Shown here: in pieces, positions 1-64,000 of the stretch
Layout of the letters: every line of letters begins with the position of its first letter
How positions within the stretch are numbered: the stretch's first letter is position 1
From: an uncultured Alistipes sp.
GTDB taxonomy: Bacteria > Bacteroidota > Bacteroidia > Bacteroidales > Rikenellaceae
Reading direction: 5' to 3'
NCBI GenBank assembly: GCA_944326035.1
Contig: CALVCS010000003.1
Span: 248,001-312,000 of the forward strand
DNA: 64,000 nt
The notes under the pieces: model-generated
Told to the model about the DNA's origin: nothing
Databases searched by the model: none
What the model saw: the letters and a program-made list of their open reading frames with translations, nothing else
Program-made: the position numbers and the translations under genes

Positions 1-1938
1 GGCGGAAAAGCAACGCCGCGTCCGGTCGTTCGTCCCGAAGTGAGTGAAGAAGAGGTACAAAAACAGATCAAGGATACCCTGGCCCGTCTGACGGCTAAGG
101 GGTCGAAGTTCAAAACATCGAAGTATCGTCGCGATAAACGGGAAGCCGTCTCGGCTCGTATGAACGAAGAGATGGAACGCGAAGAGAAGGAAAAGAGCAT
201 TCTGCGCGTGACGGAATTTGTGACGGTGAGTGAACTGGCGACGATGATGAACGTCGGCGTGACGGAGGTCATCACGGCTTGCATGAACCTGGGGCTGATG
301 GTCTCCATCAACCAGCGTCTCGATGCCGAAGCGTTGGTGGTGGTGGCCGAAGAGTTCGGCTTCAAGGTCGAATTTGTGACGGTCGATACCCAGGAGGCCA
401 TCGATACCGAAGCGGACAAGGAAGAAGATCTGAAACCGCGGCCGCCTATTGTAACGGTCATGGGGCACGTCGACCACGGGAAAACCTCGCTGCTCGACTA
501 CATCCGTAAAACCAATGTGATTGCCGGTGAAGCCGGAGGGATCACCCAACATATCGGGGCTTATAGCGTGCAGGTGAATGATCGTCGGATTACGTTCCTC
601 GATACGCCGGGTCACGAAGCGTTTACGGCCATGCGTGCTCGTGGGGCCAAGGTGACGGACGTCGCCATCATCATTGTGGCGGCAGACGATAATGTGATGC
701 CTCAGACGGTGGAAGCGATCAACCATGCGGCGGCTGCCGGCGTACCGATCGTGTTTGCCATCAATAAAATCGATAAACCGGGCGCCAATCCGGATAAGAT
801 CAAGGAACAGCTGGCGGCCATGAACTACCAGGTCGAAGACTGGGGCGGGAAATATCAATCGCAGGAGATTTCGGCCAAGAAGGGGATCAATGTCGACAAG
901 CTGCTCGAAAAGGTATTGCTGGAGGCCGAATTCCTCGACCTGAAAGCCAATCCCGACCGGAAAGCCCAAGGGGTTGTGATCGAATCGACCCTGGATAAGG
1001 GGCGGGGATATGTCGCCACGGTGCTGGTCCAGAACGGGACGTTGCATGTGGGGGATATCATGCTGTCGGGGACCTATTCGGGACGTGTCAAAGCCATGTT
1101 CAACGAACGCGGAACTCGTATTCAGGAAGCTCCTCCTTCCACGCCGGTGTTGGTGCTGGGGTTGAATGGGGCCCCGCAGGCCGGGGATCGTTTCAATGTG
1201 ATGGACGACGAACGTTCGGCACGCGATATCGCCAACAAACGCGAACAGTTGCAGCGTATGCAGGGGCTGCGTACCCAGAAACATATTACTTTGGATGAAA
1301 TCGGTCGTCGTATTGCGATCGGTAACTTCAAGGAGCTGAATATCATCGTCAAAGGGGACGTGGACGGTTCGATCGAAGCGTTGTCCGACTCGCTGATCAA
1401 ACTGTCGAAGGAAGAGGTGCAGGTGAATGTGATTCACAAAGCCGTGGGCCCGATCTCCGAATCGGATGTCTTGTTGGCAGCGGCTTCCAATGCGGTGATT
1501 GTCGGTTTCCAGGTTCGTCCTTCTGCGGCTGCGCGTAAACTGGCGGAAAAGGAAGAGATCGAAATTCGTCTCTACTCGATTATCTACGATGCCATCAACG
1601 ATATCAAGGATGCCATCGAGGGGATGTTGGCGCCGGTGATGAAGGAAGAGATCGTTTGCTCGGTGGAAGTGATGGAAACGTTCAAGATCTCCAAGGTCGG
1701 TACCGTTGCCGGTTGCTTGGTGCGCGAAGGCAAGGTGACCCGCAATACGTTGGTTCGGGTGATCCGCGACGGGATTGTGGTGTATACCGGCAAGTTGGGC
1801 TCGCTCAAGCGCTTCAAAGACGATGTCAAAGAGGTGGCTTCCGGATTGGAATGCGGGCTGAACATCGAAAACTACAACGATATCAAGGTCGGCGATATTA
1901 TCGAAGGCTACGAACAGGTCGAAGTGAAACGCAAATAG
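1..1938 (+). CDS. infB: Translation initiation factor IF-2, 5'-truncated by the window edge
   Basis: IF-2 is the GTPase that brings initiator tRNA to the 30S subunit and promotes subunit joining. The reading frame is open from base 1, so the N-terminus lies outside; a GTG at 40 is internal, not the start. Visible are the IF2 N-domain, then the GTPase domain with G1 GHVDHGKT (near base 463), G3 DTPGHEAF, G4 NKID and G5 SAKKG, followed by the domain II beta barrel and the C-terminal fMet-tRNA binding part ([15 protein letters not shown]). The gene ends at TAG 1938 and a strong terminator follows within 20 bases. The call is certain; only the start is missing. Confidence 0.98.
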
Positions 1939-1955
1939 TCGACGGTGTTCGATAT

Positions 1956-1991
1956 AAAAAGGAAGCCTCCTTCACGGAGGCTTCCTTTTTT
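1956..1991 (+). terminator. Intrinsic terminator after infB
   Basis: A perfect 15-bp stem including flanking A and T runs (arms 1956-1970 and 1976-1990) has a 5-base loop and a run of T on the plus strand. It closes the infB transcription unit. Confidence 0.92.
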
Positions 1992-1992
1992 G

Positions 1993-2419
1993 TGTTGCTT
2001 TGAACGCGGTTGAGGCCTTTTGTCGCTCAGTGAACGGGGACAGGCAGGGCATCGGATCGTGGAGGGCCGATCGATCGGAGGCGTTTGCCAGAAGGCGCGA
2101 GTTTGTCGTTTTGGCGACTTCGTTCCGACTTCTCCGGTCGGCCTGGGAAGTGTTTCGGCTTGCGGCTGCCTCTCGGCTGTTTCTTTGTTGCCTTGCACTT
2201 CCTTTGCAGCTGCCTTTCGACTGCCTCTCGGTTTTCTTGTGCATCCCTTGCAGCTGCCTTTCGGTTTCCGGGGTTTTCTTGAGGTTCTCAGGGCTTTCTT
2301 GGGGTTTGCTTCCGGTTGCCGGGTTTTTTTTGCCGTTTCTTTGAGACTTTTTGAGGCTTTTGTGAGGCGCTCTGGACCTCCTCCTTCCTATCGACCGAAT
2401 AAAGAATTCGCTGCCGGGC
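1993..2419. other. Gene-free stretch with degenerate pyrimidine-rich repeats
   Basis: No convincing gene lies between the infB terminator and the tsaD stop. From about 2150 to 2345 the plus strand is rich in T, C and G and poor in A. It repeats variants of GCTGCCTCTCG and GCTGCCTTTCG (for example near 2164, 2208 and 2251) and then GGTTTTCTTGAGG-like words. Overlapping open frames on both strands here look like artefacts of the biased composition: they share no family motif and use different frames over the same bases. Confidence 0.6.
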
Positions 2420-3469
2420 TTATTCCTGAATGCCGGAGTCGGCCGCCGTCAATTGGCTGACCCGAGCCACCGGAACGATATCCATCGGCGCAAACTCTTC
2501 GCGGAGGTATTTGAAATAACCCGTGATGGCTATCATCGCCGCATTGTCGGTCGTGAACTTGAATTCGGGAAGGTAGGTATTCCATCCCCGTTTACGCCCC
2601 TCCTTCTGGATTGCGTTCCGTAAACCCGAGTTGGCCGACACCCCGCCCGCAATAGCAATTTCGTGAATGTCATACTGTTTGGCCGCCTTGATCAGCTTGT
2701 TCAGCAAGATGTCGACGATCGTCTGTTGCAGAGAAGCACACAAGTCGGCGGTGTTCTCTTCGATGAAATGGGGGTCTTCCTGCATACGATCCCGCAAAAA
2801 GTAGAGAAACGAGGTCTTCAATCCGCTGAAACTGTAATCGAATCCATCCACCGAGGGTTTGGCGAATTTAAAACGTTTGGGATCGCCCTCTTTGGCATAG
2901 CGGTCGATGACCGGCCCGCCGGGATAGGGTAGGCCCATCACCTTGGCGCATTTGTCGAAGGCTTCGCCGGCGGCATCGTCGATAGTGGTGCCGATGATTT
3001 CCATGTGTTCATAGTCGTCGACCCGGACAATCTGCGAGTGTCCGCCCGAGACCAGCAAACACAAAAACGGAAAGGCGGGATGAGGAAGGGTACGGTCGGG
3101 CAGATCGATAAAGTGGGAGAGGATATGTCCCTGCAGGTGGTTGATCTCCATCATCGGGACATCCAGGGCGATCGCCAGTCCCTTGGCAAACGACGTGCCG
3201 ACCAGCAGCGAGCCCAAAAGACCGGGCCCACGGGTAAAGGCGATGCCGTCGATTTGCGAACGTTCGACACCGGCTTCGCGCAGGGCCGTGTCGACGACCG
3301 GAATGATATTCTGTTGGTGGGCTCGTGAGGCCAGTTCGGGAATCACGCCTCCGTATTTACGGTGAACTTCCTGTGAGGCAATCACATTCGAGAGCAGTAC
3401 ACCGTTGCGGATCACGGCGGCAGAGGTGTCGTCACAGGAGGATTCGATGCCCAGGATCGTAATATCCAT
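2420..3469 (-). CDS. tsaD: tRNA N6-adenosine threonylcarbamoyltransferase TsaD
   Basis: TsaD transfers the threonylcarbamoyl group to A37 of ANN-decoding tRNAs, acting with TsaB, TsaE and the TsaC product. The 349-residue protein has the usual family length. It starts MDITILGIESSCDDTS, the family N-terminal motif, has GPGLLGSLLVG at 81-91, the metal-binding HLQGH (H111, H115), and a late AIAGGVSAN segment. The start is the first ATG; the gene is divergent from the tamB-like gene with 67 bases between them. TsaB and TsaE are not in the window. Confidence 0.97.
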   Translation of the reverse strand: MDITILGIESSCDDTSAAVIRNGVLLSNVIASQEVHRKYGGVIPELASRAHQQNIIPVVDTALREAGVERSQIDGIAFTRGPGLLGSLLVGTSFAKGLAIALDVPMMEINHLQGHILSHFIDLPDRTLPHPAFPFLCLLVSGGHSQIVRVDDYEHMEIIGTTIDDAAGEAFDKCAKVMGLPYPGGPVIDRYAKEGDPKRFKFAKPSVDGFDYSFSGLKTSFLYFLRDRMQEDPHFIEENTADLCASLQQTIVDILLNKLIKAAKQYDIHEIAIAGGVSANSGLRNAIQKEGRKRGWNTYLPEFKFTTDNAAMIAITGYFKYLREEFAPMDIVPVARVSQLTAADSGIQE

Positions 3470-3536
3470 ATCGTGTTTTCTTAATTGACTAAAATTTGCT
3501 AAACTTGTAAGTTCGTAGATTAGCTACCGGAATCGT

Positions 3537-6500
3537 ATGGGCAAAGTTATAAAAATAATATTATCCTTCCTATCGGCGCTCATTCTGGTGGCGATTCTTT
3601 TGCCCGTCTCGGTATCGTTATTGCTCAATTTGGCGGTCGTTCAGGACTATGTGGGGCATCGGGCCGCCGAGTGGCTGGGGCGAAAAATGGAGACCCGGGT
3701 GACGCTCGATCGCTTGCAGTTGAAACTGTTCAATCGGGTTTCGATTACGGGGCTTTATCTGGAGGATTATCATCAGGATACGCTGTTTTATGCCGATCGG
3801 GTGACGGTGCCGATTCGTCATATCGACTTCTTTACGGGACAGATTGCCTTAGGGGAGGTGGAGTTGGATCACCCGAAGTTCTACCTGATGCAGGACAGCA
3901 CGGGAACGACCAACCTCAAACAGATTCTCCAAAAGGTCAAACGTAAGAAACCAAAAGAAAAGAAACGTCCCTTCCGATTGGTAGCCAGCGGATTGTCGAT
4001 CCGAGAGATGGACTTCAAACACCGTAAGCGCGATCGGATCGATCGCCAGGGGGCGGTGAATTTCACCGACCTGGAGGTGGCGGATTTCAACCTGCGGGTT
4101 CACCATGTGTCGGTCATCGACGACAGCGTGCATCTGGATATCGATTCGTTGCGGTTGCGGGAAAAGAGCGGCTTGGTAATACGTAATCTGTCGACGGGGC
4201 ATTTCTCGATCTCCGGAACCCGCATGCATTTCGATCGGTTGTCCCTGGATACGCCCGATTCGCAGGTGGAGATGCCCTATTTCGAGATGGAATATGGGCC
4301 GCGTTGGCAGGCTCTGAAGAATTTTATCCAGGAGGTGAATCTTAAAGGTGAGATTGTCGATTCGAAAGTCAGCTTTCGAACCATCGCCTATTTTGCGCCT
4401 TCGCTCAAACGGTGGGAAACGGAATTCGAAGAGGTCTCGGGCCGGGTCGAAGGAACGGTGGCCGATATGACCGGCCAGCTGAGCCGGGTGCGTACCCGGG
4501 AGACCGAGATAGCGGTCAACTTCGGGCTGCATGGGATTCCGGATATTCCCCGGACCCGTTTCGTTTTCGATATCGTCTCGTTGGAGACCTCCGAAGCCGA
4601 TGTCGCTTTTCTGTTGAAAGATATTGCCGGGCGCCAGCTCGATTCGACGACCACACGGTTGATCAGTCGATGGGGCCCAATCTCCCTGAAGGGCCATTTC
4701 GATGGTTTGTTGACCCATTTTCAGGCCGATGCACAGGTGCAGGGCGATCCGGGAGCCGTCCAACTGCAGGCGGCCATTCAGCCCCGGACGGATCGGGCAA
4801 CGGCTTTTTCCGGCAAGCTGGAGACCGTCCAGTTCGATGTGGGGGCCTGGTTGGGGATCGCCGATCTGGGACGATTGAGCCTGCACACCGACCTGAATGG
4901 CGGCTTCGGGCGTCACACGTTGACGGTCAATACCGATACCCAGATCGATGACCTGCAGTTCAAGGACTATACCTATCGCAATATCCAGGTCAGCGGGCAG
5001 ATCGACAACCGCAAGTTCCTCGGCGATATCTCCTCGGAAGACTCCAATCTGCGGTTCGATTTTTCCGGTTTGCTCGACTTTCATGATTCGATTCCACGTT
5101 ACGATTTCAGCCTGCAGCTGCATCATGCCGATTTGCACGCTTTGGGCGTCAATCGTCGGGATTCGATTTCGGAGCTAAGGACCGCACTGGTGGCCCGTGC
5201 GTCGGGAACCCGTCTCGACGATATGAACGGGGAGGCGACGATCAACGACATGACCTATGTTAACCACCTCGATACGGTCCGTACCGGGACCATCCATCTG
5301 AGAGCGGAAAACAATCCGCAGCATAAATTGTTGACCCTGCATTCAGACTTCGCCGATGCAGAGTTCCGGGGCAGGCTCAGCTACGGTCAAATGTTCTCCT
5401 ATTTTCGGAATACGTTGCGCTCCTATCTGCCCTCGCTGTCTCGTCCCGAGGATATCGCCTCGGAAGAGATTTTGAGTGGGGAGGATTTGTCGGCGACGGG
5501 TCCCGATGCCCCGTCGGTACCGGTGGTCTCTGCGGCCCGGTCGGCGACCTCGCCGCAGGGGGTGGTCGCTACCGGAACCAACAGTCTGGACGATTACTAC
5601 GTGATTCGACTGGATGTCAAGGAGGCCAATAACGTGGCGGGAATCTTTGTGCCGGGTTTGCGGTTGGCCCAAGGCACCAAACTCTCCTTCCTGTTCAACC
5701 CCCAAAGCGATGTCTTCAATCTGAGTCTGACGTCGGATTTCATCGAACGCAACAACTTTTTTGTCTCCAAACTCTCGCTCAACAGCCGAAATCAGGCCGA
5801 CTCGATTTCGTTGTTCCTGCAATCGGAAGATATCTTTGCCGGAGGGGTCTATATGCCCAATTTCTCGGTGGTGGGAGGCATTAAAGAGAATACGATCAAT
5901 CTGGCGTCCCGCTTCCATAATCCCGATAACGGGCTCTACGCCATGTTGAGCACCACCTCCCGTCTGTCGACCGGGCCGGGCGGGATCCCGCGTCTGAACA
6001 TTCACTTTTTCCCCTCGACGATCGTCTCCGGAGGGCAAACCTGGCGGGTCTATGCCCGGGAAATCCAGTACGATTCGACCCGCGTGAAAATAGATCGTTT
6101 CAGCATCGACAGCGGAGATCAGCATCTGCTGCTCGACGGTGTGGCCTCGCGGAGCCATACCGATACCTTGCGTTTACGCCTGAATCGTTTCGATTTGTCG
6201 GCCTTGTCGCAGCTGACCGACCGACTGGGGTATCGGATCGAGGGAATGACCAACGGACGGGCCGAGATGGTGTCGGCCTTGCAAAATGGGTTTCTTTCGG
6301 CCGATGTGCGGTTCGACTCGATGAAAATCAACGACGTGGAGGTGCCGCCGCTGTTGTTTACCAGCAACTGGGATTTCCAACAGCAGCGGGCCCGTTTCTC
6401 GCTGATGCACCGTGAACGGGGAAATACGCTGATGTATGGGTATTTCCGGCCGAGGGATCGTCGTTACCTGATTCAGGTCAATTTGGATCAGGTCGATTTG

Positions 6501-8237
6501 TCGTTGCTCGATCCGGTGCTTTCGGGGGTGATTTGCGATACCCGGGGAAGGGCCCGTACCGACCTGCAGTTGACCAACCCCCAACATAAAATGCGGATCG
6601 ACGGGACCATTCAGGTCGACTCCCTGACCACCCGGGTCGATTTTACCCGGGTGCCGTATACGGTGGCCCCGACGACGATCGAGGTGAATGACAATGTCAT
6701 GCAGTTGACGCAGGCCACCCTGTATGACCAGGAAGGACATACGGGAAAGATGGATCTGACGTTTGATTTCAGCCATTTTGCCAATCTGAAATATCAGGTG
6801 AGGGTGGCTCCGGACCGGATGCAGGTGCTGGGTACGACCCTGAAAGATAACGATCTGTTCTATGGAAAGGTGTATGCGTCGGGTATGGCGCTGATCCAGG
6901 GCAGTAAAAACCAGGTGTCGATGAATATCCAGGCGGCGACGGCAGGGGATTCCCGTTTCTATATGCCGCTCAGCAGCGAAAGCACGATCTCCCGGGCCGA
7001 TTTTATCGTGTTCCGGGATAAAGGCCGGGTTCGGGAGGCGGATACGGTCCAGATCAGCCGACGCAAACAGTTGTTGTTGGAGCAGCAACGACGTGCTTCC
7101 CGTCGGGCGGGCTCGGCGACGCGCATGGATATTCGGATGGGGTTGGATGTGCTGCCCAATACGGAGGTGCAGCTGGTGATCGATCCTGCCTCGGGCGATG
7201 TGCTCAAAGGGCGGGGGAATGGCCATCTGACCTTGGGCGTGAATCCCTCGAACGATGAATTTACGATCAATGGCGATTATAATATCACGGAGGGGAACAT
7301 GCGTTTCTCGTTGCAGAACCTGGTGGCGCGAAACTTTACCCTGCAGCAGGGAAGCGTGATTCAGTTTACGGGCGATCCGTTGGATGCCCTGCTCGACGTG
7401 ACGGCCAAATATAGCCTGAAAGCTTCGTTGGCGCCGTTGCAGGTCGCTTCGTCGAGCTCCGAAGCGATGCGGGGAACCGTGCCGGTCGACTGTCTGATCC
7501 ACATGACGGGACGGCTGACCGATCCGGAGTTGACGTTCGATGTGCAGGTCCCTAACGCTTCGGTCGAAACCCAGAGCCTGGTGGCCTATGCGCTGAACTC
7601 CCAGGAGGCGATGGCCACACAGTTCTTGTGGTTGTTGGCGACCAAGAGCTTCAACTCCGACAACGATCCGAAAATCGGAACCCGCAATGCCGCCGGAGCC
7701 GGGGTCGACTTCCTGACCAACCAGCTCAGTTCGCTGCTGACCACGGAACGGTTCAGCTTCGTGCCCAAATATACGCCGGGGAACGACTACTATGCCGATG
7801 AGGTCGGGGGATCCATCTATGGCGAGTTGATCAAGGACCGGTTGATTTTCGAGGCGGATATGAGTTACAGCACCGACAAACGGGCCAATAACCTGACCAA
7901 TACCTCCTGGACGGGAGATGCGACCCTGAGTCTGTTGCTCGATCCGGTGGGGAACGTCCGTTTGCGGGCCTTTACCCGGACGATTGACCGTTTCGATGAA
8001 AACCAGGGGATGCAGGAGACCGGTTTGGGAGTGACCTATCGGGAGAACTTCGACAACTTCAAAGACCTTAAACGTATCTTCAAAGAGCGTTTTGCTAACC
8101 TGCGGAAACGGCGTGAGGAGCGTCGTCGGGCTCGGGCTCAGCAACAACTCTCTGCTTTGGAGGAAGAGGCCCTGAAGACCGGGAAGAGAGCTTCTGCGCT
8201 GGAAGATCCGGTCGATACGGAGACAGAATCGCAATAG
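3537..8237 (+). CDS. tamB: TamB-like translocation/assembly module protein (DUF490 family)
   Basis: A 1566-residue protein with one N-terminal membrane helix (about residues 5-35) followed by long beta-rich sequence typical of AsmA/TamB bridge-like proteins. The C-terminal third has the DUF490 pattern (FTINGDYNITEGNMRFSL, then repeated beta strands and FEADMSYSTDK). The family spans the periplasm from inner to outer membrane and is implicated in outer-membrane protein assembly or lipid transport; which role applies here cannot be read from the sequence. The last 60 residues are a charged Arg/Glu-rich tail, an oddity compared with proteobacterial TamB. A low-complexity Ser/Pro/Ala segment lies near residues 640-680. 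It is divergent from tsaD; no TamA/BamA-like partner is adjacent. Confidence 0.88.
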   Translation: MGKVIKIILSFLSALILVAILLPVSVSLLLNLAVVQDYVGHRAAEWLGRKMETRVTLDRLQLKLFNRVSITGLYLEDYHQDTLFYADRVTVPIRHIDFFTGQIALGEVELDHPKFYLMQDSTGTTNLKQILQKVKRKKPKEKKRPFRLVASGLSIREMDFKHRKRDRIDRQGAVNFTDLEVADFNLRVHHVSVIDDSVHLDIDSLRLREKSGLVIRNLSTGHFSISGTRMHFDRLSLDTPDSQVEMPYFEMEYGPRWQALKNFIQEVNLKGEIVDSKVSFRTIAYFAPSLKRWETEFEEVSGRVEGTVADMTGQLSRVRTRETEIAVNFGLHGIPDIPRTRFVFDIVSLETSEADVAFLLKDIAGRQLDSTTTRLISRWGPISLKGHFDGLLTHFQADAQVQGDPGAVQLQAAIQPRTDRATAFSGKLETVQFDVGAWLGIADLGRLSLHTDLNGGFGRHTLTVNTDTQIDDLQFKDYTYRNIQVSGQIDNRKFLGDISSEDSNLRFDFSGLLDFHDSIPRYDFSLQLHHADLHALGVNRRDSISELRTALVARASGTRLDDMNGEATINDMTYVNHLDTVRTGTIHLRAENNPQHKLLTLHSDFADAEFRGRLSYGQMFSYFRNTLRSYLPSLSRPEDIASEEILSGEDLSATGPDAPSVPVVSAARSATSPQGVVATGTNSLDDYYVIRLDVKEANNVAGIFVPGLRLAQGTKLSFLFNPQSDVFNLSLTSDFIERNNFFVSKLSLNSRNQADSISLFLQSEDIFAGGVYMPNFSVVGGIKENTINLASRFHNPDNGLYAMLSTTSRLSTGPGGIPRLNIHFFPSTIVSGGQTWRVYAREIQYDSTRVKIDRFSIDSGDQHLLLDGVASRSHTDTLRLRLNRFDLSALSQLTDRLGYRIEGMTNGRAEMVSALQNGFLSADVRFDSMKINDVEVPPLLFTSNWDFQQQRARFSLMHRERGNTLMYGYFRPRDRRYLIQVNLDQVDLSLLDPVLSGVICDTRGRARTDLQLTNPQHKMRIDGTIQVDSLTTRVDFTRVPYTVAPTTIEVNDNVMQLTQATLYDQEGHTGKMDLTFDFSHFANLKYQVRVAPDRMQVLGTTLKDNDLFYGKVYASGMALIQGSKNQVSMNIQAATAGDSRFYMPLSSESTISRADFIVFRDKGRVREADTVQISRRKQLLLEQQRRASRRAGSATRMDIRMGLDVLPNTEVQLVIDPASGDVLKGRGNGHLTLGVNPSNDEFTINGDYNITEGNMRFSLQNLVARNFTLQQGSVIQFTGDPLDALLDVTAKYSLKASLAPLQVASSSSEAMRGTVPVDCLIHMTGRLTDPELTFDVQVPNASVETQSLVAYALNSQEAMATQFLWLLATKSFNSDNDPKIGTRNAAGAGVDFLTNQLSSLLTTERFSFVPKYTPGNDYYADEVGGSIYGELIKDRLIFEADMSYSTDKRANNLTNTSWTGDATLSLLLDPVGNVRLRAFTRTIDRFDENQGMQETGLGVTYRENFDNFKDLKRIFKERFANLRKRREERRRARAQQQLSALEEEALKTGKRASALEDPVDTETESQ

Positions 8238-8283
8238 TTGTCAACAAATTATTAAAATCGGATACCAAGTGGTAGAAAAAACG

Positions 8284-8291
8284 TATTTTTG
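8284..8291 (+). promoter_or_regulatory. Candidate -7 box for the exbB cluster
   Basis: TATTTTTG matches the Bacteroidota -7 consensus TAnnTTTG and lies 64 bases upstream of the exbB ATG. I do not see a good TTG -33 element at the expected distance, so this is a partial match only. Confidence 0.4.
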
Positions 8292-8355
8292 TGGTCAAAT
8301 TGCCCTTTAAAGTATTCGTAGCCGAGCTTGTAAAGCATAAAAAACCGATACACTC

Positions 8356-9066
8356 ATGAATTTATTATTGCAGACAACGGAGATGGTAGCCGAAGCTACC
8401 GAAACAGCCCAAACCGTTCAAACCATGGGTTTGGGGGAACTTTTTCTGGCCGGTGGCTGGCTGATGTGGCCTTTGCTGGCGTTGGGAGGGGTGACGATCT
8501 TCATCTTTTTCGAACGTTTCTGGGCCATTCGCAAAGCTTCGCAGATCGATATGAATTTTATGAACCGTATCCGCGACATGATTTATGACGGCAAGATTGC
8601 CGCCGCCGTTCAGCTGTGCCGCAATACCGACAGCCCGATCGCCCGGATGATCGAAAAGGGGATCGAACGCATCGGCCGTCCGTTGAACGACGTACATTCG
8701 TCGATCGAAAATGTGGCGAATCTGGAAGTGTCGAAACTGGAAAATGGACTGCCGTTCCTGGCCACCATTGCCGGGGGGGCGCCTATGTTGGGGTTCCTGG
8801 GTACGGTGATCGGGATGGTGCAGGCCTTTATGAATATTTCCCAGGCCGGCGGGACGGTGGACATGAGTATCCTGGCTAGCGGGATGTATGTCGCCATGAT
8901 CACGACCGTGGGTGGGTTGATCGTCGGGATTCCCGCCTACTTCGGGTATAACTACCTGGTGGCCCGGATCGAAAAACTGGTCTTCCAGATGGAAGCCAAC
9001 ACGATCGCCTTCATGGATATTCTGAATCAGCCGGTGGAACAATCTTCCCACATGGGCATGCGTTAA
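8356..9066 (+). CDS. exbB: MotA/TolQ/ExbB proton channel family protein
   Basis: This is the inner-membrane proton-channel subunit that with ExbD energises TonB. The 236-residue protein has three membrane helices: about 30-55 (LMWPLLALGGVTIFIFFERF), about 135-160 (a glycine-rich segment containing MLGFLGTVIGM) and about 175-200 (MYVAMITTVGGLIVGIPAY). The TVIGM and TTVGGL motifs are characteristic of the family. It is followed 138 bases later by exbD and then a TonB-like gene, the usual order. A TolQ role cannot be excluded from sequence alone, but no TolA, TolB or Pal genes are nearby. Confidence 0.93.
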   Translation: MNLLLQTTEMVAEATETAQTVQTMGLGELFLAGGWLMWPLLALGGVTIFIFFERFWAIRKASQIDMNFMNRIRDMIYDGKIAAAVQLCRNTDSPIARMIEKGIERIGRPLNDVHSSIENVANLEVSKLENGLPFLATIAGGAPMLGFLGTVIGMVQAFMNISQAGGTVDMSILASGMYVAMITTVGGLIVGIPAYFGYNYLVARIEKLVFQMEANTIAFMDILNQPVEQSSHMGMR

Positions 9067-9204
9067 AAAAGAAGGAAGAAAGCCATTTCGTAGACGGAAT
9101 CCGTGTCGTTGCGGCGACGCCGTGGACGTGTGTCCCGGTGGGATGCCTGCGTCGGAATGTCCTTCCGAATGATTGAGAGAGTTCAACGTTAACAAACCGA
9201 AATT

Positions 9205-9597
9205 ATGGCCATTAAAAGAGGCTCGAAAGTCGAAAAATCGTATAGCGCGGCATCTATGACCGACTTGATGTTCCTGCTGTTGATCTTCATGTTGATCTCG
9301 ACCACGCTGATCAATCCCAATGCCTTGAAGTTGTTGTTGCCCAAGAGCGCCAACCAGCTCAAGGAAAAACCCTATACGACGGTTTCGATCACCAGTGATC
9401 TGAACTATTATGTCGAAACGACACCGGTACCTTTCGACCGGTTGGAGTCGGCCTTGCAGGCGAAACTCGGTGGGGTGGAAGATCCTACCGTGTCGTTGCA
9501 TTGCGACAAAACGGTGCCGGTGGACGAGGTGGTCAAAGTGATGAACATCGCCAAAAACAACAAATATAAATTGATTCTGGCGACCAGCCCCAATTGA
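9205..9597 (+). CDS. exbD: Biopolymer transport protein ExbD
   Basis: A 130-residue protein with one N-terminal membrane helix (about 18-38, MTDLMFLLLIFMLISTTL) carrying the conserved membrane-embedded aspartate (D20) that is protonated during energy transduction. The rest is the small periplasmic domain (KPYTTVSITSDLNYYV...). It pairs with the upstream ExbB and is followed after two bases by the TonB-like gene. Only one exbD is present here; many Bacteroidota carry two. Confidence 0.93.
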   Translation: MAIKRGSKVEKSYSAASMTDLMFLLLIFMLISTTLINPNALKLLLPKSANQLKEKPYTTVSITSDLNYYVETTPVPFDRLESALQAKLGGVEDPTVSLHCDKTVPVDEVVKVMNIAKNNKYKLILATSPN

Positions 9598-9599
9598 GT

Positions 9600-10421
9600 A
9601 TGATGGTGGATTATCAGCAAGAGGACCGGACCCAGGGACGGATTGTCGGTGGGGTAGCTACGCTGGTGTATGCGGTGTTGCTGGTTGTGCTGATGTTGTT
9701 CGTGCGCTTTACCTTGAATCAGCCCCCCGAGGAGGGAGAGGGTTTGATGATCAACTTCGGAAATGTGGAGGAAGCGGCGCCGGGGAGTGATATGAAGCTC
9801 AATGATGAGATTGCAGAGGCTCGCCAGGTGGAACGTCAGACGCCCTCCGTTCAGAGTGAAGAGGAGACGGTGACCCAGGATTTCGAAGAGGCTCCGGCGG
9901 TTCAGAAGCCCAAAACACAGCCCAAAAAGAAGGAAGAGCCCAAGAAAGAGACGCCTCAGCCCAAGAAAAATACCCAGCCTCCCGCCGAAAAGCCGCGTGA
10001 AGTGAATCGGAAGGCGTTGTTCCCGGGACGTACGGCCGGCAGCCAGGCAACCAGCGAGGGGACCGGCAAGGGGACCGGTAACCAGGGAAATCTGGCGGGC
10101 GATCCCGGAGGCAGTCACGAGGGGACGGGTACCGGAACCGGGGGAAGCGGTACGGCTTCCTTGGCCGGTCGTTCGTTGGTCGGGGCGTTGCCGCGGCCCG
10201 ATTATGGAGCTCGGGATGAAGGTCGTGTGGTGATCGAAATTACGGTCGACCAACAGGGTCGCGTAACGAATGCCTCCTATCAGGCGGTCGGGTCGACGAC
10301 GCAAAACAGTACGTTGGTTCGGGCGGCTTTGCGGGCGGCTCGCCAGGCACGGTTTAATGTGAACGAAAATGCCCCGATCTCTCAACGGGGTACCATTACC
10401 TATATTTTCCGCATGCAATAA
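9600..10421 (+). CDS. TonB-like energy transducer
   Basis: A 273-residue protein with an N-terminal membrane anchor (about 18-42, VGGVATLVYAVLLVVLMLFV). It continues with a Glu/Pro/Lys-rich spacer (about 95-140, KPKTQPKKKEEPKKETPQPKK), a Gly/Thr-rich linker and a C-terminal TonB-type domain with GRVVIEITVDQQGRV and a final YIFRMQ. It would carry proton-motive energy from ExbB/ExbD to outer-membrane receptors. I chose ATG 9600, just after the exbD stop; a TTG at 9594 overlapping exbD is a less likely start. No TonB-dependent receptor is adjacent, so the substrate is unknown. Confidence 0.88.
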   Translation: MMVDYQQEDRTQGRIVGGVATLVYAVLLVVLMLFVRFTLNQPPEEGEGLMINFGNVEEAAPGSDMKLNDEIAEARQVERQTPSVQSEEETVTQDFEEAPAVQKPKTQPKKKEEPKKETPQPKKNTQPPAEKPREVNRKALFPGRTAGSQATSEGTGKGTGNQGNLAGDPGGSHEGTGTGTGGSGTASLAGRSLVGALPRPDYGARDEGRVVIEITVDQQGRVTNASYQAVGSTTQNSTLVRAALRAARQARFNVNENAPISQRGTITYIFRMQ

Positions 10422-10474
10422 GATCAGAGCGGCTGGAAACCGAAAGTCGGCACGAGGGTCGTCAGAGTGATGCT

Positions 10475-10849
10475 ATGAAAAAAATCGGACTGTTGTTGTT
10501 ATGTGGTTTGGCTTGGGGCGTGTTGGGAGCGCAACCGGCTCTTCGCTTCGAAGTGACCGAACAGAATGTGGGTCGAATCTCGGAGCAAGGTGGGGTGGTG
10601 ACCCGAACCTATCGCTATACGAACGAAGGCGATCTGCCCTTGTTGTTGATCGACAGCAAGGTGTCGTGCAGCTGTACGAAAGTGTCGTTTTCGAAAAAAC
10701 CGGTGCTGCCGGGACTGCAAGGGGAGGTCGTCGTGCGGTATGATCCCCGTAAACAGCCAGCCGGCAAGATTTATAAAGCGATCCAGCTCTTTTCGAACGA
10801 TCCGGCGGGTCGTCATATTTTGATTTTTCGCGGAGAGGTGACTCCTTGA
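10475..10849 (+). CDS. DUF1573 domain exported protein
   Basis: A small 124-residue protein with a signal peptide (MKKIGLLLLCGLAWGVLGA) and a single DUF1573 Ig-like domain. The diagnostic cysteine motif SCSCTKV follows the first strands, and the end NDPAGRHILIFRGEV is typical. DUF1573 proteins are common in Bacteroidota envelopes and have no established biochemical role. It sits 53 bases after the TonB-like gene and before a terminator, so it is probably co-transcribed with exbB-exbD-tonB. Confidence 0.88.
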   Translation: MKKIGLLLLCGLAWGVLGAQPALRFEVTEQNVGRISEQGGVVTRTYRYTNEGDLPLLLIDSKVSCSCTKVSFSKKPVLPGLQGEVVVRYDPRKQPAGKIYKAIQLFSNDPAGRHILIFRGEVTP

Positions 10850-10868
10850 CAAACACCCTCTATCATAG

Positions 10869-10898
10869 AAAACGGTTCGCCTTGGCGGACCGTTTTTT
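10869..10898 (+). terminator. Intrinsic terminator after the exbB/tonB/DUF1573 unit
   Basis: Arms AAACGGTtCGC and GCGgACCGTTT enclose a short loop and a run of T follows on the plus strand. It lies 20 bases after the DUF1573 stop. Confidence 0.82.
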
Positions 10899-11208
10899 AT
10901 GATAGGCAACGGGGAATGCTCCTACTTTGAGTGGGGGCGTGAAGATGGGGAAAGTATGAAGTTCGGGTGGAGAGCGGAAGAAGTGAGAATATCGTGCAGG
11001 AGAAATAGCGACAGGGCAGCGCCTGTCCCTGCTGAACGATCGGCGGGGAGGGAATGTCGGTTTTGGAACGGTTGTTGAGCGGGAACACAGGTGGGCGAAA
11101 GAACGGTCGTTCGCAGCACACAGAACCTTGGGCCAAGCAGCTGTTCGCCACGGGTGCATTGGAACGGGGGCTCTTTGTCGGGAAAGACGGTCCGTCCGCA
11201 GGGTGCCC
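10899..11208. other. Gene-free stretch between convergent units
   Basis: About 310 bases between the terminator and the MATE stop codon. The plus strand is purine-rich (GGGAAAG, GGTGGAG, GGGCGAAAG words). Open frames on the minus strand here show no family motif and have an Arg/Pro/Ser-rich composition expected of non-coding sequence. I see no RNA gene. Confidence 0.5.
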
Positions 11209-12501
11209 TTAGATCAGTTTTTTCAATCCTCCGGTCATGACATATTGCAGCACGCCGCGCAGAACCAGGAACACCATAAAGGCCAGCCACAAGGCGTTAT
11301 TGCCTAACGGTCCCAGCAATCCGTAGTAGGTGGCGAAAAAGGCCACCGTCGAGAGAAAAACGGAGTTGCGCATGATCCGGGTAGCGGTGGCCCCGATCAG
11401 GGCTCCGTCGATCAGGAAGGGGGCGAACCCGAGTAACGGCACGATAACCACCCAGCCGACGTATTGTGACGCAGTGGCCAAAATATCCGTACTTTCGGTG
11501 AATAGTTTCAGCAGATCTTCCCAGAAGAAGATGTAGACCAGCATGTTGAATAGGGCTACACCGGTACTCCAGGCCAGCAGGGCTTTCAGGTATCGTCGGA
11601 TCATATAGGGGTTTCGTGCGCCGACAAAGCGTCCGATGAGGGATTCGGCGGCGAAAGCAAAGCCATCCATCATGTAGGAGAAAATGGTGAATAGCTGCAT
11701 GAGCAGGGTATTCACAGCCAACAGGGTGTCACCCATGCCCGAAGAGGCGGAGGTGAAGAAGGTGTACACCACGACGATACAGAACGTGCGCAGAAAGATA
11801 TCGCGATTGACGGCGAAAAAGTGCAACATGGGTTTGAGATCGAGGGCGCTACGCAGGTCGATGTGTTTCAGTACGCGGCGATAGTAGCGTCCGGTCAGCC
11901 AGAGGGCCACGCCCAACGAACCGTATTGGGCGACGACGGTTCCCCAGGCGACACCGACCATGCCCATCTTCAGACCGAATACGAACCACAGACTGAAGGC
12001 GATGTTGAGGACGTTGAGCACAATGGAGATGAACATCGGGAAGCGGGAGTTTTGCAGGCCGATGAACCATCCCTGGAAGACGAACAGCGAGAGGGTGGCG
12101 GGGGCGGCCCATATGCGGGCATAGAAATATTCGGCGGCTCGCTGCATGGTTTGGGGCGAGCCTTTCATCATGGAGAGGGTGAGGGTTCCCAAGATGCGTT
12201 GAAAGAGCAACAGCAACAGGGCGATCAACAGTGCTACGCTTAGGGAGCGGACCAACACGGCCGCCGCTTCTGGAAAGTTGCGCGCCCCGAAGGCTTGGGC
12301 GGCCAGACCGGAGGTTCCCATGCGCAGGAAGGCAAAATTCCAATAGATGAAGTTGAAGATGGTCGTTCCGATGGCCAGGGCTCCGATCAGGTAGTCGACG
12401 CCCAGCCGTCCGACGATGGCAATGTCCACCATGCCCAGGAGCGGGATGGTGAGCCCGGTGATGATGTTGGGAATAGCCAGTTTCAGAATGGTTCGATTCA
12501 T
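11209..12501 (-). CDS. MATE family efflux transporter
   Basis: A 430-residue polytopic membrane protein with about twelve hydrophobic helices and the MATE N-terminal pattern LAIPNIITGLTIPLLGMVDIAIVG, then FLRMGTSGLAAQAFGA. MATE proteins are Na+ or H+ antiporters exporting drugs or metabolites; this one is nearest the DinF-like branch by eye and the substrate is unknown. I start at ATG 12501 (MNRTILKLAIP). The frame extends to 12717, but the added 72 residues are Arg/Pro/Phe-rich and unlike the family. Confidence 0.9.
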   Translation of the reverse strand: MNRTILKLAIPNIITGLTIPLLGMVDIAIVGRLGVDYLIGALAIGTTIFNFIYWNFAFLRMGTSGLAAQAFGARNFPEAAAVLVRSLSVALLIALLLLLFQRILGTLTLSMMKGSPQTMQRAAEYFYARIWAAPATLSLFVFQGWFIGLQNSRFPMFISIVLNVLNIAFSLWFVFGLKMGMVGVAWGTVVAQYGSLGVALWLTGRYYRRVLKHIDLRSALDLKPMLHFFAVNRDIFLRTFCIVVVYTFFTSASSGMGDTLLAVNTLLMQLFTIFSYMMDGFAFAAESLIGRFVGARNPYMIRRYLKALLAWSTGVALFNMLVYIFFWEDLLKLFTESTDILATASQYVGWVVIVPLLGFAPFLIDGALIGATATRIMRNSVFLSTVAFFATYYGLLGPLGNNALWLAFMVFLVLRGVLQYVMTGGLKKLI

Positions 12502-12740
12502 GGGGACAAAGGTCACTATTTTTTGCGATTTTCGGACAGGATCGGCCTGTTTTTCGTTGAAAAGGCGGCAAGAGAGCGAGAAACCGTGACAGAAAGATCG
12601 GTTGAACGGGAAAGCCTTTATGTTTAAAAAGAAAGGAGAAAGACTGGGACGGATGGGTCGCATGATGGGGCCGGCGATGAGAAAATGGAAAAAGATCGGC
12701 TCAGGCCGGCAAAGCACAGGAAAATCTAAAAGAAAATCCG

Positions 12741-12748
12741 TACATTTG
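12741..12748 (+). promoter_or_regulatory. Candidate -7 box for meaB
   Basis: TACATTTG is an exact TAnnTTTG match, 28 bases upstream of the meaB start codon. The -33 region has no clear TTG. Confidence 0.5.
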
Positions 12749-12776
12749 GTTCCTCTCCAGTAAGCAATAGATCGTT

Positions 12777-13877
12777 ATGAAACACTACGAAGAGATACAT
12801 GGGCTGGAACACGATACAGCCCTGAAAGTCAATGCCGGTATTGAACAGCCTCCCATCGTGAATCCCTATTTTCAACGGCGCAAACGCCATACCCTGACCA
12901 CCGATGAATACATCGAGGGAATCCTGGCCGGCAATATTACCATCCTTTCGCAGGCGATTACCCTGGTCGAGAGTCTGCGGCCGGAACATTATGCCCAGGC
13001 GCAGGAGATCATCGAACGGTGTCTTCCCTATAGCGGGCGTTCGGTCCGCATCGGGATTACGGGGGTTCCCGGTGCCGGGAAGTCGACCTTCATCGAGGCG
13101 ATCGGGACGTTGGTGACCAACCTCGGACACAAATTGTCGGTGCTGGCGATCGACCCCAGCTCGGAACGCAGCGGAGGCTCGATTCTGGGCGATAAGACCC
13201 GCATGGAAACCTTGGTCCACAACCCGTCGGCGTTTATTCGTCCCTCCCCGTCGGCCGGATCGTTGGGCGGGGTAGCGCGCAAAACCCGGGAAACGGTCAT
13301 TTTGTGCGAAGCGGCCGGGTTCGATGTGATTTTTATCGAAACGGTCGGCGTCGGACAGAGTGAAACGGCGGTACATTCGATGGTCGACCTCTTTTTGTTG
13401 ATCCAGATTGCCGGGGCCGGGGACGAGCTCCAGGGGATCAAACGCGGTATCATGGAGATGGCCGATATGGTGGCCATCAATAAATCGGATAGCGGCAACC
13501 AACAGCGGGCGGCTTTGGCCAAAAGTCATTTTGTCAACGCTTTGAACCTCTTTCCGATGCCCGAATCGGGCTGGAAACCGCAGGTCTATACCTGTTCGGC
13601 GATCGAAGGGACCGGACTGCCGGAGATCTGGAACGGCATCGAAGACTTCCTGAAGTTTACGAAACAGAACGGATACTATCGTACCAATCGGAATCGCCAG
13701 TCGAAATATTGGATGTATGAGACGATCAACGAGGCGTTGAAAGAGAGCTTCTATCAGAACCCGGAGGTGGAATCGCGATTGAAGGAGTATGAACAACAGG
13801 TGTTGGCCGATCAGAAAAGTTCGTTCGTGGCGGCACGTGAATTACTCAATCTCTATTTCGCCCATGTGAAGGAGTAG
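12777..13877 (+). CDS. meaB: Methylmalonyl-CoA mutase-associated GTPase MeaB
   Basis: MeaB is a G3E-family GTPase that gates cofactor loading and protects adenosylcobalamin-dependent methylmalonyl-CoA mutase. The 366-residue protein has the P-loop GVPGAGKST at 96-104, AIDPSSERSGGSILGDKTRM, the switch segment ETVGVGQSE and the base-recognition motif NKSD. The mutase subunits it would serve are not in the window, so it is a stand-alone gene here, followed by its own strong terminator. ArgK, the older name for this family, is not a meaningful alternative. Confidence 0.95.
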   Translation: MKHYEEIHGLEHDTALKVNAGIEQPPIVNPYFQRRKRHTLTTDEYIEGILAGNITILSQAITLVESLRPEHYAQAQEIIERCLPYSGRSVRIGITGVPGAGKSTFIEAIGTLVTNLGHKLSVLAIDPSSERSGGSILGDKTRMETLVHNPSAFIRPSPSAGSLGGVARKTRETVILCEAAGFDVIFIETVGVGQSETAVHSMVDLFLLIQIAGAGDELQGIKRGIMEMADMVAINKSDSGNQQRAALAKSHFVNALNLFPMPESGWKPQVYTCSAIEGTGLPEIWNGIEDFLKFTKQNGYYRTNRNRQSKYWMYETINEALKESFYQNPEVESRLKEYEQQVLADQKSSFVAARELLNLYFAHVKE

Positions 13878-13920
13878 AAACGTACGGGGGAAATCCCGTG
13901 CATGATCGCTCTTTTGATTG

Positions 13921-13960
13921 AAAACCAGGGGCGCTACCGACAGGTAGCGCCCCTGGTTTT
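13921..13960 (+). terminator. Intrinsic terminator after meaB
   Basis: A perfect inverted repeat of 18 bp (arms 13921-13938 and 13943-13960) with a 4-base loop, beginning with AAAA and ending in TTTT, so it could work on both strands. It is the strongest hairpin in the window. Confidence 0.93.
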
Positions 13961-14376
13961 GTGACAGGATGCGAGGGAATGGATTCCGGGGGGCGGAGAT
14001 CAAAGCTCTCCGGCCAAGCCGAAACAGCCCTCAGGGGAGAGACCGCTTCCCGGCCGGAAACCGTCGGTTCTCGTCGTGAAGGCCTGAGGCGGAGCGGAGA
14101 TGGACCGCGCGGGGAGTGTTTCCTTTTGCTGGGCACAGACCGATGCATCGTCTCCCCTTATTTCGGCGCCGTTTTTACGCCCCTTTCAAAGACGTAAAAA
14201 CGGATTTCGGGGCGAGCAAGAAGAGATGAGGCTCTCCTAAAAGGATGATTTTAAGGATTTTTAAAAAGTAGGGCAATGCTGAAAGATTCAGTGGGAGTGG
14301 AAATGGAAGGAATATTTTCAACTCCTTTAAAATCATGCTTCTTGAGGGGGTTGTGTAGTATTTAAAGTTTTTTTAT
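13961..14376. other. Gene-free stretch upstream of the T6SS
   Basis: No gene is supported here. The first half is GC-rich; from about 14220 it turns A+T-rich as expected of a promoter region. It contains an imperfect inverted repeat: ATGATTTTAAGGA at 14245-14257 and TCCTTTAAAATCAT at 14323-14336, separated by 65 bases. This could be a regulator site or a leader structure for the T6SS promoter just downstream; no function is shown. Confidence 0.5.
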
Positions 14377-14384
14377 TACCTTTG
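14377..14384 (+). promoter_or_regulatory. Probable T6SS left-arm promoter (-7 box)
   Basis: TACCTTTG is an exact match to the Bacteroidota -7 consensus TAnnTTTG. It lies 38 bases upstream of the tssH ATG. A TTG at 14351 is 23 bases upstream and could be the -33 element. Confidence 0.6.
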
Positions 14385-14422
14385 GAGGAGTAGGTTACGC
14401 TTTAGACTAAAAAGGATTAACC

Positions 14423-16870
14423 ATGAGCGATATCAGATCTATTGCGAACTCTTTCGCCGAAGAATATTGTAGCGACGCGATCTATCCTTCCCATTTGTTT
14501 AAAGCCGTTTTGCATAAGAGCGTAGGCTTGGTGCACTTTCTGGAAACCGATCTGGATAAGGATTATTATTATCTGCAGGAGTGGGCCGATATACAGATGC
14601 AACTCTCTCCGCGGGCTTCGAGACCGCAAAAAGATCTCGAGTATTCTCCAGAAGCTCAGGCCGTCATGGATGAGGCGGCCGTGTATCAGGAAAAATTCGG
14701 ATTGACGGAATGTGAGCCGATTTGTGTATTGGCCTCGTTGGTGACGCCGGGGGTTGGGTTTACGTTCGAGCAGCTGAAAACGTTGCCGCTGACGGTCGCG
14801 GAAATCCAGGCCAAAATCGGTCTTTCGGGGTCTGACGCTCAAAAGGAGGGAAGAAAATCCTCCGGCTCTACCTCGATTGGAACCGGGAAAGGACTCTTGG
14901 GCAAATATTGTATTGATCAAATCGCAGAGGCCAAAGCCGGAAAAATGGCCCCCGTGGTCGGATTTGAAAATGAAATTTCGGTCATTTTCGAAATCCTGGG
15001 CCGGAAGACCAAATCCAATCTGTTGATCACCGGCGAATCGGGCGTTGGGAAAACCTCCCTGATTCATGCTTTTGTCCAGCAGCTTTGTCAGGGTCATGTG
15101 CCGTCGTTCCTGGAACAGGCTTCGGCCTATGAACTCGATGTGGCCAGTCTCGGCGCCGATGCCTCTTATAAGGGCGAGGTGGAAGATCGTTTCAAAAATC
15201 TGTTGGAAGAGATTCAAGAACAGCCGAATACGATTCTGATTATCGAGTCGGTCGATAAACTCTTTGATAAACAGGGAACTCTCTATGGCGCCTCGGCGAT
15301 TCTGAAACAGGCCTTGAGTAAGGGCGAGCTGTTGTTGCTGTGCACCTCCTCGATCGATGGGTATACCAAACATCTCGAAACCGATAAGGAGTTTGTGCAT
15401 AAACTCGAGAAAATTACCCTTGAAGAGCCGAATGCCGATTTGTGTTTGCGGATCTTGCAAGGGGCGATGCAACCTTATATCGATTATCATCGGCTGACGG
15501 TCGACGAACCGGTGATGGTCGATGCCATTCGGTTGGCCAAACGCTATCTGACCGAGAAATCGTTGCCGGATTCGGCCTTCGATCTGATCGACCGGACGAT
15601 GGCGTTGGTCAAAACCATGAACGATATGTCGGCGGGGGATATCGCGGGCTTGCAGGCGGAATTGAACCGATTGTCCGCTCAGCTCGAGACGATGGAACCC
15701 GCGCAGATGATGACGGAGCTGGAGTGGTTGTACTATAAACTGATCCATCAGATCAGTTGCATTTTGATGGCGCAAGTGGATGCGGACGTCGATTTCAGTA
15801 AGATCGCCACCGCCCGCGAACGTGTCGAGTATCTGCAACAGCTCCTCGATCAGCTGACGGCTCTGAGTCAGCAGAAACGGACTGCCCTCGACAGTTCGGA
15901 TCTGTTTGCCGTGGTGGCCAAGCAGACCGGGATCCCCTTGGGAAAGGTGCAGTCGAAAGAGCGCGATCGGCTGATCAATGCCGAAGCTACGTTGAAAAAG
16001 CGGGTGGTCGGACAGGATCATGCCGTGAAGATCGTGCTCGATGCCGTCTTCGAATCCCGTTCGGGCCTGAACAAAAAGGGGCAACCGATGGGATCGTTCT
16101 TCTTCCTGGGACCGACCGGAACCGGGAAAACCGAACTGTCGAAAGCGTTGGCGGCCTTCCTGTTCGAAGACGAATCGTCGCTGATCCGCTTCGATATGTC
16201 GGAATTCAAGGAGGAACATTCGGTGGCCTTGCTGTATGGGGCGCCTCCGGGCTATGTCGGTTATGAAGAAGGAGGGCTGCTGGTCAATAAGATCCGGCAG
16301 AAACCCTATTCGGTGGTGCTGTTCGATGAGATCGAAAAGGCCCATAAGTCGGTCTTCGACCTCTTCCTGCAGATTCTGGACGAAGGAAAATTGCACGACC
16401 GACTGGGTCGGGTGGGCGATTTCTCGAACGCCTTGATTCTGTTTACCTCCAACATCGGCAGCCAGTTCATCGTCGATTCGTTCAACCAGGGGGTAATCCC
16501 GCGGAACAACGACCTGATGGATATCATGCAGAACTATTTCCGTCCCGAATTTCTGGGCCGTCTGACCGAAATCGTGCCCTTCTCGCCGATTACCGAAGAG
16601 ACCGTGACCCGCATCTTCGATATCCATCTGCAGGGCTTGCTCAAATTGCTGGAAGAACAGGATATCCATCTGAGCATCGCTCCGGAGGTGAAACGTCAGA
16701 TTGCCATGATGGGCTTCAACCCGCAATATGGGGCCCGTCCGGTGATCGGCATCATACGAAAAGAGTTGCGGCATCCGTTATCCAAGTTGATTATTTCCGG
16801 CCGGATCCAGTCGGGCGATACGGTGGAAGTCCGCCTGAAGGATGGCGTACCGGAGTTTGTAACCCTCTGA
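14423..16870 (+). CDS. tssH: T6SS sheath-disassembly AAA+ ATPase TssH (ClpV-like)
   Basis: ClpV-type ATPases extract and recycle the contracted TssB/TssC sheath. The 815-residue protein has a Clp N-type domain (about 1-135), a first AAA+ module with Walker A GESGVGKT (204-211), a middle coiled segment (about 400-470) and a second AAA+ module with Walker A GPTGTGKT (563-570), pore loop GYVGYEEGG and Walker B VVLFDEIEKAH. It is followed directly by tssB and tssC, which argues against ClpB or ClpA. In the first module the Walker B acidic pair is replaced (IIES, E275-S276, where DE is usual), so that ring may hydrolyse ATP poorly. Confidence 0.93.
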   Translation: MSDIRSIANSFAEEYCSDAIYPSHLFKAVLHKSVGLVHFLETDLDKDYYYLQEWADIQMQLSPRASRPQKDLEYSPEAQAVMDEAAVYQEKFGLTECEPICVLASLVTPGVGFTFEQLKTLPLTVAEIQAKIGLSGSDAQKEGRKSSGSTSIGTGKGLLGKYCIDQIAEAKAGKMAPVVGFENEISVIFEILGRKTKSNLLITGESGVGKTSLIHAFVQQLCQGHVPSFLEQASAYELDVASLGADASYKGEVEDRFKNLLEEIQEQPNTILIIESVDKLFDKQGTLYGASAILKQALSKGELLLLCTSSIDGYTKHLETDKEFVHKLEKITLEEPNADLCLRILQGAMQPYIDYHRLTVDEPVMVDAIRLAKRYLTEKSLPDSAFDLIDRTMALVKTMNDMSAGDIAGLQAELNRLSAQLETMEPAQMMTELEWLYYKLIHQISCILMAQVDADVDFSKIATARERVEYLQQLLDQLTALSQQKRTALDSSDLFAVVAKQTGIPLGKVQSKERDRLINAEATLKKRVVGQDHAVKIVLDAVFESRSGLNKKGQPMGSFFFLGPTGTGKTELSKALAAFLFEDESSLIRFDMSEFKEEHSVALLYGAPPGYVGYEEGGLLVNKIRQKPYSVVLFDEIEKAHKSVFDLFLQILDEGKLHDRLGRVGDFSNALILFTSNIGSQFIVDSFNQGVIPRNNDLMDIMQNYFRPEFLGRLTEIVPFSPITEETVTRIFDIHLQGLLKLLEEQDIHLSIAPEVKRQIAMMGFNPQYGARPVIGIIRKELRHPLSKLIISGRIQSGDTVEVRLKDGVPEFVTL

Positions 16871-16922
16871 TCGATTATGAAAATTGAAAAACGATAAATA
16901 ACCTTAAAAATCCCCAAGAACT

Positions 16923-17387
16923 ATGGCACTAAAAGAGAATTTCATCTCGATGGCCCCGGATGAGGAGTCCAACGCGAAAGTCAACCCGATTGATAATAAT
17001 AAGACCTTAATCATCGATCAGTATACCTCGGATGTGGAACCGGGCAATCCGGAGTTCGTTGAAGATATCCAGACGATTCAGGATGCCTTTGCCCATTTCA
17101 AACCTTCGGTGGAGGTGGATTTTGTGGACGAAGAGGGCGGTTCGGTGAACGAAGTGCTTCATTTCAAGGAGTTGCGGGATTTCGAAGCCCAGGGCGGTAA
17201 AGGGAAGCTGGTGGAAAACAGCTCCTTCCTGTCGGGAGTGAAGAAGAAGATCGATACCAGCAGCAAGATCCGGAAGAGCATCGAACAGAACCGCAAGTTG
17301 CGCGATATCTTGAAGAACAGTTCGGCCAAGGAAGAGCTCAAAGAGATGTTGCAGGCCATGCTGGATGAGTTGGAAAGTAATAAATAA
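16923..17387 (+). CDS. tssB: T6SS contractile sheath small subunit TssB
   Basis: A 154-residue protein matching the Bacteroidota TssB form: a disordered N-terminus, the beta segment FKPSVEVDFVDEEGG followed by LHFKELRDFE, and a helical C-terminus rich in Lys and Glu. TssB and TssC interlock to build the sheath around the Hcp tube. It lies 52 bases after tssH and 18 bases before tssC. Confidence 0.9.
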   Translation: MALKENFISMAPDEESNAKVNPIDNNKTLIIDQYTSDVEPGNPEFVEDIQTIQDAFAHFKPSVEVDFVDEEGGSVNEVLHFKELRDFEAQGGKGKLVENSSFLSGVKKKIDTSSKIRKSIEQNRKLRDILKNSSAKEELKEMLQAMLDELESNK

Positions 17388-17405
17388 CGGTTAAAATATA
17401 GAATC

Positions 17406-18779
17406 ATGGCAGAAACAGAATTGCAGAAAAGCAACGTGGCTTCTCAAAACGCGGCAGGGGAGTCGAAACCGGCTCAACCGTCGTCGGAGAAAAAAGATAT
17501 CTCTCAATTGTTGTCCGCCTTCGGAGGGTTTAATGCGGTTCGGGGCTTCATGCCGGATGCCGATAACCTGAACCCGGCTCGCAAAGCGGCCAAAGCCGTT
17601 TTCTTGTCGGATAAGCGCTTTAAAGATAAAAGGGAAAATCTGATTAACGAAATCAAAGGGTGGCTGGAAATTCTGAATGAAGGACACGAAAGCGCCTCCG
17701 AATTTGTCGACTCGTGCAAGGCCAAAGAGGAAAAGTATACCAAAGTGCTGAGCCAGGGGATTACCGATGCGTTGTTCGCGACGGCCAATTTGGAACGCTC
17801 CTATCGGGAACTGGATAGTTTCTTCAAAACCGCCAATACGGATAAGGTGAAGAACCTGCGCGTGATCAACGTCTATAAGGACGATATCGCCGACAGCGAT
17901 TCGGGTTTTGCCCAGGAGGTCGATACCTTGTTGCGCAATGGGTTCGACCGGCTGAGCCTGAAGGATTGCTACAGCCTGCTGGTGGTGCCGGGCCATGTCT
18001 TCCAGGATAAACCGACCCTGTTGCAGTGGGCCAAGATCGCCTTTAAATATAAAGTGATGCTGATCACGGATCACGCCGACGAATATTCGTTCGATGATCT
18101 GTATGCCAATACGGAAGGGTATCGCGATAGCGATATCGAACTGCAGAATGTCATCATGACCGCCAACTGGCTCGTGGGTCGCGATTCGGAAAAACTCTCC
18201 GAAGACGAAAAGGATAGTCCGGCCTTCTATATCGCCGGTTCTGCAGCGCTGGCCGGTAAACTGTATGACGAAAGCGCCAATATGGCTCAGGGTGCGGGGG
18301 GTAAGAAATACGGTACGCTGGATGGCGTCAAAGGGGTGAAACTGGATCTGTTGAAGTCGGAAATCGCCGCCCTGATGGATAATCAGGTGATCCCGATGGT
18401 CTATTCGGAAGGTCGGGTGATGGCCTTCAACAACACGACGCTCTATAACGGCGACAATACCGCCATGAAAGAGTACCCGATCGTGCGCGTGTTCGACTGG
18501 GTGAAGAAAGTGCTCATGAACTACGTGCATGAAGTCGCCCTCGAAAACTGGGATCCCTATAACTCTCCCAAAAATCTGAAAGCCAAAATTCAGGCCTTCC
18601 TGAACGATTACAAGGGGTATGGGAACCTGTTCCAGAACTACGAAATCAAGGAACCGACGCAGGATCCGGTGACCAAACGCATTACCTGCGATATCAGCCT
18701 GACGCCGTTCTATTCGGCCAAGAACTTTATTATTAAAGTCTCGGCAGATAAGAAGGATAAAGAAGTTCAGATGGCATAA
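17406..18779 (+). CDS. tssC: T6SS contractile sheath large subunit TssC
   Basis: A 457-residue protein with the Bacteroidota TssC layout. The N-terminal linker is Ala/Ser/Lys-rich; the central part has TADALFATANLERSYRELDSF-like helices and YKDDIADSDSGFAQ; the C-terminal part has NYVHEVALENWDPYNSP and ITCDISLTPFYSAKNFIIKVSADK, the last matching the handshake strands that join TssB. Its place directly after tssB and before the Hcp genes supports the call. Confidence 0.92.
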   Translation: MAETELQKSNVASQNAAGESKPAQPSSEKKDISQLLSAFGGFNAVRGFMPDADNLNPARKAAKAVFLSDKRFKDKRENLINEIKGWLEILNEGHESASEFVDSCKAKEEKYTKVLSQGITDALFATANLERSYRELDSFFKTANTDKVKNLRVINVYKDDIADSDSGFAQEVDTLLRNGFDRLSLKDCYSLLVVPGHVFQDKPTLLQWAKIAFKYKVMLITDHADEYSFDDLYANTEGYRDSDIELQNVIMTANWLVGRDSEKLSEDEKDSPAFYIAGSAALAGKLYDESANMAQGAGGKKYGTLDGVKGVKLDLLKSEIAALMDNQVIPMVYSEGRVMAFNNTTLYNGDNTAMKEYPIVRVFDWVKKVLMNYVHEVALENWDPYNSPKNLKAKIQAFLNDYKGYGNLFQNYEIKEPTQDPVTKRITCDISLTPFYSAKNFIIKVSADKKDKEVQMA

Positions 18780-18813
18780 TTAAAGTAATAGATCCCTCTA
18801 AAAATCAGAAATT

Positions 18814-19206
18814 ATGGCAAAGACACCTGTGAAACTGGAAATTGATGGTTATAAGGAACGGGAAGTCATGATGATTCAGTACGAATTCGATCAGGCGACC
18901 GATGTGGAAGGACAAATGTCGGGGATTCCTCGCGGGGGGAGACTCAAGATCCGGGTGAAGGCCCTCAATGACGGGACTCCCGACCTGATGGCCTGGATGA
19001 TCGAACGCAACCTGCCCAAAAACGGCGTGATCACCTTCCTGGAAACCAAAACCGGTAAGAATATGAAGACCATTAAGTTCACCAACGGCTATTGCGTGAA
19101 CTTCGAAGAGCGATGGGAAGATAAGAAGGGCCATTTCGAAGAGATCGAAATTACGTGTCAGAAGATCGAATTTGAATCGGTCGTTTTTGAAAACGATTGG
19201 GCCTAA
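18814..19206 (+). CDS. tssD: T6SS tube protein Hcp/TssD, copy 1
   Basis: A 130-residue Hcp-fold protein of the Bacteroidota type. It has the typical EREVMMIQYEFDQATD start, the DVEGQMSGIPRGG segment, and the late strands TIKFTNGYCVNFEERWED and FEEIEITCQKI. Hcp hexamers stack into the tube inside the sheath and also carry effectors. It is clearly paralogous to the next gene; the two share the (Q/D)xTDxEGQxSGIPRGGR block. Confidence 0.92.
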   Translation: MAKTPVKLEIDGYKEREVMMIQYEFDQATDVEGQMSGIPRGGRLKIRVKALNDGTPDLMAWMIERNLPKNGVITFLETKTGKNMKTIKFTNGYCVNFEERWEDKKGHFEEIEITCQKIEFESVVFENDWA

Positions 19207-19246
19207 GAGTGTGCAAAGGATGTTTAATTTGTAATTTGAAAACGAT

Positions 19247-19645
19247 ATGGCTGAAAATATCACACCGGTACAATTATCGGTAAAAGATTTCGAAACGCGC
19301 GAAGTGATGATGATCGATTACGCCTTTTCGCAAACCACCGATCGGGAAGGTCAAATCTCCGGCATTCCTCGGGGCGGTCGTATCAATATCCGCGTCAAGG
19401 CGATGAACGATGGGAACAACCAGCTGTTGCAGTGGATGTTGGCTCCGAACGATCCGCGCGATATGAAGATCACCTTCTATAACACCATCGATGGGTCGAC
19501 CATGAAAGAGCTGGAAGGAACTGCCTGCTATTGCGTCCACTACCTGGAAAAATGGGAAGACGGCGAAGAACACTTCGAAGAGCTGCAGATCGTTTGCCAG
19601 GAGCTGAAAAACGGCCCGGTCGATTTCCAGAATCCTTGGAAATAG
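19247..19645 (+). CDS. tssD: T6SS tube protein Hcp/TssD, copy 2
   Basis: A 132-residue paralogue of the preceding Hcp: TREVMMIDYAFSQTTD, REGQISGIPRGGR, then CYCVHYLEKWEDGEEHFEELQIVCQEL. The two copies differ throughout the surface loops, so this is an old duplication rather than a recent one. A long inverted repeat follows in the 106-base gap before the third copy. Confidence 0.92.
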   Translation: MAENITPVQLSVKDFETREVMMIDYAFSQTTDREGQISGIPRGGRINIRVKAMNDGNNQLLQWMLAPNDPRDMKITFYNTIDGSTMKELEGTACYCVHYLEKWEDGEEHFEELQIVCQELKNGPVDFQNPWK

Positions 19646-19676
19646 TGCCCTGAACCGCTCGGTTCGGGATATTTGG

Positions 19677-19721
19677 TTTTCCCCGGTCCGGACCCTCAAG
19701 GGGCTGGTTTACCGGGGAAAA
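19677..19721 (+). promoter_or_regulatory. Hairpin between Hcp copies 2 and 3
   Basis: Arms TTTTCCCCGGT (19677-19687) and ACCGGGGAAAA (19711-19721) form an 11-bp perfect stem around a 23-base loop. There is no U-tract after it, so it is more likely an RNA stability or processing element, or a partial attenuator, than a full terminator. Confidence 0.6.
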
Positions 19722-19751
19722 TCGCTCATGAACGAATGAAAAAGAACCGTT

Positions 19752-20168
19752 ATGTCTTTATCTGCACGGTTATACATCGGGGATAACACGTCCGCCAACT
19801 ATACCAAAACATATCTGGTGACGCAGTGCCGGGTCAAAGTGGCCCGCCACTATACCGCCTATCTGCCCGATGCCGATCCCCGATGCGAGGAGGTCGTCTT
19901 GTCGCTCATCGCCCCCGGGAAAGAGGATCTGACGCTGTACGAATGGTACATCGATCAAACGTCGCTGTCGGGGAAAATCGTCGTCGATCTGACCAACCAG
20001 TCGGCGAAATATGACAAAACGGAACGAACCTTCCGATTCGAGGATGCCCAATGTTTCTCGTTGGCGGAGATGTATGACATCAGTCAACCGTATCGGCATC
20101 AGTTGAGGTTGGGGATTATGATGAAAGAGTTGGAGATCGATGAGGTCTCGTTTCAAGTAGAGGTCTAA
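19752..20168 (+). CDS. tssD: T6SS Hcp/TssD family protein, copy 3
   Basis: A 138-residue divergent Hcp-family protein. The core strand order matches copies 1 and 2: an LTLYEWYID helix, GKIVVDL, then RTFRFEDAQCFSLAEMYD, aligned with TIKFTNGYCVNFEERWED of copy 1, and a final strand EIDEVSFQVEV. It lacks the EGQxSGIPRGG block. It could be a specialised tube subunit, a baseplate-proximal adaptor or an effector-carrying Hcp. It is 12 bases from the following gene. Confidence 0.78.
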   Translation: MSLSARLYIGDNTSANYTKTYLVTQCRVKVARHYTAYLPDADPRCEEVVLSLIAPGKEDLTLYEWYIDQTSLSGKIVVDLTNQSAKYDKTERTFRFEDAQCFSLAEMYDISQPYRHQLRLGIMMKELEIDEVSFQVEV

Positions 20169-20180
20169 ACGGAGAGGGGT

Positions 20181-20693
20181 ATGAGGAAGAGTATGTCGAA
20201 TTGCACGAAAGCATCCCTTTTTTTTCAGGATATTACCGACTCGACGACGCAGGTGCGCAAAGAGCATAGCTTTACGTTGCAACGTTTCAGTTACGAATGT
20301 GTCCGGAAGCGCAATAGCCATGGACTGCCGTATGGCCCGACGCTGGGATCGGTGCTGCGATTGACGCTGAAGTCGCTGCCGGATGGCTATCTGAAGGAGC
20401 TGTATCAACGGCTGTCGGATGCGACCGCAGCGAGCTATTCGATCGTCACCGATGCGATGTTCCGTCCCGATAACCAGGCGCTGAACGATTATGCCGGGGC
20501 GATGATCGTGACCGGTTGGGTCATCGATGTCGATGAGGCGTATCATTCGGGCGAGGCAGACGCCTGGGACACCTCCCCGCAACGCGTCGAAACCACGCAT
20601 GAGCTGATGACCACGACGGTCGATCTGTTGCTCCAGTCGATCACCTATGTCGGAAATAATAACTACCAGAAAACATTGCCCATCAATTATTAA
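20181..20693 (+). CDS. T6SS-associated protein, probable divergent Hcp-like
   Basis: A 170-residue protein with no signal peptide. The order of predicted strands and helix (SVLRLTLKSLPDGYLKELYQRL, then SYSIVTDAMF, then AMIVTGWVIDVDEAY and a final long strand) resembles the Hcp layout, with an unusual Arg/Lys-rich N-terminus. Similarity is weak and the assignment is by pattern and position between Hcp copy 3 and vgrG. An ATG 12 bases inside is an alternative start; the chosen ATG 20181 follows a GGAGAGGGG purine run. It could instead be an effector chaperone or an adaptor between tube and spike. Confidence 0.5.
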   Translation: MRKSMSNCTKASLFFQDITDSTTQVRKEHSFTLQRFSYECVRKRNSHGLPYGPTLGSVLRLTLKSLPDGYLKELYQRLSDATAASYSIVTDAMFRPDNQALNDYAGAMIVTGWVIDVDEAYHSGEADAWDTSPQRVETTHELMTTTVDLLLQSITYVGNNNYQKTLPINY

Positions 20694-20707
20694 CGGATCG
20701 ATCGTGT

Positions 20708-23700
20708 ATGGAGAACAATACCTATAAGCTGACGATCAGCGCACTCAATACGGAGAACGGAACCAGCTCGATCGAGCTGACCTATAACGGTCAGCCGGGA
20801 ACCACCCCGTCGGTCGAGATCAAAAAAGGAACGCAGTCCTTCGTGAATTGCAAGATCAGTGCGTTCAGCTATGCGAAAGAGATCTATCGGCCGGGGAAAA
20901 TCCGTTTTACCCTGTTGTTGACCTGGAGCGGGGGGACTCCGACGGTCGATACCGTTTATAAGGTTTTCCAGTCCAGTGTGGTGCAGTTGCAGACGACGGT
21001 GGATGGTACTTCGTTTGTGATTGCCGAGCAGTATTTCGTGTTTCAGGTGCAGCTGGAGCAGCGATCGGGGGCCAGCACCAGTATGTATGCCCACATCGAG
21101 GCGTATAGCCCGGAACAGTACCTGACGCTGGATTCCTATTGCAAAGCGTATACGGGGCGGAAGTTTATCGCCGATATCGTAACCAATTCGTCGCTGTGGC
21201 CCGATGCGATTCCGTTGTTTTCGGACCAGACGAAATTCTCGAAACTGTGTCTTGCGAGTCCGCAGTTTCTGACCTATGAGGTGACCCGGAAAAATCCGCA
21301 GACCCAGCAGGACGAGAAGAAAACGTACGAATATATCCAACCCTATCTGGTTCAGTACAACGAAAGTTTTTATGACTTTTTGGTTCGGGTAGCCAATCGA
21401 TGCGGCGAGTTTCTGTACTATGAAAACGGAAAGCTGCATATCGGTTGGGAGAAACCCTCCTCGACGGTTTACCTGACCCACTTCACCTCGATCCAATACA
21501 TGCAGAGCCTGACGACGGCCTGGACAAGTGGTTCGCTGACGGAGGTTCACAACGACTATACGACCAACACGAATCGTTTTACGGTCCAGAACGCGAAGAT
21601 GCGTCGGGATTCGGAGGTGGCTTTTGATGAAAATCTGACGCCGATTCCTCCTAAAGATCAATATACAAGCTGGCAAGATTATGCGGCCTGGCCGGAAGCC
21701 TTCTGGATCGATGCGCTGACGACGGCCTTGAACGAGACGTCGCTGACCGACATCATTGCCAAATTGGTCTGGCAGACTTCGACCACCCGATATGATAGCG
21801 AAAATTCGGCTAAAAGTGCCAATGATGACTATAAGGAGACCCATTTTACCGGGGCGTATTTGCAGGAGAGGGTCTACAAATCTTCTCAAGGCAACAGCTC
21901 ATCATCGTCTCCCCAGGAGGAGAACGGCGATGCCATCGATGATAAGGATGGCATCTATCTGTACAGTTCGACGCCGCGAAATGCTGATCAGGTTCCGTTC
22001 GGGCTGGCGTTTTATGCCGATATTCAGCGCGGGATCGCTCAGGCCGAACGCTCCAGAATCCGGGTGGTGTTGGAAAATCGGTTTTATGCAATTTCGTTAG
22101 GGAGTTTGATCACCTTTGATGCCGCCGCCAGCCAGTGTTACATCGTGGTCAAGATGGACCATACGGTGACCAGCCAGACCCAGCAGACCGCCCAGACGTC
22201 GACCGCTTTCTCCGGGACCTCTGCCTCTATGGCCCCTCCGACGGGGCTCGTTGCCGACGAGACGCCCAGCGAAATGCTCGTGATCGAGGCGATTCCCTAT
22301 GATGCCAAGGCAGCCAAAGTTTATCCGCCCTCGGCGCAGGTCGGAATGATTCGCGTGGCCAAGGCTCAGCGGGCGATCGTGACCCACAATGACGACCCCC
22401 TGAAAATGGGACGGGTCCGGGTGCGGTATCCCTGGCAGCAAGAGTCGGACGATTCGACCCCGTGGATTCGGATGGTGCAACCGATGGCCTCCAAAGAGAG
22501 CGGCTTCCGCTTCCTGCCCGAAGAAGGCGACGAGGCGATCATCAATTACGAAAACGGAAATATCGAACGACCCTATGTCGAAGGGATGCTCTTCTCCGCA
22601 GAACGATCCCCGTCGTATGGCCATAAAGGAAGCAGTAGCCGTATTTTTTCTTCGCGAAACGGCCACTCGATCATCTTCTCCGATCCGAAGGGGGACTCCT
22701 TCTTCAAAAGTTTCTTCCCGGTTCTGGGGACCCTCTCTACCTTTATTCCGCAGTTGAAGGTTCCGATGGGTTCCAGTGACTTTAAAAAAGCGTCCGGGGG
22801 GATTCAGCTGACGGATGAATATGGGTTCTATTCGATCTCGATGTCTTCGGACAAGCGCGCCATCTCGATCGATTCGCCGCTGGGAAAGGTGAGCCTCAAT
22901 GCCTTTACGGGGATTACGATCAGTGCGCCGAACGGAGATATCAAAATTGCCGGTAAAAATATCGATATCGTGGCCGGCAATAACCTGACGCTCCGCTCGG
23001 GGAAAAATAAAGGCGGAGTCCTCCCGACGAGCCTGCAGCGGACTGTGGGCGATGTAGCCGGGTTTGTGGTCGGGAAGTTCGCGCTGGTTGATCTGTCGGT
23101 TATCCGGACAGTGTTCGAAACCTTCGTGCGTCCGATCGCCGGAACCTTGCGCCTCTCCTCCAAGCGCTATCTCTGCCTCGAGGCCGGGAAGGGCTCCGCG
23201 CAGATCATGGGACGCCGCACGGTTCAGAAATTTACCGACTGGAAAAGCAATCCGATCGGAAAATCGGCTTTCGAGTCCTATACCATTGACCGCAATCCGG
23301 CCAATAAGGTGTTTACGTCGAACATCCCCCATGAACTGGAAACGTTGTTGGATGGGATCCGACAGCTGTTCAAGGAGCATCGGATCAAGAGCGCGGAGAT
23401 GCTCGATCGTTTCGAACGGTATCAGCAGGTACAACAGCTCCTGGAGGCGATCGATCTGGCCTCTTTTGTCAAGGATACCCATATCGAGACCCCCCAGAAG
23501 ATCTTCCAGGATGCGAAGAGTCACCATGGACCCAAAGTCTTGGAGATGCAGTCGCAGATTGTGGGGAAAGATCCCGCCCTGATCCGTCGGGTGCGTACAA
23601 GGGTCGGTCGACTCAACCGGTTGGCTGTCTCGATTTATGAAAACTGGTATGATGAGGAGGCACGATTCGATCGTCAATTCGAGGCCCAACCGGTGGCACA

Positions 23701-24229
23701 CGATTCGATGGTGCGCCAGCAGATTCATGCGCTGATGGAACCCGTGTTGCCTTCCACGTGGGTGTCGAAACAGGACGGGGCCGAGGCGGTCCGGGGTATT
23801 CAAATCCAGGAAGAGAAGTTCCGTCAGGTGATGTTTTTGGGGCTGAAATGGTTGGTCAGCAATCAGAAAACGGAAGAGGGGCAGAACTATACGGATAGCA
23901 TTACGATGCAAGGGGTCGGTTCTCCGAAGGATTATGATCGGCAGCACTGGATCGCGTTTGTCGATCAGATCTCGGCCACAAGTGTCGTCGCCGACATCCT
24001 GAAAACGCTCGCTAAAGGCCTGGTCAAGGCCGATTCCTTCGATGGGATGCTGGACCAATACGTTTGGGATCGAACGGACTACGGCAAGATTCTCTTGTCC
24101 GACGAGAAAGGGAAAACGCTCCATATCGATCAGGGAACCCTGCAGACCTATATGGAATCCCGGAACCAGGTCGATGATGTCGATCATACGATAGATGAGA
24201 TCAAACGTATCCTCCATCGACTGGATTAA
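20708..24229 (+). CDS. tssI: T6SS spike protein VgrG/TssI with a long C-terminal extension
   Basis: VgrG trimers form the puncturing spike. The 1173-residue protein has a gp27-like base (about 1-540), an OB-fold gp5-like domain beginning VTHNDDPLKMGRVRVRYPW (residue 558 onward) with WIRMVQPMASKESGFRFLPE, and a gp5 needle-type stretch (SAPNGDIKIAGKNIDIVAGNN, about 740-760). Bacteroidota VgrGs usually stop near 600-700 residues; here about 400 more follow, mostly helical, with several Arg/Glu/Gln-rich segments and a late KILLSDEKGKTLHID strand motif. No enzymatic motif is visible in the extension. It may be an effector, an effector-binding platform or part of an enlarged spike. The gene starts 14 bases after the preceding stop. 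Confidence 0.92.
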   Translation: MENNTYKLTISALNTENGTSSIELTYNGQPGTTPSVEIKKGTQSFVNCKISAFSYAKEIYRPGKIRFTLLLTWSGGTPTVDTVYKVFQSSVVQLQTTVDGTSFVIAEQYFVFQVQLEQRSGASTSMYAHIEAYSPEQYLTLDSYCKAYTGRKFIADIVTNSSLWPDAIPLFSDQTKFSKLCLASPQFLTYEVTRKNPQTQQDEKKTYEYIQPYLVQYNESFYDFLVRVANRCGEFLYYENGKLHIGWEKPSSTVYLTHFTSIQYMQSLTTAWTSGSLTEVHNDYTTNTNRFTVQNAKMRRDSEVAFDENLTPIPPKDQYTSWQDYAAWPEAFWIDALTTALNETSLTDIIAKLVWQTSTTRYDSENSAKSANDDYKETHFTGAYLQERVYKSSQGNSSSSSPQEENGDAIDDKDGIYLYSSTPRNADQVPFGLAFYADIQRGIAQAERSRIRVVLENRFYAISLGSLITFDAAASQCYIVVKMDHTVTSQTQQTAQTSTAFSGTSASMAPPTGLVADETPSEMLVIEAIPYDAKAAKVYPPSAQVGMIRVAKAQRAIVTHNDDPLKMGRVRVRYPWQQESDDSTPWIRMVQPMASKESGFRFLPEEGDEAIINYENGNIERPYVEGMLFSAERSPSYGHKGSSSRIFSSRNGHSIIFSDPKGDSFFKSFFPVLGTLSTFIPQLKVPMGSSDFKKASGGIQLTDEYGFYSISMSSDKRAISIDSPLGKVSLNAFTGITISAPNGDIKIAGKNIDIVAGNNLTLRSGKNKGGVLPTSLQRTVGDVAGFVVGKFALVDLSVIRTVFETFVRPIAGTLRLSSKRYLCLEAGKGSAQIMGRRTVQKFTDWKSNPIGKSAFESYTIDRNPANKVFTSNIPHELETLLDGIRQLFKEHRIKSAEMLDRFERYQQVQQLLEAIDLASFVKDTHIETPQKIFQDAKSHHGPKVLEMQSQIVGKDPALIRRVRTRVGRLNRLAVSIYENWYDEEARFDRQFEAQPVAHDSMVRQQIHALMEPVLPSTWVSKQDGAEAVRGIQIQEEKFRQVMFLGLKWLVSNQKTEEGQNYTDSITMQGVGSPKDYDRQHWIAFVDQISATSVVADILKTLAKGLVKADSFDGMLDQYVWDRTDYGKILLSDEKGKTLHIDQGTLQTYMESRNQVDDVDHTIDEIKRILHRLD

Positions 24230-24260
24230 TGAACGAACCTGACAAACGAAAACGATCGTC

Positions 24261-26054
24261 ATGAAAGCTTTAGCCGCCCAATTCGCCAACTGGCAGGATG
24301 CTTTGGAAAACTTCCAGAAGAATGTGGAAAAGGACCTCGAAGAGATCCGCCGTTGTAAGAGCGAGGTGCAACGAATGAAGATCGACTTGATCGATCAGTT
24401 GGAAAAAGGACGTTATATCCGGGACGAACAGCGGGTGATCATCTCGGCGCCGGAGATCATCATCGGGAATGTCGATAAGAGTGGCGTGTTGTGCGGCAAT
24501 TACTCCCAGGTGATCATTCGCGGCAATGAGATCGACCTGGAAGGGGTTGGTCGGGAGGAGACCGGAGAGGGCCGGATCGTCAGTCGGGCCTCCAGCATTC
24601 AGCAGTGGGCGGTCGATCCCGGGATCGATGGGCAGGAACAGGTGGTGAAAAATCGCTCCGAGATCATCTCTCAGGCGAAGAGTGTGGTGATTCGGAGCGA
24701 AAAAACGACCGATTTCTTTGCGGACTCGAGCTTTTCGGTGCCGGACGGGGGCATTCTGCTCTCTTCCGATGGGCAGATCGATCTGGAAGCCACGTTGCCC
24801 TGCGAAACGCTCGATGCAGCGTTGGCACAGACCGAAAAGGATCTTAAAGCGCAACTCAGCGATCTGAAAAAGGAGGTCTCTCAGGCCAAGTCGGATGCCT
24901 CGTCGCTAATGGCTCAGATGAATCAGCTGGTTGGGAAGGATACGATGAATCTCGATCCGGTGGCGACCCGGACGAACTATATGGATATCGAGGAGCTGCA
25001 CGAATCGTTCCAGCAGATTTCCGAGGCGTTGTACCGGACGATGACCGATTATTTCGGTTCTCTTTCGCGGTTGGCAGAGTGCAATCGGCAGCTCTCCAGC
25101 GTGCAGGCCCAGAAGAAAGAGGTCGATAAACGCAAATCGAAATACAAAGACGAATCGACCGAGACCTCCATTTCGCTGCGTTCGGAAAACCTGAGTTTGA
25201 CGTCGGTCGACGGGGACGCCAATTTGCGGACCAATCCGGGAGCCGGTATCTCCCTTTCCGGGAAACAGGTCAGCCTCTCGTCCTATGGGAATGACAATGC
25301 CCTCATTAAGGATAGCGAGGTTTTCATCGCTTCGCAGCAGGTGCAGATCAATACGGCCAATCCCAAGGTGTCGGACAAGAGCAGCGAGTTTCCGGCCGAG
25401 GGGAGTGTTCGCGTGGTGTCGAAAGACATTCAGTTCGAGACGGTCGATTACGAGTTGAAAGATAAAAAGATCGAGGAGAAGAGCCTGACCAAGGCGGGTT
25501 CGTTTACGGTACGGGCCGAACAGATCGCCTTCAGTGCGACGGATACGGAGGGTAAGGCGACGGGGTCGTTGTCAGCCAATGCGAAACAGGTGGAAGTCAA
25601 GGCGATGGATGTCGACAAGGAGAAACGGAACGATAAGTCGTTGGCGACGGGCAGTTCGCTGTTGTTGGTGGCCGAGAAGGTCTATGCCGGATCGAAAGAC
25701 AAGAAGACCAAGAGCAAATTGTTGCAGTTGGCTTCGGATCAGGTGGGGGTTTTCGGCGATACCACCGTGGAAGCGCAGCAGGATGGCAAGGCGATTATGC
25801 AGCTGGAAGGAGGGAATGCCTCGATGTCGGGCAGCAAACTCACGCTCTATGGCGAGATGACCTCGGAGGGCAAGACGACCTTCAAGTCGGATGTCACCGC
25901 CGCAACGGTCAATATGAAGAATCTCAAGGTCGAAACGTCGGTGAAGACCCCTTATACGACCGAAGGTTTTGCGGCTCCGGGAGCTCCCTCGACGGCGAAG
26001 TTGAGTGCCAAATTGAAAGAAGAAGAGTTGAAATCCGAGAATCAATCAAAATAG
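24261..26054 (+). CDS. Unknown T6SS beta-repeat/coiled-coil protein between vgrG and PAAR
   Basis: A 597-residue protein I do not recognise. Residues 1-55 are helical and charged; 58-190 are beta-rich (QRVIISAPEIIIGNV, QVIIRGNEIDLEG); 195-300 contain coiled-coil segments (DLKAQLSDLKKEVSQAK; AQKKEVDKRKSKYKDE); 305-590 are short repeated strands (SISLRSENLSLTSVDG, AGISLSGKQVSLSS, GSFTVRAEQIAFSA) like the triple-stranded needle part of gp5/VgrG proteins. There is no signal peptide. Position between vgrG and a PAAR-like gene, with 8 bases to the latter, suggests a spike extension or a cargo/adaptor assembled on the spike. Low-complexity hydrophilic sequence limits confidence. Confidence 0.6.
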   Translation: MKALAAQFANWQDALENFQKNVEKDLEEIRRCKSEVQRMKIDLIDQLEKGRYIRDEQRVIISAPEIIIGNVDKSGVLCGNYSQVIIRGNEIDLEGVGREETGEGRIVSRASSIQQWAVDPGIDGQEQVVKNRSEIISQAKSVVIRSEKTTDFFADSSFSVPDGGILLSSDGQIDLEATLPCETLDAALAQTEKDLKAQLSDLKKEVSQAKSDASSLMAQMNQLVGKDTMNLDPVATRTNYMDIEELHESFQQISEALYRTMTDYFGSLSRLAECNRQLSSVQAQKKEVDKRKSKYKDESTETSISLRSENLSLTSVDGDANLRTNPGAGISLSGKQVSLSSYGNDNALIKDSEVFIASQQVQINTANPKVSDKSSEFPAEGSVRVVSKDIQFETVDYELKDKKIEEKSLTKAGSFTVRAEQIAFSATDTEGKATGSLSANAKQVEVKAMDVDKEKRNDKSLATGSSLLLVAEKVYAGSKDKKTKSKLLQLASDQVGVFGDTTVEAQQDGKAIMQLEGGNASMSGSKLTLYGEMTSEGKTTFKSDVTAATVNMKNLKVETSVKTPYTTEGFAAPGAPSTAKLSAKLKEEELKSENQSK

Positions 26055-26061
26055 GTGGACG

Positions 26062-26451
26062 ATGGCGAAATATGTGTGTATGGGGGCGGTGTTGAAGTGT
26101 TCGTTTGGACAGATTCCCTCGACGTTGATGGTGACCAACCCGATGCGGCCGATGATTCAGAACAAACCGAAAGCTACGGTGATGGATTTTGCGCCGATGG
26201 TCAATGTCATGCCTTTCGGGATGTGCACGACGTTAAGCAATCCGATGGTGGCTTCTGCGACGGCGGCGGCCATGGGGGTTTTGACGCCGATGCCTTGTAT
26301 TCCGGTTCCGGTGGGTCCGTGGATGCCGGGTGGCAAACAGTTGATTACCAATATGCCGGCCCTGCTCGATAATTGTAAGTTGACGTGTGCGTATGGCGGC
26401 AGCATCTCGATCAATATGCCGGGACATACCGCTCCTTCCGAGGGTAAATAG
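26062..26451 (+). CDS. PAAR-like (DUF4280) T6SS spike tip protein
   Basis: A 129-residue protein with the DUF4280 PAAR-like pattern: the start MAKYVCMGAVLKCSFG, the repeated Pro/Met turns PSTLMVTNP and GVLTPMPCIPVP, and the end LTCAYGGSISINMPG. Cysteines at both ends (C6, C13 and the late pair near NCKLTC) fit a metal-stabilised cone. PAAR-like proteins cap the VgrG spike and recruit effectors. This one has no effector extension, so any cargo is probably non-covalent. It is the last gene of the left arm. Confidence 0.88.
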   Translation: MAKYVCMGAVLKCSFGQIPSTLMVTNPMRPMIQNKPKATVMDFAPMVNVMPFGMCTTLSNPMVASATAAAMGVLTPMPCIPVPVGPWMPGGKQLITNMPALLDNCKLTCAYGGSISINMPGHTAPSEGK

Positions 26452-27055
26452 CCTGCTCCGGTTCGGCTCGATGTGAGACGCCGGAAACGTACGGCGATCC
26501 AGCGGAAAAGAGATTTTGAAAAGGGTAGAATACACCTGTCGGTTCAGGCTGTTTTTTGAAACGTTCCGGTGAGGATGGACGCGTCTTCAGTTTGACAGAC
26601 TTTCGCCCGTTGGGACAGCGAGCGTGCGATAGAATCCCTGCCCGAAGTACTTTCCGGAGGGCCGGATTTTCGGAGGGCCTCGGAAGATTGCAGGAGGTTA
26701 GGCTTTCGAAAGGTCTTGGAAGGGGTCTGGAGTCTGAGTCTTCGGAAGGTCCCTGAAGGTTGCAGAAGGTTGGGCTTTCGAAAGTGCCTGGAAGGATCCG
26801 GGGGGATGAGCCTTCGGGAGGGAAGGGACCGGGCGTTTTCGGAGGCAGAGAGGTACAGGGAAAGGCGGGGTGCGCTTCCGTTTGTTTCGGAGCTCTAAAC
26901 GATTCCGCAAAAGGGTTGTAGATGACGGGGCAAAGTCCGTAAGATAAGGAGACGAGACGGTCAGACACACTCCCCCTCTGATGTTGCCGGCTATGTTACC
27001 GGGCCTGTACGAAAAGCTCGCCCGGTAGAGGTGGCCGTCCATCGAGGGCTCGATT
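26452..27055. other. Gene-free stretch with a degenerate tandem duplication
   Basis: Six hundred bases separate the PAAR-like gene from the minus-strand RRF-like gene. From about 26640 to 26830 the sequence is purine-rich and contains two imperfect copies of a unit of about 72 bp; the best-matching parts begin GCAGGAGGTTAGG at 26690 and GCAGAAGGTTGGG at 26762. Open frames cross it on both strands, giving repeated Pro/Ser/Phe or Gly/Arg peptides, but none starts convincingly or has a family motif. No clear terminator follows the PAAR-like gene. Confidence 0.55.
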
Positions 27056-27793
27056 TTATCCGTTCGCTTCGGAGGCCAGATCTCCCAGATGAAACTGTTT
27101 ACCGGCAGCTTGACTGTGGGCAGCGTGTTTTTCCTGTTCTGCACTCTCTTGGGCGGCTTGCTCCTGCTGGTATTGCTGATAGGCCTCCTCAATCTGTTTC
27201 TCTTTCTCTTCCCGGTAGGACTTGCATAGATCGAGGTGTTGATCGTGCAGCTTTTTCAGCTCGTCTTTGGCTTCGTCGATCTCTTCTTCTTTGGCATTCG
27301 CCAGCTGCTGGGTAATCTTGGCGGTATAGGCCCCTTGGGTCGCCTCGATTTTGGAGAGGGTCTCGTCATAAACGGTTTTTACATACTCCATCCCCGCATC
27401 GTGACGATCTTTATTGACGGCCGGCATGGTGCAAAGAATATATTTGTCTTCTCCTTCTTCGGATGAGGCCTCTCCGGAATCCGTTCCCTGCTCTTCTTGC
27501 ATCGATTTCTGTTCGATCTTATAATCCGGATGAACGGCCCCGATCCCTTTGCAGATCGGAAATAAATAGGCCTGATCTTTCGGAATCAGTGCAAACTGAT
27601 TTTCCTCCGGAAGAGCGACATCGGCTACCTCTTCCAGGTTGAGGTCGGTCTCGTTGAGGTGTACCGTGACGGCCAGTAACGCGGCTGGCTCGGCTTTGAC
27701 GCTGAAATGAATGAGCTGATAGTTCAGGTATGCGGCATAAGCACTCATCTTTTGCTGGGCCTCTTTCAGTAGGTTAAATACGACTTTTCTCAT
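27056..27793 (-). CDS. Ribosome recycling factor-like protein in the T6SS locus
   Basis: A 245-residue protein that reads as a divergent paralogue of ribosome recycling factor (RRF). Residues 11-41 align without gaps to the RRF first helix and turn (shared A, M at 16, Q at 26, LL at 39-40). Residues 41-95 follow RRF domain II (LNLEEVADVALPEENQFALIP against LxQLASVTVEDSRTLKI). MPAVNKDRHD at 123-132 matches the RRF motif PPLTEERR, followed by the two long helices. The conserved RRF arginine cluster (RNVRR) is replaced by KIEAT (148-152), and acidic inserts and a tail (206-245) are added. True recycling activity is therefore doubtful. It is co-oriented with and 27 bases after the PEGA gene. It may be a T6SS chaperone, effector or translation-targeting factor. 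Confidence 0.65.
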   Translation of the reverse strand: MRKVVFNLLKEAQQKMSAYAAYLNYQLIHFSVKAEPAALLAVTVHLNETDLNLEEVADVALPEENQFALIPKDQAYLFPICKGIGAVHPDYKIEQKSMQEEQGTDSGEASSEEGEDKYILCTMPAVNKDRHDAGMEYVKTVYDETLSKIEATQGAYTAKITQQLANAKEEEIDEAKDELKKLHDQHLDLCKSYREEKEKQIEEAYQQYQQEQAAQESAEQEKHAAHSQAAGKQFHLGDLASEANG

Positions 27794-27820
27794 ACCTCGT
27801 TATTTTGCATTAGTGGAATG

Positions 27821-29179
27821 TTAGCGTTTTTTCAATAATAGGTTGACGTCCACCTGGTCGTTGCCCTTGAGGTGGACGACCGTTTCGGCGTGCTTCCGCC
27901 CCTTCTCCAACCGAATGCGGTAGGAACGGTCGATCGGGAGATCGCGCAGTAGACAAGGGGTCGATCCGACCGCTTGGCCATTGAGAAAGACCGTCGCGCC
28001 GATTTCATTACAGGAGATGTTCAGCCAGCCATAAGCCGACTGAGGGGTGGGTAAGGTCCATTCGACCGGCTTGCCCGCTTCGACCCACAGGTATTGAGTC
28101 TTCGACTCCAGGCTGTCTTTCCGGGTGCTGACCGCGTAAAAACCGGGAGGTAACGTTCCCTGCCATGTCCCAGTGCCCACTTTTTCCCGATTGAGCCAGA
28201 TCTCGGTGTCGGCATCGCCGGCGGTCAGATAAACGCTGGAAAGGGGCTGTGACGAGCGTTCGGTCGCAGAGCCGTCCGGGCGGGATGCGGCAGTCGCAGC
28301 CGGCGTCCCATTTAAGCAGGGAGGTTCCTGGGCGATCGAGCCTTCCCCGGGGACCGAGGAGGCGGGCAGAGGTTGCCAGCTGTGCTGTCGAAGGTCGACG
28401 ACCTGACGTTCGGCATTCTCGATTTCGATGAATTGATCATAATAAGGGGTCTCGCCCCGACGAATCGTCAATCGATATCGGCCGGGCGTCAAGCGACCGG
28501 TTTCGACCCGCATGGTCCCCAGCGGTTGTCCCTCTAAAAGAATCTGGGCATCGGGCAGCGTCGTTTCGACCGTCAGATAGCCATAGTATGGCGTCAACGA
28601 ACAGTAGTGTTCCAGACGAACAGAGTCGGTCAGGGTAAGGGTGTCGGTCCAAGGCTGATAAAAAGGCGATTCGATCCGACACGCGTGTTGACCGAGCGGC
28701 AGATAGAGCGCCAATTGGCCGTTTTGAAGGGGATGCATCAGGCTATCGATATAGACAATGGCATGTTCGGGTTGGACGGTCAGCAGAAGCCATTGTTTGT
28801 CGGACTGATAGGCTTTTTGAGGGCTGTCCGTAGACAAATAAGCCCGATAACGTCTCTTTTTTTTCAGCGCTTTCCCGGGAATTTTCCAGGTGAGCTGTCC
28901 GTAATCGGGGTGTTTGATGGTGATAAAATCGGTATGGGGGGGGAGTGCCAGGGTTAGCACCCCTTCGCCTTCGGTGGCGGACAGGATCCGATCGCCGATC
29001 TGGAATTGAAAGCCTTTCTCCTGGGTAAACAGGTCGAGGAGGGCTTGCTGTTTGTCGGTGGTGAAGGTTGCCTTTTTCCAGAAAGGTTTGGGGTAGGGAG
29101 CGAACTCTTCGATCTGTATGCGTTGAGCGGTCGCAGGCAGAAACAACAGGCTGAAGAAGAGAAGTCCCCAATATTTCAT
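27821..29179 (-). CDS. Exported PEGA-domain protein, T6SS-associated
   Basis: A 452-residue protein with a signal peptide (MKYWGLLFFSLLFLPATAQ) and at least two PEGA-type repeats: YLTVETTLPDAQILLEGQPLG (about 205-225) and a C-terminal GWLNISCNEIGATVFLNGQAVG, plus a third related segment with EIWLNREKVGTGTW. PEGA domains are small beta modules found in cell-surface and periplasmic proteins. ATG 29179 was chosen over 29221 because the longer form puts a Cys/Arg-rich stretch before the signal peptide and overlaps a -7 promoter box. It heads a two-gene unit with the RRF-like gene inside the T6SS; its function is unknown. Confidence 0.8.
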   Translation of the reverse strand: MKYWGLLFFSLLFLPATAQRIQIEEFAPYPKPFWKKATFTTDKQQALLDLFTQEKGFQFQIGDRILSATEGEGVLTLALPPHTDFITIKHPDYGQLTWKIPGKALKKKRRYRAYLSTDSPQKAYQSDKQWLLLTVQPEHAIVYIDSLMHPLQNGQLALYLPLGQHACRIESPFYQPWTDTLTLTDSVRLEHYCSLTPYYGYLTVETTLPDAQILLEGQPLGTMRVETGRLTPGRYRLTIRRGETPYYDQFIEIENAERQVVDLRQHSWQPLPASSVPGEGSIAQEPPCLNGTPAATAASRPDGSATERSSQPLSSVYLTAGDADTEIWLNREKVGTGTWQGTLPPGFYAVSTRKDSLESKTQYLWVEAGKPVEWTLPTPQSAYGWLNISCNEIGATVFLNGQAVGSTPCLLRDLPIDRSYRIRLEKGRKHAETVVHLKGNDQVDVNLLLKKR

Positions 29180-29210
29180 ACGGCGGAAACAGCAGCAAAA
29201 ACGGTTTCTA

Positions 29211-29218
29211 CAAACATA
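29211..29218 (-). promoter_or_regulatory. Candidate -7 box for the PEGA/RRF-like unit
   Basis: TATGTTTG on the minus strand matches TAnnTTTG exactly, 31 bases upstream of ATG 29179. No clear -33 TTG is seen. Confidence 0.45.
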
Positions 29219-29447
29219 CATAAAATTGCCGGAATAATCACAGAAAACGACATGAGAATCCGTAACCGGGAGACTCCGATCGGTGGGCTGCAGGAGGTGA
29301 TCTGGGTCGAATCGACCGGCGTAAGGCGGAGAAAAAGAAGGTTGAAATGGGCTGGAAATGAGGGTTGTGGAAATATTGTCGAGGGTCGTTTAGGTACTTT
29401 TCTGAATAATTACTATTTTTAAGCGATAAAATGGAAGGTATCTGACC

Positions 29448-30680
29448 ATGAAAAAAGAGCGTCCGAACCCCACGATGTTGTCGCTCGGGGGAGAGGAGAT
29501 ATTCTCACAGCTTTCCTGGTTCAAACGCGATCGCGTGGAAACGGCGAACGTAATGGTGGTGGGCTGTGGGGCTCTGGGCAATGAGGTGCTGAAGAATTTG
29601 GCGCTGTTCGGGGTGGAACATCTGGTGCTCGTGGATTTCGACACCGTCGAACCCTCGAACCTGACCCGTTCCATCCTCTTTCGGGAGGCCGATGCGGCCG
29701 ATCGCCGGGCCAAGGTGGTCGTGGCAGCCGAACGGTTACGGGAGATCAATCCGGCCATAGAGGTGTTGCCTTTGGTCGGCGATATCTGTCACGAGGTCGG
29801 CTTGGGACTCTTGCGACGGATGCAGGTGGTGGTGGGGTGTGTCGATAACCGATGGGCCCGCTATTGCCTGAACCGATTGTGCATGCGAGCCGGTATCCCA
29901 TGGGTGGATGGCGGCATCGATGGGCTGGAAGGAACTGCACGGGTGTTTGTGCCTGGGAAAAACTGTTATGCGTGCAATCTGGGTCCGGAGGCCCTGAAAG
30001 AGTTGTCGTACAGACTCTCCTGCTCGGACGTGATTCGACGTAACGAACAGGCCGGCAGAGTGCCGACGACACCGGTGATCGCTTCGATCATCGGGGCCGT
30101 GGAGGCTCAGGAGACGATCAAACTACTGCACCCGGATGAAGTGGCCCGGGGCGAATTGACCTCGCTGTGCGGCCGGATGTTCTATTATGAAGGACAGCAT
30201 CTCGGGACCAGGGTGGTGGAGTTTGCGGGGTACGACGAAGAGTGCCCGGTGCACGAACGCTGGGACCCGATCGAAACGATGGATATAACGACCCAATGGA
30301 GGGTTGGTGAGGTATGGCAACGGTTGTCCGAACGGTTCGAAGATCCGACGGTGGAGATTCCGCTGCGCGATTATCGCTTTGTTGATGATCTGGTTCTTCG
30401 GGAGGACGATCGCCATATACCGGTAATGCGGCCCGACTACGCGGTCGAACGCTTTGTGGAGGAGGATGCCCGGTTGAGGTATCTGCCTTTCCAGGCGTTG
30501 TATCAACACGAGATCGACTGCCTCGATCGGAATTTCCCTTACCCGGAGCTGACGTTGGCTCAGGTGGGGATTCCGGCCTGGGAGGTGTTGTCGGTGAGAA
30601 CGGCCCACGGCATGCATTATGTGGAGTTGGCTGATGAGGATCGTTACGCGGAACGTTTAAGTCAAAACAGAGAGGGATGA
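29448..30680 (+). CDS. ThiF/E1-like ubiquitin-activating-type enzyme in the T6SS
   Basis: A 410-residue adenylating enzyme. Residues 30-235 are the E1/MoeB/ThiF Rossmann domain: GCGALG (40-45), VLVDFDTVEPSNLTR with its catalytic Asp and Arg, AKVVVAAERL, GCVDN (130-134) and a late IIGAVEAQETIKLL. A zinc-type CYAC (173-176) pairs with CPVH (266-269). C192 in SCSDV sits where ThiF has its reactive cysteine, a candidate for Ubl thioester formation. The C-terminal 130 residues are extra; LTLAQVGIPAWEVLSV (368-383) resembles a beta-grasp strand pattern, as in E1 ubiquitin-fold domains that recruit E2. Its stop overlaps the tssG start by four bases (ATGA). No thi or moa genes are nearby, so a cofactor role is unlikely. 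Confidence 0.9.
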   Translation: MKKERPNPTMLSLGGEEIFSQLSWFKRDRVETANVMVVGCGALGNEVLKNLALFGVEHLVLVDFDTVEPSNLTRSILFREADAADRRAKVVVAAERLREINPAIEVLPLVGDICHEVGLGLLRRMQVVVGCVDNRWARYCLNRLCMRAGIPWVDGGIDGLEGTARVFVPGKNCYACNLGPEALKELSYRLSCSDVIRRNEQAGRVPTTPVIASIIGAVEAQETIKLLHPDEVARGELTSLCGRMFYYEGQHLGTRVVEFAGYDEECPVHERWDPIETMDITTQWRVGEVWQRLSERFEDPTVEIPLRDYRFVDDLVLREDDRHIPVMRPDYAVERFVEEDARLRYLPFQALYQHEIDCLDRNFPYPELTLAQVGIPAWEVLSVRTAHGMHYVELADEDRYAERLSQNREG

Positions 30681-31498
30681 TCCAGCAGGAGATTGATTTG
30701 TGGAATATCAGCGCGGAATGTTTGCTGAACTACCTCTATCCGGATGCAACGGATCAGTGGGAGGTGGAGTGTGCCGGCACGTTTTACCGGAACTATAGCC
30801 CGGATGTTTTGGCGGTCGACGATCAGCATAAACGGGTTCGTTTGGCGCGGGACAGTTTCCTGCGGTTGTTGCCCCAGGGGGTGATCGCTCCGGATGATGC
30901 CCTCAAGGGGGGCGATTTCGAACAGAAATACGAACGCCTCCGAAAAAAAGAGGAACTGTTGCGGGAGTTGTTCAAACCGGTCGATACGTTGGCCTTTCGG
31001 ACACGTCTTCACCTGGAAAAACAGGCGGCACAGTTGTCATACGATAAGTTGCCGTTTTTGTTGAAACGTTATTTCGGTTACGACCTCTCCCAGGAGGAGA
31101 ATCCCTATATCCGTCGGACGGCTCCGTTGTTGTTGCTTGTCTCGCATTTGCGGGCCAACTTTGCCTTTATCGCCCAGCTGCTGAAGCAACTGTTTGCGTG
31201 CGAGGTGAAGATGCACGTCGGCCAATATACCTGGGAGGAGGGCCCTGAATATGCCCAACCCGCCATCGAGTATCGGTTGATGTTGCCGGGCCTGACGGCA
31301 GAGGCCTATCGGGCACTGAACCGGACGATCGAGCCCTTCCGGGCATTTCTCTGTGAGTGGTTCATTCCGTTCGATACCCGTTGCACGATCGTGGTCCGAC
31401 AACCCCATACCCCGTTCGAACCGGGCGATACGCTGATCTTGAACTACAATACGGAACTCGAAGCAGATTCATCAACCCAGAATACGGACAGTAAGTAG
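30677..31498 (+). CDS. tssG: T6SS baseplate subunit TssG
   Basis: A 273-residue protein. The C-terminal half carries the TssG layout: LLLLVSHLRANFAFIAQLLKQLF, then a strand region CEVKMHVGQYTW, and a final beta domain ending IVVRQPHTPFEPGDTLILNYNTEL. TssG binds TssF in the baseplate wedge. The N-terminal half is divergent from proteobacterial TssG. Translational coupling to the E1-like gene and close spacing to tssK (9 bases) put it in one operon with tssK, tssE and tssF. Confidence 0.75.
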   Translation: MIQQEIDLWNISAECLLNYLYPDATDQWEVECAGTFYRNYSPDVLAVDDQHKRVRLARDSFLRLLPQGVIAPDDALKGGDFEQKYERLRKKEELLRELFKPVDTLAFRTRLHLEKQAAQLSYDKLPFLLKRYFGYDLSQEENPYIRRTAPLLLLVSHLRANFAFIAQLLKQLFACEVKMHVGQYTWEEGPEYAQPAIEYRLMLPGLTAEAYRALNRTIEPFRAFLCEWFIPFDTRCTIVVRQPHTPFEPGDTLILNYNTELEADSSTQNTDSK

Positions 31499-31507
31499 GA
31501 GCGCGTT

Positions 31508-32650
31508 ATGAATATCAATGCAAAAATAGATTGGGAAGCCGGTATGATGCTGTCGGCGCAGACGTTTGTCGAACTGGACGAGTGCCTGACCCGAAAACAA
31601 GAGGCGGTCACGCGGGCGGCCAATGGCAATCAATTCGGACTCATTCCCTTCACGGAGTTCGATAACCGGGGCGGATTTGTGCGCAACAAGCTGGAGATCG
31701 AACGTTTGGCCTGTATGGCCCTGCTACCTTCGGGCAAAATTCTGCATATCGACGAAAAGGTGGTGGTATCCGTACCGCTGGTCTATGGCGACGAATATTA
31801 TCTGGCGTGCGGTTTCGGGGATAAGGAGACCGGCTTCGATGTGAAAACGGTGCCGTTTGTGCGGCCGGAATATACCTATGGCATTTATGCCCTGAACGAG
31901 CTGGAAGGGACCGATCTCTTTCCGGTGATGAAATTTAAGGTCAACGACGGGGTCTTTTTGATCGATGAGTCCTATATCCCGCCCTGTCTGCATCTGTCGT
32001 CCGACCGTCGCTTCTCCGACTACCTGACCAAACTGGCCGAGAAGGTGGCCGTGCTGGCGGAACATCCCAACCTGGAATCCGGCGAGGGCAAACGGGCCTT
32101 CCAACGCTATGCCTACCTGTTGAAACAGTACGATACGAAGCATCGTACCAGCCATTTTTTCCATCTGACGAGCGAGATCGCCCAGGCGGTCGATTATTAT
32201 ATCGTGACGCCGCATACCGAGACCCCGGTCGCGGTGCACGCCTATTCGGAATATGACATCGTCCGCTGGCTGGAGTGGTTGGACGCGTATCTGCACAGCG
32301 CCGCGACGATCCTGGATAAGGTGGTGCTGGAGGATCACACCATCGACTTCGAGGCGTTGAAGGAGCAGGTCAAGGCGGAACTCTACGAACGCCTCTATCC
32401 GGAGTTGTACGATCGTCTCTACGAAACGTTGGCGCAGAAACTGACCGCGGAAATTTCCGAATCGCTGATGGCGAAACTGCTCGACTATCTCAACCATCAG
32501 TTCAAAACCGACCTGCATGATCGTTTGTCGGGCGAGCTCTCCGAAGAGCTGGCGGAAAAACTTTTCGACAGCCTGTATGAAAGTTTGTACAATGCGCTGT
32601 ATGTGCCGGTGGAAAAAGAAGAACAGGACGAATTTACGCCCATAATCTGA
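31508..32650 (+). CDS. tssK: T6SS baseplate-membrane connector TssK
   Basis: A 380-residue protein with the TssK N-terminal signature IDWEAGMMLSAQTF (the family has W-x-EGM-x-L-x-x-QHF) and the head-domain pattern LACMALLPSGKILHID. Its N-terminal shoulder binds TssF/TssG; the C-terminal head docks to the membrane complex. Here the C-terminal 100 residues are unusual: a run of Leu-Tyr-rich heptad-like segments (ELYERLYPELYDRLYETL and relatives), suggesting a coiled coil in place of the usual head. It lies 6 bases before tssE. Confidence 0.85.
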   Translation: MNINAKIDWEAGMMLSAQTFVELDECLTRKQEAVTRAANGNQFGLIPFTEFDNRGGFVRNKLEIERLACMALLPSGKILHIDEKVVVSVPLVYGDEYYLACGFGDKETGFDVKTVPFVRPEYTYGIYALNELEGTDLFPVMKFKVNDGVFLIDESYIPPCLHLSSDRRFSDYLTKLAEKVAVLAEHPNLESGEGKRAFQRYAYLLKQYDTKHRTSHFFHLTSEIAQAVDYYIVTPHTETPVAVHAYSEYDIVRWLEWLDAYLHSAATILDKVVLEDHTIDFEALKEQVKAELYERLYPELYDRLYETLAQKLTAEISESLMAKLLDYLNHQFKTDLHDRLSGELSEELAEKLFDSLYESLYNALYVPVEKEEQDEFTPII

Positions 32651-32656
32651 CGGGTT

Positions 32657-33103
32657 ATGTCTATTTTGCTGCCCTTGGAGGTGACGGATGGCCGATTGCT
32701 CCGCGCCTCTACGACCAAACAAGCCGTCGATGCGTTCATCGAGTTGTTGTTGACCACGCCCTGTCGGAGTTGCGTGTCGGATCCGCGTTTCGGGTTTGTC
32801 TTCAACAACCTGAAGTTTGAAATTTTTAATGAGAATGAAGGGGTCATCTATAACTCGGGCGATAAGGAGGGCGTGGAGACGGAGCTGTATAGTAAGAAGG
32901 TCTCCGGGACGTCGCGTAGTCTGAATACCTTTGCCGCCGAGCTGAAAGAGGCGATCGAACAGTATGAAAAAAGAGTGACGGAGGTTGCCGTGACCATGAC
33001 CTATTTTAAGGGTCAGCGCAAAGTACAGATCCATATCGAAGGCGTGTTGGTGGAGGACAACGAGCCTTATGTCTATACCTCCAGCATTAACCTCTGGAAT
33101 TAA
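32657..33103 (+). CDS. tssE: T6SS baseplate subunit TssE (gp25-like)
   Basis: A 148-residue gp25-like protein: SILLPLEVTDGRLLRAS, CRSCVSDPRFGFVF, FAAELKEAIEQYEKRVTEVAVTMTYF and a last strand KVQIHIEGVL. TssE starts sheath polymerisation at the baseplate. The strict proteobacterial LxxRxxE motif is not clear, as in other Bacteroidota forms. Position between tssK and tssF supports the call. Confidence 0.85.
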   Translation: MSILLPLEVTDGRLLRASTTKQAVDAFIELLLTTPCRSCVSDPRFGFVFNNLKFEIFNENEGVIYNSGDKEGVETELYSKKVSGTSRSLNTFAAELKEAIEQYEKRVTEVAVTMTYFKGQRKVQIHIEGVLVEDNEPYVYTSSINLWN

Positions 33104-33151
33104 CGCCGTGCCGGAGTGGCATTCGGATGCGGCAGGAAAAAAGGAAAGGCC

Positions 33152-34849
33152 ATGAAACAGACGATATTCACGACACGCCAACGAGCCGAAGAGCTTCTCA
33201 AAGAGGCGATTTCGATTTGGGAGCATAGCCCCCATAGCGACCAGCTGGAGGGCGTGGAACACGATCCGGTCATCTCGCTATTCCTGACGGCATTGGCCTA
33301 TCAGGCCAATGAAATCGATCACGAGATCGAACAGTTCCGGACGGACGTTTTGCAGGAGTTTGTCCAGATGCTCATCCCCTATGAACGGGTACATGCCCTG
33401 CCGGCGACCGCCGTGGTCGAAGTGGTGCCCGACGATAAGAGTACGACGCCCTGGTTGGATCATCAGGTGAACTTTGCGCTCGCGGGGACGAACTTTTCGT
33501 TCATTCCGCTGCTCCGTACCCGGGTGTTCAATGCCGCCGTGACCTCCGTCGTACGTTTGGATGCCCGCCGCTGGAAGGTGAACCTGCAGTGTAAGGAGCC
33601 GGTCAATAATCTCTCCGGCATGACGTTTATGGTCGGGAATCCCCATTTCCAGGATCTGAAGCTCTTTGCAAATGGCCATCCGCTTCCGTTGATCAAGCCT
33701 TGGGATTATGCCGATTTGCCGTTGGATCGCTGCTTCTCGATGGGTAATCTGCTCTATAACCAGTCGCCGATTTTCCAGGCCAGTCATACCTGGTTTGATC
33801 TGTTCGCCCAGCAAAACGTGCGTCTGTATGGGGTCGATACCTATAAAACCCCGGCCAGCCAACCGTATCCGATGGATAACATCGAGCTGGTGTTTGAGTT
33901 TCAGGGGATCGATGACGACTTCGTGTTCGATAAAACCCAGTTGACGTTGAACTGTACGGTGCTGATCAATGCGGCGGTGCGTTCGACGACCTTGTCCTCC
34001 TCCACACCGATCGTCCGGCTGTCGGGCAATCCCGGGGAGGGTGAATCGTGGCAGTTTCTGCATCTGATCCGGCCGGCCGAGACCCAAATGTTCCGCGATA
34101 CGCCCATCGAGCTGCGCAAGATGGCGGCGGATCGTTTCAACGAGGCCCAGCTGGTGAAATGGGCCAGTACCCTGATCAGTCGCTTTTCGTCCGATTACTA
34201 CGCCTTCCAACAGATCGAAGGGCTGCGCGAAGGGGCTGTGATGGATGCGTTTTATGGTTTGTTGAAGAAAATGGCGGAAGGGATAGCCAAAGCGTCCCAG
34301 AAACACGACTCCGGACTGTACCTCCTGCTGAAGAACGAACATGGCTTCCACCCGAAGGAGGTCAGTTTGCAGATCGACTATCTGGTGACCAACGGGAGTG
34401 CGGTGAATACGGCCTTGAATGGGAAAAGTCAGTTTACGATTGTGGGAGTGTCTCCGTTCAGAGGGGTCCGTTTGTTGGCGGATCCGATGCCCGGGTACGA
34501 TGAATGGTCGGGCGTGGATGCCGAAAACAGCCTGGCACGTTACTATATGATCACCCAGGATCGGCTGGTGACGCCGGCCGATATCAAAGTGTTCTGCTAC
34601 AACGAGCTGGCGATCCGTTTTGGCATCACGAACGAGATGATTGCCAAGATTCGGGTTCGTCATCTCCGACATACTGAACGGATGCATTGTGGATTTGAAA
34701 CGCAGGTGTATATTACCCTGCACGATAATCCGTATATTAGACGCAGTTTTCAGGAGAAGATCCCTCAGACCGAATGGGTGTTGCAGAAGATGATCGAGGT
34801 GCGAAGCACGCATGTGTTGCCGGTGCAGGTCAATATCGAGATTGTCTGA
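33152..34849 (+). CDS. tssF: T6SS baseplate subunit TssF
   Basis: A 565-residue protein with the TssF hallmarks: FLTALAYQANEIDHEIEQFRTD, then LIPYERVHALPATAVVEV (the family pattern of a tyrosine followed by a Pro-rich strand), and the late RLVTPADIKVFC segment. TssF and TssG form the baseplate wedge with TssE. I chose ATG 33152 (MKQTIFTT); the frame extends 12 codons upstream but the extra residues are not family-like. This is the last gene of the baseplate group, followed by a 299-base gap. Confidence 0.9.
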   Translation: MKQTIFTTRQRAEELLKEAISIWEHSPHSDQLEGVEHDPVISLFLTALAYQANEIDHEIEQFRTDVLQEFVQMLIPYERVHALPATAVVEVVPDDKSTTPWLDHQVNFALAGTNFSFIPLLRTRVFNAAVTSVVRLDARRWKVNLQCKEPVNNLSGMTFMVGNPHFQDLKLFANGHPLPLIKPWDYADLPLDRCFSMGNLLYNQSPIFQASHTWFDLFAQQNVRLYGVDTYKTPASQPYPMDNIELVFEFQGIDDDFVFDKTQLTLNCTVLINAAVRSTTLSSSTPIVRLSGNPGEGESWQFLHLIRPAETQMFRDTPIELRKMAADRFNEAQLVKWASTLISRFSSDYYAFQQIEGLREGAVMDAFYGLLKKMAEGIAKASQKHDSGLYLLLKNEHGFHPKEVSLQIDYLVTNGSAVNTALNGKSQFTIVGVSPFRGVRLLADPMPGYDEWSGVDAENSLARYYMITQDRLVTPADIKVFCYNELAIRFGITNEMIAKIRVRHLRHTERMHCGFETQVYITLHDNPYIRRSFQEKIPQTEWVLQKMIEVRSTHVLPVQVNIEIV

Positions 34850-35148
34850 GCGTCCGGGGGAGCGTCGCTGACCCGAAGGGAGGCTCAGAGAAACCGGACC
34901 CACGGCGGTCCCAGACCTACGGATGTCCAAGGAGGGCACAAGCTGGGAGCGGTATACCAGATTGAAGGAACCATGAGATAGAAGAGCGAGATAGAAGGGA
35001 CCACGAGGGAGGTGAAAGAAAAACGGACAGGGAAAGGTGAAAACGGGCTGTGAGGTTTAGCAAGAGGGGAAGGTTTTGTGAGGCAGAAAGCTGCAGACGA
35101 TGAACCCTGGCCGGGAGAAAAGGTAATTGATTGCAAAAAATAGCGTTC
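34850..35148. other. Gene-free, purine-rich gap between tssF and the Ubl gene
   Basis: The plus strand is strongly purine-rich and repeats words like GAGATAGAAG-GGACCA (near 34976 and 34991). No gene is supported and I see no terminator. The Ubl-E2 operon may have its own promoter here, but no TAnnTTTG box is convincing. Confidence 0.5.
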
Positions 35149-35466
35149 ATGGAAGATTTCTTTTTAGATATTGTCTATAAGGATAAGAAGGTGCGGTTTC
35201 GGATCATCAATCCGCAGGCTCCTTTGCATACGCTGATGAATAATCTGCGGCATGCGATCGGCAAAGACGGACGGTTGATCTTCGACTTCCCGTCGATCGA
35301 TCAGACGGGGGCACCGCTGGATTATTTTTTCGGCAAAGAGGATCCGATGACGCATGAAGTCCGGGTATTGCGGCCCCGAATCGGGAAAACCGACCAGACA
35401 TTGGCGGACTACAATGTCAATAATGGCGATACGGTGTTTCTGATTCCCGATCCGTTCCCCGGGTAG
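35149..35466 (+). CDS. Ubiquitin-like beta-grasp protein (YukD-type), T6SS-linked
   Basis: A 105-residue protein with the beta-grasp order: strand FFLDIVYKDKKVRFRI, a helix LHTLMNNLRHAI, strand RLIFDFPSI, and the diagnostic last part QTLADYNVNNGDTVFLIPD (81-101), equivalent to TLxDYxIxxxxTLHLV of ubiquitin and to YukD/EsaB-like proteins. The chain ends PFPG with glycine as the last residue, so an E1 could adenylate it without prior trimming, though there is a single rather than a double glycine. ATG 35149 was preferred to TTG 35131. It lies 4 bases before the E2-like gene. Confidence 0.75.
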   Translation: MEDFFLDIVYKDKKVRFRIINPQAPLHTLMNNLRHAIGKDGRLIFDFPSIDQTGAPLDYFFGKEDPMTHEVRVLRPRIGKTDQTLADYNVNNGDTVFLIPDPFPG

Positions 35467-35470
35467 ACGA

Positions 35471-36145
35471 ATGGAAAACAGGGCTATGGAAACCGTGTCG
35501 AAAAATTGGACGGATTTCGATCCCCGGTCGTTGAGCGGAAGAAACCGTCGACTGTGGCACGAGTGGAGTCACCTGGATCGTGCGCTGATGGCTCGGCCGG
35601 AGATGACGTATCGCATCGTCCGTCGGAACGCCCAGGGGCTTCCGACGGCGTATGAGGTCACCTATCACCTGCGCTCCATCTGTGGGGTGGAACGGATCGA
35701 CCGATTGGAGGAGCGGACGGTGTCGCATCCGCCGCTGTTTGCCACGGAGTTTCGCTTGCGGATCACGCTGCCGGAAAATTATCCCTGTATCGACGCTCCG
35801 GCCGCATTCCGCTTTGTGACGCGGGACGAGGAGAAAGAGATTCCGCATCCGTGGCATCCGAATATCCGTTATTTCGGGGAGTTTGCCGGTCGGGTTTGTC
35901 TGAATACGCCCGACACCTATGCGGGATTAGCGTGGTGTGTGGATCGGATTGCCCACTATTTGAGCTATGATCGCTATCATGCCCGTCCGGAACCGCCTTA
36001 TCCCGAAGATCGTCAGGTGGCGGAATGGGTGGTCAGAGAGGGCGAACCGCGGGGATGGATCTACTTCGATGCGACGCTGAACGGAGAGGAGGGGAACCAA
36101 GAACCCCCGAAGAACGAAGGGTCGGGGAGACCCGTAGGAGGATAA
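35471..36145 (+). CDS. E2-like ubiquitin-conjugating-type enzyme in the T6SS
   Basis: A 224-residue protein with a UBC fold. FRLRITLPENYPCIDAPAAF (94-113) is the E2 beta-sheet and PxxYP block; HPN (129-131) is the oxyanion-hole motif; C143 in GRVCLN is the catalytic cysteine position, 12 residues after the HPN asparagine. AGLAWCVDRIAHYL is the following helix. A later Trp/Tyr segment and an acidic tail are additions, and the chain ends RPVGG. All catalytic features of an E2 are present. An internal ATG at 35486 is a possible later start. It is next to the Ubl gene and 17 bases before an exported T6SS protein. Confidence 0.85.
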   Translation: MENRAMETVSKNWTDFDPRSLSGRNRRLWHEWSHLDRALMARPEMTYRIVRRNAQGLPTAYEVTYHLRSICGVERIDRLEERTVSHPPLFATEFRLRITLPENYPCIDAPAAFRFVTRDEEKEIPHPWHPNIRYFGEFAGRVCLNTPDTYAGLAWCVDRIAHYLSYDRYHARPEPPYPEDRQVAEWVVREGEPRGWIYFDATLNGEEGNQEPPKNEGSGRPVGG

Positions 36146-36162
36146 ATGAAAGAGGGTGGTGT

Positions 36163-37317
36163 ATGAAACACTGGAAACAAATACTCTATGTGCTGTGCCT
36201 GATCGGTTTTCCGATGGGGGTCCAGGCTCAGATGGTCAAACACGTGGAGGTGTCGGCCAATCAGCCTTATGTGGATCATGTTACCCTGATGCCAGGGTCG
36301 TCCGACATGGATCTGCTGGTGAAGATTGCATTCGATGAACCGCAGAATAGCTTGACGGTCAGTCTGATTTCCTATCGGAAACTGTTCGTCTTCCAGGCTG
36401 ATGTCCGTTATTCGTCCGTCATTCGGCGCCGTCAGTTGCGGCCCGATAAGTTGCCCTATGTCGTGGCCTCGGACGAACAGGTGCGCTATCGCCTGACCAA
36501 ACCGTTGAAACGCTCGCTCCCGGAAGGGACGAAACACCGCTTCCAACGGTGGATCGAATACGAGGGTCTGCAACCCCAGCCGACCGACTATAAGATGGTC
36601 AACGATTACATCGAACAGCGGTTCGATATTCTGTATAAGGAGGCCAATGTGTCGATCACGTTACGCGATATTTTGGTCATGGAGGGTCCGTTGGCGCGCA
36701 AACATCCGCTGTATGAGCTCTTTTTTCAAACCGATTTGAACCGTACGTACGACATCACGATTCAGCGCGATCCCTGTTACGGCAAAGAGGCCGAGATTCA
36801 GGCGGCTGCCCAGCAACTGGAACATGTCAAGGCCGGTTATGCGGCCTTCAATCAACGTTTCGGACGCTCGTTGCTGCTCGGTACCTCCGACCTGAAACAG
36901 CTGTTCAACAAGATGAAATCCATGTTGTTGACCCAGTTCCCACGGCAAGAAGAGACGAATGCCTGTCCGGAAATTCAGGCCTATATCGACCAGTATAATC
37001 AATACGTGGATTCGATTCAAGCCGTTCAGGGCCGTTTCCGCGCCCCCTCGCGCTCCGGTACGCCTACGACCACCCTGGGATTGAGCGCCGATTACATCTT
37101 GACGACGGCTCGTCGCATCGATAATCAGGTCAATCGCTGGTTGTTGTCGTCGGACAAAATCGAAAAACGGGATCTGGAAACCGCCTGCCGGCAGTTGATC
37201 GATCAGGTGAGAGGGCATGTGGAGGGCGCAACGGAGATCAGTGCCAGCCAGCGTGCAGCCTTACGAATTTTCTATGAAGCGGAAAATTATTTCCGTCGGA
37301 CTTGTGTAACGCAGTGA
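36163..37317 (+). CDS. Exported T6SS-associated protein, candidate membrane-complex component
   Basis: A 384-residue protein with a signal peptide (MKHWKQILYVLCLIGFPMGVQA). The first third is beta-rich (VEVSANQPYVDHVTLMPGSSDMDLLVKIAFD); the rest is mainly helical with Gln/Arg-rich segments and a conserved-looking CYGKEAEIQAAAQQL region. There is no lipobox. I recognise no enzyme motif. By position it may take a role like TssP or TssR, periplasmic parts of the Bacteroidota T6SS membrane complex; that is an inference from context. The next gene starts after 5 bases. Confidence 0.6.
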   Translation: MKHWKQILYVLCLIGFPMGVQAQMVKHVEVSANQPYVDHVTLMPGSSDMDLLVKIAFDEPQNSLTVSLISYRKLFVFQADVRYSSVIRRRQLRPDKLPYVVASDEQVRYRLTKPLKRSLPEGTKHRFQRWIEYEGLQPQPTDYKMVNDYIEQRFDILYKEANVSITLRDILVMEGPLARKHPLYELFFQTDLNRTYDITIQRDPCYGKEAEIQAAAQQLEHVKAGYAAFNQRFGRSLLLGTSDLKQLFNKMKSMLLTQFPRQEETNACPEIQAYIDQYNQYVDSIQAVQGRFRAPSRSGTPTTTLGLSADYILTTARRIDNQVNRWLLSSDKIEKRDLETACRQLIDQVRGHVEGATEISASQRAALRIFYEAENYFRRTCVTQ

Positions 37318-37322
37318 GGGGT

Positions 37323-38174
37323 ATGGGAAAAGTCAAACATATCCGACGAAGCGGCTTCCTTCTCTTTGGGTTGTGGGGATGGATGCTCTGCTGGGGCTTT
37401 CCCGCCTGGGGACAGAGCGAGCAGGATTACTATATCGATGCCGGACAGATTCTGGAGATCGAAAGCCGGATGCTCTATTTTTATGACCAGCTGCAGGAGT
37501 TGGCCACGCAAATTCCACAGTATACGGAGGAACAACTTTCGAACGCCGATCAGCAGGTGTTGACCATCGATACTAAATGGAATACCTACTACCAGTCGCG
37601 ACAGATGGAGATTGCCGAGGACGACTCTCTGCTGCAGATCGTGGCTAACTACCAATTGGCCAAGCAAAGCGTCTTGGACTCGATTGCCAGTAAAAAGCAT
37701 TTTTACGAGGCGGAGAACCGTTTTGCCGAGGCGGAGACATTTTTCTCGACCCAGGACAGTGTCTATCAGCGTCTCTACCATACGGCGATGGAATATTCGT
37801 TGGTGAAGGCCCTGGCCCCGAAGCTCGAACAGCTCAAAGGCCGGGAACAGATGCTCGCCGGCGAAATGCAACAACAGTATGAAACCGCCAAAAGCCTGAC
37901 GCAGGAGTTTGCGTCGTTTCAGGCGCGGTTTCAGCTGCTCGAGGAGCAATACCTCACTCTGAAAAATAGATCCGAACAGATCCAGGCCCTGGAATATAAA
38001 TCCTGGCTGCAACGGATCAAAGATTATTTATACAGTTTGGCCGCCGTAGCGATGATTCTGATGTTCATCAATATGTTGCAAGCGAAGTTGAAGGTGCTGA
38101 AGCAGGCCCGCGAAAATGCCAAAAAACTGCGGGAGATGATGAACAACGATGAAACGGACTATCCGACCATCTGA
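37323..38174 (+). CDS. Exported coiled-coil protein with C-terminal membrane anchor
   Basis: A 283-residue protein with an N-terminal signal sequence (about 1-30), a long helical/coiled-coil body (about 40-225, rich in Glu, Gln, Leu), one membrane helix (236-253, YSLAAVAMILMFINML) and a basic cytoplasmic tail (KLKVLKQARENAKKLR). The topology places the coiled coil in the periplasm and anchors it in the inner membrane. It would fit a TssO/TssP-like strut of the membrane complex. I chose ATG 37323; an upstream TTG in frame overlaps the previous gene. Confidence 0.6.
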   Translation: MGKVKHIRRSGFLLFGLWGWMLCWGFPAWGQSEQDYYIDAGQILEIESRMLYFYDQLQELATQIPQYTEEQLSNADQQVLTIDTKWNTYYQSRQMEIAEDDSLLQIVANYQLAKQSVLDSIASKKHFYEAENRFAEAETFFSTQDSVYQRLYHTAMEYSLVKALAPKLEQLKGREQMLAGEMQQQYETAKSLTQEFASFQARFQLLEEQYLTLKNRSEQIQALEYKSWLQRIKDYLYSLAAVAMILMFINMLQAKLKVLKQARENAKKLREMMNNDETDYPTI

Positions 38175-38203
38175 AAATTGCCAAATTCGATAACCGTCAC
38201 GTC

Positions 38204-40633
38204 ATGATGAATCGTCGTCACCTCTTCCTCTTGTTGATGCTGTTCCTGCTGTGGGGCATGGGGAGCTGCACGCAGTTTACGTCGAACAATAAAGCCTATC
38301 AGGAGGATGTTTCGCTGAACATTCTCAGCATCGATTTCGACTCGACGTATAAGCATTTGTATGCCAATGTACAGATCAATGACAGCATTACGGCGCTCTT
38401 GTTGAATAACGATACCTCGCTGCATTTCAAAACCGAAGAGCTGATGAAGGGGAAGATGTACGATCCCCGGACGCAGCCGGTTTTGGAGGGCTATGAGAAT
38501 TTGAAAATTCAGGAACTGGCCCAATTGAATCTGGATATTTTGGTGTTGGCGGATCTGACACTGGACTCGGTGGAGGTGGCGAATCAGCAGCGCATCATCC
38601 GTAATCTGGAGAAACTCTTTACATACAATACCTTCCGGATCGCTTTTATGGAGGGTCCGCAGGTTTCGGAAACGATGGAGGCGACCGATTATGTGCTGGA
38701 TAACTATTTCAAGGCGGTGTCAGCCGACAAATATCTTTACCGTTCCATGTTGTCGAAACTCGAGGAGCTGCACCGGGATACGGTTCCTGCTACGCCGCTC
38801 TCGCGGCCGGATACGCTTGTACAGCGTCCTGCGCAGAAGGTGCTGATCGTCTTTTCGGACGGGAAGGTGTATGATGCGGATAACGCCCCGCTGGATCCGA
38901 AATACTTCACGCTACAACGCGAATTGACCCAGGAGGCGGACTCCCTGCTCGGGCTGTCGGTGTTTTATGTTCATCTGTCGCCGTCGTCCGCGACGACGCC
39001 GGGGGGCGCGCTCTCGGGGGGCGTGTTGCCGACGGATGAAGAGTCTAAAAATTTGTTGACGCTGTTGTGTCAGAAGACCGGCGGCAAGTACCTGGAGGCC
39101 GTGGATCCCAATCAGGTCGTCAACGATATCGTCAATCAGTTCAATCCCGATAAGGCGGATTATCGGTTTACGTTTGTCAATCCCGACTTTAAGATCTATC
39201 GCGGGATGGAACGTACCCTGCAGATTGCTTGTTATGCGGGAGATAGCCTGATCGCGTCCGATTATCTGAACTACAATGCGGGGAGTGTCTATAACCCGGT
39301 GATCATCAATGGGCTGTCGACGTTTCAGGTGATTGTACAGGGGGGATTGTTGGGGTTGTTGACGATCGGTTTGCTCTATCTCTTCTTTCAGTTTATCCTG
39401 CCGGCGATCCGCTACTTCGTCTTTAAACGAAAATACGTTACGCGGTATACGCATAAGAATATGAGCTATAACGGGATCTTGGTCGATCAGTCCTGTTATT
39501 TCTGTAAGGCGCCGTTTGTCGAGGGCGATGAGATTGTGGTGAAATGCCAGCATGTGATGCACAAATCCTGCTGGGACGAGAACGAATACAAATGCCCCGA
39601 ATATGGCCGCAACTGCAAACACGGCAGTCACTACTACAACCGGACGAATCTGCTGGATGCTCGTAACGCTTCGTTTTATTTCTCGTGGATTCTGGCCGGG
39701 GCATTTGCCGGGTTGATCGCCTGGATCTGTTTTACGGCCAACGCCCACTATAACGACAATCTGTTCCTGGTCAAGCTGATCCATTTGATCTTCAACATCG
39801 ATCCCCAGTCGTCACAGGCCTCGAAGCTGATGGAAGAATATGGCAATCACCTCTTCTATCTGCCTTTCTATGGCATGAATATCGGGTTCTTCCTGACGCT
39901 GTCGTTGAGCTTGCTCACCAGCCATGGACGGTGGCTCTGGAAACGATCCCTGGTGGTGGGGGCCAAATCCATTGTGGGGGGAATCTTCGGTTATGTCTCC
40001 TTCTTTTTCGGATGCCTGCTTTCGATCTCGTTGAACTTTAGCGACAACTCGTTCCTGATCGATTGGATCCCTTGGATGCTCAGCGGTTTCCTGATCGCCT
40101 TCGTCGTGGCCTATGGCACCGATATCAAACTGAAAAAGGCGTTGGTGGGAGCTGCCATCTCGATTGTGTTCGGTTTGGGATCCATGTATTTGTGGTCGTT
40201 CGCCTTTAGTGCGCAGATCGATACCCGGGAGTTTCTGCTGTTGAGTTACATGATCTATTGCATCGGGTTTGCGGTCAGTGTAGCGGCCACCAGTCCGAAG
40301 TCGGAACGCTATTTCCTGCGGGTAGAGGGCCCGATCAAAGAGATGGATATTGCCGTCTATAAGTGGATGAATGCCGCGATGCGAAACAAACGGGTGTTGA
40401 TCGGGAAATCTGTCAATTGCGATTTGCAGATGTCGTGGGATATTACCAGTCCCATCGCGCCGGAACAGGCAGAGGTACGGATGATCAATGGCTATCTCTA
40501 CCTGATTGCGCTGGAAGAGGGGGTGATGTTCGATAAAAAACCGCTGAAACCGAACCTAAAAAAACGCCTGTATCACGGGTCGAAGTTCCTCATTGGGAAA
40601 ACGACCTTTACGTACATTGAAAAGGATTTGTAG
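38204..40633 (+). CDS. vWA-like / RING-H2-like / polytopic membrane / FHA-like protein of the T6SS
   Basis: An 809-residue multidomain protein. An N-terminal export signal with possible lipobox (GSC, C22) precedes a vWA-like domain (about 110-330, ILVLADLTLDSVE and KVLIVFSDGKVYDAD). A membrane helix (about 375-405) is followed by basic FKRKY, so the next part is cytoplasmic: C431, C434, C448, H450, H453, C456, C464 and C471, the spacing of a RING-H2 zinc finger except that the final pair is C-x6-C rather than C-x2-C. Six more membrane helices follow (about 480-700), then an FHA-like C-terminus (RVLIGKSVNCDLQM ... GSKFLIGKTTFTYI, about 728-809). The RING would be the E3-type partner of the E2 nearby. 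It may also be the TssN-like inner-membrane core. Confidence 0.7.
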   Translation: MMNRRHLFLLLMLFLLWGMGSCTQFTSNNKAYQEDVSLNILSIDFDSTYKHLYANVQINDSITALLLNNDTSLHFKTEELMKGKMYDPRTQPVLEGYENLKIQELAQLNLDILVLADLTLDSVEVANQQRIIRNLEKLFTYNTFRIAFMEGPQVSETMEATDYVLDNYFKAVSADKYLYRSMLSKLEELHRDTVPATPLSRPDTLVQRPAQKVLIVFSDGKVYDADNAPLDPKYFTLQRELTQEADSLLGLSVFYVHLSPSSATTPGGALSGGVLPTDEESKNLLTLLCQKTGGKYLEAVDPNQVVNDIVNQFNPDKADYRFTFVNPDFKIYRGMERTLQIACYAGDSLIASDYLNYNAGSVYNPVIINGLSTFQVIVQGGLLGLLTIGLLYLFFQFILPAIRYFVFKRKYVTRYTHKNMSYNGILVDQSCYFCKAPFVEGDEIVVKCQHVMHKSCWDENEYKCPEYGRNCKHGSHYYNRTNLLDARNASFYFSWILAGAFAGLIAWICFTANAHYNDNLFLVKLIHLIFNIDPQSSQASKLMEEYGNHLFYLPFYGMNIGFFLTLSLSLLTSHGRWLWKRSLVVGAKSIVGGIFGYVSFFFGCLLSISLNFSDNSFLIDWIPWMLSGFLIAFVVAYGTDIKLKKALVGAAISIVFGLGSMYLWSFAFSAQIDTREFLLLSYMIYCIGFAVSVAATSPKSERYFLRVEGPIKEMDIAVYKWMNAAMRNKRVLIGKSVNCDLQMSWDITSPIAPEQAEVRMINGYLYLIALEEGVMFDKKPLKPNLKKRLYHGSKFLIGKTTFTYIEKDL

Positions 40634-41043
40634 GCTTTTCTTTCCGCCGTCTTTCCCTTCGTGAATCGGCAAAAGCCCCGTCGGGGCTTAGCAAGGCGAC
40701 AGGGTTGCGATAGAATCTGCCAGAAGGGGAGTGTAAGGATCCCCTGTCTGTCCGAATGATCCAAATAGCGGGGGCGCCTGGATTGCCTGGGGCGTTTGAA
40801 TTGCCTGGATCGCCTGTCGTCTGGGCCCTCAGCGGTCTGCCGGTCTGGACTATTGGGACCGTCAGCTGTCAACCGTTTGGGCTATCGGGGACATCTAAGT
40901 TGTCTGGATCCTCTGGGAGGGTTACGTTGTCTGGGTCTGGATCGTCTGGATCTTTGGGGTTCTAAGTTTTCTGGGTCGGTTGCCGTCAGGGTTGTCTAAA
41001 TTGTCTGGGCGGTCCGGAGAGTTTGTGGATCGGGCGGTTAAGA
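40634..41043. other. Gene-free stretch with degenerate GTCTGG repeats
   Basis: Four hundred bases between the T6SS end and the mtaD-like gene. From about 40770 to 41030 the sequence is a degenerate low-order repeat based on TTGTCTGGATC and TGGATCGCCTG (for example near 40804, 40900, 40930, 40945 and 40997). The open frames on the plus strand are Leu/Ser/Gly repeats with no family motif and are not called. Confidence 0.6.
40671..40689 (-). terminator. Possible terminator for the mtaD-his transcript
   Basis: Stem AAGCCCC / GGGGCTT (40673-40679 and 40683-40689) with a 3-base loop; on the minus strand it ends in TTTT. It lies about 355 bases beyond the mtaD-like stop, with only repeats between. 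Confidence 0.5.
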
Positions 41044-42378
41044 TCAGGCGTGCAGACGGGATTCGATGGCGCGGACGCAGCGCGAGGCTTCGGCGCGGAG
41101 AGCATCTAAAGAGTGGCCGCAGAACTGACCTTCCCGCACGACAATTTTTCCTTGGACAATGACGGTTTCCACATCGGAGGCTTTGGCACTGTAAGCCAGA
41201 TTGGCGATCCAGTCGTGGCAGGGCGTCAGGTGAGCCCGACGGGTGTCGATCAACAGCAGGTCGGCACGTGCTCCGGGCACGATGATGCCCAATTCATCGG
41301 CCATCCCGAGGGCGCGAGCCCCTTCGACGGTCGCCATCTGCAAGGTTTCATAAGCGGTCAGAGCACAAGGATCTCCGGTTGCGACCTTTTGCAGCAAGGA
41401 GCCGGTCCGCATCTCTTCCCACATATCCAGGTCATTGTTGGACGAAGGTCCGTCGGTGCCGAATCCGACCGTCACGCCCTGTGCCCGCATCCGGGTGACC
41501 GGAGCGATTCCGCTGGCCAGTTTCATGTTGCTGTGCGGGTTATGGGCCACGGTGACCCCATACTGACGGAAAATCGCCATGTCGGAATCGTTCACGTAGA
41601 CACAATGCGCCGCTAAGGTCGGGTATTCGAACAGCCCGATGTCGCGCAAATATTCGGTCGGTGTTTTGCCGTAGGTTTCGCGAATGATCCGCTGTTCGTC
41701 TTGGGTCTCGCTCACATGGATGTGCAGCCCGACACTGAAACGTTCACAGAGCCCCAGCGCTTTTTTCAGGGTGTCGGGTGGACAGGTGTAGGGAGCGTGA
41801 GGGGCGATGCGAACCTGAATGAGGTCATCGGTCTTTAAGGTCGGATCTTGCAGAATACGCAGAGCCTCCGGTTCGAACGTATCATAATTGCTGCCGACGA
41901 ACGTCGGACAGATAACCCCCCGGATACCGCTTTCGCGGGCTGCCCGAATCACCTCGTCGGCGTGCCAATACATGTCGACAAAGGTGGTTGTTCCGCCCAG
42001 CAGCATTTCGGCAATCCCCAGACGGGCTCCCCAATACACGTCTTCAGCCGTCATTTTCGCTTCGAACGGCCAGATCTTCTCGTTCAGCCACGGCATCAGA
42101 GCCATATCGTCGGCATACCCGCGTAGAAGGGTCATTGACACGTGATTGTGCAGGTTGATCAAACCCGGCATCAGGATACGGTCTGTGCCGTCGAGGATCG
42201 TCAGGTCATCGGCATGTATTTGCCGGAAGAGCCGTTCTTCCTCCCGAACCGCTTCGGAGGGGCCGGCGAACAGAATCCGTCCGTCGGAGATCCCGACCGT
42301 TCCGGTATAATATTTCGAGGTGTCGGCGGCCGAGGCCGTCATGGGCAGGACTGTTGCCCCCACAATCAGGATAGACAT
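41044..42378 (-). CDS. mtaD: Amidohydrolase, 5'-methylthioadenosine/S-adenosylhomocysteine deaminase type
   Basis: A 444-residue metal-dependent hydrolase of the cytosine-deaminase-like class. Seen are the metal HxH (H77, H79 in NLHNHV), HIHVSE, the conserved EMLLGGTTTFVDMYWH, and GTDGPSSNNDLDMWEEM, all typical of MTA/SAH deaminases that convert MTA or SAH to the inosyl forms. Specificity within the family cannot be fixed from sequence; guanine or other nucleobase deaminases share the motifs. It lies downstream of rpiB on the same strand and may be read through from the his operon. Confidence 0.85.
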   Translation of the reverse strand: MSILIVGATVLPMTASAADTSKYYTGTVGISDGRILFAGPSEAVREEERLFRQIHADDLTILDGTDRILMPGLINLHNHVSMTLLRGYADDMALMPWLNEKIWPFEAKMTAEDVYWGARLGIAEMLLGGTTTFVDMYWHADEVIRAARESGIRGVICPTFVGSNYDTFEPEALRILQDPTLKTDDLIQVRIAPHAPYTCPPDTLKKALGLCERFSVGLHIHVSETQDEQRIIRETYGKTPTEYLRDIGLFEYPTLAAHCVYVNDSDMAIFRQYGVTVAHNPHSNMKLASGIAPVTRMRAQGVTVGFGTDGPSSNNDLDMWEEMRTGSLLQKVATGDPCALTAYETLQMATVEGARALGMADELGIIVPGARADLLLIDTRRAHLTPCHDWIANLAYSAKASDVETVIVQGKIVVREGQFCGHSLDALRAEASRCVRAIESRLHA

Positions 42379-42467
42379 GTGTCAGGATGCTTGAAGTGAG
42401 TTTTTGTCCGGCCTCGGCCGCCGGAAGCTGTCGGCGAGGCTGGACGTGAATGGCTGAGCGATACGGG

Positions 42468-42917
42468 TTATTTTCGGGGGATCGGAATCTTGTCGATGCG
42501 ACGTTGATGACGCCCGCCTTCGAACGAGGTATTCAGAAACTGATCCACAATCTGGATGGCTTCGTCATGGGTCACATAACGGGCCGGCAGCGTACATACA
42601 TTGGCGTCGTTATGGGCACGGGCCAGCATGGCAATTTCCGGATTCCAGCACAAAGCCGACCGGATGCCTTGGTGTTTGTTGAGGGTCATGTTGATGCCGT
42701 TTCCGCTGCCGCACATGGCCAGTCCACGGGGCAGTTCCCCTTGTTCGATGGCTTCGGCCAACGGATGGGCATAGTCGGGATAGTCGGTGCTTTCGGGACT
42801 CGAGGTGCCGAAGTCGTGCACGTCGAACCCTTTGGACTGGAGGTATCCGACCAGAAACTCTTTGAGTTCATAGCCGGCGTGATCGCTGGCGATACCGATT
42901 TTTTTGTTCTCTGTCAT
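42468..42917 (-). CDS. rpiB: Ribose 5-phosphate isomerase B
   Basis: A 149-residue RpiB interconverting ribose 5-phosphate and ribulose 5-phosphate. The start KIGIASDHAGYELKE holds the phosphate-binding Asp-His; the active-site loop is C69 with GSGNGINM following; HNDANVCTLPAR and GRHQRRI are the C-terminal phosphate site. It lies 73 bases after hisIE. Ribose 5-phosphate feeds PRPP, the first substrate of histidine synthesis, so the neighbourhood makes sense. Confidence 0.96.
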   Translation of the reverse strand: MTENKKIGIASDHAGYELKEFLVGYLQSKGFDVHDFGTSSPESTDYPDYAHPLAEAIEQGELPRGLAMCGSGNGINMTLNKHQGIRSALCWNPEIAMLARAHNDANVCTLPARYVTHDEAIQIVDQFLNTSFEGGRHQRRIDKIPIPRK

Positions 42918-42990
42918 AGGTTTCGTTTTAGGGTAATACCGAGAAAACGGACCGGACCCCTCGCAGAATCCGGTCGGTTTTCAGCGGAGA

Positions 42991-43589
42991 TTATTTGTGT
43001 CGGCGGGCCAACTCTTCTTCTAGGTCTTTGATCGAAAGGCCTTGATTTTCGAGCAGCACCAGCAGGTGATAGATCAGGTCGGAGGCTTCGTATACCAGGT
43101 CGGGATTGTTGTTGTCCACGGCTTCGATGACCGTTTCGACGGCCTCTTCGCCAACTTTCTGGGCAATTTTTTTGACCCCTTTGGTGAACAGCTTGGTGGT
43201 ATAGGAACCGTCGGGCATGTCGCGGTGACGCTGTTGGATCACCTCCTGCAGGGTGCCGATAAATCCTTCATTGACCCGACCGCCGAAGCAACTGTGACTG
43301 CCGGTATGGCAGACGGGACCGGCCGGTTCGACCCGGATCAACAGGGTGTCGTTGTCACAATCTTTGGCGATGCTGCGCACCGTCAGAAAGTTGCCGCTGG
43401 TTTCGCCTTTGGTCCACAGACGGCCTTTGGTCCGGCTGTAAAAGGTGACACGGCCTTCGGCGACGGTCTTTTCGTAGGCTTCGGCGTTCATGTATCCGAG
43501 CATAAGTACCTGGCGGGTACGGTCGTCCTGAATGATGGCCGGAATCAATCCGTCAGCGTTTTTCTGAGTGTCTAATTCTGAAAACTGTA

Positions 43590-43593
<4 letters not shown>
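42991..43593 (-). CDS. hisI: Bifunctional phosphoribosyl-AMP cyclohydrolase / phosphoribosyl-ATP pyrophosphatase
   Basis: A 200-residue HisIE fusion carrying steps 2 and 3 of histidine synthesis. Residues 1-105 are HisI with the [12 protein letters not shown] block and zinc cysteines in CDNDTLL and CHTGSHSC. Residues 110-200 are HisE with [18 protein letters not shown]. It is the last his gene; its start overlaps the hisF stop by 4 bases. Confidence 0.97.
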
Positions 43594-44345
<752 letters not shown>

Positions 44346-44373
44346 GAGGGTAAGGGTGCTGTGTCAGATCGGG

Positions 44374-45108
44374 TTATCCCCGACTGGCATATTCGTTTTT
44401 GAGTTGATCCAGCGTGATGCGACCTTCGTAGAGGGCTTTCCCGACGATGACGCTGCGCAGTCCCAGGGCATCGAGTCGCTGAATGTCGGACCAGGCGCTG
44501 ATGCCCCCGCTCACGGTGATGTCGATCTGCGGGAAACGGCTCTGGAGCGTGGTGTATAGGGTTTCGGTCGGCCCCTGCAACATGCCGTCTTTGGCGATAT
44601 CGGTGCAGATGACCTGGCTCAATCCGGCCTCTTGGAACTGTTCGATCAGCTCTTCCACCCCGAGGGTCGAGGCTTCGGTCCAGCCATGGATGGCGATGCG
44701 GCCGTCACGGGTGTCAGCGCCCAGGATCATGCGTTCGGGACCGAACCGCTTGATCCAGCCGATGAAGGCCTGCGGGTTACGTACGGCGATACTGCCGCAG
44801 ATGGCCCGGTCGGCTCCGGCGTCGAAGACCTTTTCCAGGGCGTCCGTACTTTTGATGCCCCCGCCATACTGGATACTCAGTGACGTATGGTCGGCGATAC
44901 GGCGCAAAACGGCCAGATTCATCGGCTCAGAGGCCTTGGCTCCATCCAGATCGACCAGGTGCAGACGATGCAGTCCGGCCTCTTCATACCGTAGGGCCGC
45001 TTCCAGCGGGTCATGGTAGTAAGCCGTTTTGCGGGCATAGTCGCCTTGGGTCAGGCGGACGCATTCGCCTCCGATCAGGTCGATGGCAGGGATGATTTCT
45101 ATCTTCAT
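44374..45108 (-). CDS. hisA: ProFAR isomerase
   Basis: A 244-residue TIM barrel isomerising ProFAR to PRFAR. Catalytic D10 (IPAIDL) and D132 (LGADTRD) and the phosphate loops (YGGGIK, VSGGIS) are visible. ATG 45108 was chosen; the frame extends 20 codons upstream but those residues lack homology and overlap a -7 box. Confidence 0.97.
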   Translation of the reverse strand: MKIEIIPAIDLIGGECVRLTQGDYARKTAYYHDPLEAALRYEEAGLHRLHLVDLDGAKASEPMNLAVLRRIADHTSLSIQYGGGIKSTDALEKVFDAGADRAICGSIAVRNPQAFIGWIKRFGPERMILGADTRDGRIAIHGWTEASTLGVEELIEQFQEAGLSQVICTDIAKDGMLQGPTETLYTTLQSRFPQIDITVSGGISAWSDIQRLDALGLRSVIVGKALYEGRITLDQLKNEYASRG

Positions 45109-45129
45109 AGTGACTTCTGTATCGAATAA

Positions 45130-45137
45130 CAAAGGTA
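45130..45137 (-). promoter_or_regulatory. Possible internal promoter before hisA
   Basis: TACCTTTG on the minus strand is an exact TAnnTTTG match in the 82-base hisH-hisA gap, 21 bases upstream of hisA. No TTG is at the right distance, so this is tentative. Confidence 0.35.
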
Positions 45138-45190
45138 ATGATTTCGGGCTTTCTCTGGCCCTTGCCAACCGGTTTCGAGCGGACGAAAAG

Positions 45191-45772
45191 CTATAATTTC
45201 AGAAAATTCTGCAGCAGACGTTCTCCGACCGAAGCGCTTTTCTCGGGATGGAATTGCGTTCCGAAGAAGTTATCCTTGGCGATCGCGGCGCTGAACGGAT
45301 AGCCGTATTCGGTGATGGCGATGGTGTCGTCGTTGAGGGTCGGGGCGAACGAATGGACATAGTAAACGTAGGCGCCCTCCTCAATACCGTCGAACAGCGG
45401 GGTGCGAAGGTGGGTGAGGCTGTTCCAGCCCATGTGGGGCACTTTGAGGCCGGGGAGGTCGAATTTACGAACCTCGTTGTCGAAAATGCCGAGGCATTCG
45501 GTGTCGTTCTCTTCGCTGTGGCGACAGAGTAACTGAACCCCGATGCAGATGCCCAACACCGGTTGGGTCAGTGAGCGGATCACCTCGATCAACCCTCGTT
45601 CGCGCAGTTTGGCCATGGCGGAGGAGGCTTCCCCCACGCCGGGCAACAGCACCCGGTCGGCGGAACGGATCTCTGCAGGGGAGGAGGTGATCGTATATTC
45701 GGCGCCCAATCGTCCCAGCGCATTGGCTACGGAGCGCAGATTGCCGGTATCGTAATCGATGACTGCTATCAT
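45191..45772 (-). CDS. hisH: Imidazole glycerol phosphate synthase glutaminase subunit
   Basis: A 193-residue class I glutamine amidotransferase supplying ammonia to HisF. The triad C76 (GICIGVQLL), H175 and E177 (FHPEKS) is complete. The nucleophile elbow has Ile and Val where Leu and Met are commoner. The gap to hisB is 108 bases. Confidence 0.97.
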   Translation of the reverse strand: MIAVIDYDTGNLRSVANALGRLGAEYTITSSPAEIRSADRVLLPGVGEASSAMAKLRERGLIEVIRSLTQPVLGICIGVQLLCRHSEENDTECLGIFDNEVRKFDLPGLKVPHMGWNSLTHLRTPLFDGIEEGAYVYYVHSFAPTLNDDTIAITEYGYPFSAAIAKDNFFGTQFHPEKSASVGERLLQNFLKL

Positions 45773-45880
45773 GGTGTTTCGGTTTATGGGGTGCTGTGGA
45801 TCGTCTTTTTTAGAGCGAGCGGGGAGAGGGTAGACCCGCTACTCTGTGGCGGACAGACCGCAGAGACCCCGTTGCGGTGG

Positions 45881-47008
45881 TTATAAAACGCCTTTGCTGC
45901 TGGGCAGTTCGAAACGTTGGCTGTTGCGGGAAATAGCCTGACGAATCGCCCGCGAAAAGGCTTTGAAAACTCCTTCGATTTTATGATGTTCGTTTTGGCC
46001 CGTTGCCTTGATGTGCAGGTTGCAGCGGGCGGCTTCGGCGAAGCTTTTGAAGAAATGGGGAAACATTTCAGTCGGGACATCGCCGATGCGTTCTCGGTAA
46101 AATTCGACCTCCCAGCGGAAGTCGATGCGTCCTCCGAAATCCAGCACGACGGAGGCATCGCTTTCATCCATCGGCAGGCTGAATCCGTAGCGTTCGATCC
46201 CCAGTTTGCTGCCTAAGGCGGTGTAAAAAGCCTCTCCCAACACGATGGCCACATCTTCGATGGTGTGGTGTTCATCGACTTCGAGATCGCCTTGGGCCTG
46301 CAGTTTCAGGCTGACACCGGCGTGATGGACGATCTGCGAGAGCATGTGGTCGAAAAATTTGAGACCACTGTCGATGGACGAGGTGCCGCTGCCGTCCAGA
46401 TCGAGCCAAAGGCGGATATCGGTCTCTCCGGTTTTGCGTTCGATACAGGCGGTGCGTTCTCCGGCGCGCAGCAGTTGCCAGATCCGGTCCCAACGGTCGG
46501 TGATCAGGGCAACGGTCTCTTCCAACCCGGCTTCGGCCACTTGTCTCCGTCCCGTTTCGGGATCGGCCAGCAGAATCCCCTGGGCACCCAGATTGCGGGC
46601 CAGCTGCAGGTCGGTCAGACGGTCACCGATCACGTACGAGGCCTTCAGGTCGTAATCCGGATTGTTCAGATATCGGGTAAACATGCCGGTGCCCGGCTTG
46701 CGGGTCGGGGCTCCTTCGGACGGGAGGGTCGGATCGATCAGTTGGGCATCGAAGTGCACGCCTTCGCCTTCGAGGGTTTTGAGCATCAGGTTGTGGGCGG
46801 GCCAGAAGGTCTCTTCCGGGAAGGATGCGGTCCCTAATCCATCCTGATTCGAGGCCAGCACCAGTTCGAAACCGAGGGTGGCGATACGACTCATGGCCGT
46901 AATGGCGCCGGGAACGAAGGCGAGTTTTTCCAGCGAGTCGACCTGAAAATCGACGGGCGGTTCGACGATCAGGGTGCCGTCGCGATCGATAAAGAGTACT
47001 TTTTTCAT
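45881..47008 (-). CDS. hisB: Bifunctional histidinol-phosphatase / imidazoleglycerol-phosphate dehydratase
   Basis: A 375-residue fusion. Residues 1-170 are the HAD-type phosphatase ([31 protein letters not shown]). Residues 180-375 are the dehydratase with manganese-binding histidine motifs [25 protein letters not shown] and [13 protein letters not shown]. The fused form is as in enterobacteria and many Bacteroidota. Its ATG overlaps the hisC stop by 4 bases. Confidence 0.97.
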
Positions 47009-48036
47009 GCGTCGAGGTTTTTGAGGACGTCCAACAGTCGGTCGTTTTCGGCCGGCGTGCCGACCGAGATGCGCAAACAGCCTTCACACCCCCGGATACG
47101 GGAGCGGTCGCGGACAATGATCCCGGCGTCGATCAGCCGGTTGTAGAGTTCGCGAGGGGCATCGACCCGCACCAGTAGAAAGTTCGCATCCGACGGAAAG
47201 ATCTGACGGATCAAGGGCAGCTTTCCCATCTCGCGGGTCAGTCTGCAGCGTTCGGAGACGATTTCGCGGATTTGGGCATCGACCGGTTTATCGAGCTGTT
47301 CGAGCACCAGTTTCTGGGTGACCACGTTGATGTTATAGGGATATTTGACGCGAGAGAGCATCTCGATGACCTCCTCTTGGGCAAAGGCCAGGCCCAGTCG
47401 CAGACCCGCCATGCCCCAGGCTTTGGAGAGGGTTTGCAGAATCACCAGGTTGGGAAATTCGTCCAGCCGGTTCAAAAAGCCCGGGCGGTCGGCGAAATCG
47501 ATATAGGCTTCGTCCAGCACGACCATACCGGGGAAGTTGTGCAGGATTTTTTCCACGGTTTCGGCCGGAATGAGATTACCCGAAGGATTGTTCGGCGAGC
47601 ACAACCAAACCAGATGGGTGTTTTCGTCGGTCGCGTTCAACAGTTTGTCGGCATCTAACGAGAAGTCGGCCTCCAACTGCACCTCGCGTAACGGAACGTC
47701 GTTGGTCGCTGCAGCGACTTTGTACATGCCGTAAGACGGGGCGATGGCCACGGCATTCTGTACCTTGGGTTCACAGAAGACCCGAAACAACAGGTCGATC
47801 GGCTCGTCGCTGCCGTTGCCGATGAAGATCCGTTGGGGATCGACCCCTTTGATCTGGGCGATTCGGGCTTTGAGCTGTTTCTGGTGCGGATCGGGGTAGC
47901 GGTTGTAGCCGTTGTTATAGGGGTTTTCGTTGGCGTCGATAAAGATGCCGATCTCCCCGCCCTGGTATTCATCCCGGGCGGTGGAGTAGGGGGCCAGATT
48001 GCGGATATTCTCCCGCATGAGTGCTTTGATGTCCAT
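47005..48036 (-). CDS. hisC: Histidinol-phosphate aminotransferase
   Basis: A 343-residue fold-type I PLP enzyme. DANENPYN, the [13 protein letters not shown] block, [17 protein letters not shown] and the PLP lysine in [14 protein letters not shown] are all present. ATG 48036 was chosen; the open frame upstream overlaps hisD. Confidence 0.97.
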
Positions 48037-48070
48037 GGTCTTGACGATGCTTCGGTTCGTGAGAATCGGG

Positions 48071-49351
48071 TTATTCGAGTGAGGCGAGTCGCAGCGTGAC
48101 GGCATTTTTGTGGGCATCGAGACCTTCGGCAGCGGCCATCGTTTCGATCGTACCGCCTAAGGCTTTCAACCCTTCGGGAGAGAGCTCCTGATAGGTGATC
48201 TTGCGCATGAAACTGTCGAGATTCACGCCGCTGAACGAACGGGCCCAGCCGTAGGTGGGCAGCGTATGGTTGGTTCCCGAAGCGTAATCGCCGGCGCTTT
48301 CGGGGCTATAGTTGCCGATGAAGATGCTGCCGGCGGCGGTGATGCGTTCAGCCACTTTCCACGGGTCGTTCATTGAGATGATCAGGTGTTCGGCAGCGTA
48401 GGCGTTGGCAAAGGCGATCATTTCGTCGCGGTCGTCCATGACGATCAAACGGCTGTGATCCAGGGCGCGGATAGCGGTCGCGCGGCGAGGAAGCCGGGTC
48501 AGTTGGGTTTCGACTTCCTGTTGTACCCGTTCGGCCATCGAGCGGGTATCGGTCAGCAGAATCACTTGGGAATCGGGACCGTGTTCGGCCTGGGAAAGCA
48601 GGTCGGCGGCCACAAAGGCCGGAACGGCGGAGTCGTCGGCCATGACCAGTACTTCGGAAGGCCCGGCCGGCATATCGATGGCCACCGTGGCCGAGATTTG
48701 TTGTTTGGCTTCGGTGACATATTGGTTTCCCGGCCCGAAAATCTTGTCGACCTTGGGTACGCTTTGGGTCCCGTACGCCATGGCGGCAATGGCCTGAGCA
48801 CCTCCGATTTTGAAGATACGGTGGATGCCGCATACCGAAGCGGTATAGAGAATGACCGGAGCGATACGTCCCGTTTTATCGGGCGGCGAGCACAGAATCC
48901 GTTCGCTGCATCCGGCGATTTGAGCGGGGATGGCCAGCATCAAGACCGTCGAGAAGAGCGGGGCCGATCCGCCTGGAATATAGAGTCCGACCCGTTGAAT
49001 CGGAACGGCCCGTTGCAGACAACGGACGCCGGGCAGGGTTTCGACCTCTACCGGAGCGGGTCGTTGGGCGGCGTGAAAACGTCGAATATTTTGGGCGGCG
49101 GTCTCGATGGCCGTTTTGAGGGCCGGATCGATCTGACGGGTAGCCTCTTCGATTTCATCCGGAGTGACGATCACCGTTTCCAGCCGGATGGAGTCGATCT
49201 CTTCGGTGAGTTTCAACAGGGCACGGTCCCCTTCCGTGCGCACGGCGTTCAGAATGCCGCTCACACGTTCGGCAATCACTTCGTGTTGCATTTGCGGCCG
49301 GGTCGTTAAGGCGGCCCAGTCACGAGGTTCGGGATTGACGATGACTTGCAT
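48071..49351 (-). CDS. hisD: Histidinol dehydrogenase
   Basis: A 426-residue NAD- and zinc-dependent enzyme for the last two steps. Seen are GLYIPGG, the FGPGNQYVTEAK and DMPAGPSEVLVMAD blocks, the zinc and catalytic segment LLSQAEHGPDSQ, and the C-terminal THTLPTYG-like SGTNHTLPTYGWA. The ATG 49351 shares one base with the hisG stop (TAATG). Confidence 0.98.
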   Translation of the reverse strand: MQVIVNPEPRDWAALTTRPQMQHEVIAERVSGILNAVRTEGDRALLKLTEEIDSIRLETVIVTPDEIEEATRQIDPALKTAIETAAQNIRRFHAAQRPAPVEVETLPGVRCLQRAVPIQRVGLYIPGGSAPLFSTVLMLAIPAQIAGCSERILCSPPDKTGRIAPVILYTASVCGIHRIFKIGGAQAIAAMAYGTQSVPKVDKIFGPGNQYVTEAKQQISATVAIDMPAGPSEVLVMADDSAVPAFVAADLLSQAEHGPDSQVILLTDTRSMAERVQQEVETQLTRLPRRATAIRALDHSRLIVMDDRDEMIAFANAYAAEHLIISMNDPWKVAERITAAGSIFIGNYSPESAGDYASGTNHTLPTYGWARSFSGVNLDSFMRKITYQELSPEGLKALGGTIETMAAAEGLDAHKNAVTLRLASLE

Positions 49352-50202
49352 TAGCGTACCAGTTTTTCCAGGGCGAGAACCAGAATATCTTCGGCTCCGA
49401 TGGCCTTGAGTTGTTCGATTTTGTTCCAGAGTTCTTTTTCGGCGATCACCACGTGGATCGAGCACCATCCTTTCTGGGCCAGTGGCAGGACCGTGGGGCT
49501 CTTCATGCCGGGCAGGATCGAGGTGACTTCCGCGATTTTCGCTTCGGGCAGGTTCATCAACACGTACTTCAGTCCGCGGCTGCTTTCGATGGCTTTGAAC
49601 CGGAAGCAGATTTGGTCGAGCAGTTGGCGTTTTTCGGCGCTCAAGTTGGGATTGGCGATCAGGACGGCTTCCGAGAAGAGTACTTTTTCCACTTCTTTGA
49701 GACCATTGGTAACTAGCGTACCACCCGAGCTGACGATATCGAAAATCGCGTCGGCCATGCCGACCGAGGGAGCGATTTCGACCGAACCGGCGATTTCATG
49801 AATTTCGGCGTCGATCTGTTTTTCGGCGAAGAAACGGGACAGAATCACCGGATAGGAGGTGGCGATACGTTTGCCGTTGAAGTAGTCCAATCCCGTGTAC
49901 TCGACGTTTTTGGGCACGGCCAGCGAGATGCGGCATTTGCCGAAGCCCAGCCGATGGACCAGATCGACCGTAAAGTTCTTCTCTTCCACTTCATTCAGGC
50001 CGACGATCCCGGCATCGGCGACCCCCATGTTGACGGCCTGGGGGATGTCGTCGTCCCGCAGGTAGAGCACTTCGACCGGGAAGTCCTCGCTTTTGGTCAG
50101 GAGTTTACGTTTGCTGTCTTCGATGGAGATGCCGGCTTCCCGCAGCAGCGAGAGGCTGTCTTCGTTCAGGCGTCCTTTGGTTTGGACTGCAATTCGGATC
50201 AT
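49351..50202 (-). CDS. hisG: ATP phosphoribosyltransferase, long form
   Basis: A 283-residue HisG committing PRPP and ATP to histidine synthesis. It has the TKGRLNEDS start, VSSGGTLVTNGLKEVE and the C-terminal ACT-like regulatory domain (APVLPLAQKGW-type segment PTVLPLAQKGWCSIHVVI), so it is the hexameric, histidine-inhibited form that needs no HisZ. It is the first structural gene after the leader and attenuator. Confidence 0.97.
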   Translation of the reverse strand: MIRIAVQTKGRLNEDSLSLLREAGISIEDSKRKLLTKSEDFPVEVLYLRDDDIPQAVNMGVADAGIVGLNEVEEKNFTVDLVHRLGFGKCRISLAVPKNVEYTGLDYFNGKRIATSYPVILSRFFAEKQIDAEIHEIAGSVEIAPSVGMADAIFDIVSSGGTLVTNGLKEVEKVLFSEAVLIANPNLSAEKRQLLDQICFRFKAIESSRGLKYVLMNLPEAKIAEVTSILPGMKSPTVLPLAQKGWCSIHVVIAEKELWNKIEQLKAIGAEDILVLALEKLVR

Positions 50203-50227
50203 ATGCTTCGATTTTTTGTGAATTTGC

Positions 50228-50265
50228 GTAAAAAAATAAGGCTTGCCCCAGGGGGTAAGCCTTAT
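50228..50265 (-). terminator. his operon attenuator terminator
   Basis: A hairpin with outer stem ATAAGGCTT / AAGCCTTAT (50236-50244 and 50257-50265) extended by a G-U and three G-C pairs, followed on the minus strand by seven T. It lies 26 bases upstream of the hisG ATG and downstream of a His-rich leader peptide, so it would stop transcription unless the leader ribosome stalls. Confidence 0.88.
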
Positions 50266-50315
50266 GGTGTTCTATTTGATTTTGCGTTTTGCATCAGACA
50301 TACACACGTCGCAGC

Positions 50316-50372
50316 CTACCCCAGCAGGTATGGATGATGATGGACGTGATGGATGTTGATCATACGATACAT
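50316..50372 (-). CDS. hisL: his operon leader peptide
   Basis: A short reading frame encoding MYRMINIHHVHHHPYLLG, with five histidines in six codons. It ends 51 bases before the attenuator hairpin. The start may be ATG 50372 or ATG 50363. Its place between a strong promoter and the terminator is the classic arrangement for ribosome-stalling attenuation by charged tRNA-His. Confidence 0.85.
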   Translation of the reverse strand: MYRMINIHHVHHHPYLLG

Positions 50373-50398
50373 AGTCGGATCGTTTGGTAAGAACAGTC

Positions 50399-50429
50399 CA
50401 AAGATAGGGGTTCTTTTCGAGAAAAACAA
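50399..50429 (-). promoter_or_regulatory. his operon promoter
   Basis: On the minus strand a TTG (50427-50429), a 20-base spacer and TATCTTTG (50399-50406) match the Bacteroidota -33/-7 promoter. The expected start is near 50392, about 20 bases before the leader ATG. Confidence 0.8.
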
Positions 50430-50539
50430 CGCTTTGTGGGATTTTTCACAAAAAGAGCTCCTTTCGTTCGGCGCTGAGCGGGGAAAGTGCGGTTTTTCAG
50501 TCGAAGGGGGTGATAAGGGGTTCGTATGAGGTGTGCTGG

Positions 50540-51145
50540 TTATTCCCAGCCGAACACACAGCATAGCGCATCATATATCCGGTAATGGAGGCGTTGAGGT
50601 TGTTGGCGGAAGCGGGTGTCGAGGGTTTCGGTCGAAGCGTCGACGGCCTCGACGTGCAGGTCTTGCAGAAAGTCGATTCCCGGGATTCGTTTGAGCTTGT
50701 ACAGTGTCTCTTTGGCGCACCAGAAGAGGGCGGGATAGAGGGTCGGATCGGAGAGTGAGGCTCCGAGGGCCTGTTCGGCAGCCGAGGCATAACGAGGCAG
50801 AACCCGGCTGTAGTTTCGGTCGATTTTTTCGATGTCTACGGCGCAGGGGCGGGGGGAGAGAATGACGGCGGCATAGTCTGAGGTATGACTGACTCCGATA
50901 TGGAGTCCGTTCTCCAGGATCGGGCCTCCCTGATCATCGTAGTGGGCTTGGACGCCGGGACACAAGGATTGGAGCAGGGCATGCCAAGCGAGCCATTCGC
51001 GTCGGCGTGAGGCGGCGACGAATCGATCGGCCTGAGCCCGGTCGATCGGCGTACAGAGTGGGAGTAGCTCATCGGGGGTTTCCTCGATGTGCCAAAGCCC
51101 TAAGGTCGTTTCGGGGGCCATAAGGGTATGGACGGCGAGTGGCAT
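50540..51145 (-). CDS. 4'-phosphopantetheinyl transferase superfamily protein (Sfp type)
   Basis: A 201-residue enzyme that would transfer phosphopantetheine from CoA to a carrier protein serine. The magnesium-binding AVDIEKI and the downstream FWCAKETLYKLKR motif are diagnostic, with HIGVSHTSDYAA before them. It could serve fatty-acid ACP or a secondary pathway; no carrier protein or synthase is nearby. It is separate from carB by a terminator. Confidence 0.9.
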   Translation of the reverse strand: MPLAVHTLMAPETTLGLWHIEETPDELLPLCTPIDRAQADRFVAASRRREWLAWHALLQSLCPGVQAHYDDQGGPILENGLHIGVSHTSDYAAVILSPRPCAVDIEKIDRNYSRVLPRYASAAEQALGASLSDPTLYPALFWCAKETLYKLKRIPGIDFLQDLHVEAVDASTETLDTRFRQQPQRLHYRIYDALCCVFGWE

Positions 51146-51183
51146 GTTGCGAAGATAGAGAAGTTCGAGGCATTAAAGATAGC

Positions 51184-51222
51184 GAAAAAAACGGGAACCC
51201 GGCCGTTGAGGCAGGTTCCCGT
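51184..51222 (-). terminator. Intrinsic terminator after carB
   Basis: Stem ACGGGAACC / GGTTCCCGT (51191-51199 and 51214-51222) with a run of T on the minus strand, between the carB stop and the phosphopantetheinyl transferase gene. Confidence 0.88.
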
Positions 51223-51245
51223 AGAGAGGGAAGGGCAGGGACGGA

Positions 51246-54200
51246 TTAATATTCGTTCCAGCTCTTGATCCGGATGTCGCCCGGTTTCATGCGGCAGAAG
51301 GCCGTAATGAAGGCGCTGGCCAAACGGGCGTTGGTCAACAGCGGGATATTGAAGTCGATCGCGCTGCGTCGGATCGTATAGTCGTTGTTCAACTCGGTCT
51401 TGGATAGGTTCTTAGGAATGTTGACCACCAGGTCGATCTTCTTTTCCTTGATATAATCCAAGGTATTGGGTTGTTCGGCCTGGTCGGGCCAGTGCAGGAT
51501 GGTGGCGTGTACCCCGTTCTGTTCGAGGAATTGAGCGGTACCTCGGGTGGCGAACAGGTTATAGCCCTTTTCCTGGAGGGCTTTGGCGGCCGAGAGCATA
51601 TCCATTTTCGAACGGGAATCTCCGGTCGACAACAGAATGTTCTTTTTCGGAATGGTGTAACCTACCGACAGCATGGCTTTGAGGATCGCTTCGTGGAAGT
51701 CTTCTCCGAGGCAACCCACTTCACCGGTCGAGGCCATTTCGACGCCCAGGACCGGGTCGGCCTTCTGTAACCGCGAGAAGGAGAATTGCGGCGCTTTGAT
51801 CCCCACGTAATCGAGTTCGAAGGCTGATTTATGGGGTACTTGCGGGTCGACGCCCAGCATGATGCGGGTAGCAATGTCGATGAAGTTGACTTTCAGAACT
51901 TTGGAAACGAACGGGAAACTTCGCGAGGCGCGCAGGTTACATTCGATGACCTTGATGTCGTTGTTTTTGGCCATCAGCTGCATGTTGAACGGCCCCGAGA
52001 TCTGGAGCATGCGGGCCACTTCGCGCGAAATTTTCTTGATGCGTCGCATGGTTTCGACGTACATTTTCTGGGGCGGGAAGACCATCGTGGCATCGCCCGA
52101 GTGTACGCCGGCGAATTCGACGTGTTCCGAAATGGCGTAGATCAGCACTTCGCCATCTTTGGCAACGGCATCGATTTCGATCTCCTTGGCGTTTTCGATG
52201 AATTCGGTCACCACAACCGGATATTGTTTCGAAACGTTGGTCGCCAAGGTCAGGAAGTGTTCCAGCTCATCGCGGTTCGAGACCACATTCATGGCGGCTC
52301 CCGACAGCACGTACGACGGACGGATCAGCACCGGGAATCCCACCTCGTCCACGAAGTGATAGATATCGTCCATGGTCGTCAGTTCTCGCCAACGGGGTTG
52401 ATCCACGCCGATTTCGTCCAGCATGGCCGAGAATTTGTGGCGGTCTTCGGCCCGGTCGATATCTTCGGCCGAGGTACCCAGGATCGGCACATGTTCATGT
52501 TGCAGACGCATGGCCAGGTTGTTGGGGATCTGTCCTCCGGTCGAGACAATCACGCCGCGGGGAACTTCCAGGTCGGTGATATCCAGCACACGTTCCAGGG
52601 TCAATTCGTCGAAATAGAGTCGATCGCACATGTCGTAGTCGGTCGACACGGTTTCGGGGTTATAGTTGATCATCACCGAACGCAAGCCTTGGGCCCGGAT
52701 GGTTTTGATGGCACTCACACTACACCAGTCGAACTCTACCGAGCTACCGATGCGGTAGGCCCCCGAGCCCAGTACGATCACGGAACGGTTGTCGTGCGCG
52801 AAGTCGATATCGTGTTCCGTACCGTTGTAGGTCAGGTAGAGGTAGTTGGTTTGGGCGGGGTATTCGGCGGCCAGGGTATCGATCTGTTTGACCACCGGGG
52901 TAATTCCCAGCTCTTTCCGGTGCCGGCGGATGGCCAGCATATCGGCTTCGATCTGATTGGGGTCGGTGTGATGGCTCAGGGTGCGGGCCAGCTGAAAGTC
53001 GGAGAATCCGCGTTGTTTTGCTTCGAGGATCAGTTCAGCAGGTACCCGGGAGATATCATCGTATTGATCCAGTTCGGTTTCGATGCGGATGATATTGGCC
53101 AGTTTTTCCAGGAACCAGAGGTCGATACGGGTCAGTTCATGAATCCGTTCCAAGGTATAGCCTTGTTTGAGGGCATGGGCGATCACGAAGATACGTTTGT
53201 CGGTCGGGTGACTCAGGGCCTTGTCGATGTCCACTTCGGCGAACTCTTTGTTGGCGACGAAGCCGTGCATACCCTGACCGATCATCCGCAACCCTTTTTG
53301 GATGACCTCTTCGAAGTTGCGGCCGATGGCCATGACTTCGCCTACCGACTTCATGCTGGAACCCAATTCGCGGGACACGCCCTTGAATTTACCCAAGTCC
53401 CAACGCGGGATTTTGCAGACGATGTAGTCCAGGGCTGGTTCGAAACAGGCCGTGGTACTTTTGGTCACGGAGTTTTTCAACTGGTGCAGGCCATAACCCA
53501 AGCCCAGTTTGGCAGCCACAAAAGCCAGGGGATATCCGGTGGCTTTGGAGGCCAGGGCCGACGAACGGCTCAGACGGGCATTGACTTCGATGACCCGATA
53601 ATCTTCCGAATTGGGGTCGAGGGCGTATTGTACGTTGCATTCGCCCACTACGCCGATGTGTCGGATGATGCGGATGGCCAGACGACGCAGTTTATGGTAT
53701 TCGGCGTTGGTGAGGGTCTGCGACGGCGCCACGACGATACTTTCGCCGGTGTGGATCCCCAGCGGGTCGAAGTTTTCCATGTTGCAGACCGTGATGCAGT
53801 TGTCGAAACGGTCGCGGACCACTTCGTATTCCACCTCTTTCCACCCTTTGAGCGATTTTTCGACCAGAATCTGGGGCGAATAGGTGAAGGCTTTGGAGGC
53901 CAGGGCTTCCAGCTCTTCATCGTTGTCGCAGAATCCCGAACCTAAGCCCCCCAGCGTAAAGGCCGCACGGATGATGACCGGATAGCCCAGTTCATGAGCG
54001 ACGCGTTTGGCATCGGGAACGGAGGTAACGGCTTCGCTTTTAATTGTTTTGACACCGATTTCGTCCAGTTTTTCGACAAATTTTTCGCGGTCTTCGGTGT
54101 CGATGATCGCCTGAACCGGCGTTCCGAGCACCTGGACCTGGTATTTGTCCAACACGCCGTTGCGATAGAGCTGTACGCCGCAGTTGAGGGCGGTCTGTCC

Positions 54201-54485
54201 GCCGAAGGCCAGCAGAATACCCTGCGGACGTTCCTTGTCGATCACTTGTTCCACGTATTCGGGGGTGACGGGCAGGAAGTAGACCTTGTCGGCGATCCCT
54301 TCCGTGGTTTGGATGGTCGCGATGTTGGGGTTGATCAGAATGGTATACACGCCCTCTTCCTTGAGCGCTTTGAGCGCCTGGGAGCCCGAGTAGTCGAATT
54401 CTCCGGCTTCCCCGATTTTGAGGGCTCCGGAGCCCAGCAGAATTACCTTTTCGATCTTGTTTTGCGTATAGTTTTCGTTTGTCAT
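51246..54485 (-). CDS. carB: Carbamoyl-phosphate synthase large subunit
   Basis: The 1079-residue large subunit has two homologous ATP-grasp halves. The first has KVILLGSGALKIGEAGEFDYSG and IIRAAFTLGGLGSGF; the second has VIVLGSGAYRIGSSVEFDWCS and VLIRPSYVLSGAAM; a C-terminal MGS-like allosteric domain begins near residue 940. It makes carbamoyl phosphate for pyrimidines and arginine with CarA. It follows carA by 24 bases. Confidence 0.98.
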   Translation of the reverse strand: MTNENYTQNKIEKVILLGSGALKIGEAGEFDYSGSQALKALKEEGVYTILINPNIATIQTTEGIADKVYFLPVTPEYVEQVIDKERPQGILLAFGGQTALNCGVQLYRNGVLDKYQVQVLGTPVQAIIDTEDREKFVEKLDEIGVKTIKSEAVTSVPDAKRVAHELGYPVIIRAAFTLGGLGSGFCDNDEELEALASKAFTYSPQILVEKSLKGWKEVEYEVVRDRFDNCITVCNMENFDPLGIHTGESIVVAPSQTLTNAEYHKLRRLAIRIIRHIGVVGECNVQYALDPNSEDYRVIEVNARLSRSSALASKATGYPLAFVAAKLGLGYGLHQLKNSVTKSTTACFEPALDYIVCKIPRWDLGKFKGVSRELGSSMKSVGEVMAIGRNFEEVIQKGLRMIGQGMHGFVANKEFAEVDIDKALSHPTDKRIFVIAHALKQGYTLERIHELTRIDLWFLEKLANIIRIETELDQYDDISRVPAELILEAKQRGFSDFQLARTLSHHTDPNQIEADMLAIRRHRKELGITPVVKQIDTLAAEYPAQTNYLYLTYNGTEHDIDFAHDNRSVIVLGSGAYRIGSSVEFDWCSVSAIKTIRAQGLRSVMINYNPETVSTDYDMCDRLYFDELTLERVLDITDLEVPRGVIVSTGGQIPNNLAMRLQHEHVPILGTSAEDIDRAEDRHKFSAMLDEIGVDQPRWRELTTMDDIYHFVDEVGFPVLIRPSYVLSGAAMNVVSNRDELEHFLTLATNVSKQYPVVVTEFIENAKEIEIDAVAKDGEVLIYAISEHVEFAGVHSGDATMVFPPQKMYVETMRRIKKISREVARMLQISGPFNMQLMAKNNDIKVIECNLRASRSFPFVSKVLKVNFIDIATRIMLGVDPQVPHKSAFELDYVGIKAPQFSFSRLQKADPVLGVEMASTGEVGCLGEDFHEAILKAMLSVGYTIPKKNILLSTGDSRSKMDMLSAAKALQEKGYNLFATRGTAQFLEQNGVHATILHWPDQAEQPNTLDYIKEKKIDLVVNIPKNLSKTELNNDYTIRRSAIDFNIPLLTNARLASAFITAFCRMKPGDIRIKSWNEY

Positions 54486-54509
54486 CTTCGTAGGGGCTAA
54501 TAAGTGGGC

Positions 54510-55601
54510 TTATCGGTTGAGGTGCGTTTCGATGGCGCGGATAAAGTCGTCGAACAGAAATTCGGTATCCACCGGACCGCTCGAGGCTTCGGGGTGGAAC
54601 TGTACCGAGAAGAACGGTTTGCTCTTGTGGCGGATGCCTTCGCTGGTGCCGTCGTTCAGGTTGATGAAGTAGGGTTCCCAGTCGCTTTCCAGCGTATCGG
54701 TATTGACCGCATAGCCGTGGTTTTGGGAGGTGATCACCGCCCGGTTCGTTCCCACCATCAGGGCGGGTTGGTTGTGGCTGCGGTGACCGTACTTGAGTTT
54801 ATAGGTCGTACCGCCTGCCGCGATCGACAGCAATTGGTTCCCCAGGCAGATGCCGAAGATAGGTTTGCCGAGGGTCATGGCTTTTTTGATATGGTCGATC
54901 GTAATGCCGCATTGTTGCGGGTCGCCGGGGCCGTTGGAGAGCATCACGCCGTCGTAGTCCAGCGTCGTGAAGTCGTAATCCCACGGAACGCGGGTGACGG
55001 TTGCGCCACGGGCGATTAGGCTACGGATAATGTTGTATTTGCAACCGCAGTCCACCAGCACGATTTTCAGCGGTCCGTTGCCGTAGGTTTCGACCTGTCG
55101 GGTGCTGACTTCGGCCACCAGGTTGGTGAGGTTCGGGTCGATGAAGGTTTCGGGTTCGGGGGTTCCTTCCACGGTCAATTTACCGAGCATGACCCCTTTT
55201 TCGCGAATGATTTTGGTAATTTGGCGGGTATCTACGCCATAGATGCCCGGGACGTTGTTGGCGCGCAACCAGTCGGCGAGGCTTTTGACGGCATTCCAGT
55301 GGCTGTATTCCCAGGAGTAGTCCGAGATGACCAACCCTTTAATATGAATACGGTCTGACTCGAAGAATTTGAGCAGACCGTTTTCCATCGTATCGGCCGG
55401 GACCCCATAATTGCCGACGAGGGGATAGGTGATGACCAATATTTGGCCGCGATAAGAGGGGTCGGTCAGGCTTTCGGGATAGCCTGTCATGGCTGTATTA
55501 AAGACTACTTCTCCCGAAACGGAGGTTTCGGCGCCAAAGGAGAACCCTTTGAAAACGGTGCCATCTTCCAGAATGAGACGAGCGGATTTTTTGTCAGACA
55601 T
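54510..55601 (-). CDS. carA: Carbamoyl-phosphate synthase small subunit
   Basis: A 363-residue protein: N-terminal CarA domain (ARLILEDGTVFKGFSFGA), then a class I glutaminase with the nucleophile in GICLGNQLLS and the His-Glu pair in FHPEAS. It hydrolyses glutamine and passes ammonia to CarB. Confidence 0.98.
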   Translation of the reverse strand: MSDKKSARLILEDGTVFKGFSFGAETSVSGEVVFNTAMTGYPESLTDPSYRGQILVITYPLVGNYGVPADTMENGLLKFFESDRIHIKGLVISDYSWEYSHWNAVKSLADWLRANNVPGIYGVDTRQITKIIREKGVMLGKLTVEGTPEPETFIDPNLTNLVAEVSTRQVETYGNGPLKIVLVDCGCKYNIIRSLIARGATVTRVPWDYDFTTLDYDGVMLSNGPGDPQQCGITIDHIKKAMTLGKPIFGICLGNQLLSIAAGGTTYKLKYGHRSHNQPALMVGTNRAVITSQNHGYAVNTDTLESDWEPYFINLNDGTSEGIRHKSKPFFSVQFHPEASSGPVDTEFLFDDFIRAIETHLNR

Positions 55602-55673
55602 TCTCTATCAGTAAGTTAAGTATTCGTTACAACTTGCTGAAACTGTCTTCTTCTCAGAATAGTTTCTGAAATG

Positions 55674-55705
55674 CAAAGGTACGGAGTGATTCCGGATTAT
55701 GCAAA
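55674..55705 (-). promoter_or_regulatory. carAB promoter
   Basis: On the minus strand TTTG (55702-55705), exactly 20 bases of spacer and TACCTTTG (55674-55681) match both elements of the Bacteroidota promoter. The untranslated leader would be about 65 bases. Confidence 0.78.
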
Positions 55706-55743
55706 CCGGGGACGAAAAACTTTTCGGAGTTTTGGGGAAATAT

Positions 55744-55759
55744 TATTTTTGTACTTTGA
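55744..55759 (+). promoter_or_regulatory. Candidate promoter for the SPOUT methyltransferase gene
   Basis: TATTTTTG (55744-55751) is a consensus -7 box, and an overlapping TACTTTG follows at 55753-55759. A TTTG at 55731 is 18 bases before the second. Which is used cannot be told. Confidence 0.4.
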
Positions 55760-55807
55760 GAGCGGGTTCTCCGGCGGGGAGGCCCGCGTAGGCAGCGAAA
55801 AGACCCT

Positions 55808-56548
55808 ATGACGAAAAGTGACATACAATTGATTCGGTCGTTGGCCGATAAGAAGGGACGTGCAGAGGCTGGACTGTTTTTGGCCGAGGGGGAGAAGTTG
55901 GTGGAAGAGATGTTGGCTTCGGCGTTGGAGGTCGAACGGGTGCTGGCGGTCGGCGAGGCGGCGGAACGGTTTTCCGGCGAGGCGATCACGGCACAGCAGA
56001 TGGCCCGCATTTCGGCCCTGAAAACGCCGACCGAGGTGGTGGCTTTGGTGCGGATTCCCCGGCATGAGTTATCGGTGGAACGACTGGGCGACCGATTGTC
56101 TTTGATGTTGGACGGGGTGCAGGATCCCGGCAATATGGGGACGATTCTGCGGTTGGCCGATTGGTTCGGGATTCGGGAGGTGATTTGTTCGCCCCAGTCG
56201 GCGGATTGCTTTAATCCGAAGGTGGTGCAGGCGACCATGGGGGCGATTGCCCGGGTGCGGGTACACTATCAACCATTGGTTCCGCTGCTGAAAACAGTGA
56301 CGGCGAAGGGAATTCCGGTTTATGGAACGTTCTTGGATGGACGAAATATTTATGAGGCTCGATGCTCGGCTCGGGGCGTGATCGTGATGGGGAATGAGGG
56401 GCGTGGCATCTCGGAAGAGGTGGCTCGTTGTGTGACGGATCGGCTGTACATTCCGCCGTATCCGGCCGGCAAACCCTCTTCTGAATCGCTCAATGTGGCG
56501 GTGGCGACGGCGATTGTGTGCGCCGAGTTCCGGCGTCCGGGACGTTGA
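55808..56548 (+). CDS. TrmH/SpoU family RNA 2'-O-methyltransferase
   Basis: A 246-residue SPOUT enzyme. Residues 1-95 are the L30e-like substrate-binding domain; the SPOUT part has NMGTILRLADWFG, VMGNEGRGIS and YIPPYPAGKPSSESLNVAVATAI, the three motifs that form the trefoil knot and SAM site. The family methylates ribose in rRNA or tRNA; the target here is unknown. It is divergent from carA. Confidence 0.93.
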   Translation: MTKSDIQLIRSLADKKGRAEAGLFLAEGEKLVEEMLASALEVERVLAVGEAAERFSGEAITAQQMARISALKTPTEVVALVRIPRHELSVERLGDRLSLMLDGVQDPGNMGTILRLADWFGIREVICSPQSADCFNPKVVQATMGAIARVRVHYQPLVPLLKTVTAKGIPVYGTFLDGRNIYEARCSARGVIVMGNEGRGISEEVARCVTDRLYIPPYPAGKPSSESLNVAVATAIVCAEFRRPGR

Positions 56549-56901
56549 CTCTGTTCAGGGCCCACTAAAAGTTGCCCCCGGGATCGAGCGCTTGATAGAA
56601 ACTCAAGGGACGGAAAGTGTGCGTTGGATCTGGAACAAGGGGCCGTATCTGGAGCAGAGGGCCGAGTTGGAGTAAGGAACCGGATCTGGAGCAGAAGACC
56701 GGGCCGGAGTAGAGACCGGGCCGGAGTAGAGGTCGGGTTGGTGTGGGGGGTCGGAGCTGAAAGCCGGGTTGGGGTAGGCGGCCGGGTCGTTGCGATGTTT
56801 GTCTGTCGGAGATGTACACGGGTCCGAACCGGGGGAAAAATTCAGAAATAGGGAAGAAAGCCTCTTTTTTTGACAGGGGCATCCATAAAAAAGCTATGCA
56901 T
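56549..56901. other. Gene-free stretch with tandem repeats
   Basis: Between the methyltransferase gene and the infC terminator. It holds a perfect 17-bp tandem pair, AGACCGGGCCGGAGTAG at 56696-56712 and 56713-56729, inside a longer degenerate run of GGxCGGAGTxG and GGAGCAGA words (about 56630-56790). No gene is supported; rpmI and rplT, expected beside infC, are not here. Confidence 0.6.
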
Positions 56902-56937
56902 AAAAAAAGAGTCTCGCGTTCGAGACTCTTTTTTTAT
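56902..56937. terminator. Bidirectional terminator between convergent units
   Basis: Stem AGAGTCTCG / CGAGACTCT (56909-56917, 56922-56930) with seven A before and seven T after, so it serves both infC (minus) and the plus-strand methyltransferase gene. Confidence 0.92.
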
Positions 56938-56970
56938 CGGTTATCCGAAGGATGGTTCTCCTTCCGTGCG

Positions 56971-57543
56971 TTACTTTTTCGATTTAGGAGCCAGCATCAT
57001 AATCATGCGCTTGCCTTCGAGTTTCGGCATCTGTTCCACTTTGCCCCACTCTTCCAGATCGGTGGCAAAGCGCAGCAAGAGGATCTCTCCCTGATCTTTG
57101 AACACGATCTGACGACCGCGGAAAAAGACGTACGACTTGACTTTCGCCCCTTCCTTGAGGAAGTTTTCGGCGTGTTTGAGTTTAAAGTTGTAGTCGTGGT
57201 CGTCGGTATTCGGTCCGAAACGGATCTCTTTGACCACCACTTTGGCTTGTTTGGCCTTAATCTCTTTGGCCTTTTTTTTCTGTTGATACAGAAATTTCTG
57301 GTAGTCAACGATCCGGCAAACGGGAGGTTCGGCGTTGGGGGAGATTTCCACCAGGTCGAGGCCCATTTCGTCAGCCATTTTCAGCGCCTCACGCAACGAC
57401 ACCACCATCGATGCTTCGATATTGTCACCCACCAAACGAACCTGTTGGGCGGTAATTTTATCGTTGATCTTGTGTGCAGCCTCTTTTTCGGGCATTCTGC
57501 CCCGAACACCGGGCCGCGGACTGGGTCTTTTTGGAATAGCTAT
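56971..57543 (-). CDS. infC: Translation initiation factor IF-3, probable AUA start
   Basis: IF-3 keeps 30S subunits free and checks the start codon. The body from [17 protein letters not shown] through [15 protein letters not shown] and [22 protein letters not shown] is standard. The first ATG is 57495, but a frame with no stop extends to an ATA at 57543 that lies 8 bases after a perfect AGGAGG (57552-57557); an ATT at 57537 is also in frame. The ATA form adds [17 protein letters not shown]-3 genes commonly use rare start codons as a feedback device. I take the ATA start; the ATG start gives a 174-residue protein of ordinary length. Confidence 0.9.
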
Positions 57544-57639
57544 AGTTTTGTCCTCCTAAATTGGTTATGTTCTTTACTACGTTGACGGGAGTCGTGCCCT
57601 GCAAAAATCGTTCCTTTCAGAGAACGCCCCCGTCTTCGG

Positions 57640-59583
57640 TTATTGTTTGATCTTTTCGATCTCTTTGTCGACGCTTTCGCGTACCAGCGCGGCAAACGCT
57701 TCGAGGGTCATCGAGCCCTTATCGCCTTCGCCCTGCACACGTAACGAAACCTGATTGTTTTCCTGTTCCTTTTCGCCGACGATCAGCAGGAAGGGGATTC
57801 GTTTCAGTTCGTTATCGCGTATCTTACGACCGATCTTTTCGTTACGGTCATCGACTTGTGCGCGAATATCGGAATTATTTAAATAATTTGAAACTTTTTC
57901 TGCGTAATCGTTGAATTTTTCGCTAATCGGCAATACGACAACCTGTTCGGGAGCCAGCCACAGCGGGAATTTTCCGCCGGTATGTTCCAGCAGCAGGGCG
58001 ACGAAACGTTCCATCGATCCGAACGGAGCCCGGTGGATCATGATCGGGCGATGCAGTTGGTCGTCGGCGCCTTTGTAGGTCAGGTCGAACCGTTCCGGCA
58101 GGTTGTAGTCCACCTGGATGGTCCCCAGCTGCCATTTACGGCCCAGGGCATCGCGGACCATGAAGTCGAGTTTCGGTCCATAGAAGGCGGCTTCACCCAA
58201 TTCCACCACGGTGTTGAGGCCTTTTTCGGCGGCCGATTCGATGATGGCCCGTTCGGCTTTTTCCCAGTTTTCGTCGGTACCGATGTATTTTTCCTTGTGT
58301 TCGGGGTCACGCAGCGAAATCTGTGCCGTATAGTCGTTGAACTTCAGGGTCTTGAAAATGTACAGCACGATATCGATTACCTTGTTGAACTCGTCCTTGA
58401 GCTGGTCGGGACGGCAGAAGATGTGGGCATCGTCCTGGGTAAATCCCCGCACACGGGTCAATCCGTGCAATTCACCGCTCTGTTCGTAACGATACACGGT
58501 CCCGAATTCGGCCAGACGCAGCGGCAGATCCCGGTAGGAACGCGGTTTGAAGCGGTAGATTTCGCAGTGGTGCGGGCAGTTCATCGGTTTGAGCAGGAAC
58601 TCTTCGCTGTCGTCCGGGGTATGGATCGGCTGGAAGGAGTCTTTGCCGTATTTGGCATAGTGTCCCGAGGTGACGTACAGGTCTTTCATCCCGATATGAG
58701 GGGTGATGACCGGCAGGTAGCCGTACTGTTTCTGCACATTGCGCAGGAAGTGTTCCAGGCGTTCCCGCAGGGCGGCCCCTTTGGGCAGCCACAGCGGCAG
58801 CCCGGCTCCCACGCGCGGCGAGAAGGCAAACAGTTCCAGTTCCCGGCCCAATTTACGGTGGTCGCGTTTCTTTGCCTCTTCGATCATGGCCAGATATTCG
58901 TCCAGCATCGATTTCTTGGGGAAGGTGATCCCGTAGATACGGGTCAGCATTTTGTTCTTTTCATCCCCGCGCCAATAGGCCCCGGCGATCGACGTCAGTT
59001 TGATGGCCTTGATCGGGCCCATGTTGGGCAGGTGGGGTCCCCGACACAAATCGGTGAAGTTCCCGTTGGTATAGAAGCTGATGGTACCGTCTTCGAGCCC
59101 TTCGATCAATTCCACTTTGTATTCATCGCCTTTTTTAGTATAGGTATCCAGGGCTTCGGCCTTGGATACTTCGCGACGAACGATCGGTTCTTTGGTCCGG
59201 GCCAACTCTTCCATCTTCTTTTCGATACGGGGCAGGTCGGCTTCGGTGATGGGCACCGGAGAGTCCACGTCGTAGTAGAATCCGTTTTCGATGCTGGGAC
59301 CGATCCCGAACTTGATGCCCGGGTAGAGTGCTTCGAGCGCTTCGGCCAGCAGGTGGGACGACGAGTGCCAGAAAGCGTGTTTACCTTCGGGGTCTTCCCA
59401 CTTGTAGAGTTTAAACTGAGCATCCGTTTCGATCGGGCGGTTCAGATCGGTGGTCTGACCGTTGACCGAGGCCGCCAAAACCTCCTGTGCTAAACGGGGG
59501 CTGATGCTTTCGGCGATCTGCATCGGAGTGGTTCCCTTGGCGTACTCACGAACGCCGCCGTCAGGGAAAGTAATTTTAATCAT
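57640..59583 (-). CDS. thrS: Threonyl-tRNA synthetase
   Basis: A 647-residue class II synthetase with, in order, the TGS domain (1-62), the editing domain ([23 protein letters not shown]), the catalytic domain with zinc-binding [33 protein letters not shown] and [13 protein letters not shown], and the anticodon-binding domain. It precedes infC by about 100 bases. A short inverted repeat, GGTACA / TGTACC (59600-59619), lies just upstream of the start and might be regulatory. Confidence 0.98.
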
Positions 59584-59691
59584 GATGATCTTATATTATG
59601 GTACAATACAAACTGTACCCTGGTTATGCGCGCTAAATGTACAAAAAATGTAACTCGGTTGTATGGTTTGGCGGAATTTCTCGGGTGAAAA

Positions 59692-60786
59692 TCAATCTTG
59701 CGGGGTGTCGTCCGGCAGATCGGCGACCGAAACGTCGGCTCCGGTTTCGCGTTTGAACTTCTGCAAGGGGTTGGCGGAGATGCGGGCATACACTTTCCGG
59801 CTGCGCCAGATGTCCATGGCCATATAGATGGCCTGGCGCATCGAGGTCGGGTCGGCATGGTCGGTGCCGGCGATGTCGAAGCCCACGCCATGAGCCGGGC
59901 TGGTCCGCACGGCATCCAGGCCGGCGGTGAAATTCACCCCATCGTTCGACAGGGCCTTGAAGGGAGCCAGTCCTTGGTCGTGATACATGGCCAGGACCGC
60001 ATCGTATTTGAGGTAGCTGGCCGAGGCGAAGAATCCATCGGCGGCAAACGGTCCGAAGGCCAGGATGTGTTCCTGTTGAGCGGTTTGGATGGCCGGGCGG
60101 ATGACGGTTTGTTCCTGATCGCCCATCAGGCCTCCGTCTCCGTTGTGGGGATTGAGGGACAGGACGGCGATACGGGGTTCGTGGATGGAGAAATCGCGGA
60201 TCAGGCTTTCGCGCAGCCGTTTCAAGGCGGCGAGGATGCGTTCCTGGGTGATTTGGGCGGTGACTTCGGAGAGGGGGATATGGATCGTAACCAGTCCGAC
60301 TTTCAACCGTTCGCTACACATGAGCATCAGGGGATCGCCGTCGAAGTTGGCGGCCAAAAACTCGGTATGGCCCGTAAATCCGAACCCGGCTCGTTGTACG
60401 CTCTCCTTGTTGATGGGGGCCGTGACCATCACATCGATGTATCCGGCTTTCAGATCGGCCGTAGCGGCTTGCAGAGCTTCGATGGCCCAGGTGCCGGCTT
60501 CGGCGCTGAGGACGCCGGGTTCTACCTTGAGGTCGCCGGAGCAGCAATCCACGATATTGATGCGTTTCGGTTGTGCTTCAGAGGCTCGGGCGATCACCGT
60601 ATAGTTGAAGTTTTCCACCTCGTGGAGGGTCTTCCGATAGAAGGCAGCGGCTTTCGGAGATCCGTAGATCACCGGGATACAGAACTCTCCCATGCGAGGG
60701 TCGGCGAGGGCTTTGATAATCACTTCCCATCCGATGCCGTTCGGATCACCTTGGGTAATTCCTACTTTTATTTTGATATCGCTCAT
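59692..60786 (-). CDS. pdxA: 4-hydroxythreonine-4-phosphate dehydrogenase
   Basis: A 364-residue PdxA for pyridoxal phosphate synthesis by the DXP-dependent route. GITQGDPNGIGWEVI, the metal and substrate motif FTGHTEFLA, MYHDQGLAPFKAL and SPAHGVGFDIAG are present. No other pdx gene is in the window. Confidence 0.96.
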   Translation of the reverse strand: MSDIKIKVGITQGDPNGIGWEVIIKALADPRMGEFCIPVIYGSPKAAAFYRKTLHEVENFNYTVIARASEAQPKRINIVDCCSGDLKVEPGVLSAEAGTWAIEALQAATADLKAGYIDVMVTAPINKESVQRAGFGFTGHTEFLAANFDGDPLMLMCSERLKVGLVTIHIPLSEVTAQITQERILAALKRLRESLIRDFSIHEPRIAVLSLNPHNGDGGLMGDQEQTVIRPAIQTAQQEHILAFGPFAADGFFASASYLKYDAVLAMYHDQGLAPFKALSNDGVNFTAGLDAVRTSPAHGVGFDIAGTDHADPTSMRQAIYMAMDIWRSRKVYARISANPLQKFKRETGADVSVADLPDDTPQD

Positions 60787-60807
60787 TGTTTATCGCATTA
60801 TGAAATA

Positions 60808-60815
60808 CAAAGATA
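60808..60815 (-). promoter_or_regulatory. Candidate -7 box for pdxA
   Basis: TATCTTTG on the minus strand is an exact TAnnTTTG match, 21 bases before the pdxA ATG. No -33 TTG is clear. Confidence 0.5.
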
Positions 60816-61274
60816 GTGAAAACTATTCGAGAATGGTATAAGCGGCGGGTTTTATTTCCGAGTAGGAGGAGTTGCAGACAGGGGCCCGGGTGCAGTAACT
60901 TTTTTGCGGGAGGTCCGTTTTACCTGTAAAAAGAAAGCGCATAGATCCGCGAAAAGAGGCGGCGAATGTCTCGAGATTATTCGTATTTTTGTCCAACAGC
61001 AGCGAGCGGAGACTTTCGGGACCCAACGGCAACGGACCGAGGCCGATAGCCAACTTGTGGATCGAGTCTGTGGTCGGTATAGGTTCATGACCGAGCCTGG
61101 AGACGGGCATGAACAACGGACCGCGGTTTCGGAGCCCATGGCAACGGGTTGAGGCAGACCCTTTAGCGGACGCCCGATCGGTTCCGGAGGTCAAGTTCCG
61201 GAGGTCAAGTTCCGGCGGGACACACGAGGAGAGATCAAAGAACATACTTCATAACGGAATGTACTAAATAGAAG
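60816..61274. other. Gene-free stretch with a short tandem repeat
   Basis: No gene is supported between pdxA and the GIN-domain genes. TTCCGGAGGTCAAG occurs twice in tandem (61182-61195 and 61196-61209) with a third partial copy. A TATTTTTG box at 60984-60991 could start a long leader for the downstream genes, but this is weak. Confidence 0.5.
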
Positions 61275-62099
61275 ATGGCTATGAAAAGAGGCATTGTAAC
61301 CTTGATCTTTCTGCTGAGTGTGACCTGGCTGTCGGCTCAGGTTCAGATGGTGCGATTGACCCGTTTCGAGGGGTGTAATCTGAAGGGAATCATCGTGGAT
61401 CGTCCTTTCGAAGTGGAAGTGTATCAGAGCGACCAGACCCGAGCAGAGGTGGAAATTCCGGTTTCGCTGGAGAAGTATCTCGTCTTTGATTTGAAGAACG
61501 ATAGTGTCTTGCATCTGGGGTTTGAGGGGAAGATGCGTGAAGCGTGGGAACCCTACCTGAAAGCCCGGATCTATGTGAAAGAGTTGAGTCTTCTTCGAGG
61601 CAGCGGAGCCGCTCAAATCGCTTGCGTGACGCCGATACAGACGTCCACTCTCCAGCTTGACTTGCTGGGGGCTGTGCGACTGCAGACGGCGGCCGTTACG
61701 GTGTCCGAGCACCTTTCGATCGTTTGTTCGGGGGCCAGCCACTTGAGAGGAGACCTTGAGACGAAGACCTTATCCGTCGTTCTAAAAGGGGCTTCTGGGG
61801 TGAATCTGGACGTGAAGGCCGAGCAATCGACCTGGAAGTTGTCGGCCGCTTCGCATGCGACGCTGCAGGGTGTGCTTCAGTCGGCTTCGCTGACCGCCCA
61901 ATCGGCCAGCTCGATCGAGGCGGATCAATGTACCTTCGGGAACGTGAAAGCCTCTGCTTCGGCGGCCTCGACGATTCAGTTGGGCGAGACGGACCAATTG
62001 TCGGCCAAGGCTGTAGGAGCCTCCCATATTTACTATGACGGGGAACCTCAGGTAGATGGATGGCAGGCCTACGGATTTTCCTGGATTGTGCGTCGCTGA
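61275..62099 (+). CDS. Exported GIN-domain (DUF2807) protein, copy 1
   Basis: A 274-residue protein with a signal peptide (about 1-21, ending WLSAQ). The right-handed beta-helix-like GIN domain repeats short strands with Ser/Ala/Gly turns (LLRGSGAAQIAC, IVCSGASHLRG, LKGASGVNLDV, SAQSASSIEA). DUF2807 proteins are frequent in Bacteroidota envelopes and have no proven function. ATG 61281 is an alternative start. It is a tandem paralogue of the next gene. Confidence 0.85.
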   Translation: MAMKRGIVTLIFLLSVTWLSAQVQMVRLTRFEGCNLKGIIVDRPFEVEVYQSDQTRAEVEIPVSLEKYLVFDLKNDSVLHLGFEGKMREAWEPYLKARIYVKELSLLRGSGAAQIACVTPIQTSTLQLDLLGAVRLQTAAVTVSEHLSIVCSGASHLRGDLETKTLSVVLKGASGVNLDVKAEQSTWKLSAASHATLQGVLQSASLTAQSASSIEADQCTFGNVKASASAASTIQLGETDQLSAKAVGASHIYYDGEPQVDGWQAYGFSWIVRR

Positions 62100-62139
62100 G
62101 GCCGGTGTTGCCAAAGAAATGAATACCAATTATAAGGCT

Positions 62140-62955
62140 ATGAAAAAATTATTTGTTCTATTGTGTTTGATCCTGTCGGGGCAACTGTTGACTGCGCAGG
62201 AAAAAATGGTTCGTCTGACCCGTTTTGAAGGGACGGACATTACGGGTGTGATTGCCTCCAGTGCTTTTAAGGTAGAGCTCTATCAGGGAGAAGAAACCCG
62301 GGCCGAAGTGGAAATTCCGGCGGAGTTGGAAAATAAACTCGAATTTAATCTGGCCGCTGATGGTTCGGTCAATTTGGGCCTGAAGGGGCTGTCGTTGAAA
62401 AAAAATCAGCAGCTCTCCGCCAAGATATATCTCAAAACGCTGAAAGCGATTCGGGGCAGTGGGGCCAGTCAGATCACGCTGGCTACGCCGGTAGAAGCAG
62501 ATGCGTTGGTGATTGAACTGAGCGGCTCTTCCTTGCTGCAGGGGGAAGCGATTACGGTTCGGAATCAGACCGTGGTTGATTGCTCGGGATCCAGCAAATG
62601 GAATGGGTCGATCGAAACCCGGTTGTTGCGTGCGACGTTGGGGGGTGCTTCCAAAGCCGTATTGACGTTGCAGGCCAATGAAACCGTATGGGAACTTTCG
62701 GGCGCTTCGGACGCTACGTTGAGTGGGAGCGTGCCAACCGCCAACCTGACCGCCAAATCGGCCAGTTCGATCGATGCCAAAGCTTGCACGATCGAGTCGG
62801 CGACGGTAACGGCCTCTTCGGCTTCGGGGATCATGCTCGGTCAACCCACCGAGTTGTCGGCGACGGCCAGTAGCGCATCGAAAATTCGGTACACTGGGAC
62901 CCCGAAGATTGTCAAACTGGACACCTCCAGCGCTGCCACCATTCAGAAATATTAA
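62140..62955 (+). CDS. Exported GIN-domain (DUF2807) protein, copy 2
   Basis: A paralogue of the preceding gene: signal peptide MKKLFVLLCLILSGQLLTAQ, then the shared block KMVRLTRFEG and the repeats AIRGSGASQITLA, VVDCSGSSKWNG, LGGASKAVL and AKSASSIDAKA. I chose ATG 62140; an ATG at 62119 adds seven residues, and the frame runs further up into copy 1. The pair reads as an old tandem duplication. A strong terminator follows. Confidence 0.85.
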   Translation: MKKLFVLLCLILSGQLLTAQEKMVRLTRFEGTDITGVIASSAFKVELYQGEETRAEVEIPAELENKLEFNLAADGSVNLGLKGLSLKKNQQLSAKIYLKTLKAIRGSGASQITLATPVEADALVIELSGSSLLQGEAITVRNQTVVDCSGSSKWNGSIETRLLRATLGGASKAVLTLQANETVWELSGASDATLSGSVPTANLTAKSASSIDAKACTIESATVTASSASGIMLGQPTELSATASSASKIRYTGTPKIVKLDTSSAATIQKY

Positions 62956-62985
62956 TAACGGATCGGGAAAAATCCCACGATCCAT

Positions 62986-63019
62986 AAAAAAACAGCCTCT
63001 GTCAAGAGGCTGTTTTTTT
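62986..63019. terminator. Bidirectional intrinsic terminator
   Basis: Stem AACAGCCTCT / AGAGGCTGTT around a GTCA loop, with A and T runs on both sides. It ends the GIN-domain unit and could also end kdsA transcription on the minus strand. Confidence 0.92.
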
Positions 63020-63083
63020 ATGGACGCCGTGTGTGTAGGGCCGGGAGGTCCGTGGGCAGCCCGCTCCGTGTCGACTTCGATGA

Positions 63084-63128
63084 GCGGCTCGAACGACGGG
63101 TTGCTCGAAGATGGGCGGCTCGAACGAC
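63084..63128. repeat. Short direct repeat before kdsA
   Basis: GCGGCTCGAACGAC occurs at 63084-63097 and again at 63115-63128, within a degenerate run of CTCGAA/CTCGGA and GTTG words that fills the gap between the terminator and the kdsA stop. Confidence 0.7.
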
Positions 63129-63169
63129 AGTTGTCTCGGATAACAGTTGATTCGGACGACCGTTGGCGA

Positions 63170-64000
63170 TTAACGGGGGGTAAAGGTGTTGATCGTGCCC
63201 CGGATGGCGGTCAGTCGTTCGAGCAACTCTTCCAGACGGTTGAGCGGCAACATGTTGGCACCATCGCTCTTGGCGTTGGCCGGGTCGGGATGGGTTTCCA
63301 TAAAGAGACCGTCGACGCCGACCGCTACGGCGGCCCGGGCGATGGTTTCGATCATGGCCGGTTGTCCGCCCGTAACGCCGCTGGTCGTGTTGGGTTGCTG
63401 GAGCGAGTGGGTAACGTCCATCACCACTGGATAACCCAACTCTTGCATGGTGGGAATGCTCCGCATGTCCACGATCAGATCGTGATAACCGAACATCGTG
63501 CCTCGATCCGTGAGCATGATGTGGGGATTTCCGGCGTCGTAGACCTTCCCGGCGGCAAAAGCCATCGCTTCGGGGGCCATGAATTGTCCCTTCTTGATGT
63601 TAACCGGTTTACCGGTGCGGGCGGCGGCGACCAACAAGTCGGTTTGCCGACACAGAAAGGCCGGAATTTGCAGAACATCCACATATTCGGCGGCCATGGC
63701 CGCCTCTTCGGCGCTATGAATGTCGGTGACGACCGGAACGTGGAAACGTTCCCGAATTTTGGCCAACAATTCCAGGGCCGCCCGATCGCCGATGCCGGTA
63801 AAGGAGTCCAAGCGCGAACGGTTGGCTTTACGGTACGACGCTTTGAAAATGTAAGGGATCTCCAGTCGGTCCGTGATGCGGCAAGCCGTTTCGGCTACCT
63901 CCATCAGAACGGTTTCATTTTCGACGACACAGGGACCGGCCATCAGAAAAAATTGGCCGCTGTCGGTGTGTTTCAGGTAGGGAATAGCTTCGAGTGTCAT
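63170..64000 (-). CDS. kdsA: 3-deoxy-8-phosphooctulonate synthase (KDO 8-P synthase)
   Basis: A 276-residue enzyme joining PEP and arabinose 5-phosphate for lipopolysaccharide inner core. The start, FFLMAGPCVVENE, the segment FKASYRKANRSRLDSFTGIGD, VTDIHSAEEA, QIPAFLCRQTDLL and MDVTHSLQQPN are standard KdsA. Its ATG occupies the last three bases of the window, so the promoter lies outside. Confidence 0.97.
   Translation of the reverse strand: MTLEAIPYLKHTDSGQFFLMAGPCVVENETVLMEVAETACRITDRLEIPYIFKASYRKANRSRLDSFTGIGDRAALELLAKIRERFHVPVVTDIHSAEEAAMAAEYVDVLQIPAFLCRQTDLLVAAARTGKPVNIKKGQFMAPEAMAFAAGKVYDAGNPHIMLTDRGTMFGYHDLIVDMRSIPTMQELGYPVVMDVTHSLQQPNTTSGVTGGQPAMIETIARAAVAVGVDGLFMETHPDPANAKSDGANMLPLNRLEELLERLTAIRGTINTFTPR

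What the first reader, a model, noticed from the sequence alone, without database searches (positions are those of the whole stretch)
29448..40633. A complete ubiquitin-type conjugation set (E1, Ubl, E2, RING-like) built into a type VI secretion locus
Seen: an E1/ThiF-like enzyme (29448-30680), a beta-grasp protein ending in Gly (35149-35466), an E2 with HPN and a catalytic-type Cys (35471-36145), and a membrane protein with a RING-H2-like Cys/His cluster (38204-40633), interleaved with tssG, tssK, tssE and tssF on one strand. Known: computational surveys by the Aravind group predicted bacterial E1-E2-RING sets with YukD-like Ubls, and Bil and CBASS operons use E1/E2 pairs. I know of no T6SS described as carrying such a set as part of its core operons. 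Inference: the Ubl is conjugated to a T6SS part or cargo, perhaps to load effectors, control assembly or mark spent sheath.
Basis: partly seen in the sequence, partly recalled or inferred. Interest (0 to 1): 0.95.

Follow-up and report, generated by a model that had tools for sequence, protein, structure and literature searches.

The report
Ubiquitin-like conjugation machinery inside bacterial injector
In gut bacteria such as Alistipes and Prevotella, a bacterial version of the ubiquitin-tagging machinery is encoded in one fixed block with genes of a protein-injecting harpoon (a type VI secretion system), and it would likely tag part of the harpoon so that it can dock at the cell membrane.

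Summary
The four proteins are at the given coordinates. E1 is ThiF/E1 (6.8e-50); the Ubl model is beta-grasp; the 50 listed PDB matches of the E2 model are E2s; the membrane protein has a C3H2C3 RING. In 80 loci fetched by E2 alone, 71 are complete and all 71 carry E1-TssG-TssK-TssE-TssF-Ubl-E2-orf384-RING in one order and strand; the other 9 are cut by sequence ends. E2 Cys (81 of 81), candidate E1 Cys (74 of 74), RING ligands (76 of 76) and the Ubl P-G-stop (81 of 81) are invariant. Among 392 genomes of the order, 5 of 6 with this E2 have TssC and none has TssN, hub of the known Bacteroidota membrane complex. Four distant T6SS relatives keep the set and have a JAMM (deubiquitinase-type) protein, not found in the window's clade; two genomes of another order have the set near an extracellular contractile injection system. 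So a set of a kind predicted before is a core part of a T6SS subtype without TssN. Most likely, though untested, the membrane RING protein directs Ubl onto a baseplate or membrane part to dock the machine. Activity and substrate are unknown. No T6SS link showed in my open-access paper searches.

The parts
29448..30680 (+). E1-like Ubl-activating enzyme (ThiF core plus a conserved C-terminal domain of about 130 aa)
   Evidence: Pfam ThiF 6.8e-50; C192, C173xxC176, C266xxH269 invariant in 74 of 74; nearest solved structures UBA7/Uba1/SAE2
30677..31498 (+). TssG-like baseplate protein
   Evidence: position, and its family HMM hits TssG-position ORFs of other T6SS loci; Pfam silent on the window protein
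31508..32650 (+). TssK baseplate protein with a divergent C-terminal third ending in a conserved P-x-I
   Evidence: NCBIfam TssK 2e-14 over residues 5-256 of 380, below that model's cut-off; tail P in 78 of 78, I in 74 of 78
32657..33103 (+). TssE (gp25-like)
   Evidence: Pfam GPW_gp25 1.1e-9
33116..34849 (+). TssF
   Evidence: Pfam T6SS_TssF 9.1e-7
35149..35466 (+). ubiquitin-like protein, 105 aa, ends in DPFPG then stop
   Evidence: AlphaFold2 pLDDT 87.8, beta-grasp matches; P-G end in 81 of 81
35471..36145 (+). E2-like conjugating enzyme with H-P-N and catalytic-type Cys
   Evidence: Foldseek: all 50 listed matches are E2s; Cys143 and the HPN His in 81 of 81
36163..37317 (+). orf384, protein of the conserved operon with a signal-like N-terminus, likely periplasmic
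   Evidence: N-terminal hydrophobic segment; present in 79 of 80 loci
37302..38174 (+). orf290, single C-terminal TM and short basic, probably cytosolic, tail ending in YPTI
   Evidence: tail P and I in 68 of 68
38204..40633 (+). RING809: lipobox-like Cys22, vWA-like region, TM, C3H2C3 RING, TM bundle, FHA-like end; predicted membrane E3
   Evidence: RING ligands 76 of 76, Cys22 75 of 76; TMs; distant relatives hit VWA and FHA in Pfam
14423..16870 (+). TssH/ClpV
   Evidence: AAA_2 and ClpB_D2-small
16923..17387 (+). TssB-like (by position)
   Evidence: family HMM hits ORFs beside TssC in other loci; no Pfam hit
17406..18779 (+). TssC sheath
   Evidence: Pfam TssC 1.1e-104
18814..20693 (+). four Hcp/TssD-like genes (the last one weak)
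   Evidence: Pfam TssD 9.6e-30, 1e-23, 5.6e-8, 0.068
20708..24229 (+). VgrG/TssI
   Evidence: Phage_base_V 1.4e-21
26062..26451 (+). DUF4280 protein, which I take for PAAR-like
   Evidence: Pfam DUF4280 2.5e-31; 'PAAR-like' is recalled

Best explanation
The locus encodes a T6SS subtype with its own E1-like, ubiquitin-like, E2-like and membrane RING proteins, which are predicted to attach the modifier to a baseplate or membrane-complex subunit and so likely license docking of the baseplate at the inner membrane. Proposed steps (all inferred from sequence): E1 adenylates the exposed C-terminal Gly of the Ubl and takes it as a thioester; E2 receives it on its Cys; the cytosolic RING of RING809, held in the inner membrane, brings E2~Ubl to a substrate there, the best candidates being TssK/TssE/TssF/TssG or the orf290 tail; the attached Ubl then acts as a docking or oligomerisation surface, the job that a Ubl-like domain fused to TssN is proposed to do in the canonical Bacteroidota T6SS. 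Shown here: folds, invariant catalytic residues, fixed operon, no detectable TssN in the genome. Not shown: any activity or substrate, and that docking is the purpose.
Against: No substrate evidence: conserved lysines exist in several proteins (TssE K81 80 of 80, RING809 K435, K712, K720 76 of 76, orf290 K240 67 of 68, TssK K195 76 of 78; none in TssF or TssG) and single out no acceptor. RING809 shows no detectable relation to TssN (hhalign probability 2%). Five of 16 TssC+ genomes have neither E2 nor TssN, so lacking TssN does not require this set; the E2/TssN exclusion among TssC+ genomes alone is only P about 0.04-0.06, and outside the sample Bacteroides mediterraneensis (G064) has both, on separate contigs, its TssN beside ClpV, TssF and TssE without the set. 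The set also occurs in G052 without TssC and near an eCIS, a kind of injector not known to need a membrane anchor (recalled), so its job may be more general. The eCIS version of the RING keeps only 2 of 8 ligands.
Confidence: 0.4

Rival explanations
1. The Ubl is conjugated to sheath, tube or other spent parts as a recycling or quality-control mark, read by ClpV or a protease.
For: ClpV, sheath and tube genes lie in the same cluster; a JAMM protein in distant relatives would allow reversal.
Against: The set is welded to baseplate genes, while sheath and tube genes lie in a separate, variably placed block; the E3 candidate is in the membrane; no Ubl-binding domain was looked for on ClpV.
Confidence: 0.2
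2. The Ubl is conjugated to effectors or spike proteins to select, load or hold them inactive until firing.
For: In the four distant T6SS loci Ubl/E2 lie on the PAAR/VgrG side of the cluster, about 2-5 kb away; near the eCIS the set is divergent from a PAAR gene and from large ORFs that I take for effectors.
Against: In the window clade PAAR and VgrG flank the operon but Ubl/E2 sit inside it, after TssF; cargo usually varies (recalled) whereas the set does not.
Confidence: 0.2
3. The set is a regulatory or defence module of the predicted prokaryotic Ub kind (vWA-RING-FHA membrane sensor), gating when the injector fires or acting in immunity, and merely travels with it.
For: G052 carries the set with a JAMM protein and SrfB but no TssC; the eCIS set has an nSTAND1 NTPase upstream; vWA and FHA domains suit sensing.
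Against: A fixed nine-gene operon interleaved with baseplate genes in 71 of 71 complete loci is more than linkage.
Confidence: 0.15
4. The Ubl is a non-covalent structural part and E1/E2 are relics or serve another chemistry such as sulfur transfer.
For: EccD's Ubl is structural (PMC10781749; YukD recalled); the Ubl model matches EccD. Two distant Ubls carry residues after the Gly (G052, G593).
Against: HPN and E2 Cys are kept in all 81 window-clade rows and in all seven distant relatives looked at, down to 31% identity; the candidate E1 Cys in 74 of 74 and in six of the seven (the seventh, G088, is cut in my stretch); Ubl ends at Gly in 81 of 81 and in five of the seven.
Confidence: 0.05

Closest known systems
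Bacteroidota T6SSiii with TssNQOPR membrane complex (PMC10781749: passages and section 16 read)
   Same: TssC of the PF17541 family, TssD, ClpV, VgrG, TssK/E/F core; same phylum
   Different: TssN not found, TssR not found; E1-Ubl-E2-RING and orf384/orf290 instead. That paper states that the membrane complex, or part of it, is found in all 443 systems it detected
Prokaryotic E1-E2-RING sets with YukD-like Ubls (Burroughs, Iyer and Aravind 2011; not held, content recalled)
   Same: E1, HPN-type E2, RING, single Ubl; a distant relative's Ubl hits YukD at 1.3e-5, just below cut-off; the window RING hits Prok-RING_1 weakly
   Different: Here fixed within a T6SS baseplate operon; whether that paper mentions T6SS could not be checked
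Bil (BilABCD) antiphage system (described in PMC11354881, passages read)
   Same: Ubl, E1, E2; JAMM protein in distant relatives
   Different: Single Ubl not tandem; HPN E2; RING present; no JAMM protein found in the window clade; tied to an injector
EccD of T7SS
   Different: EccD's Ubl is fused; here free, with a Gly end and E1/E2
Caldiarchaeum E1/E2/RING cascade (PMC5654768, search listing only; passages in PMC11354881)
   Same: eukaryote-like E1, E2, RING, Ubl operon in a prokaryote
   Different: Archaeal; no secretion link known to me

Membership tests
Ubiquitin-type E1-E2-RING conjugation cascade | E1 adenylation core with conserved Cys | tested here: met
   ThiF 6.8e-50; C192 in 74 of 74; which Cys is catalytic is inferred
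Ubiquitin-type E1-E2-RING conjugation cascade | E2 fold with HPN and Cys | tested here: met
Ubiquitin-type E1-E2-RING conjugation cascade | beta-grasp modifier ending in exposed Gly | tested here: met
   two distant relatives carry residues after the Gly
Ubiquitin-type E1-E2-RING conjugation cascade | RING with eight zinc ligands | tested here: met
   C3H2C3 in 76 of 76 by sequence; spacing of the last pair (x6) is unusual; structure not predicted
Ubiquitin-type E1-E2-RING conjugation cascade | covalent attachment to a target | not testable with these tools
   needs biochemistry
Ubiquitin-type E1-E2-RING conjugation cascade | E1 C-terminal E2-recruiting (UFD) domain | tested here: inconclusive
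   conserved C-terminal domain of about 130 aa; hhalign to Ubl probability 3-5%
T6SS | sheath, tube, spike, ClpV, baseplate genes | tested here: met
   TssB and TssG by position only
Canonical Bacteroidota T6SSiii | TssN of the TssNQOPR membrane complex | tested here: not met
   PF17555 absent in G000 and in all 6 E2+ genomes of the 392. Of 11 E2+ genomes, 9 have no match; G064 has a TssN in a separate locus with ClpV, TssF and TssE but no E1/E2/RING; G067 has a sub-cut-off match
Canonical Bacteroidota T6SSiii | TssR | tested here: inconclusive
   PF17643 absent in 8 of 8 E2+ genomes, but also in the TssN+ genome G137
Canonical Bacteroidota T6SSiii | TssO, TssP, TssQ | tested here: inconclusive
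   no such Pfam name among the hits of the window proteins scanned; not searched genome-wide
Bil | tandem-Ubl BilA | tested here: not met
   single Ubl of 105 aa
Bil | JAMM deconjugase | tested here: not met
   none in the window or 89 related stretches nor in 11 genomes searched with one distant JAMM protein; Prok-JAB gave only sub-cut-off matches in 3 of 4 genomes; present in distant relatives
Burroughs 2011 RING/YukD-like Ubl sets | RING of the Prok-RING kind with E1, E2 and YukD-like Ubl | tested here: inconclusive
   Prok-RING_1 0.0017 below cut-off; YukD only in distant relatives and below cut-off; paper not readable

The most novel reading that the evidence does not exclude
Protein conjugation is an assembly step of a secretion machine: a T6SS lineage builds its membrane anchor by covalently attaching a ubiquitin-like protein through a RING E3 that is itself the membrane hub, where other Bacteroidota T6SSs use a Ubl-like domain fused to TssN; and this E1-Ubl-E2-RING(-JAMM) cassette is a general partner of contractile injection systems (T6SS and eCIS), possibly older than the TssNQOPR anchor.
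Probability: 0.25. Interest if true: 0.97.

Novelty: new variant of a known kind. Interest (0 to 1): 0.88.

Why it matters
A published survey of Bacteroidota T6SSs concluded that TssNQOPR is the only type of membrane complex found in the phylum (PMC10781749, passages read). This locus points to another lineage with no detectable TssN, whose operon fixes a ubiquitin-type cascade between and beside the baseplate genes. If the cascade is active, covalent protein tagging would be part of building or controlling a bacterial injector, a role unlike the antiphage roles reported for Bil. It gives a testable system in named strains (Xylanibacter ruminicola, Mediterranea massiliensis, Parabacteroides distasonis, Millionella massiliensis) and a natural series with and without a JAMM protein.

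Tried and rejected
RING809 as a TssR-TssN fusion: hhalign against eight TssN sequences gave probability 2%, so not claimed. E1 C-terminal domain as UFD: inconclusive. Acceptor lysine by conservation: not decisive; the many fully conserved TssC lysines come from only 13 close sequences. Plasmid carriage of the Ubl: no match in the plasmid collection. JAMM protein in the window clade: none found. NCBIfam gave no hit at 0.01 for Ubl, E2 or RING809 and PADLOC none at 0.1; the E1 hits many E1-type models, none over the curated cut-off in NCBIfam. E2 profile against PDB sequences: E2-25K best but weak (0.038), hence the fold search. The orf290 profile drifted onto RING809 and its counts are not used; orf290 was re-extracted by position (67 loci of 76 plus the window), so that set is defined by position. 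One E2 match (G001) has a TGA within the aligned range; not followed up. Rows were filtered by length before the conservation counts, so n differs by protein. One search kept the best 80 of 127 places; the other 47 were not seen. A few of the stretches are second copies of the same locus (e.g. L013 and L023); searches used L023-L102 (and the window, in 32 and 86).
Full report
What is there. From 14.4 to 40.6 kb it carries ClpV, a TssB-like gene, TssC, four Hcp-like genes, VgrG, a PAAR-like gene, two genes on the other strand, then E1-TssG-TssK-TssE-TssF-Ubl-E2-orf384-orf290-RING809. No membrane-complex family of Pfam or NCBIfam was hit by the proteins scanned.

Conservation. 648 proteins matched the E2 at E 0.001 (best 120 listed). 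A scan of species genomes found 127 places and kept the best 80. In these 80 loci TssF, Ubl and E2 are in 80, TssE and orf384 in 79, TssK in 77, TssG and RING809 in 76, E1 in 75; the 9 incomplete loci are each cut by a sequence end within 160 bases of the last gene on the missing side; all 71 complete loci have the nine genes in one order on one strand. The loci were chosen by E2, so this shows that E2 implies the T6SS baseplate, not the converse. Mean pairwise identity: Ubl 0.78, E1 0.59, E2 0.59, TssE 0.52, TssK 0.50, TssF 0.48, TssG 0.46, orf384 0.42, RING809 0.39.

Catalytic signature. E2: Cys143 and the HPN His (H129) in 81 of 81, H126 and W128 in 80 of 81. E1: C131, C173, C176, C192, C266, H269 in 74 of 74. 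RING: C431 C434 C448 H450 H453 C456 C464 C471 in 76 of 76. Ubl: P-G end in 81 of 81.

Distribution. In 392 genomes of the window's order, asked for at 90% completeness or more: this E2 in 6, TssC (PF17541) in 16, TssN (PF17555) over cut-off in 7, with sub-cut-off matches in 7 more. E2 with TssC: 5 of 6 (exception G052). TssN with TssC: 6 of 7. E2 with TssN: 0. TssC with neither: 5 (G262, G268, G278 on a 6.6-kb contig, G281 a fragment, G330). E2-TssC association 3e-7; exclusion among TssC+ genomes only 0.058, or 0.042 without the fragment. Outside the sample, Bacteroides mediterraneensis (G064) has both: the set on one contig (L028) and, on another, TssN with ClpV, TssF and TssE but without E1, E2 or RING in the 35 kb read; so the two types can share a cell but not, there, a locus. 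In the window's genus E2 was found in 5 of 9 genomes and TssC in 4 of those 5 and in none of the other 4; the fifth, G002, is 79% complete and has VgrG beside the set.

Distant relatives. G204, G377, G397 and G088 carry E1, Ubl, E2 and RING809 inside T6SS clusters in a different gene order. E2 identity to the window is 48, 43, 42 and 35%, and 31% for G052. All five keep HPN and E2 Cys and the eight RING ligands; the E1 cysteines listed above were read and are kept in four of the five (the G088 E1 is cut by my stretch). Ubls of the four T6SS loci end in IAG-stop, that of G052 has four further residues. Next to RING809 each has a protein with a JAMM motif; Pfam JAB is over cut-off in G204 (just), G052, G499 and G593, and JAB or Prok-JAB is hit below cut-off in G377, G397 and G088. 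None was found in the window clade. In a TssC tree of 25 rows, rooted only by midpoint, the window-type systems form one supported clade with G204, while G377/G397 (with G268, which lacks the set) and G088 fall on the other side, nearer the TssN systems; the set may thus be old in these T6SSs, but the root is unknown.

Beyond T6SS. In 296 genomes drawn from the phylum the E2 was found in 3: G000, and G499 and G593 of one genus in another order. In both, nSTAND1-E1-Ubl-E2-JAMM-RING809 is divergent from a PAAR gene, near an eCIS (sheath, gp19-like tubes, CIS_tube, Pvc16; about 20 kb away in G499 and 42 kb in G593). E2 Cys, HPN and the candidate E1 Cys are kept in both; the Ubl ends LVPG in G499 and LVPGGK in G593. 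Their RING region keeps 2 of 8 ligands and reads like a U-box (my comparison from memory). The G499 RING809 hits VWA and FHA over cut-off.

Mechanism. The set looks competent for E1-E2-RING transfer; that it works is inferred. I place the action at the inner membrane because the RING lies after the first internal TM helix and a basic stretch, before a TM bundle, and because the operon is shared with baseplate genes. PMC10781749 proposes that TssN's ubiquitin-like domain docks the baseplate (section 16 read); here a free Ubl with its own ligase would do so by covalent attachment. TssK's match to the TssK model ends at residue 256 of 380 and its C-terminus shares a P-x-I end with the tail of orf290, hinting at a new docking contact. 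No data identify the substrate.

Literature. In nine full-text searches of a CC-licensed library (listings of up to 20 titles and abstract starts each, one empty) I saw no paper describing a T6SS with E1/E2/RING. PMC10781749 (passages and section 16), PMC4714493, PMC11354881, PMC7159879, PMC13373217 and PMC1779556 (passages) were looked at. PMC4714493 reports no T6SS found in nine Alistipes genomes. Burroughs 2011, Chambers 2024, Gong 2025 and Ye 2026 were not held.

Noticed in passing
window 31508-32650 and 37302-38174: TssK ends in [FY]xPxI (P 78 of 78, I 74 of 78) and the membrane protein orf290 ends in YPTI-like tails (P and I 68 of 68): two likely cytosolic tails with a similar C-terminal motif, perhaps for one receptor. 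G204's TssK also ends CPTI; those of G088, G262, G268 and G330 do not.
   Followed up: partly
window 27056-27793 (-): A ribosome-recycling-factor-like protein (PF01765 9.6e-13) sits in the T6SS cluster; its profile hit an ORF in 57 of 90 scanned stretches, some overlapping, and it can also pick up what looks like an ordinary RRF (L153, RRF 1.2e-63).
   Followed up: partly
L136, L137, L138, L139, L022, L162, L165: A JAMM-motif protein with a signal-like N-terminus (by eye) is encoded between E2 and RING809 in all seven distant relatives examined but was not found in the window clade.
   Followed up: yes
L162 10346-12727 and L165 11324-13672: The eCIS-linked RING809 keeps 2 of 8 zinc ligands and reads like a U-box, while keeping a vWA with DWSGSM and an FHA domain.
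   Followed up: partly
L022/L140 (G052): E1-Ubl-E2-JAMM-RING set beside SrfB (PF07520 1e-213) in a genome without detected TssC; further Ubl-like ORFs downstream, by eye.
   Followed up: partly
G262, G268, G330: TssC-positive genomes with neither TssN (PF17555) nor this E2; what anchors their T6SS is unclear.
   Followed up: no
L028 and L176 (G064, Bacteroides mediterraneensis): One genome with both the E1-Ubl-E2-RING type of T6SS locus and, on another contig, a TssN-type locus.
   Followed up: partly
L161, L162, L165: Repeated KKIVIKK-like short stretches near the ends of the nSTAND1 protein and the E2, and near the start of an eCIS-region protein; meaning unknown.
   Followed up: no
window 38204-40633: The vWA-like region of RING809 lacks the DxSxS metal motif in the window (DLTLDS) and in most window-clade rows, while the eCIS and G052 forms keep it.
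   Followed up: partly
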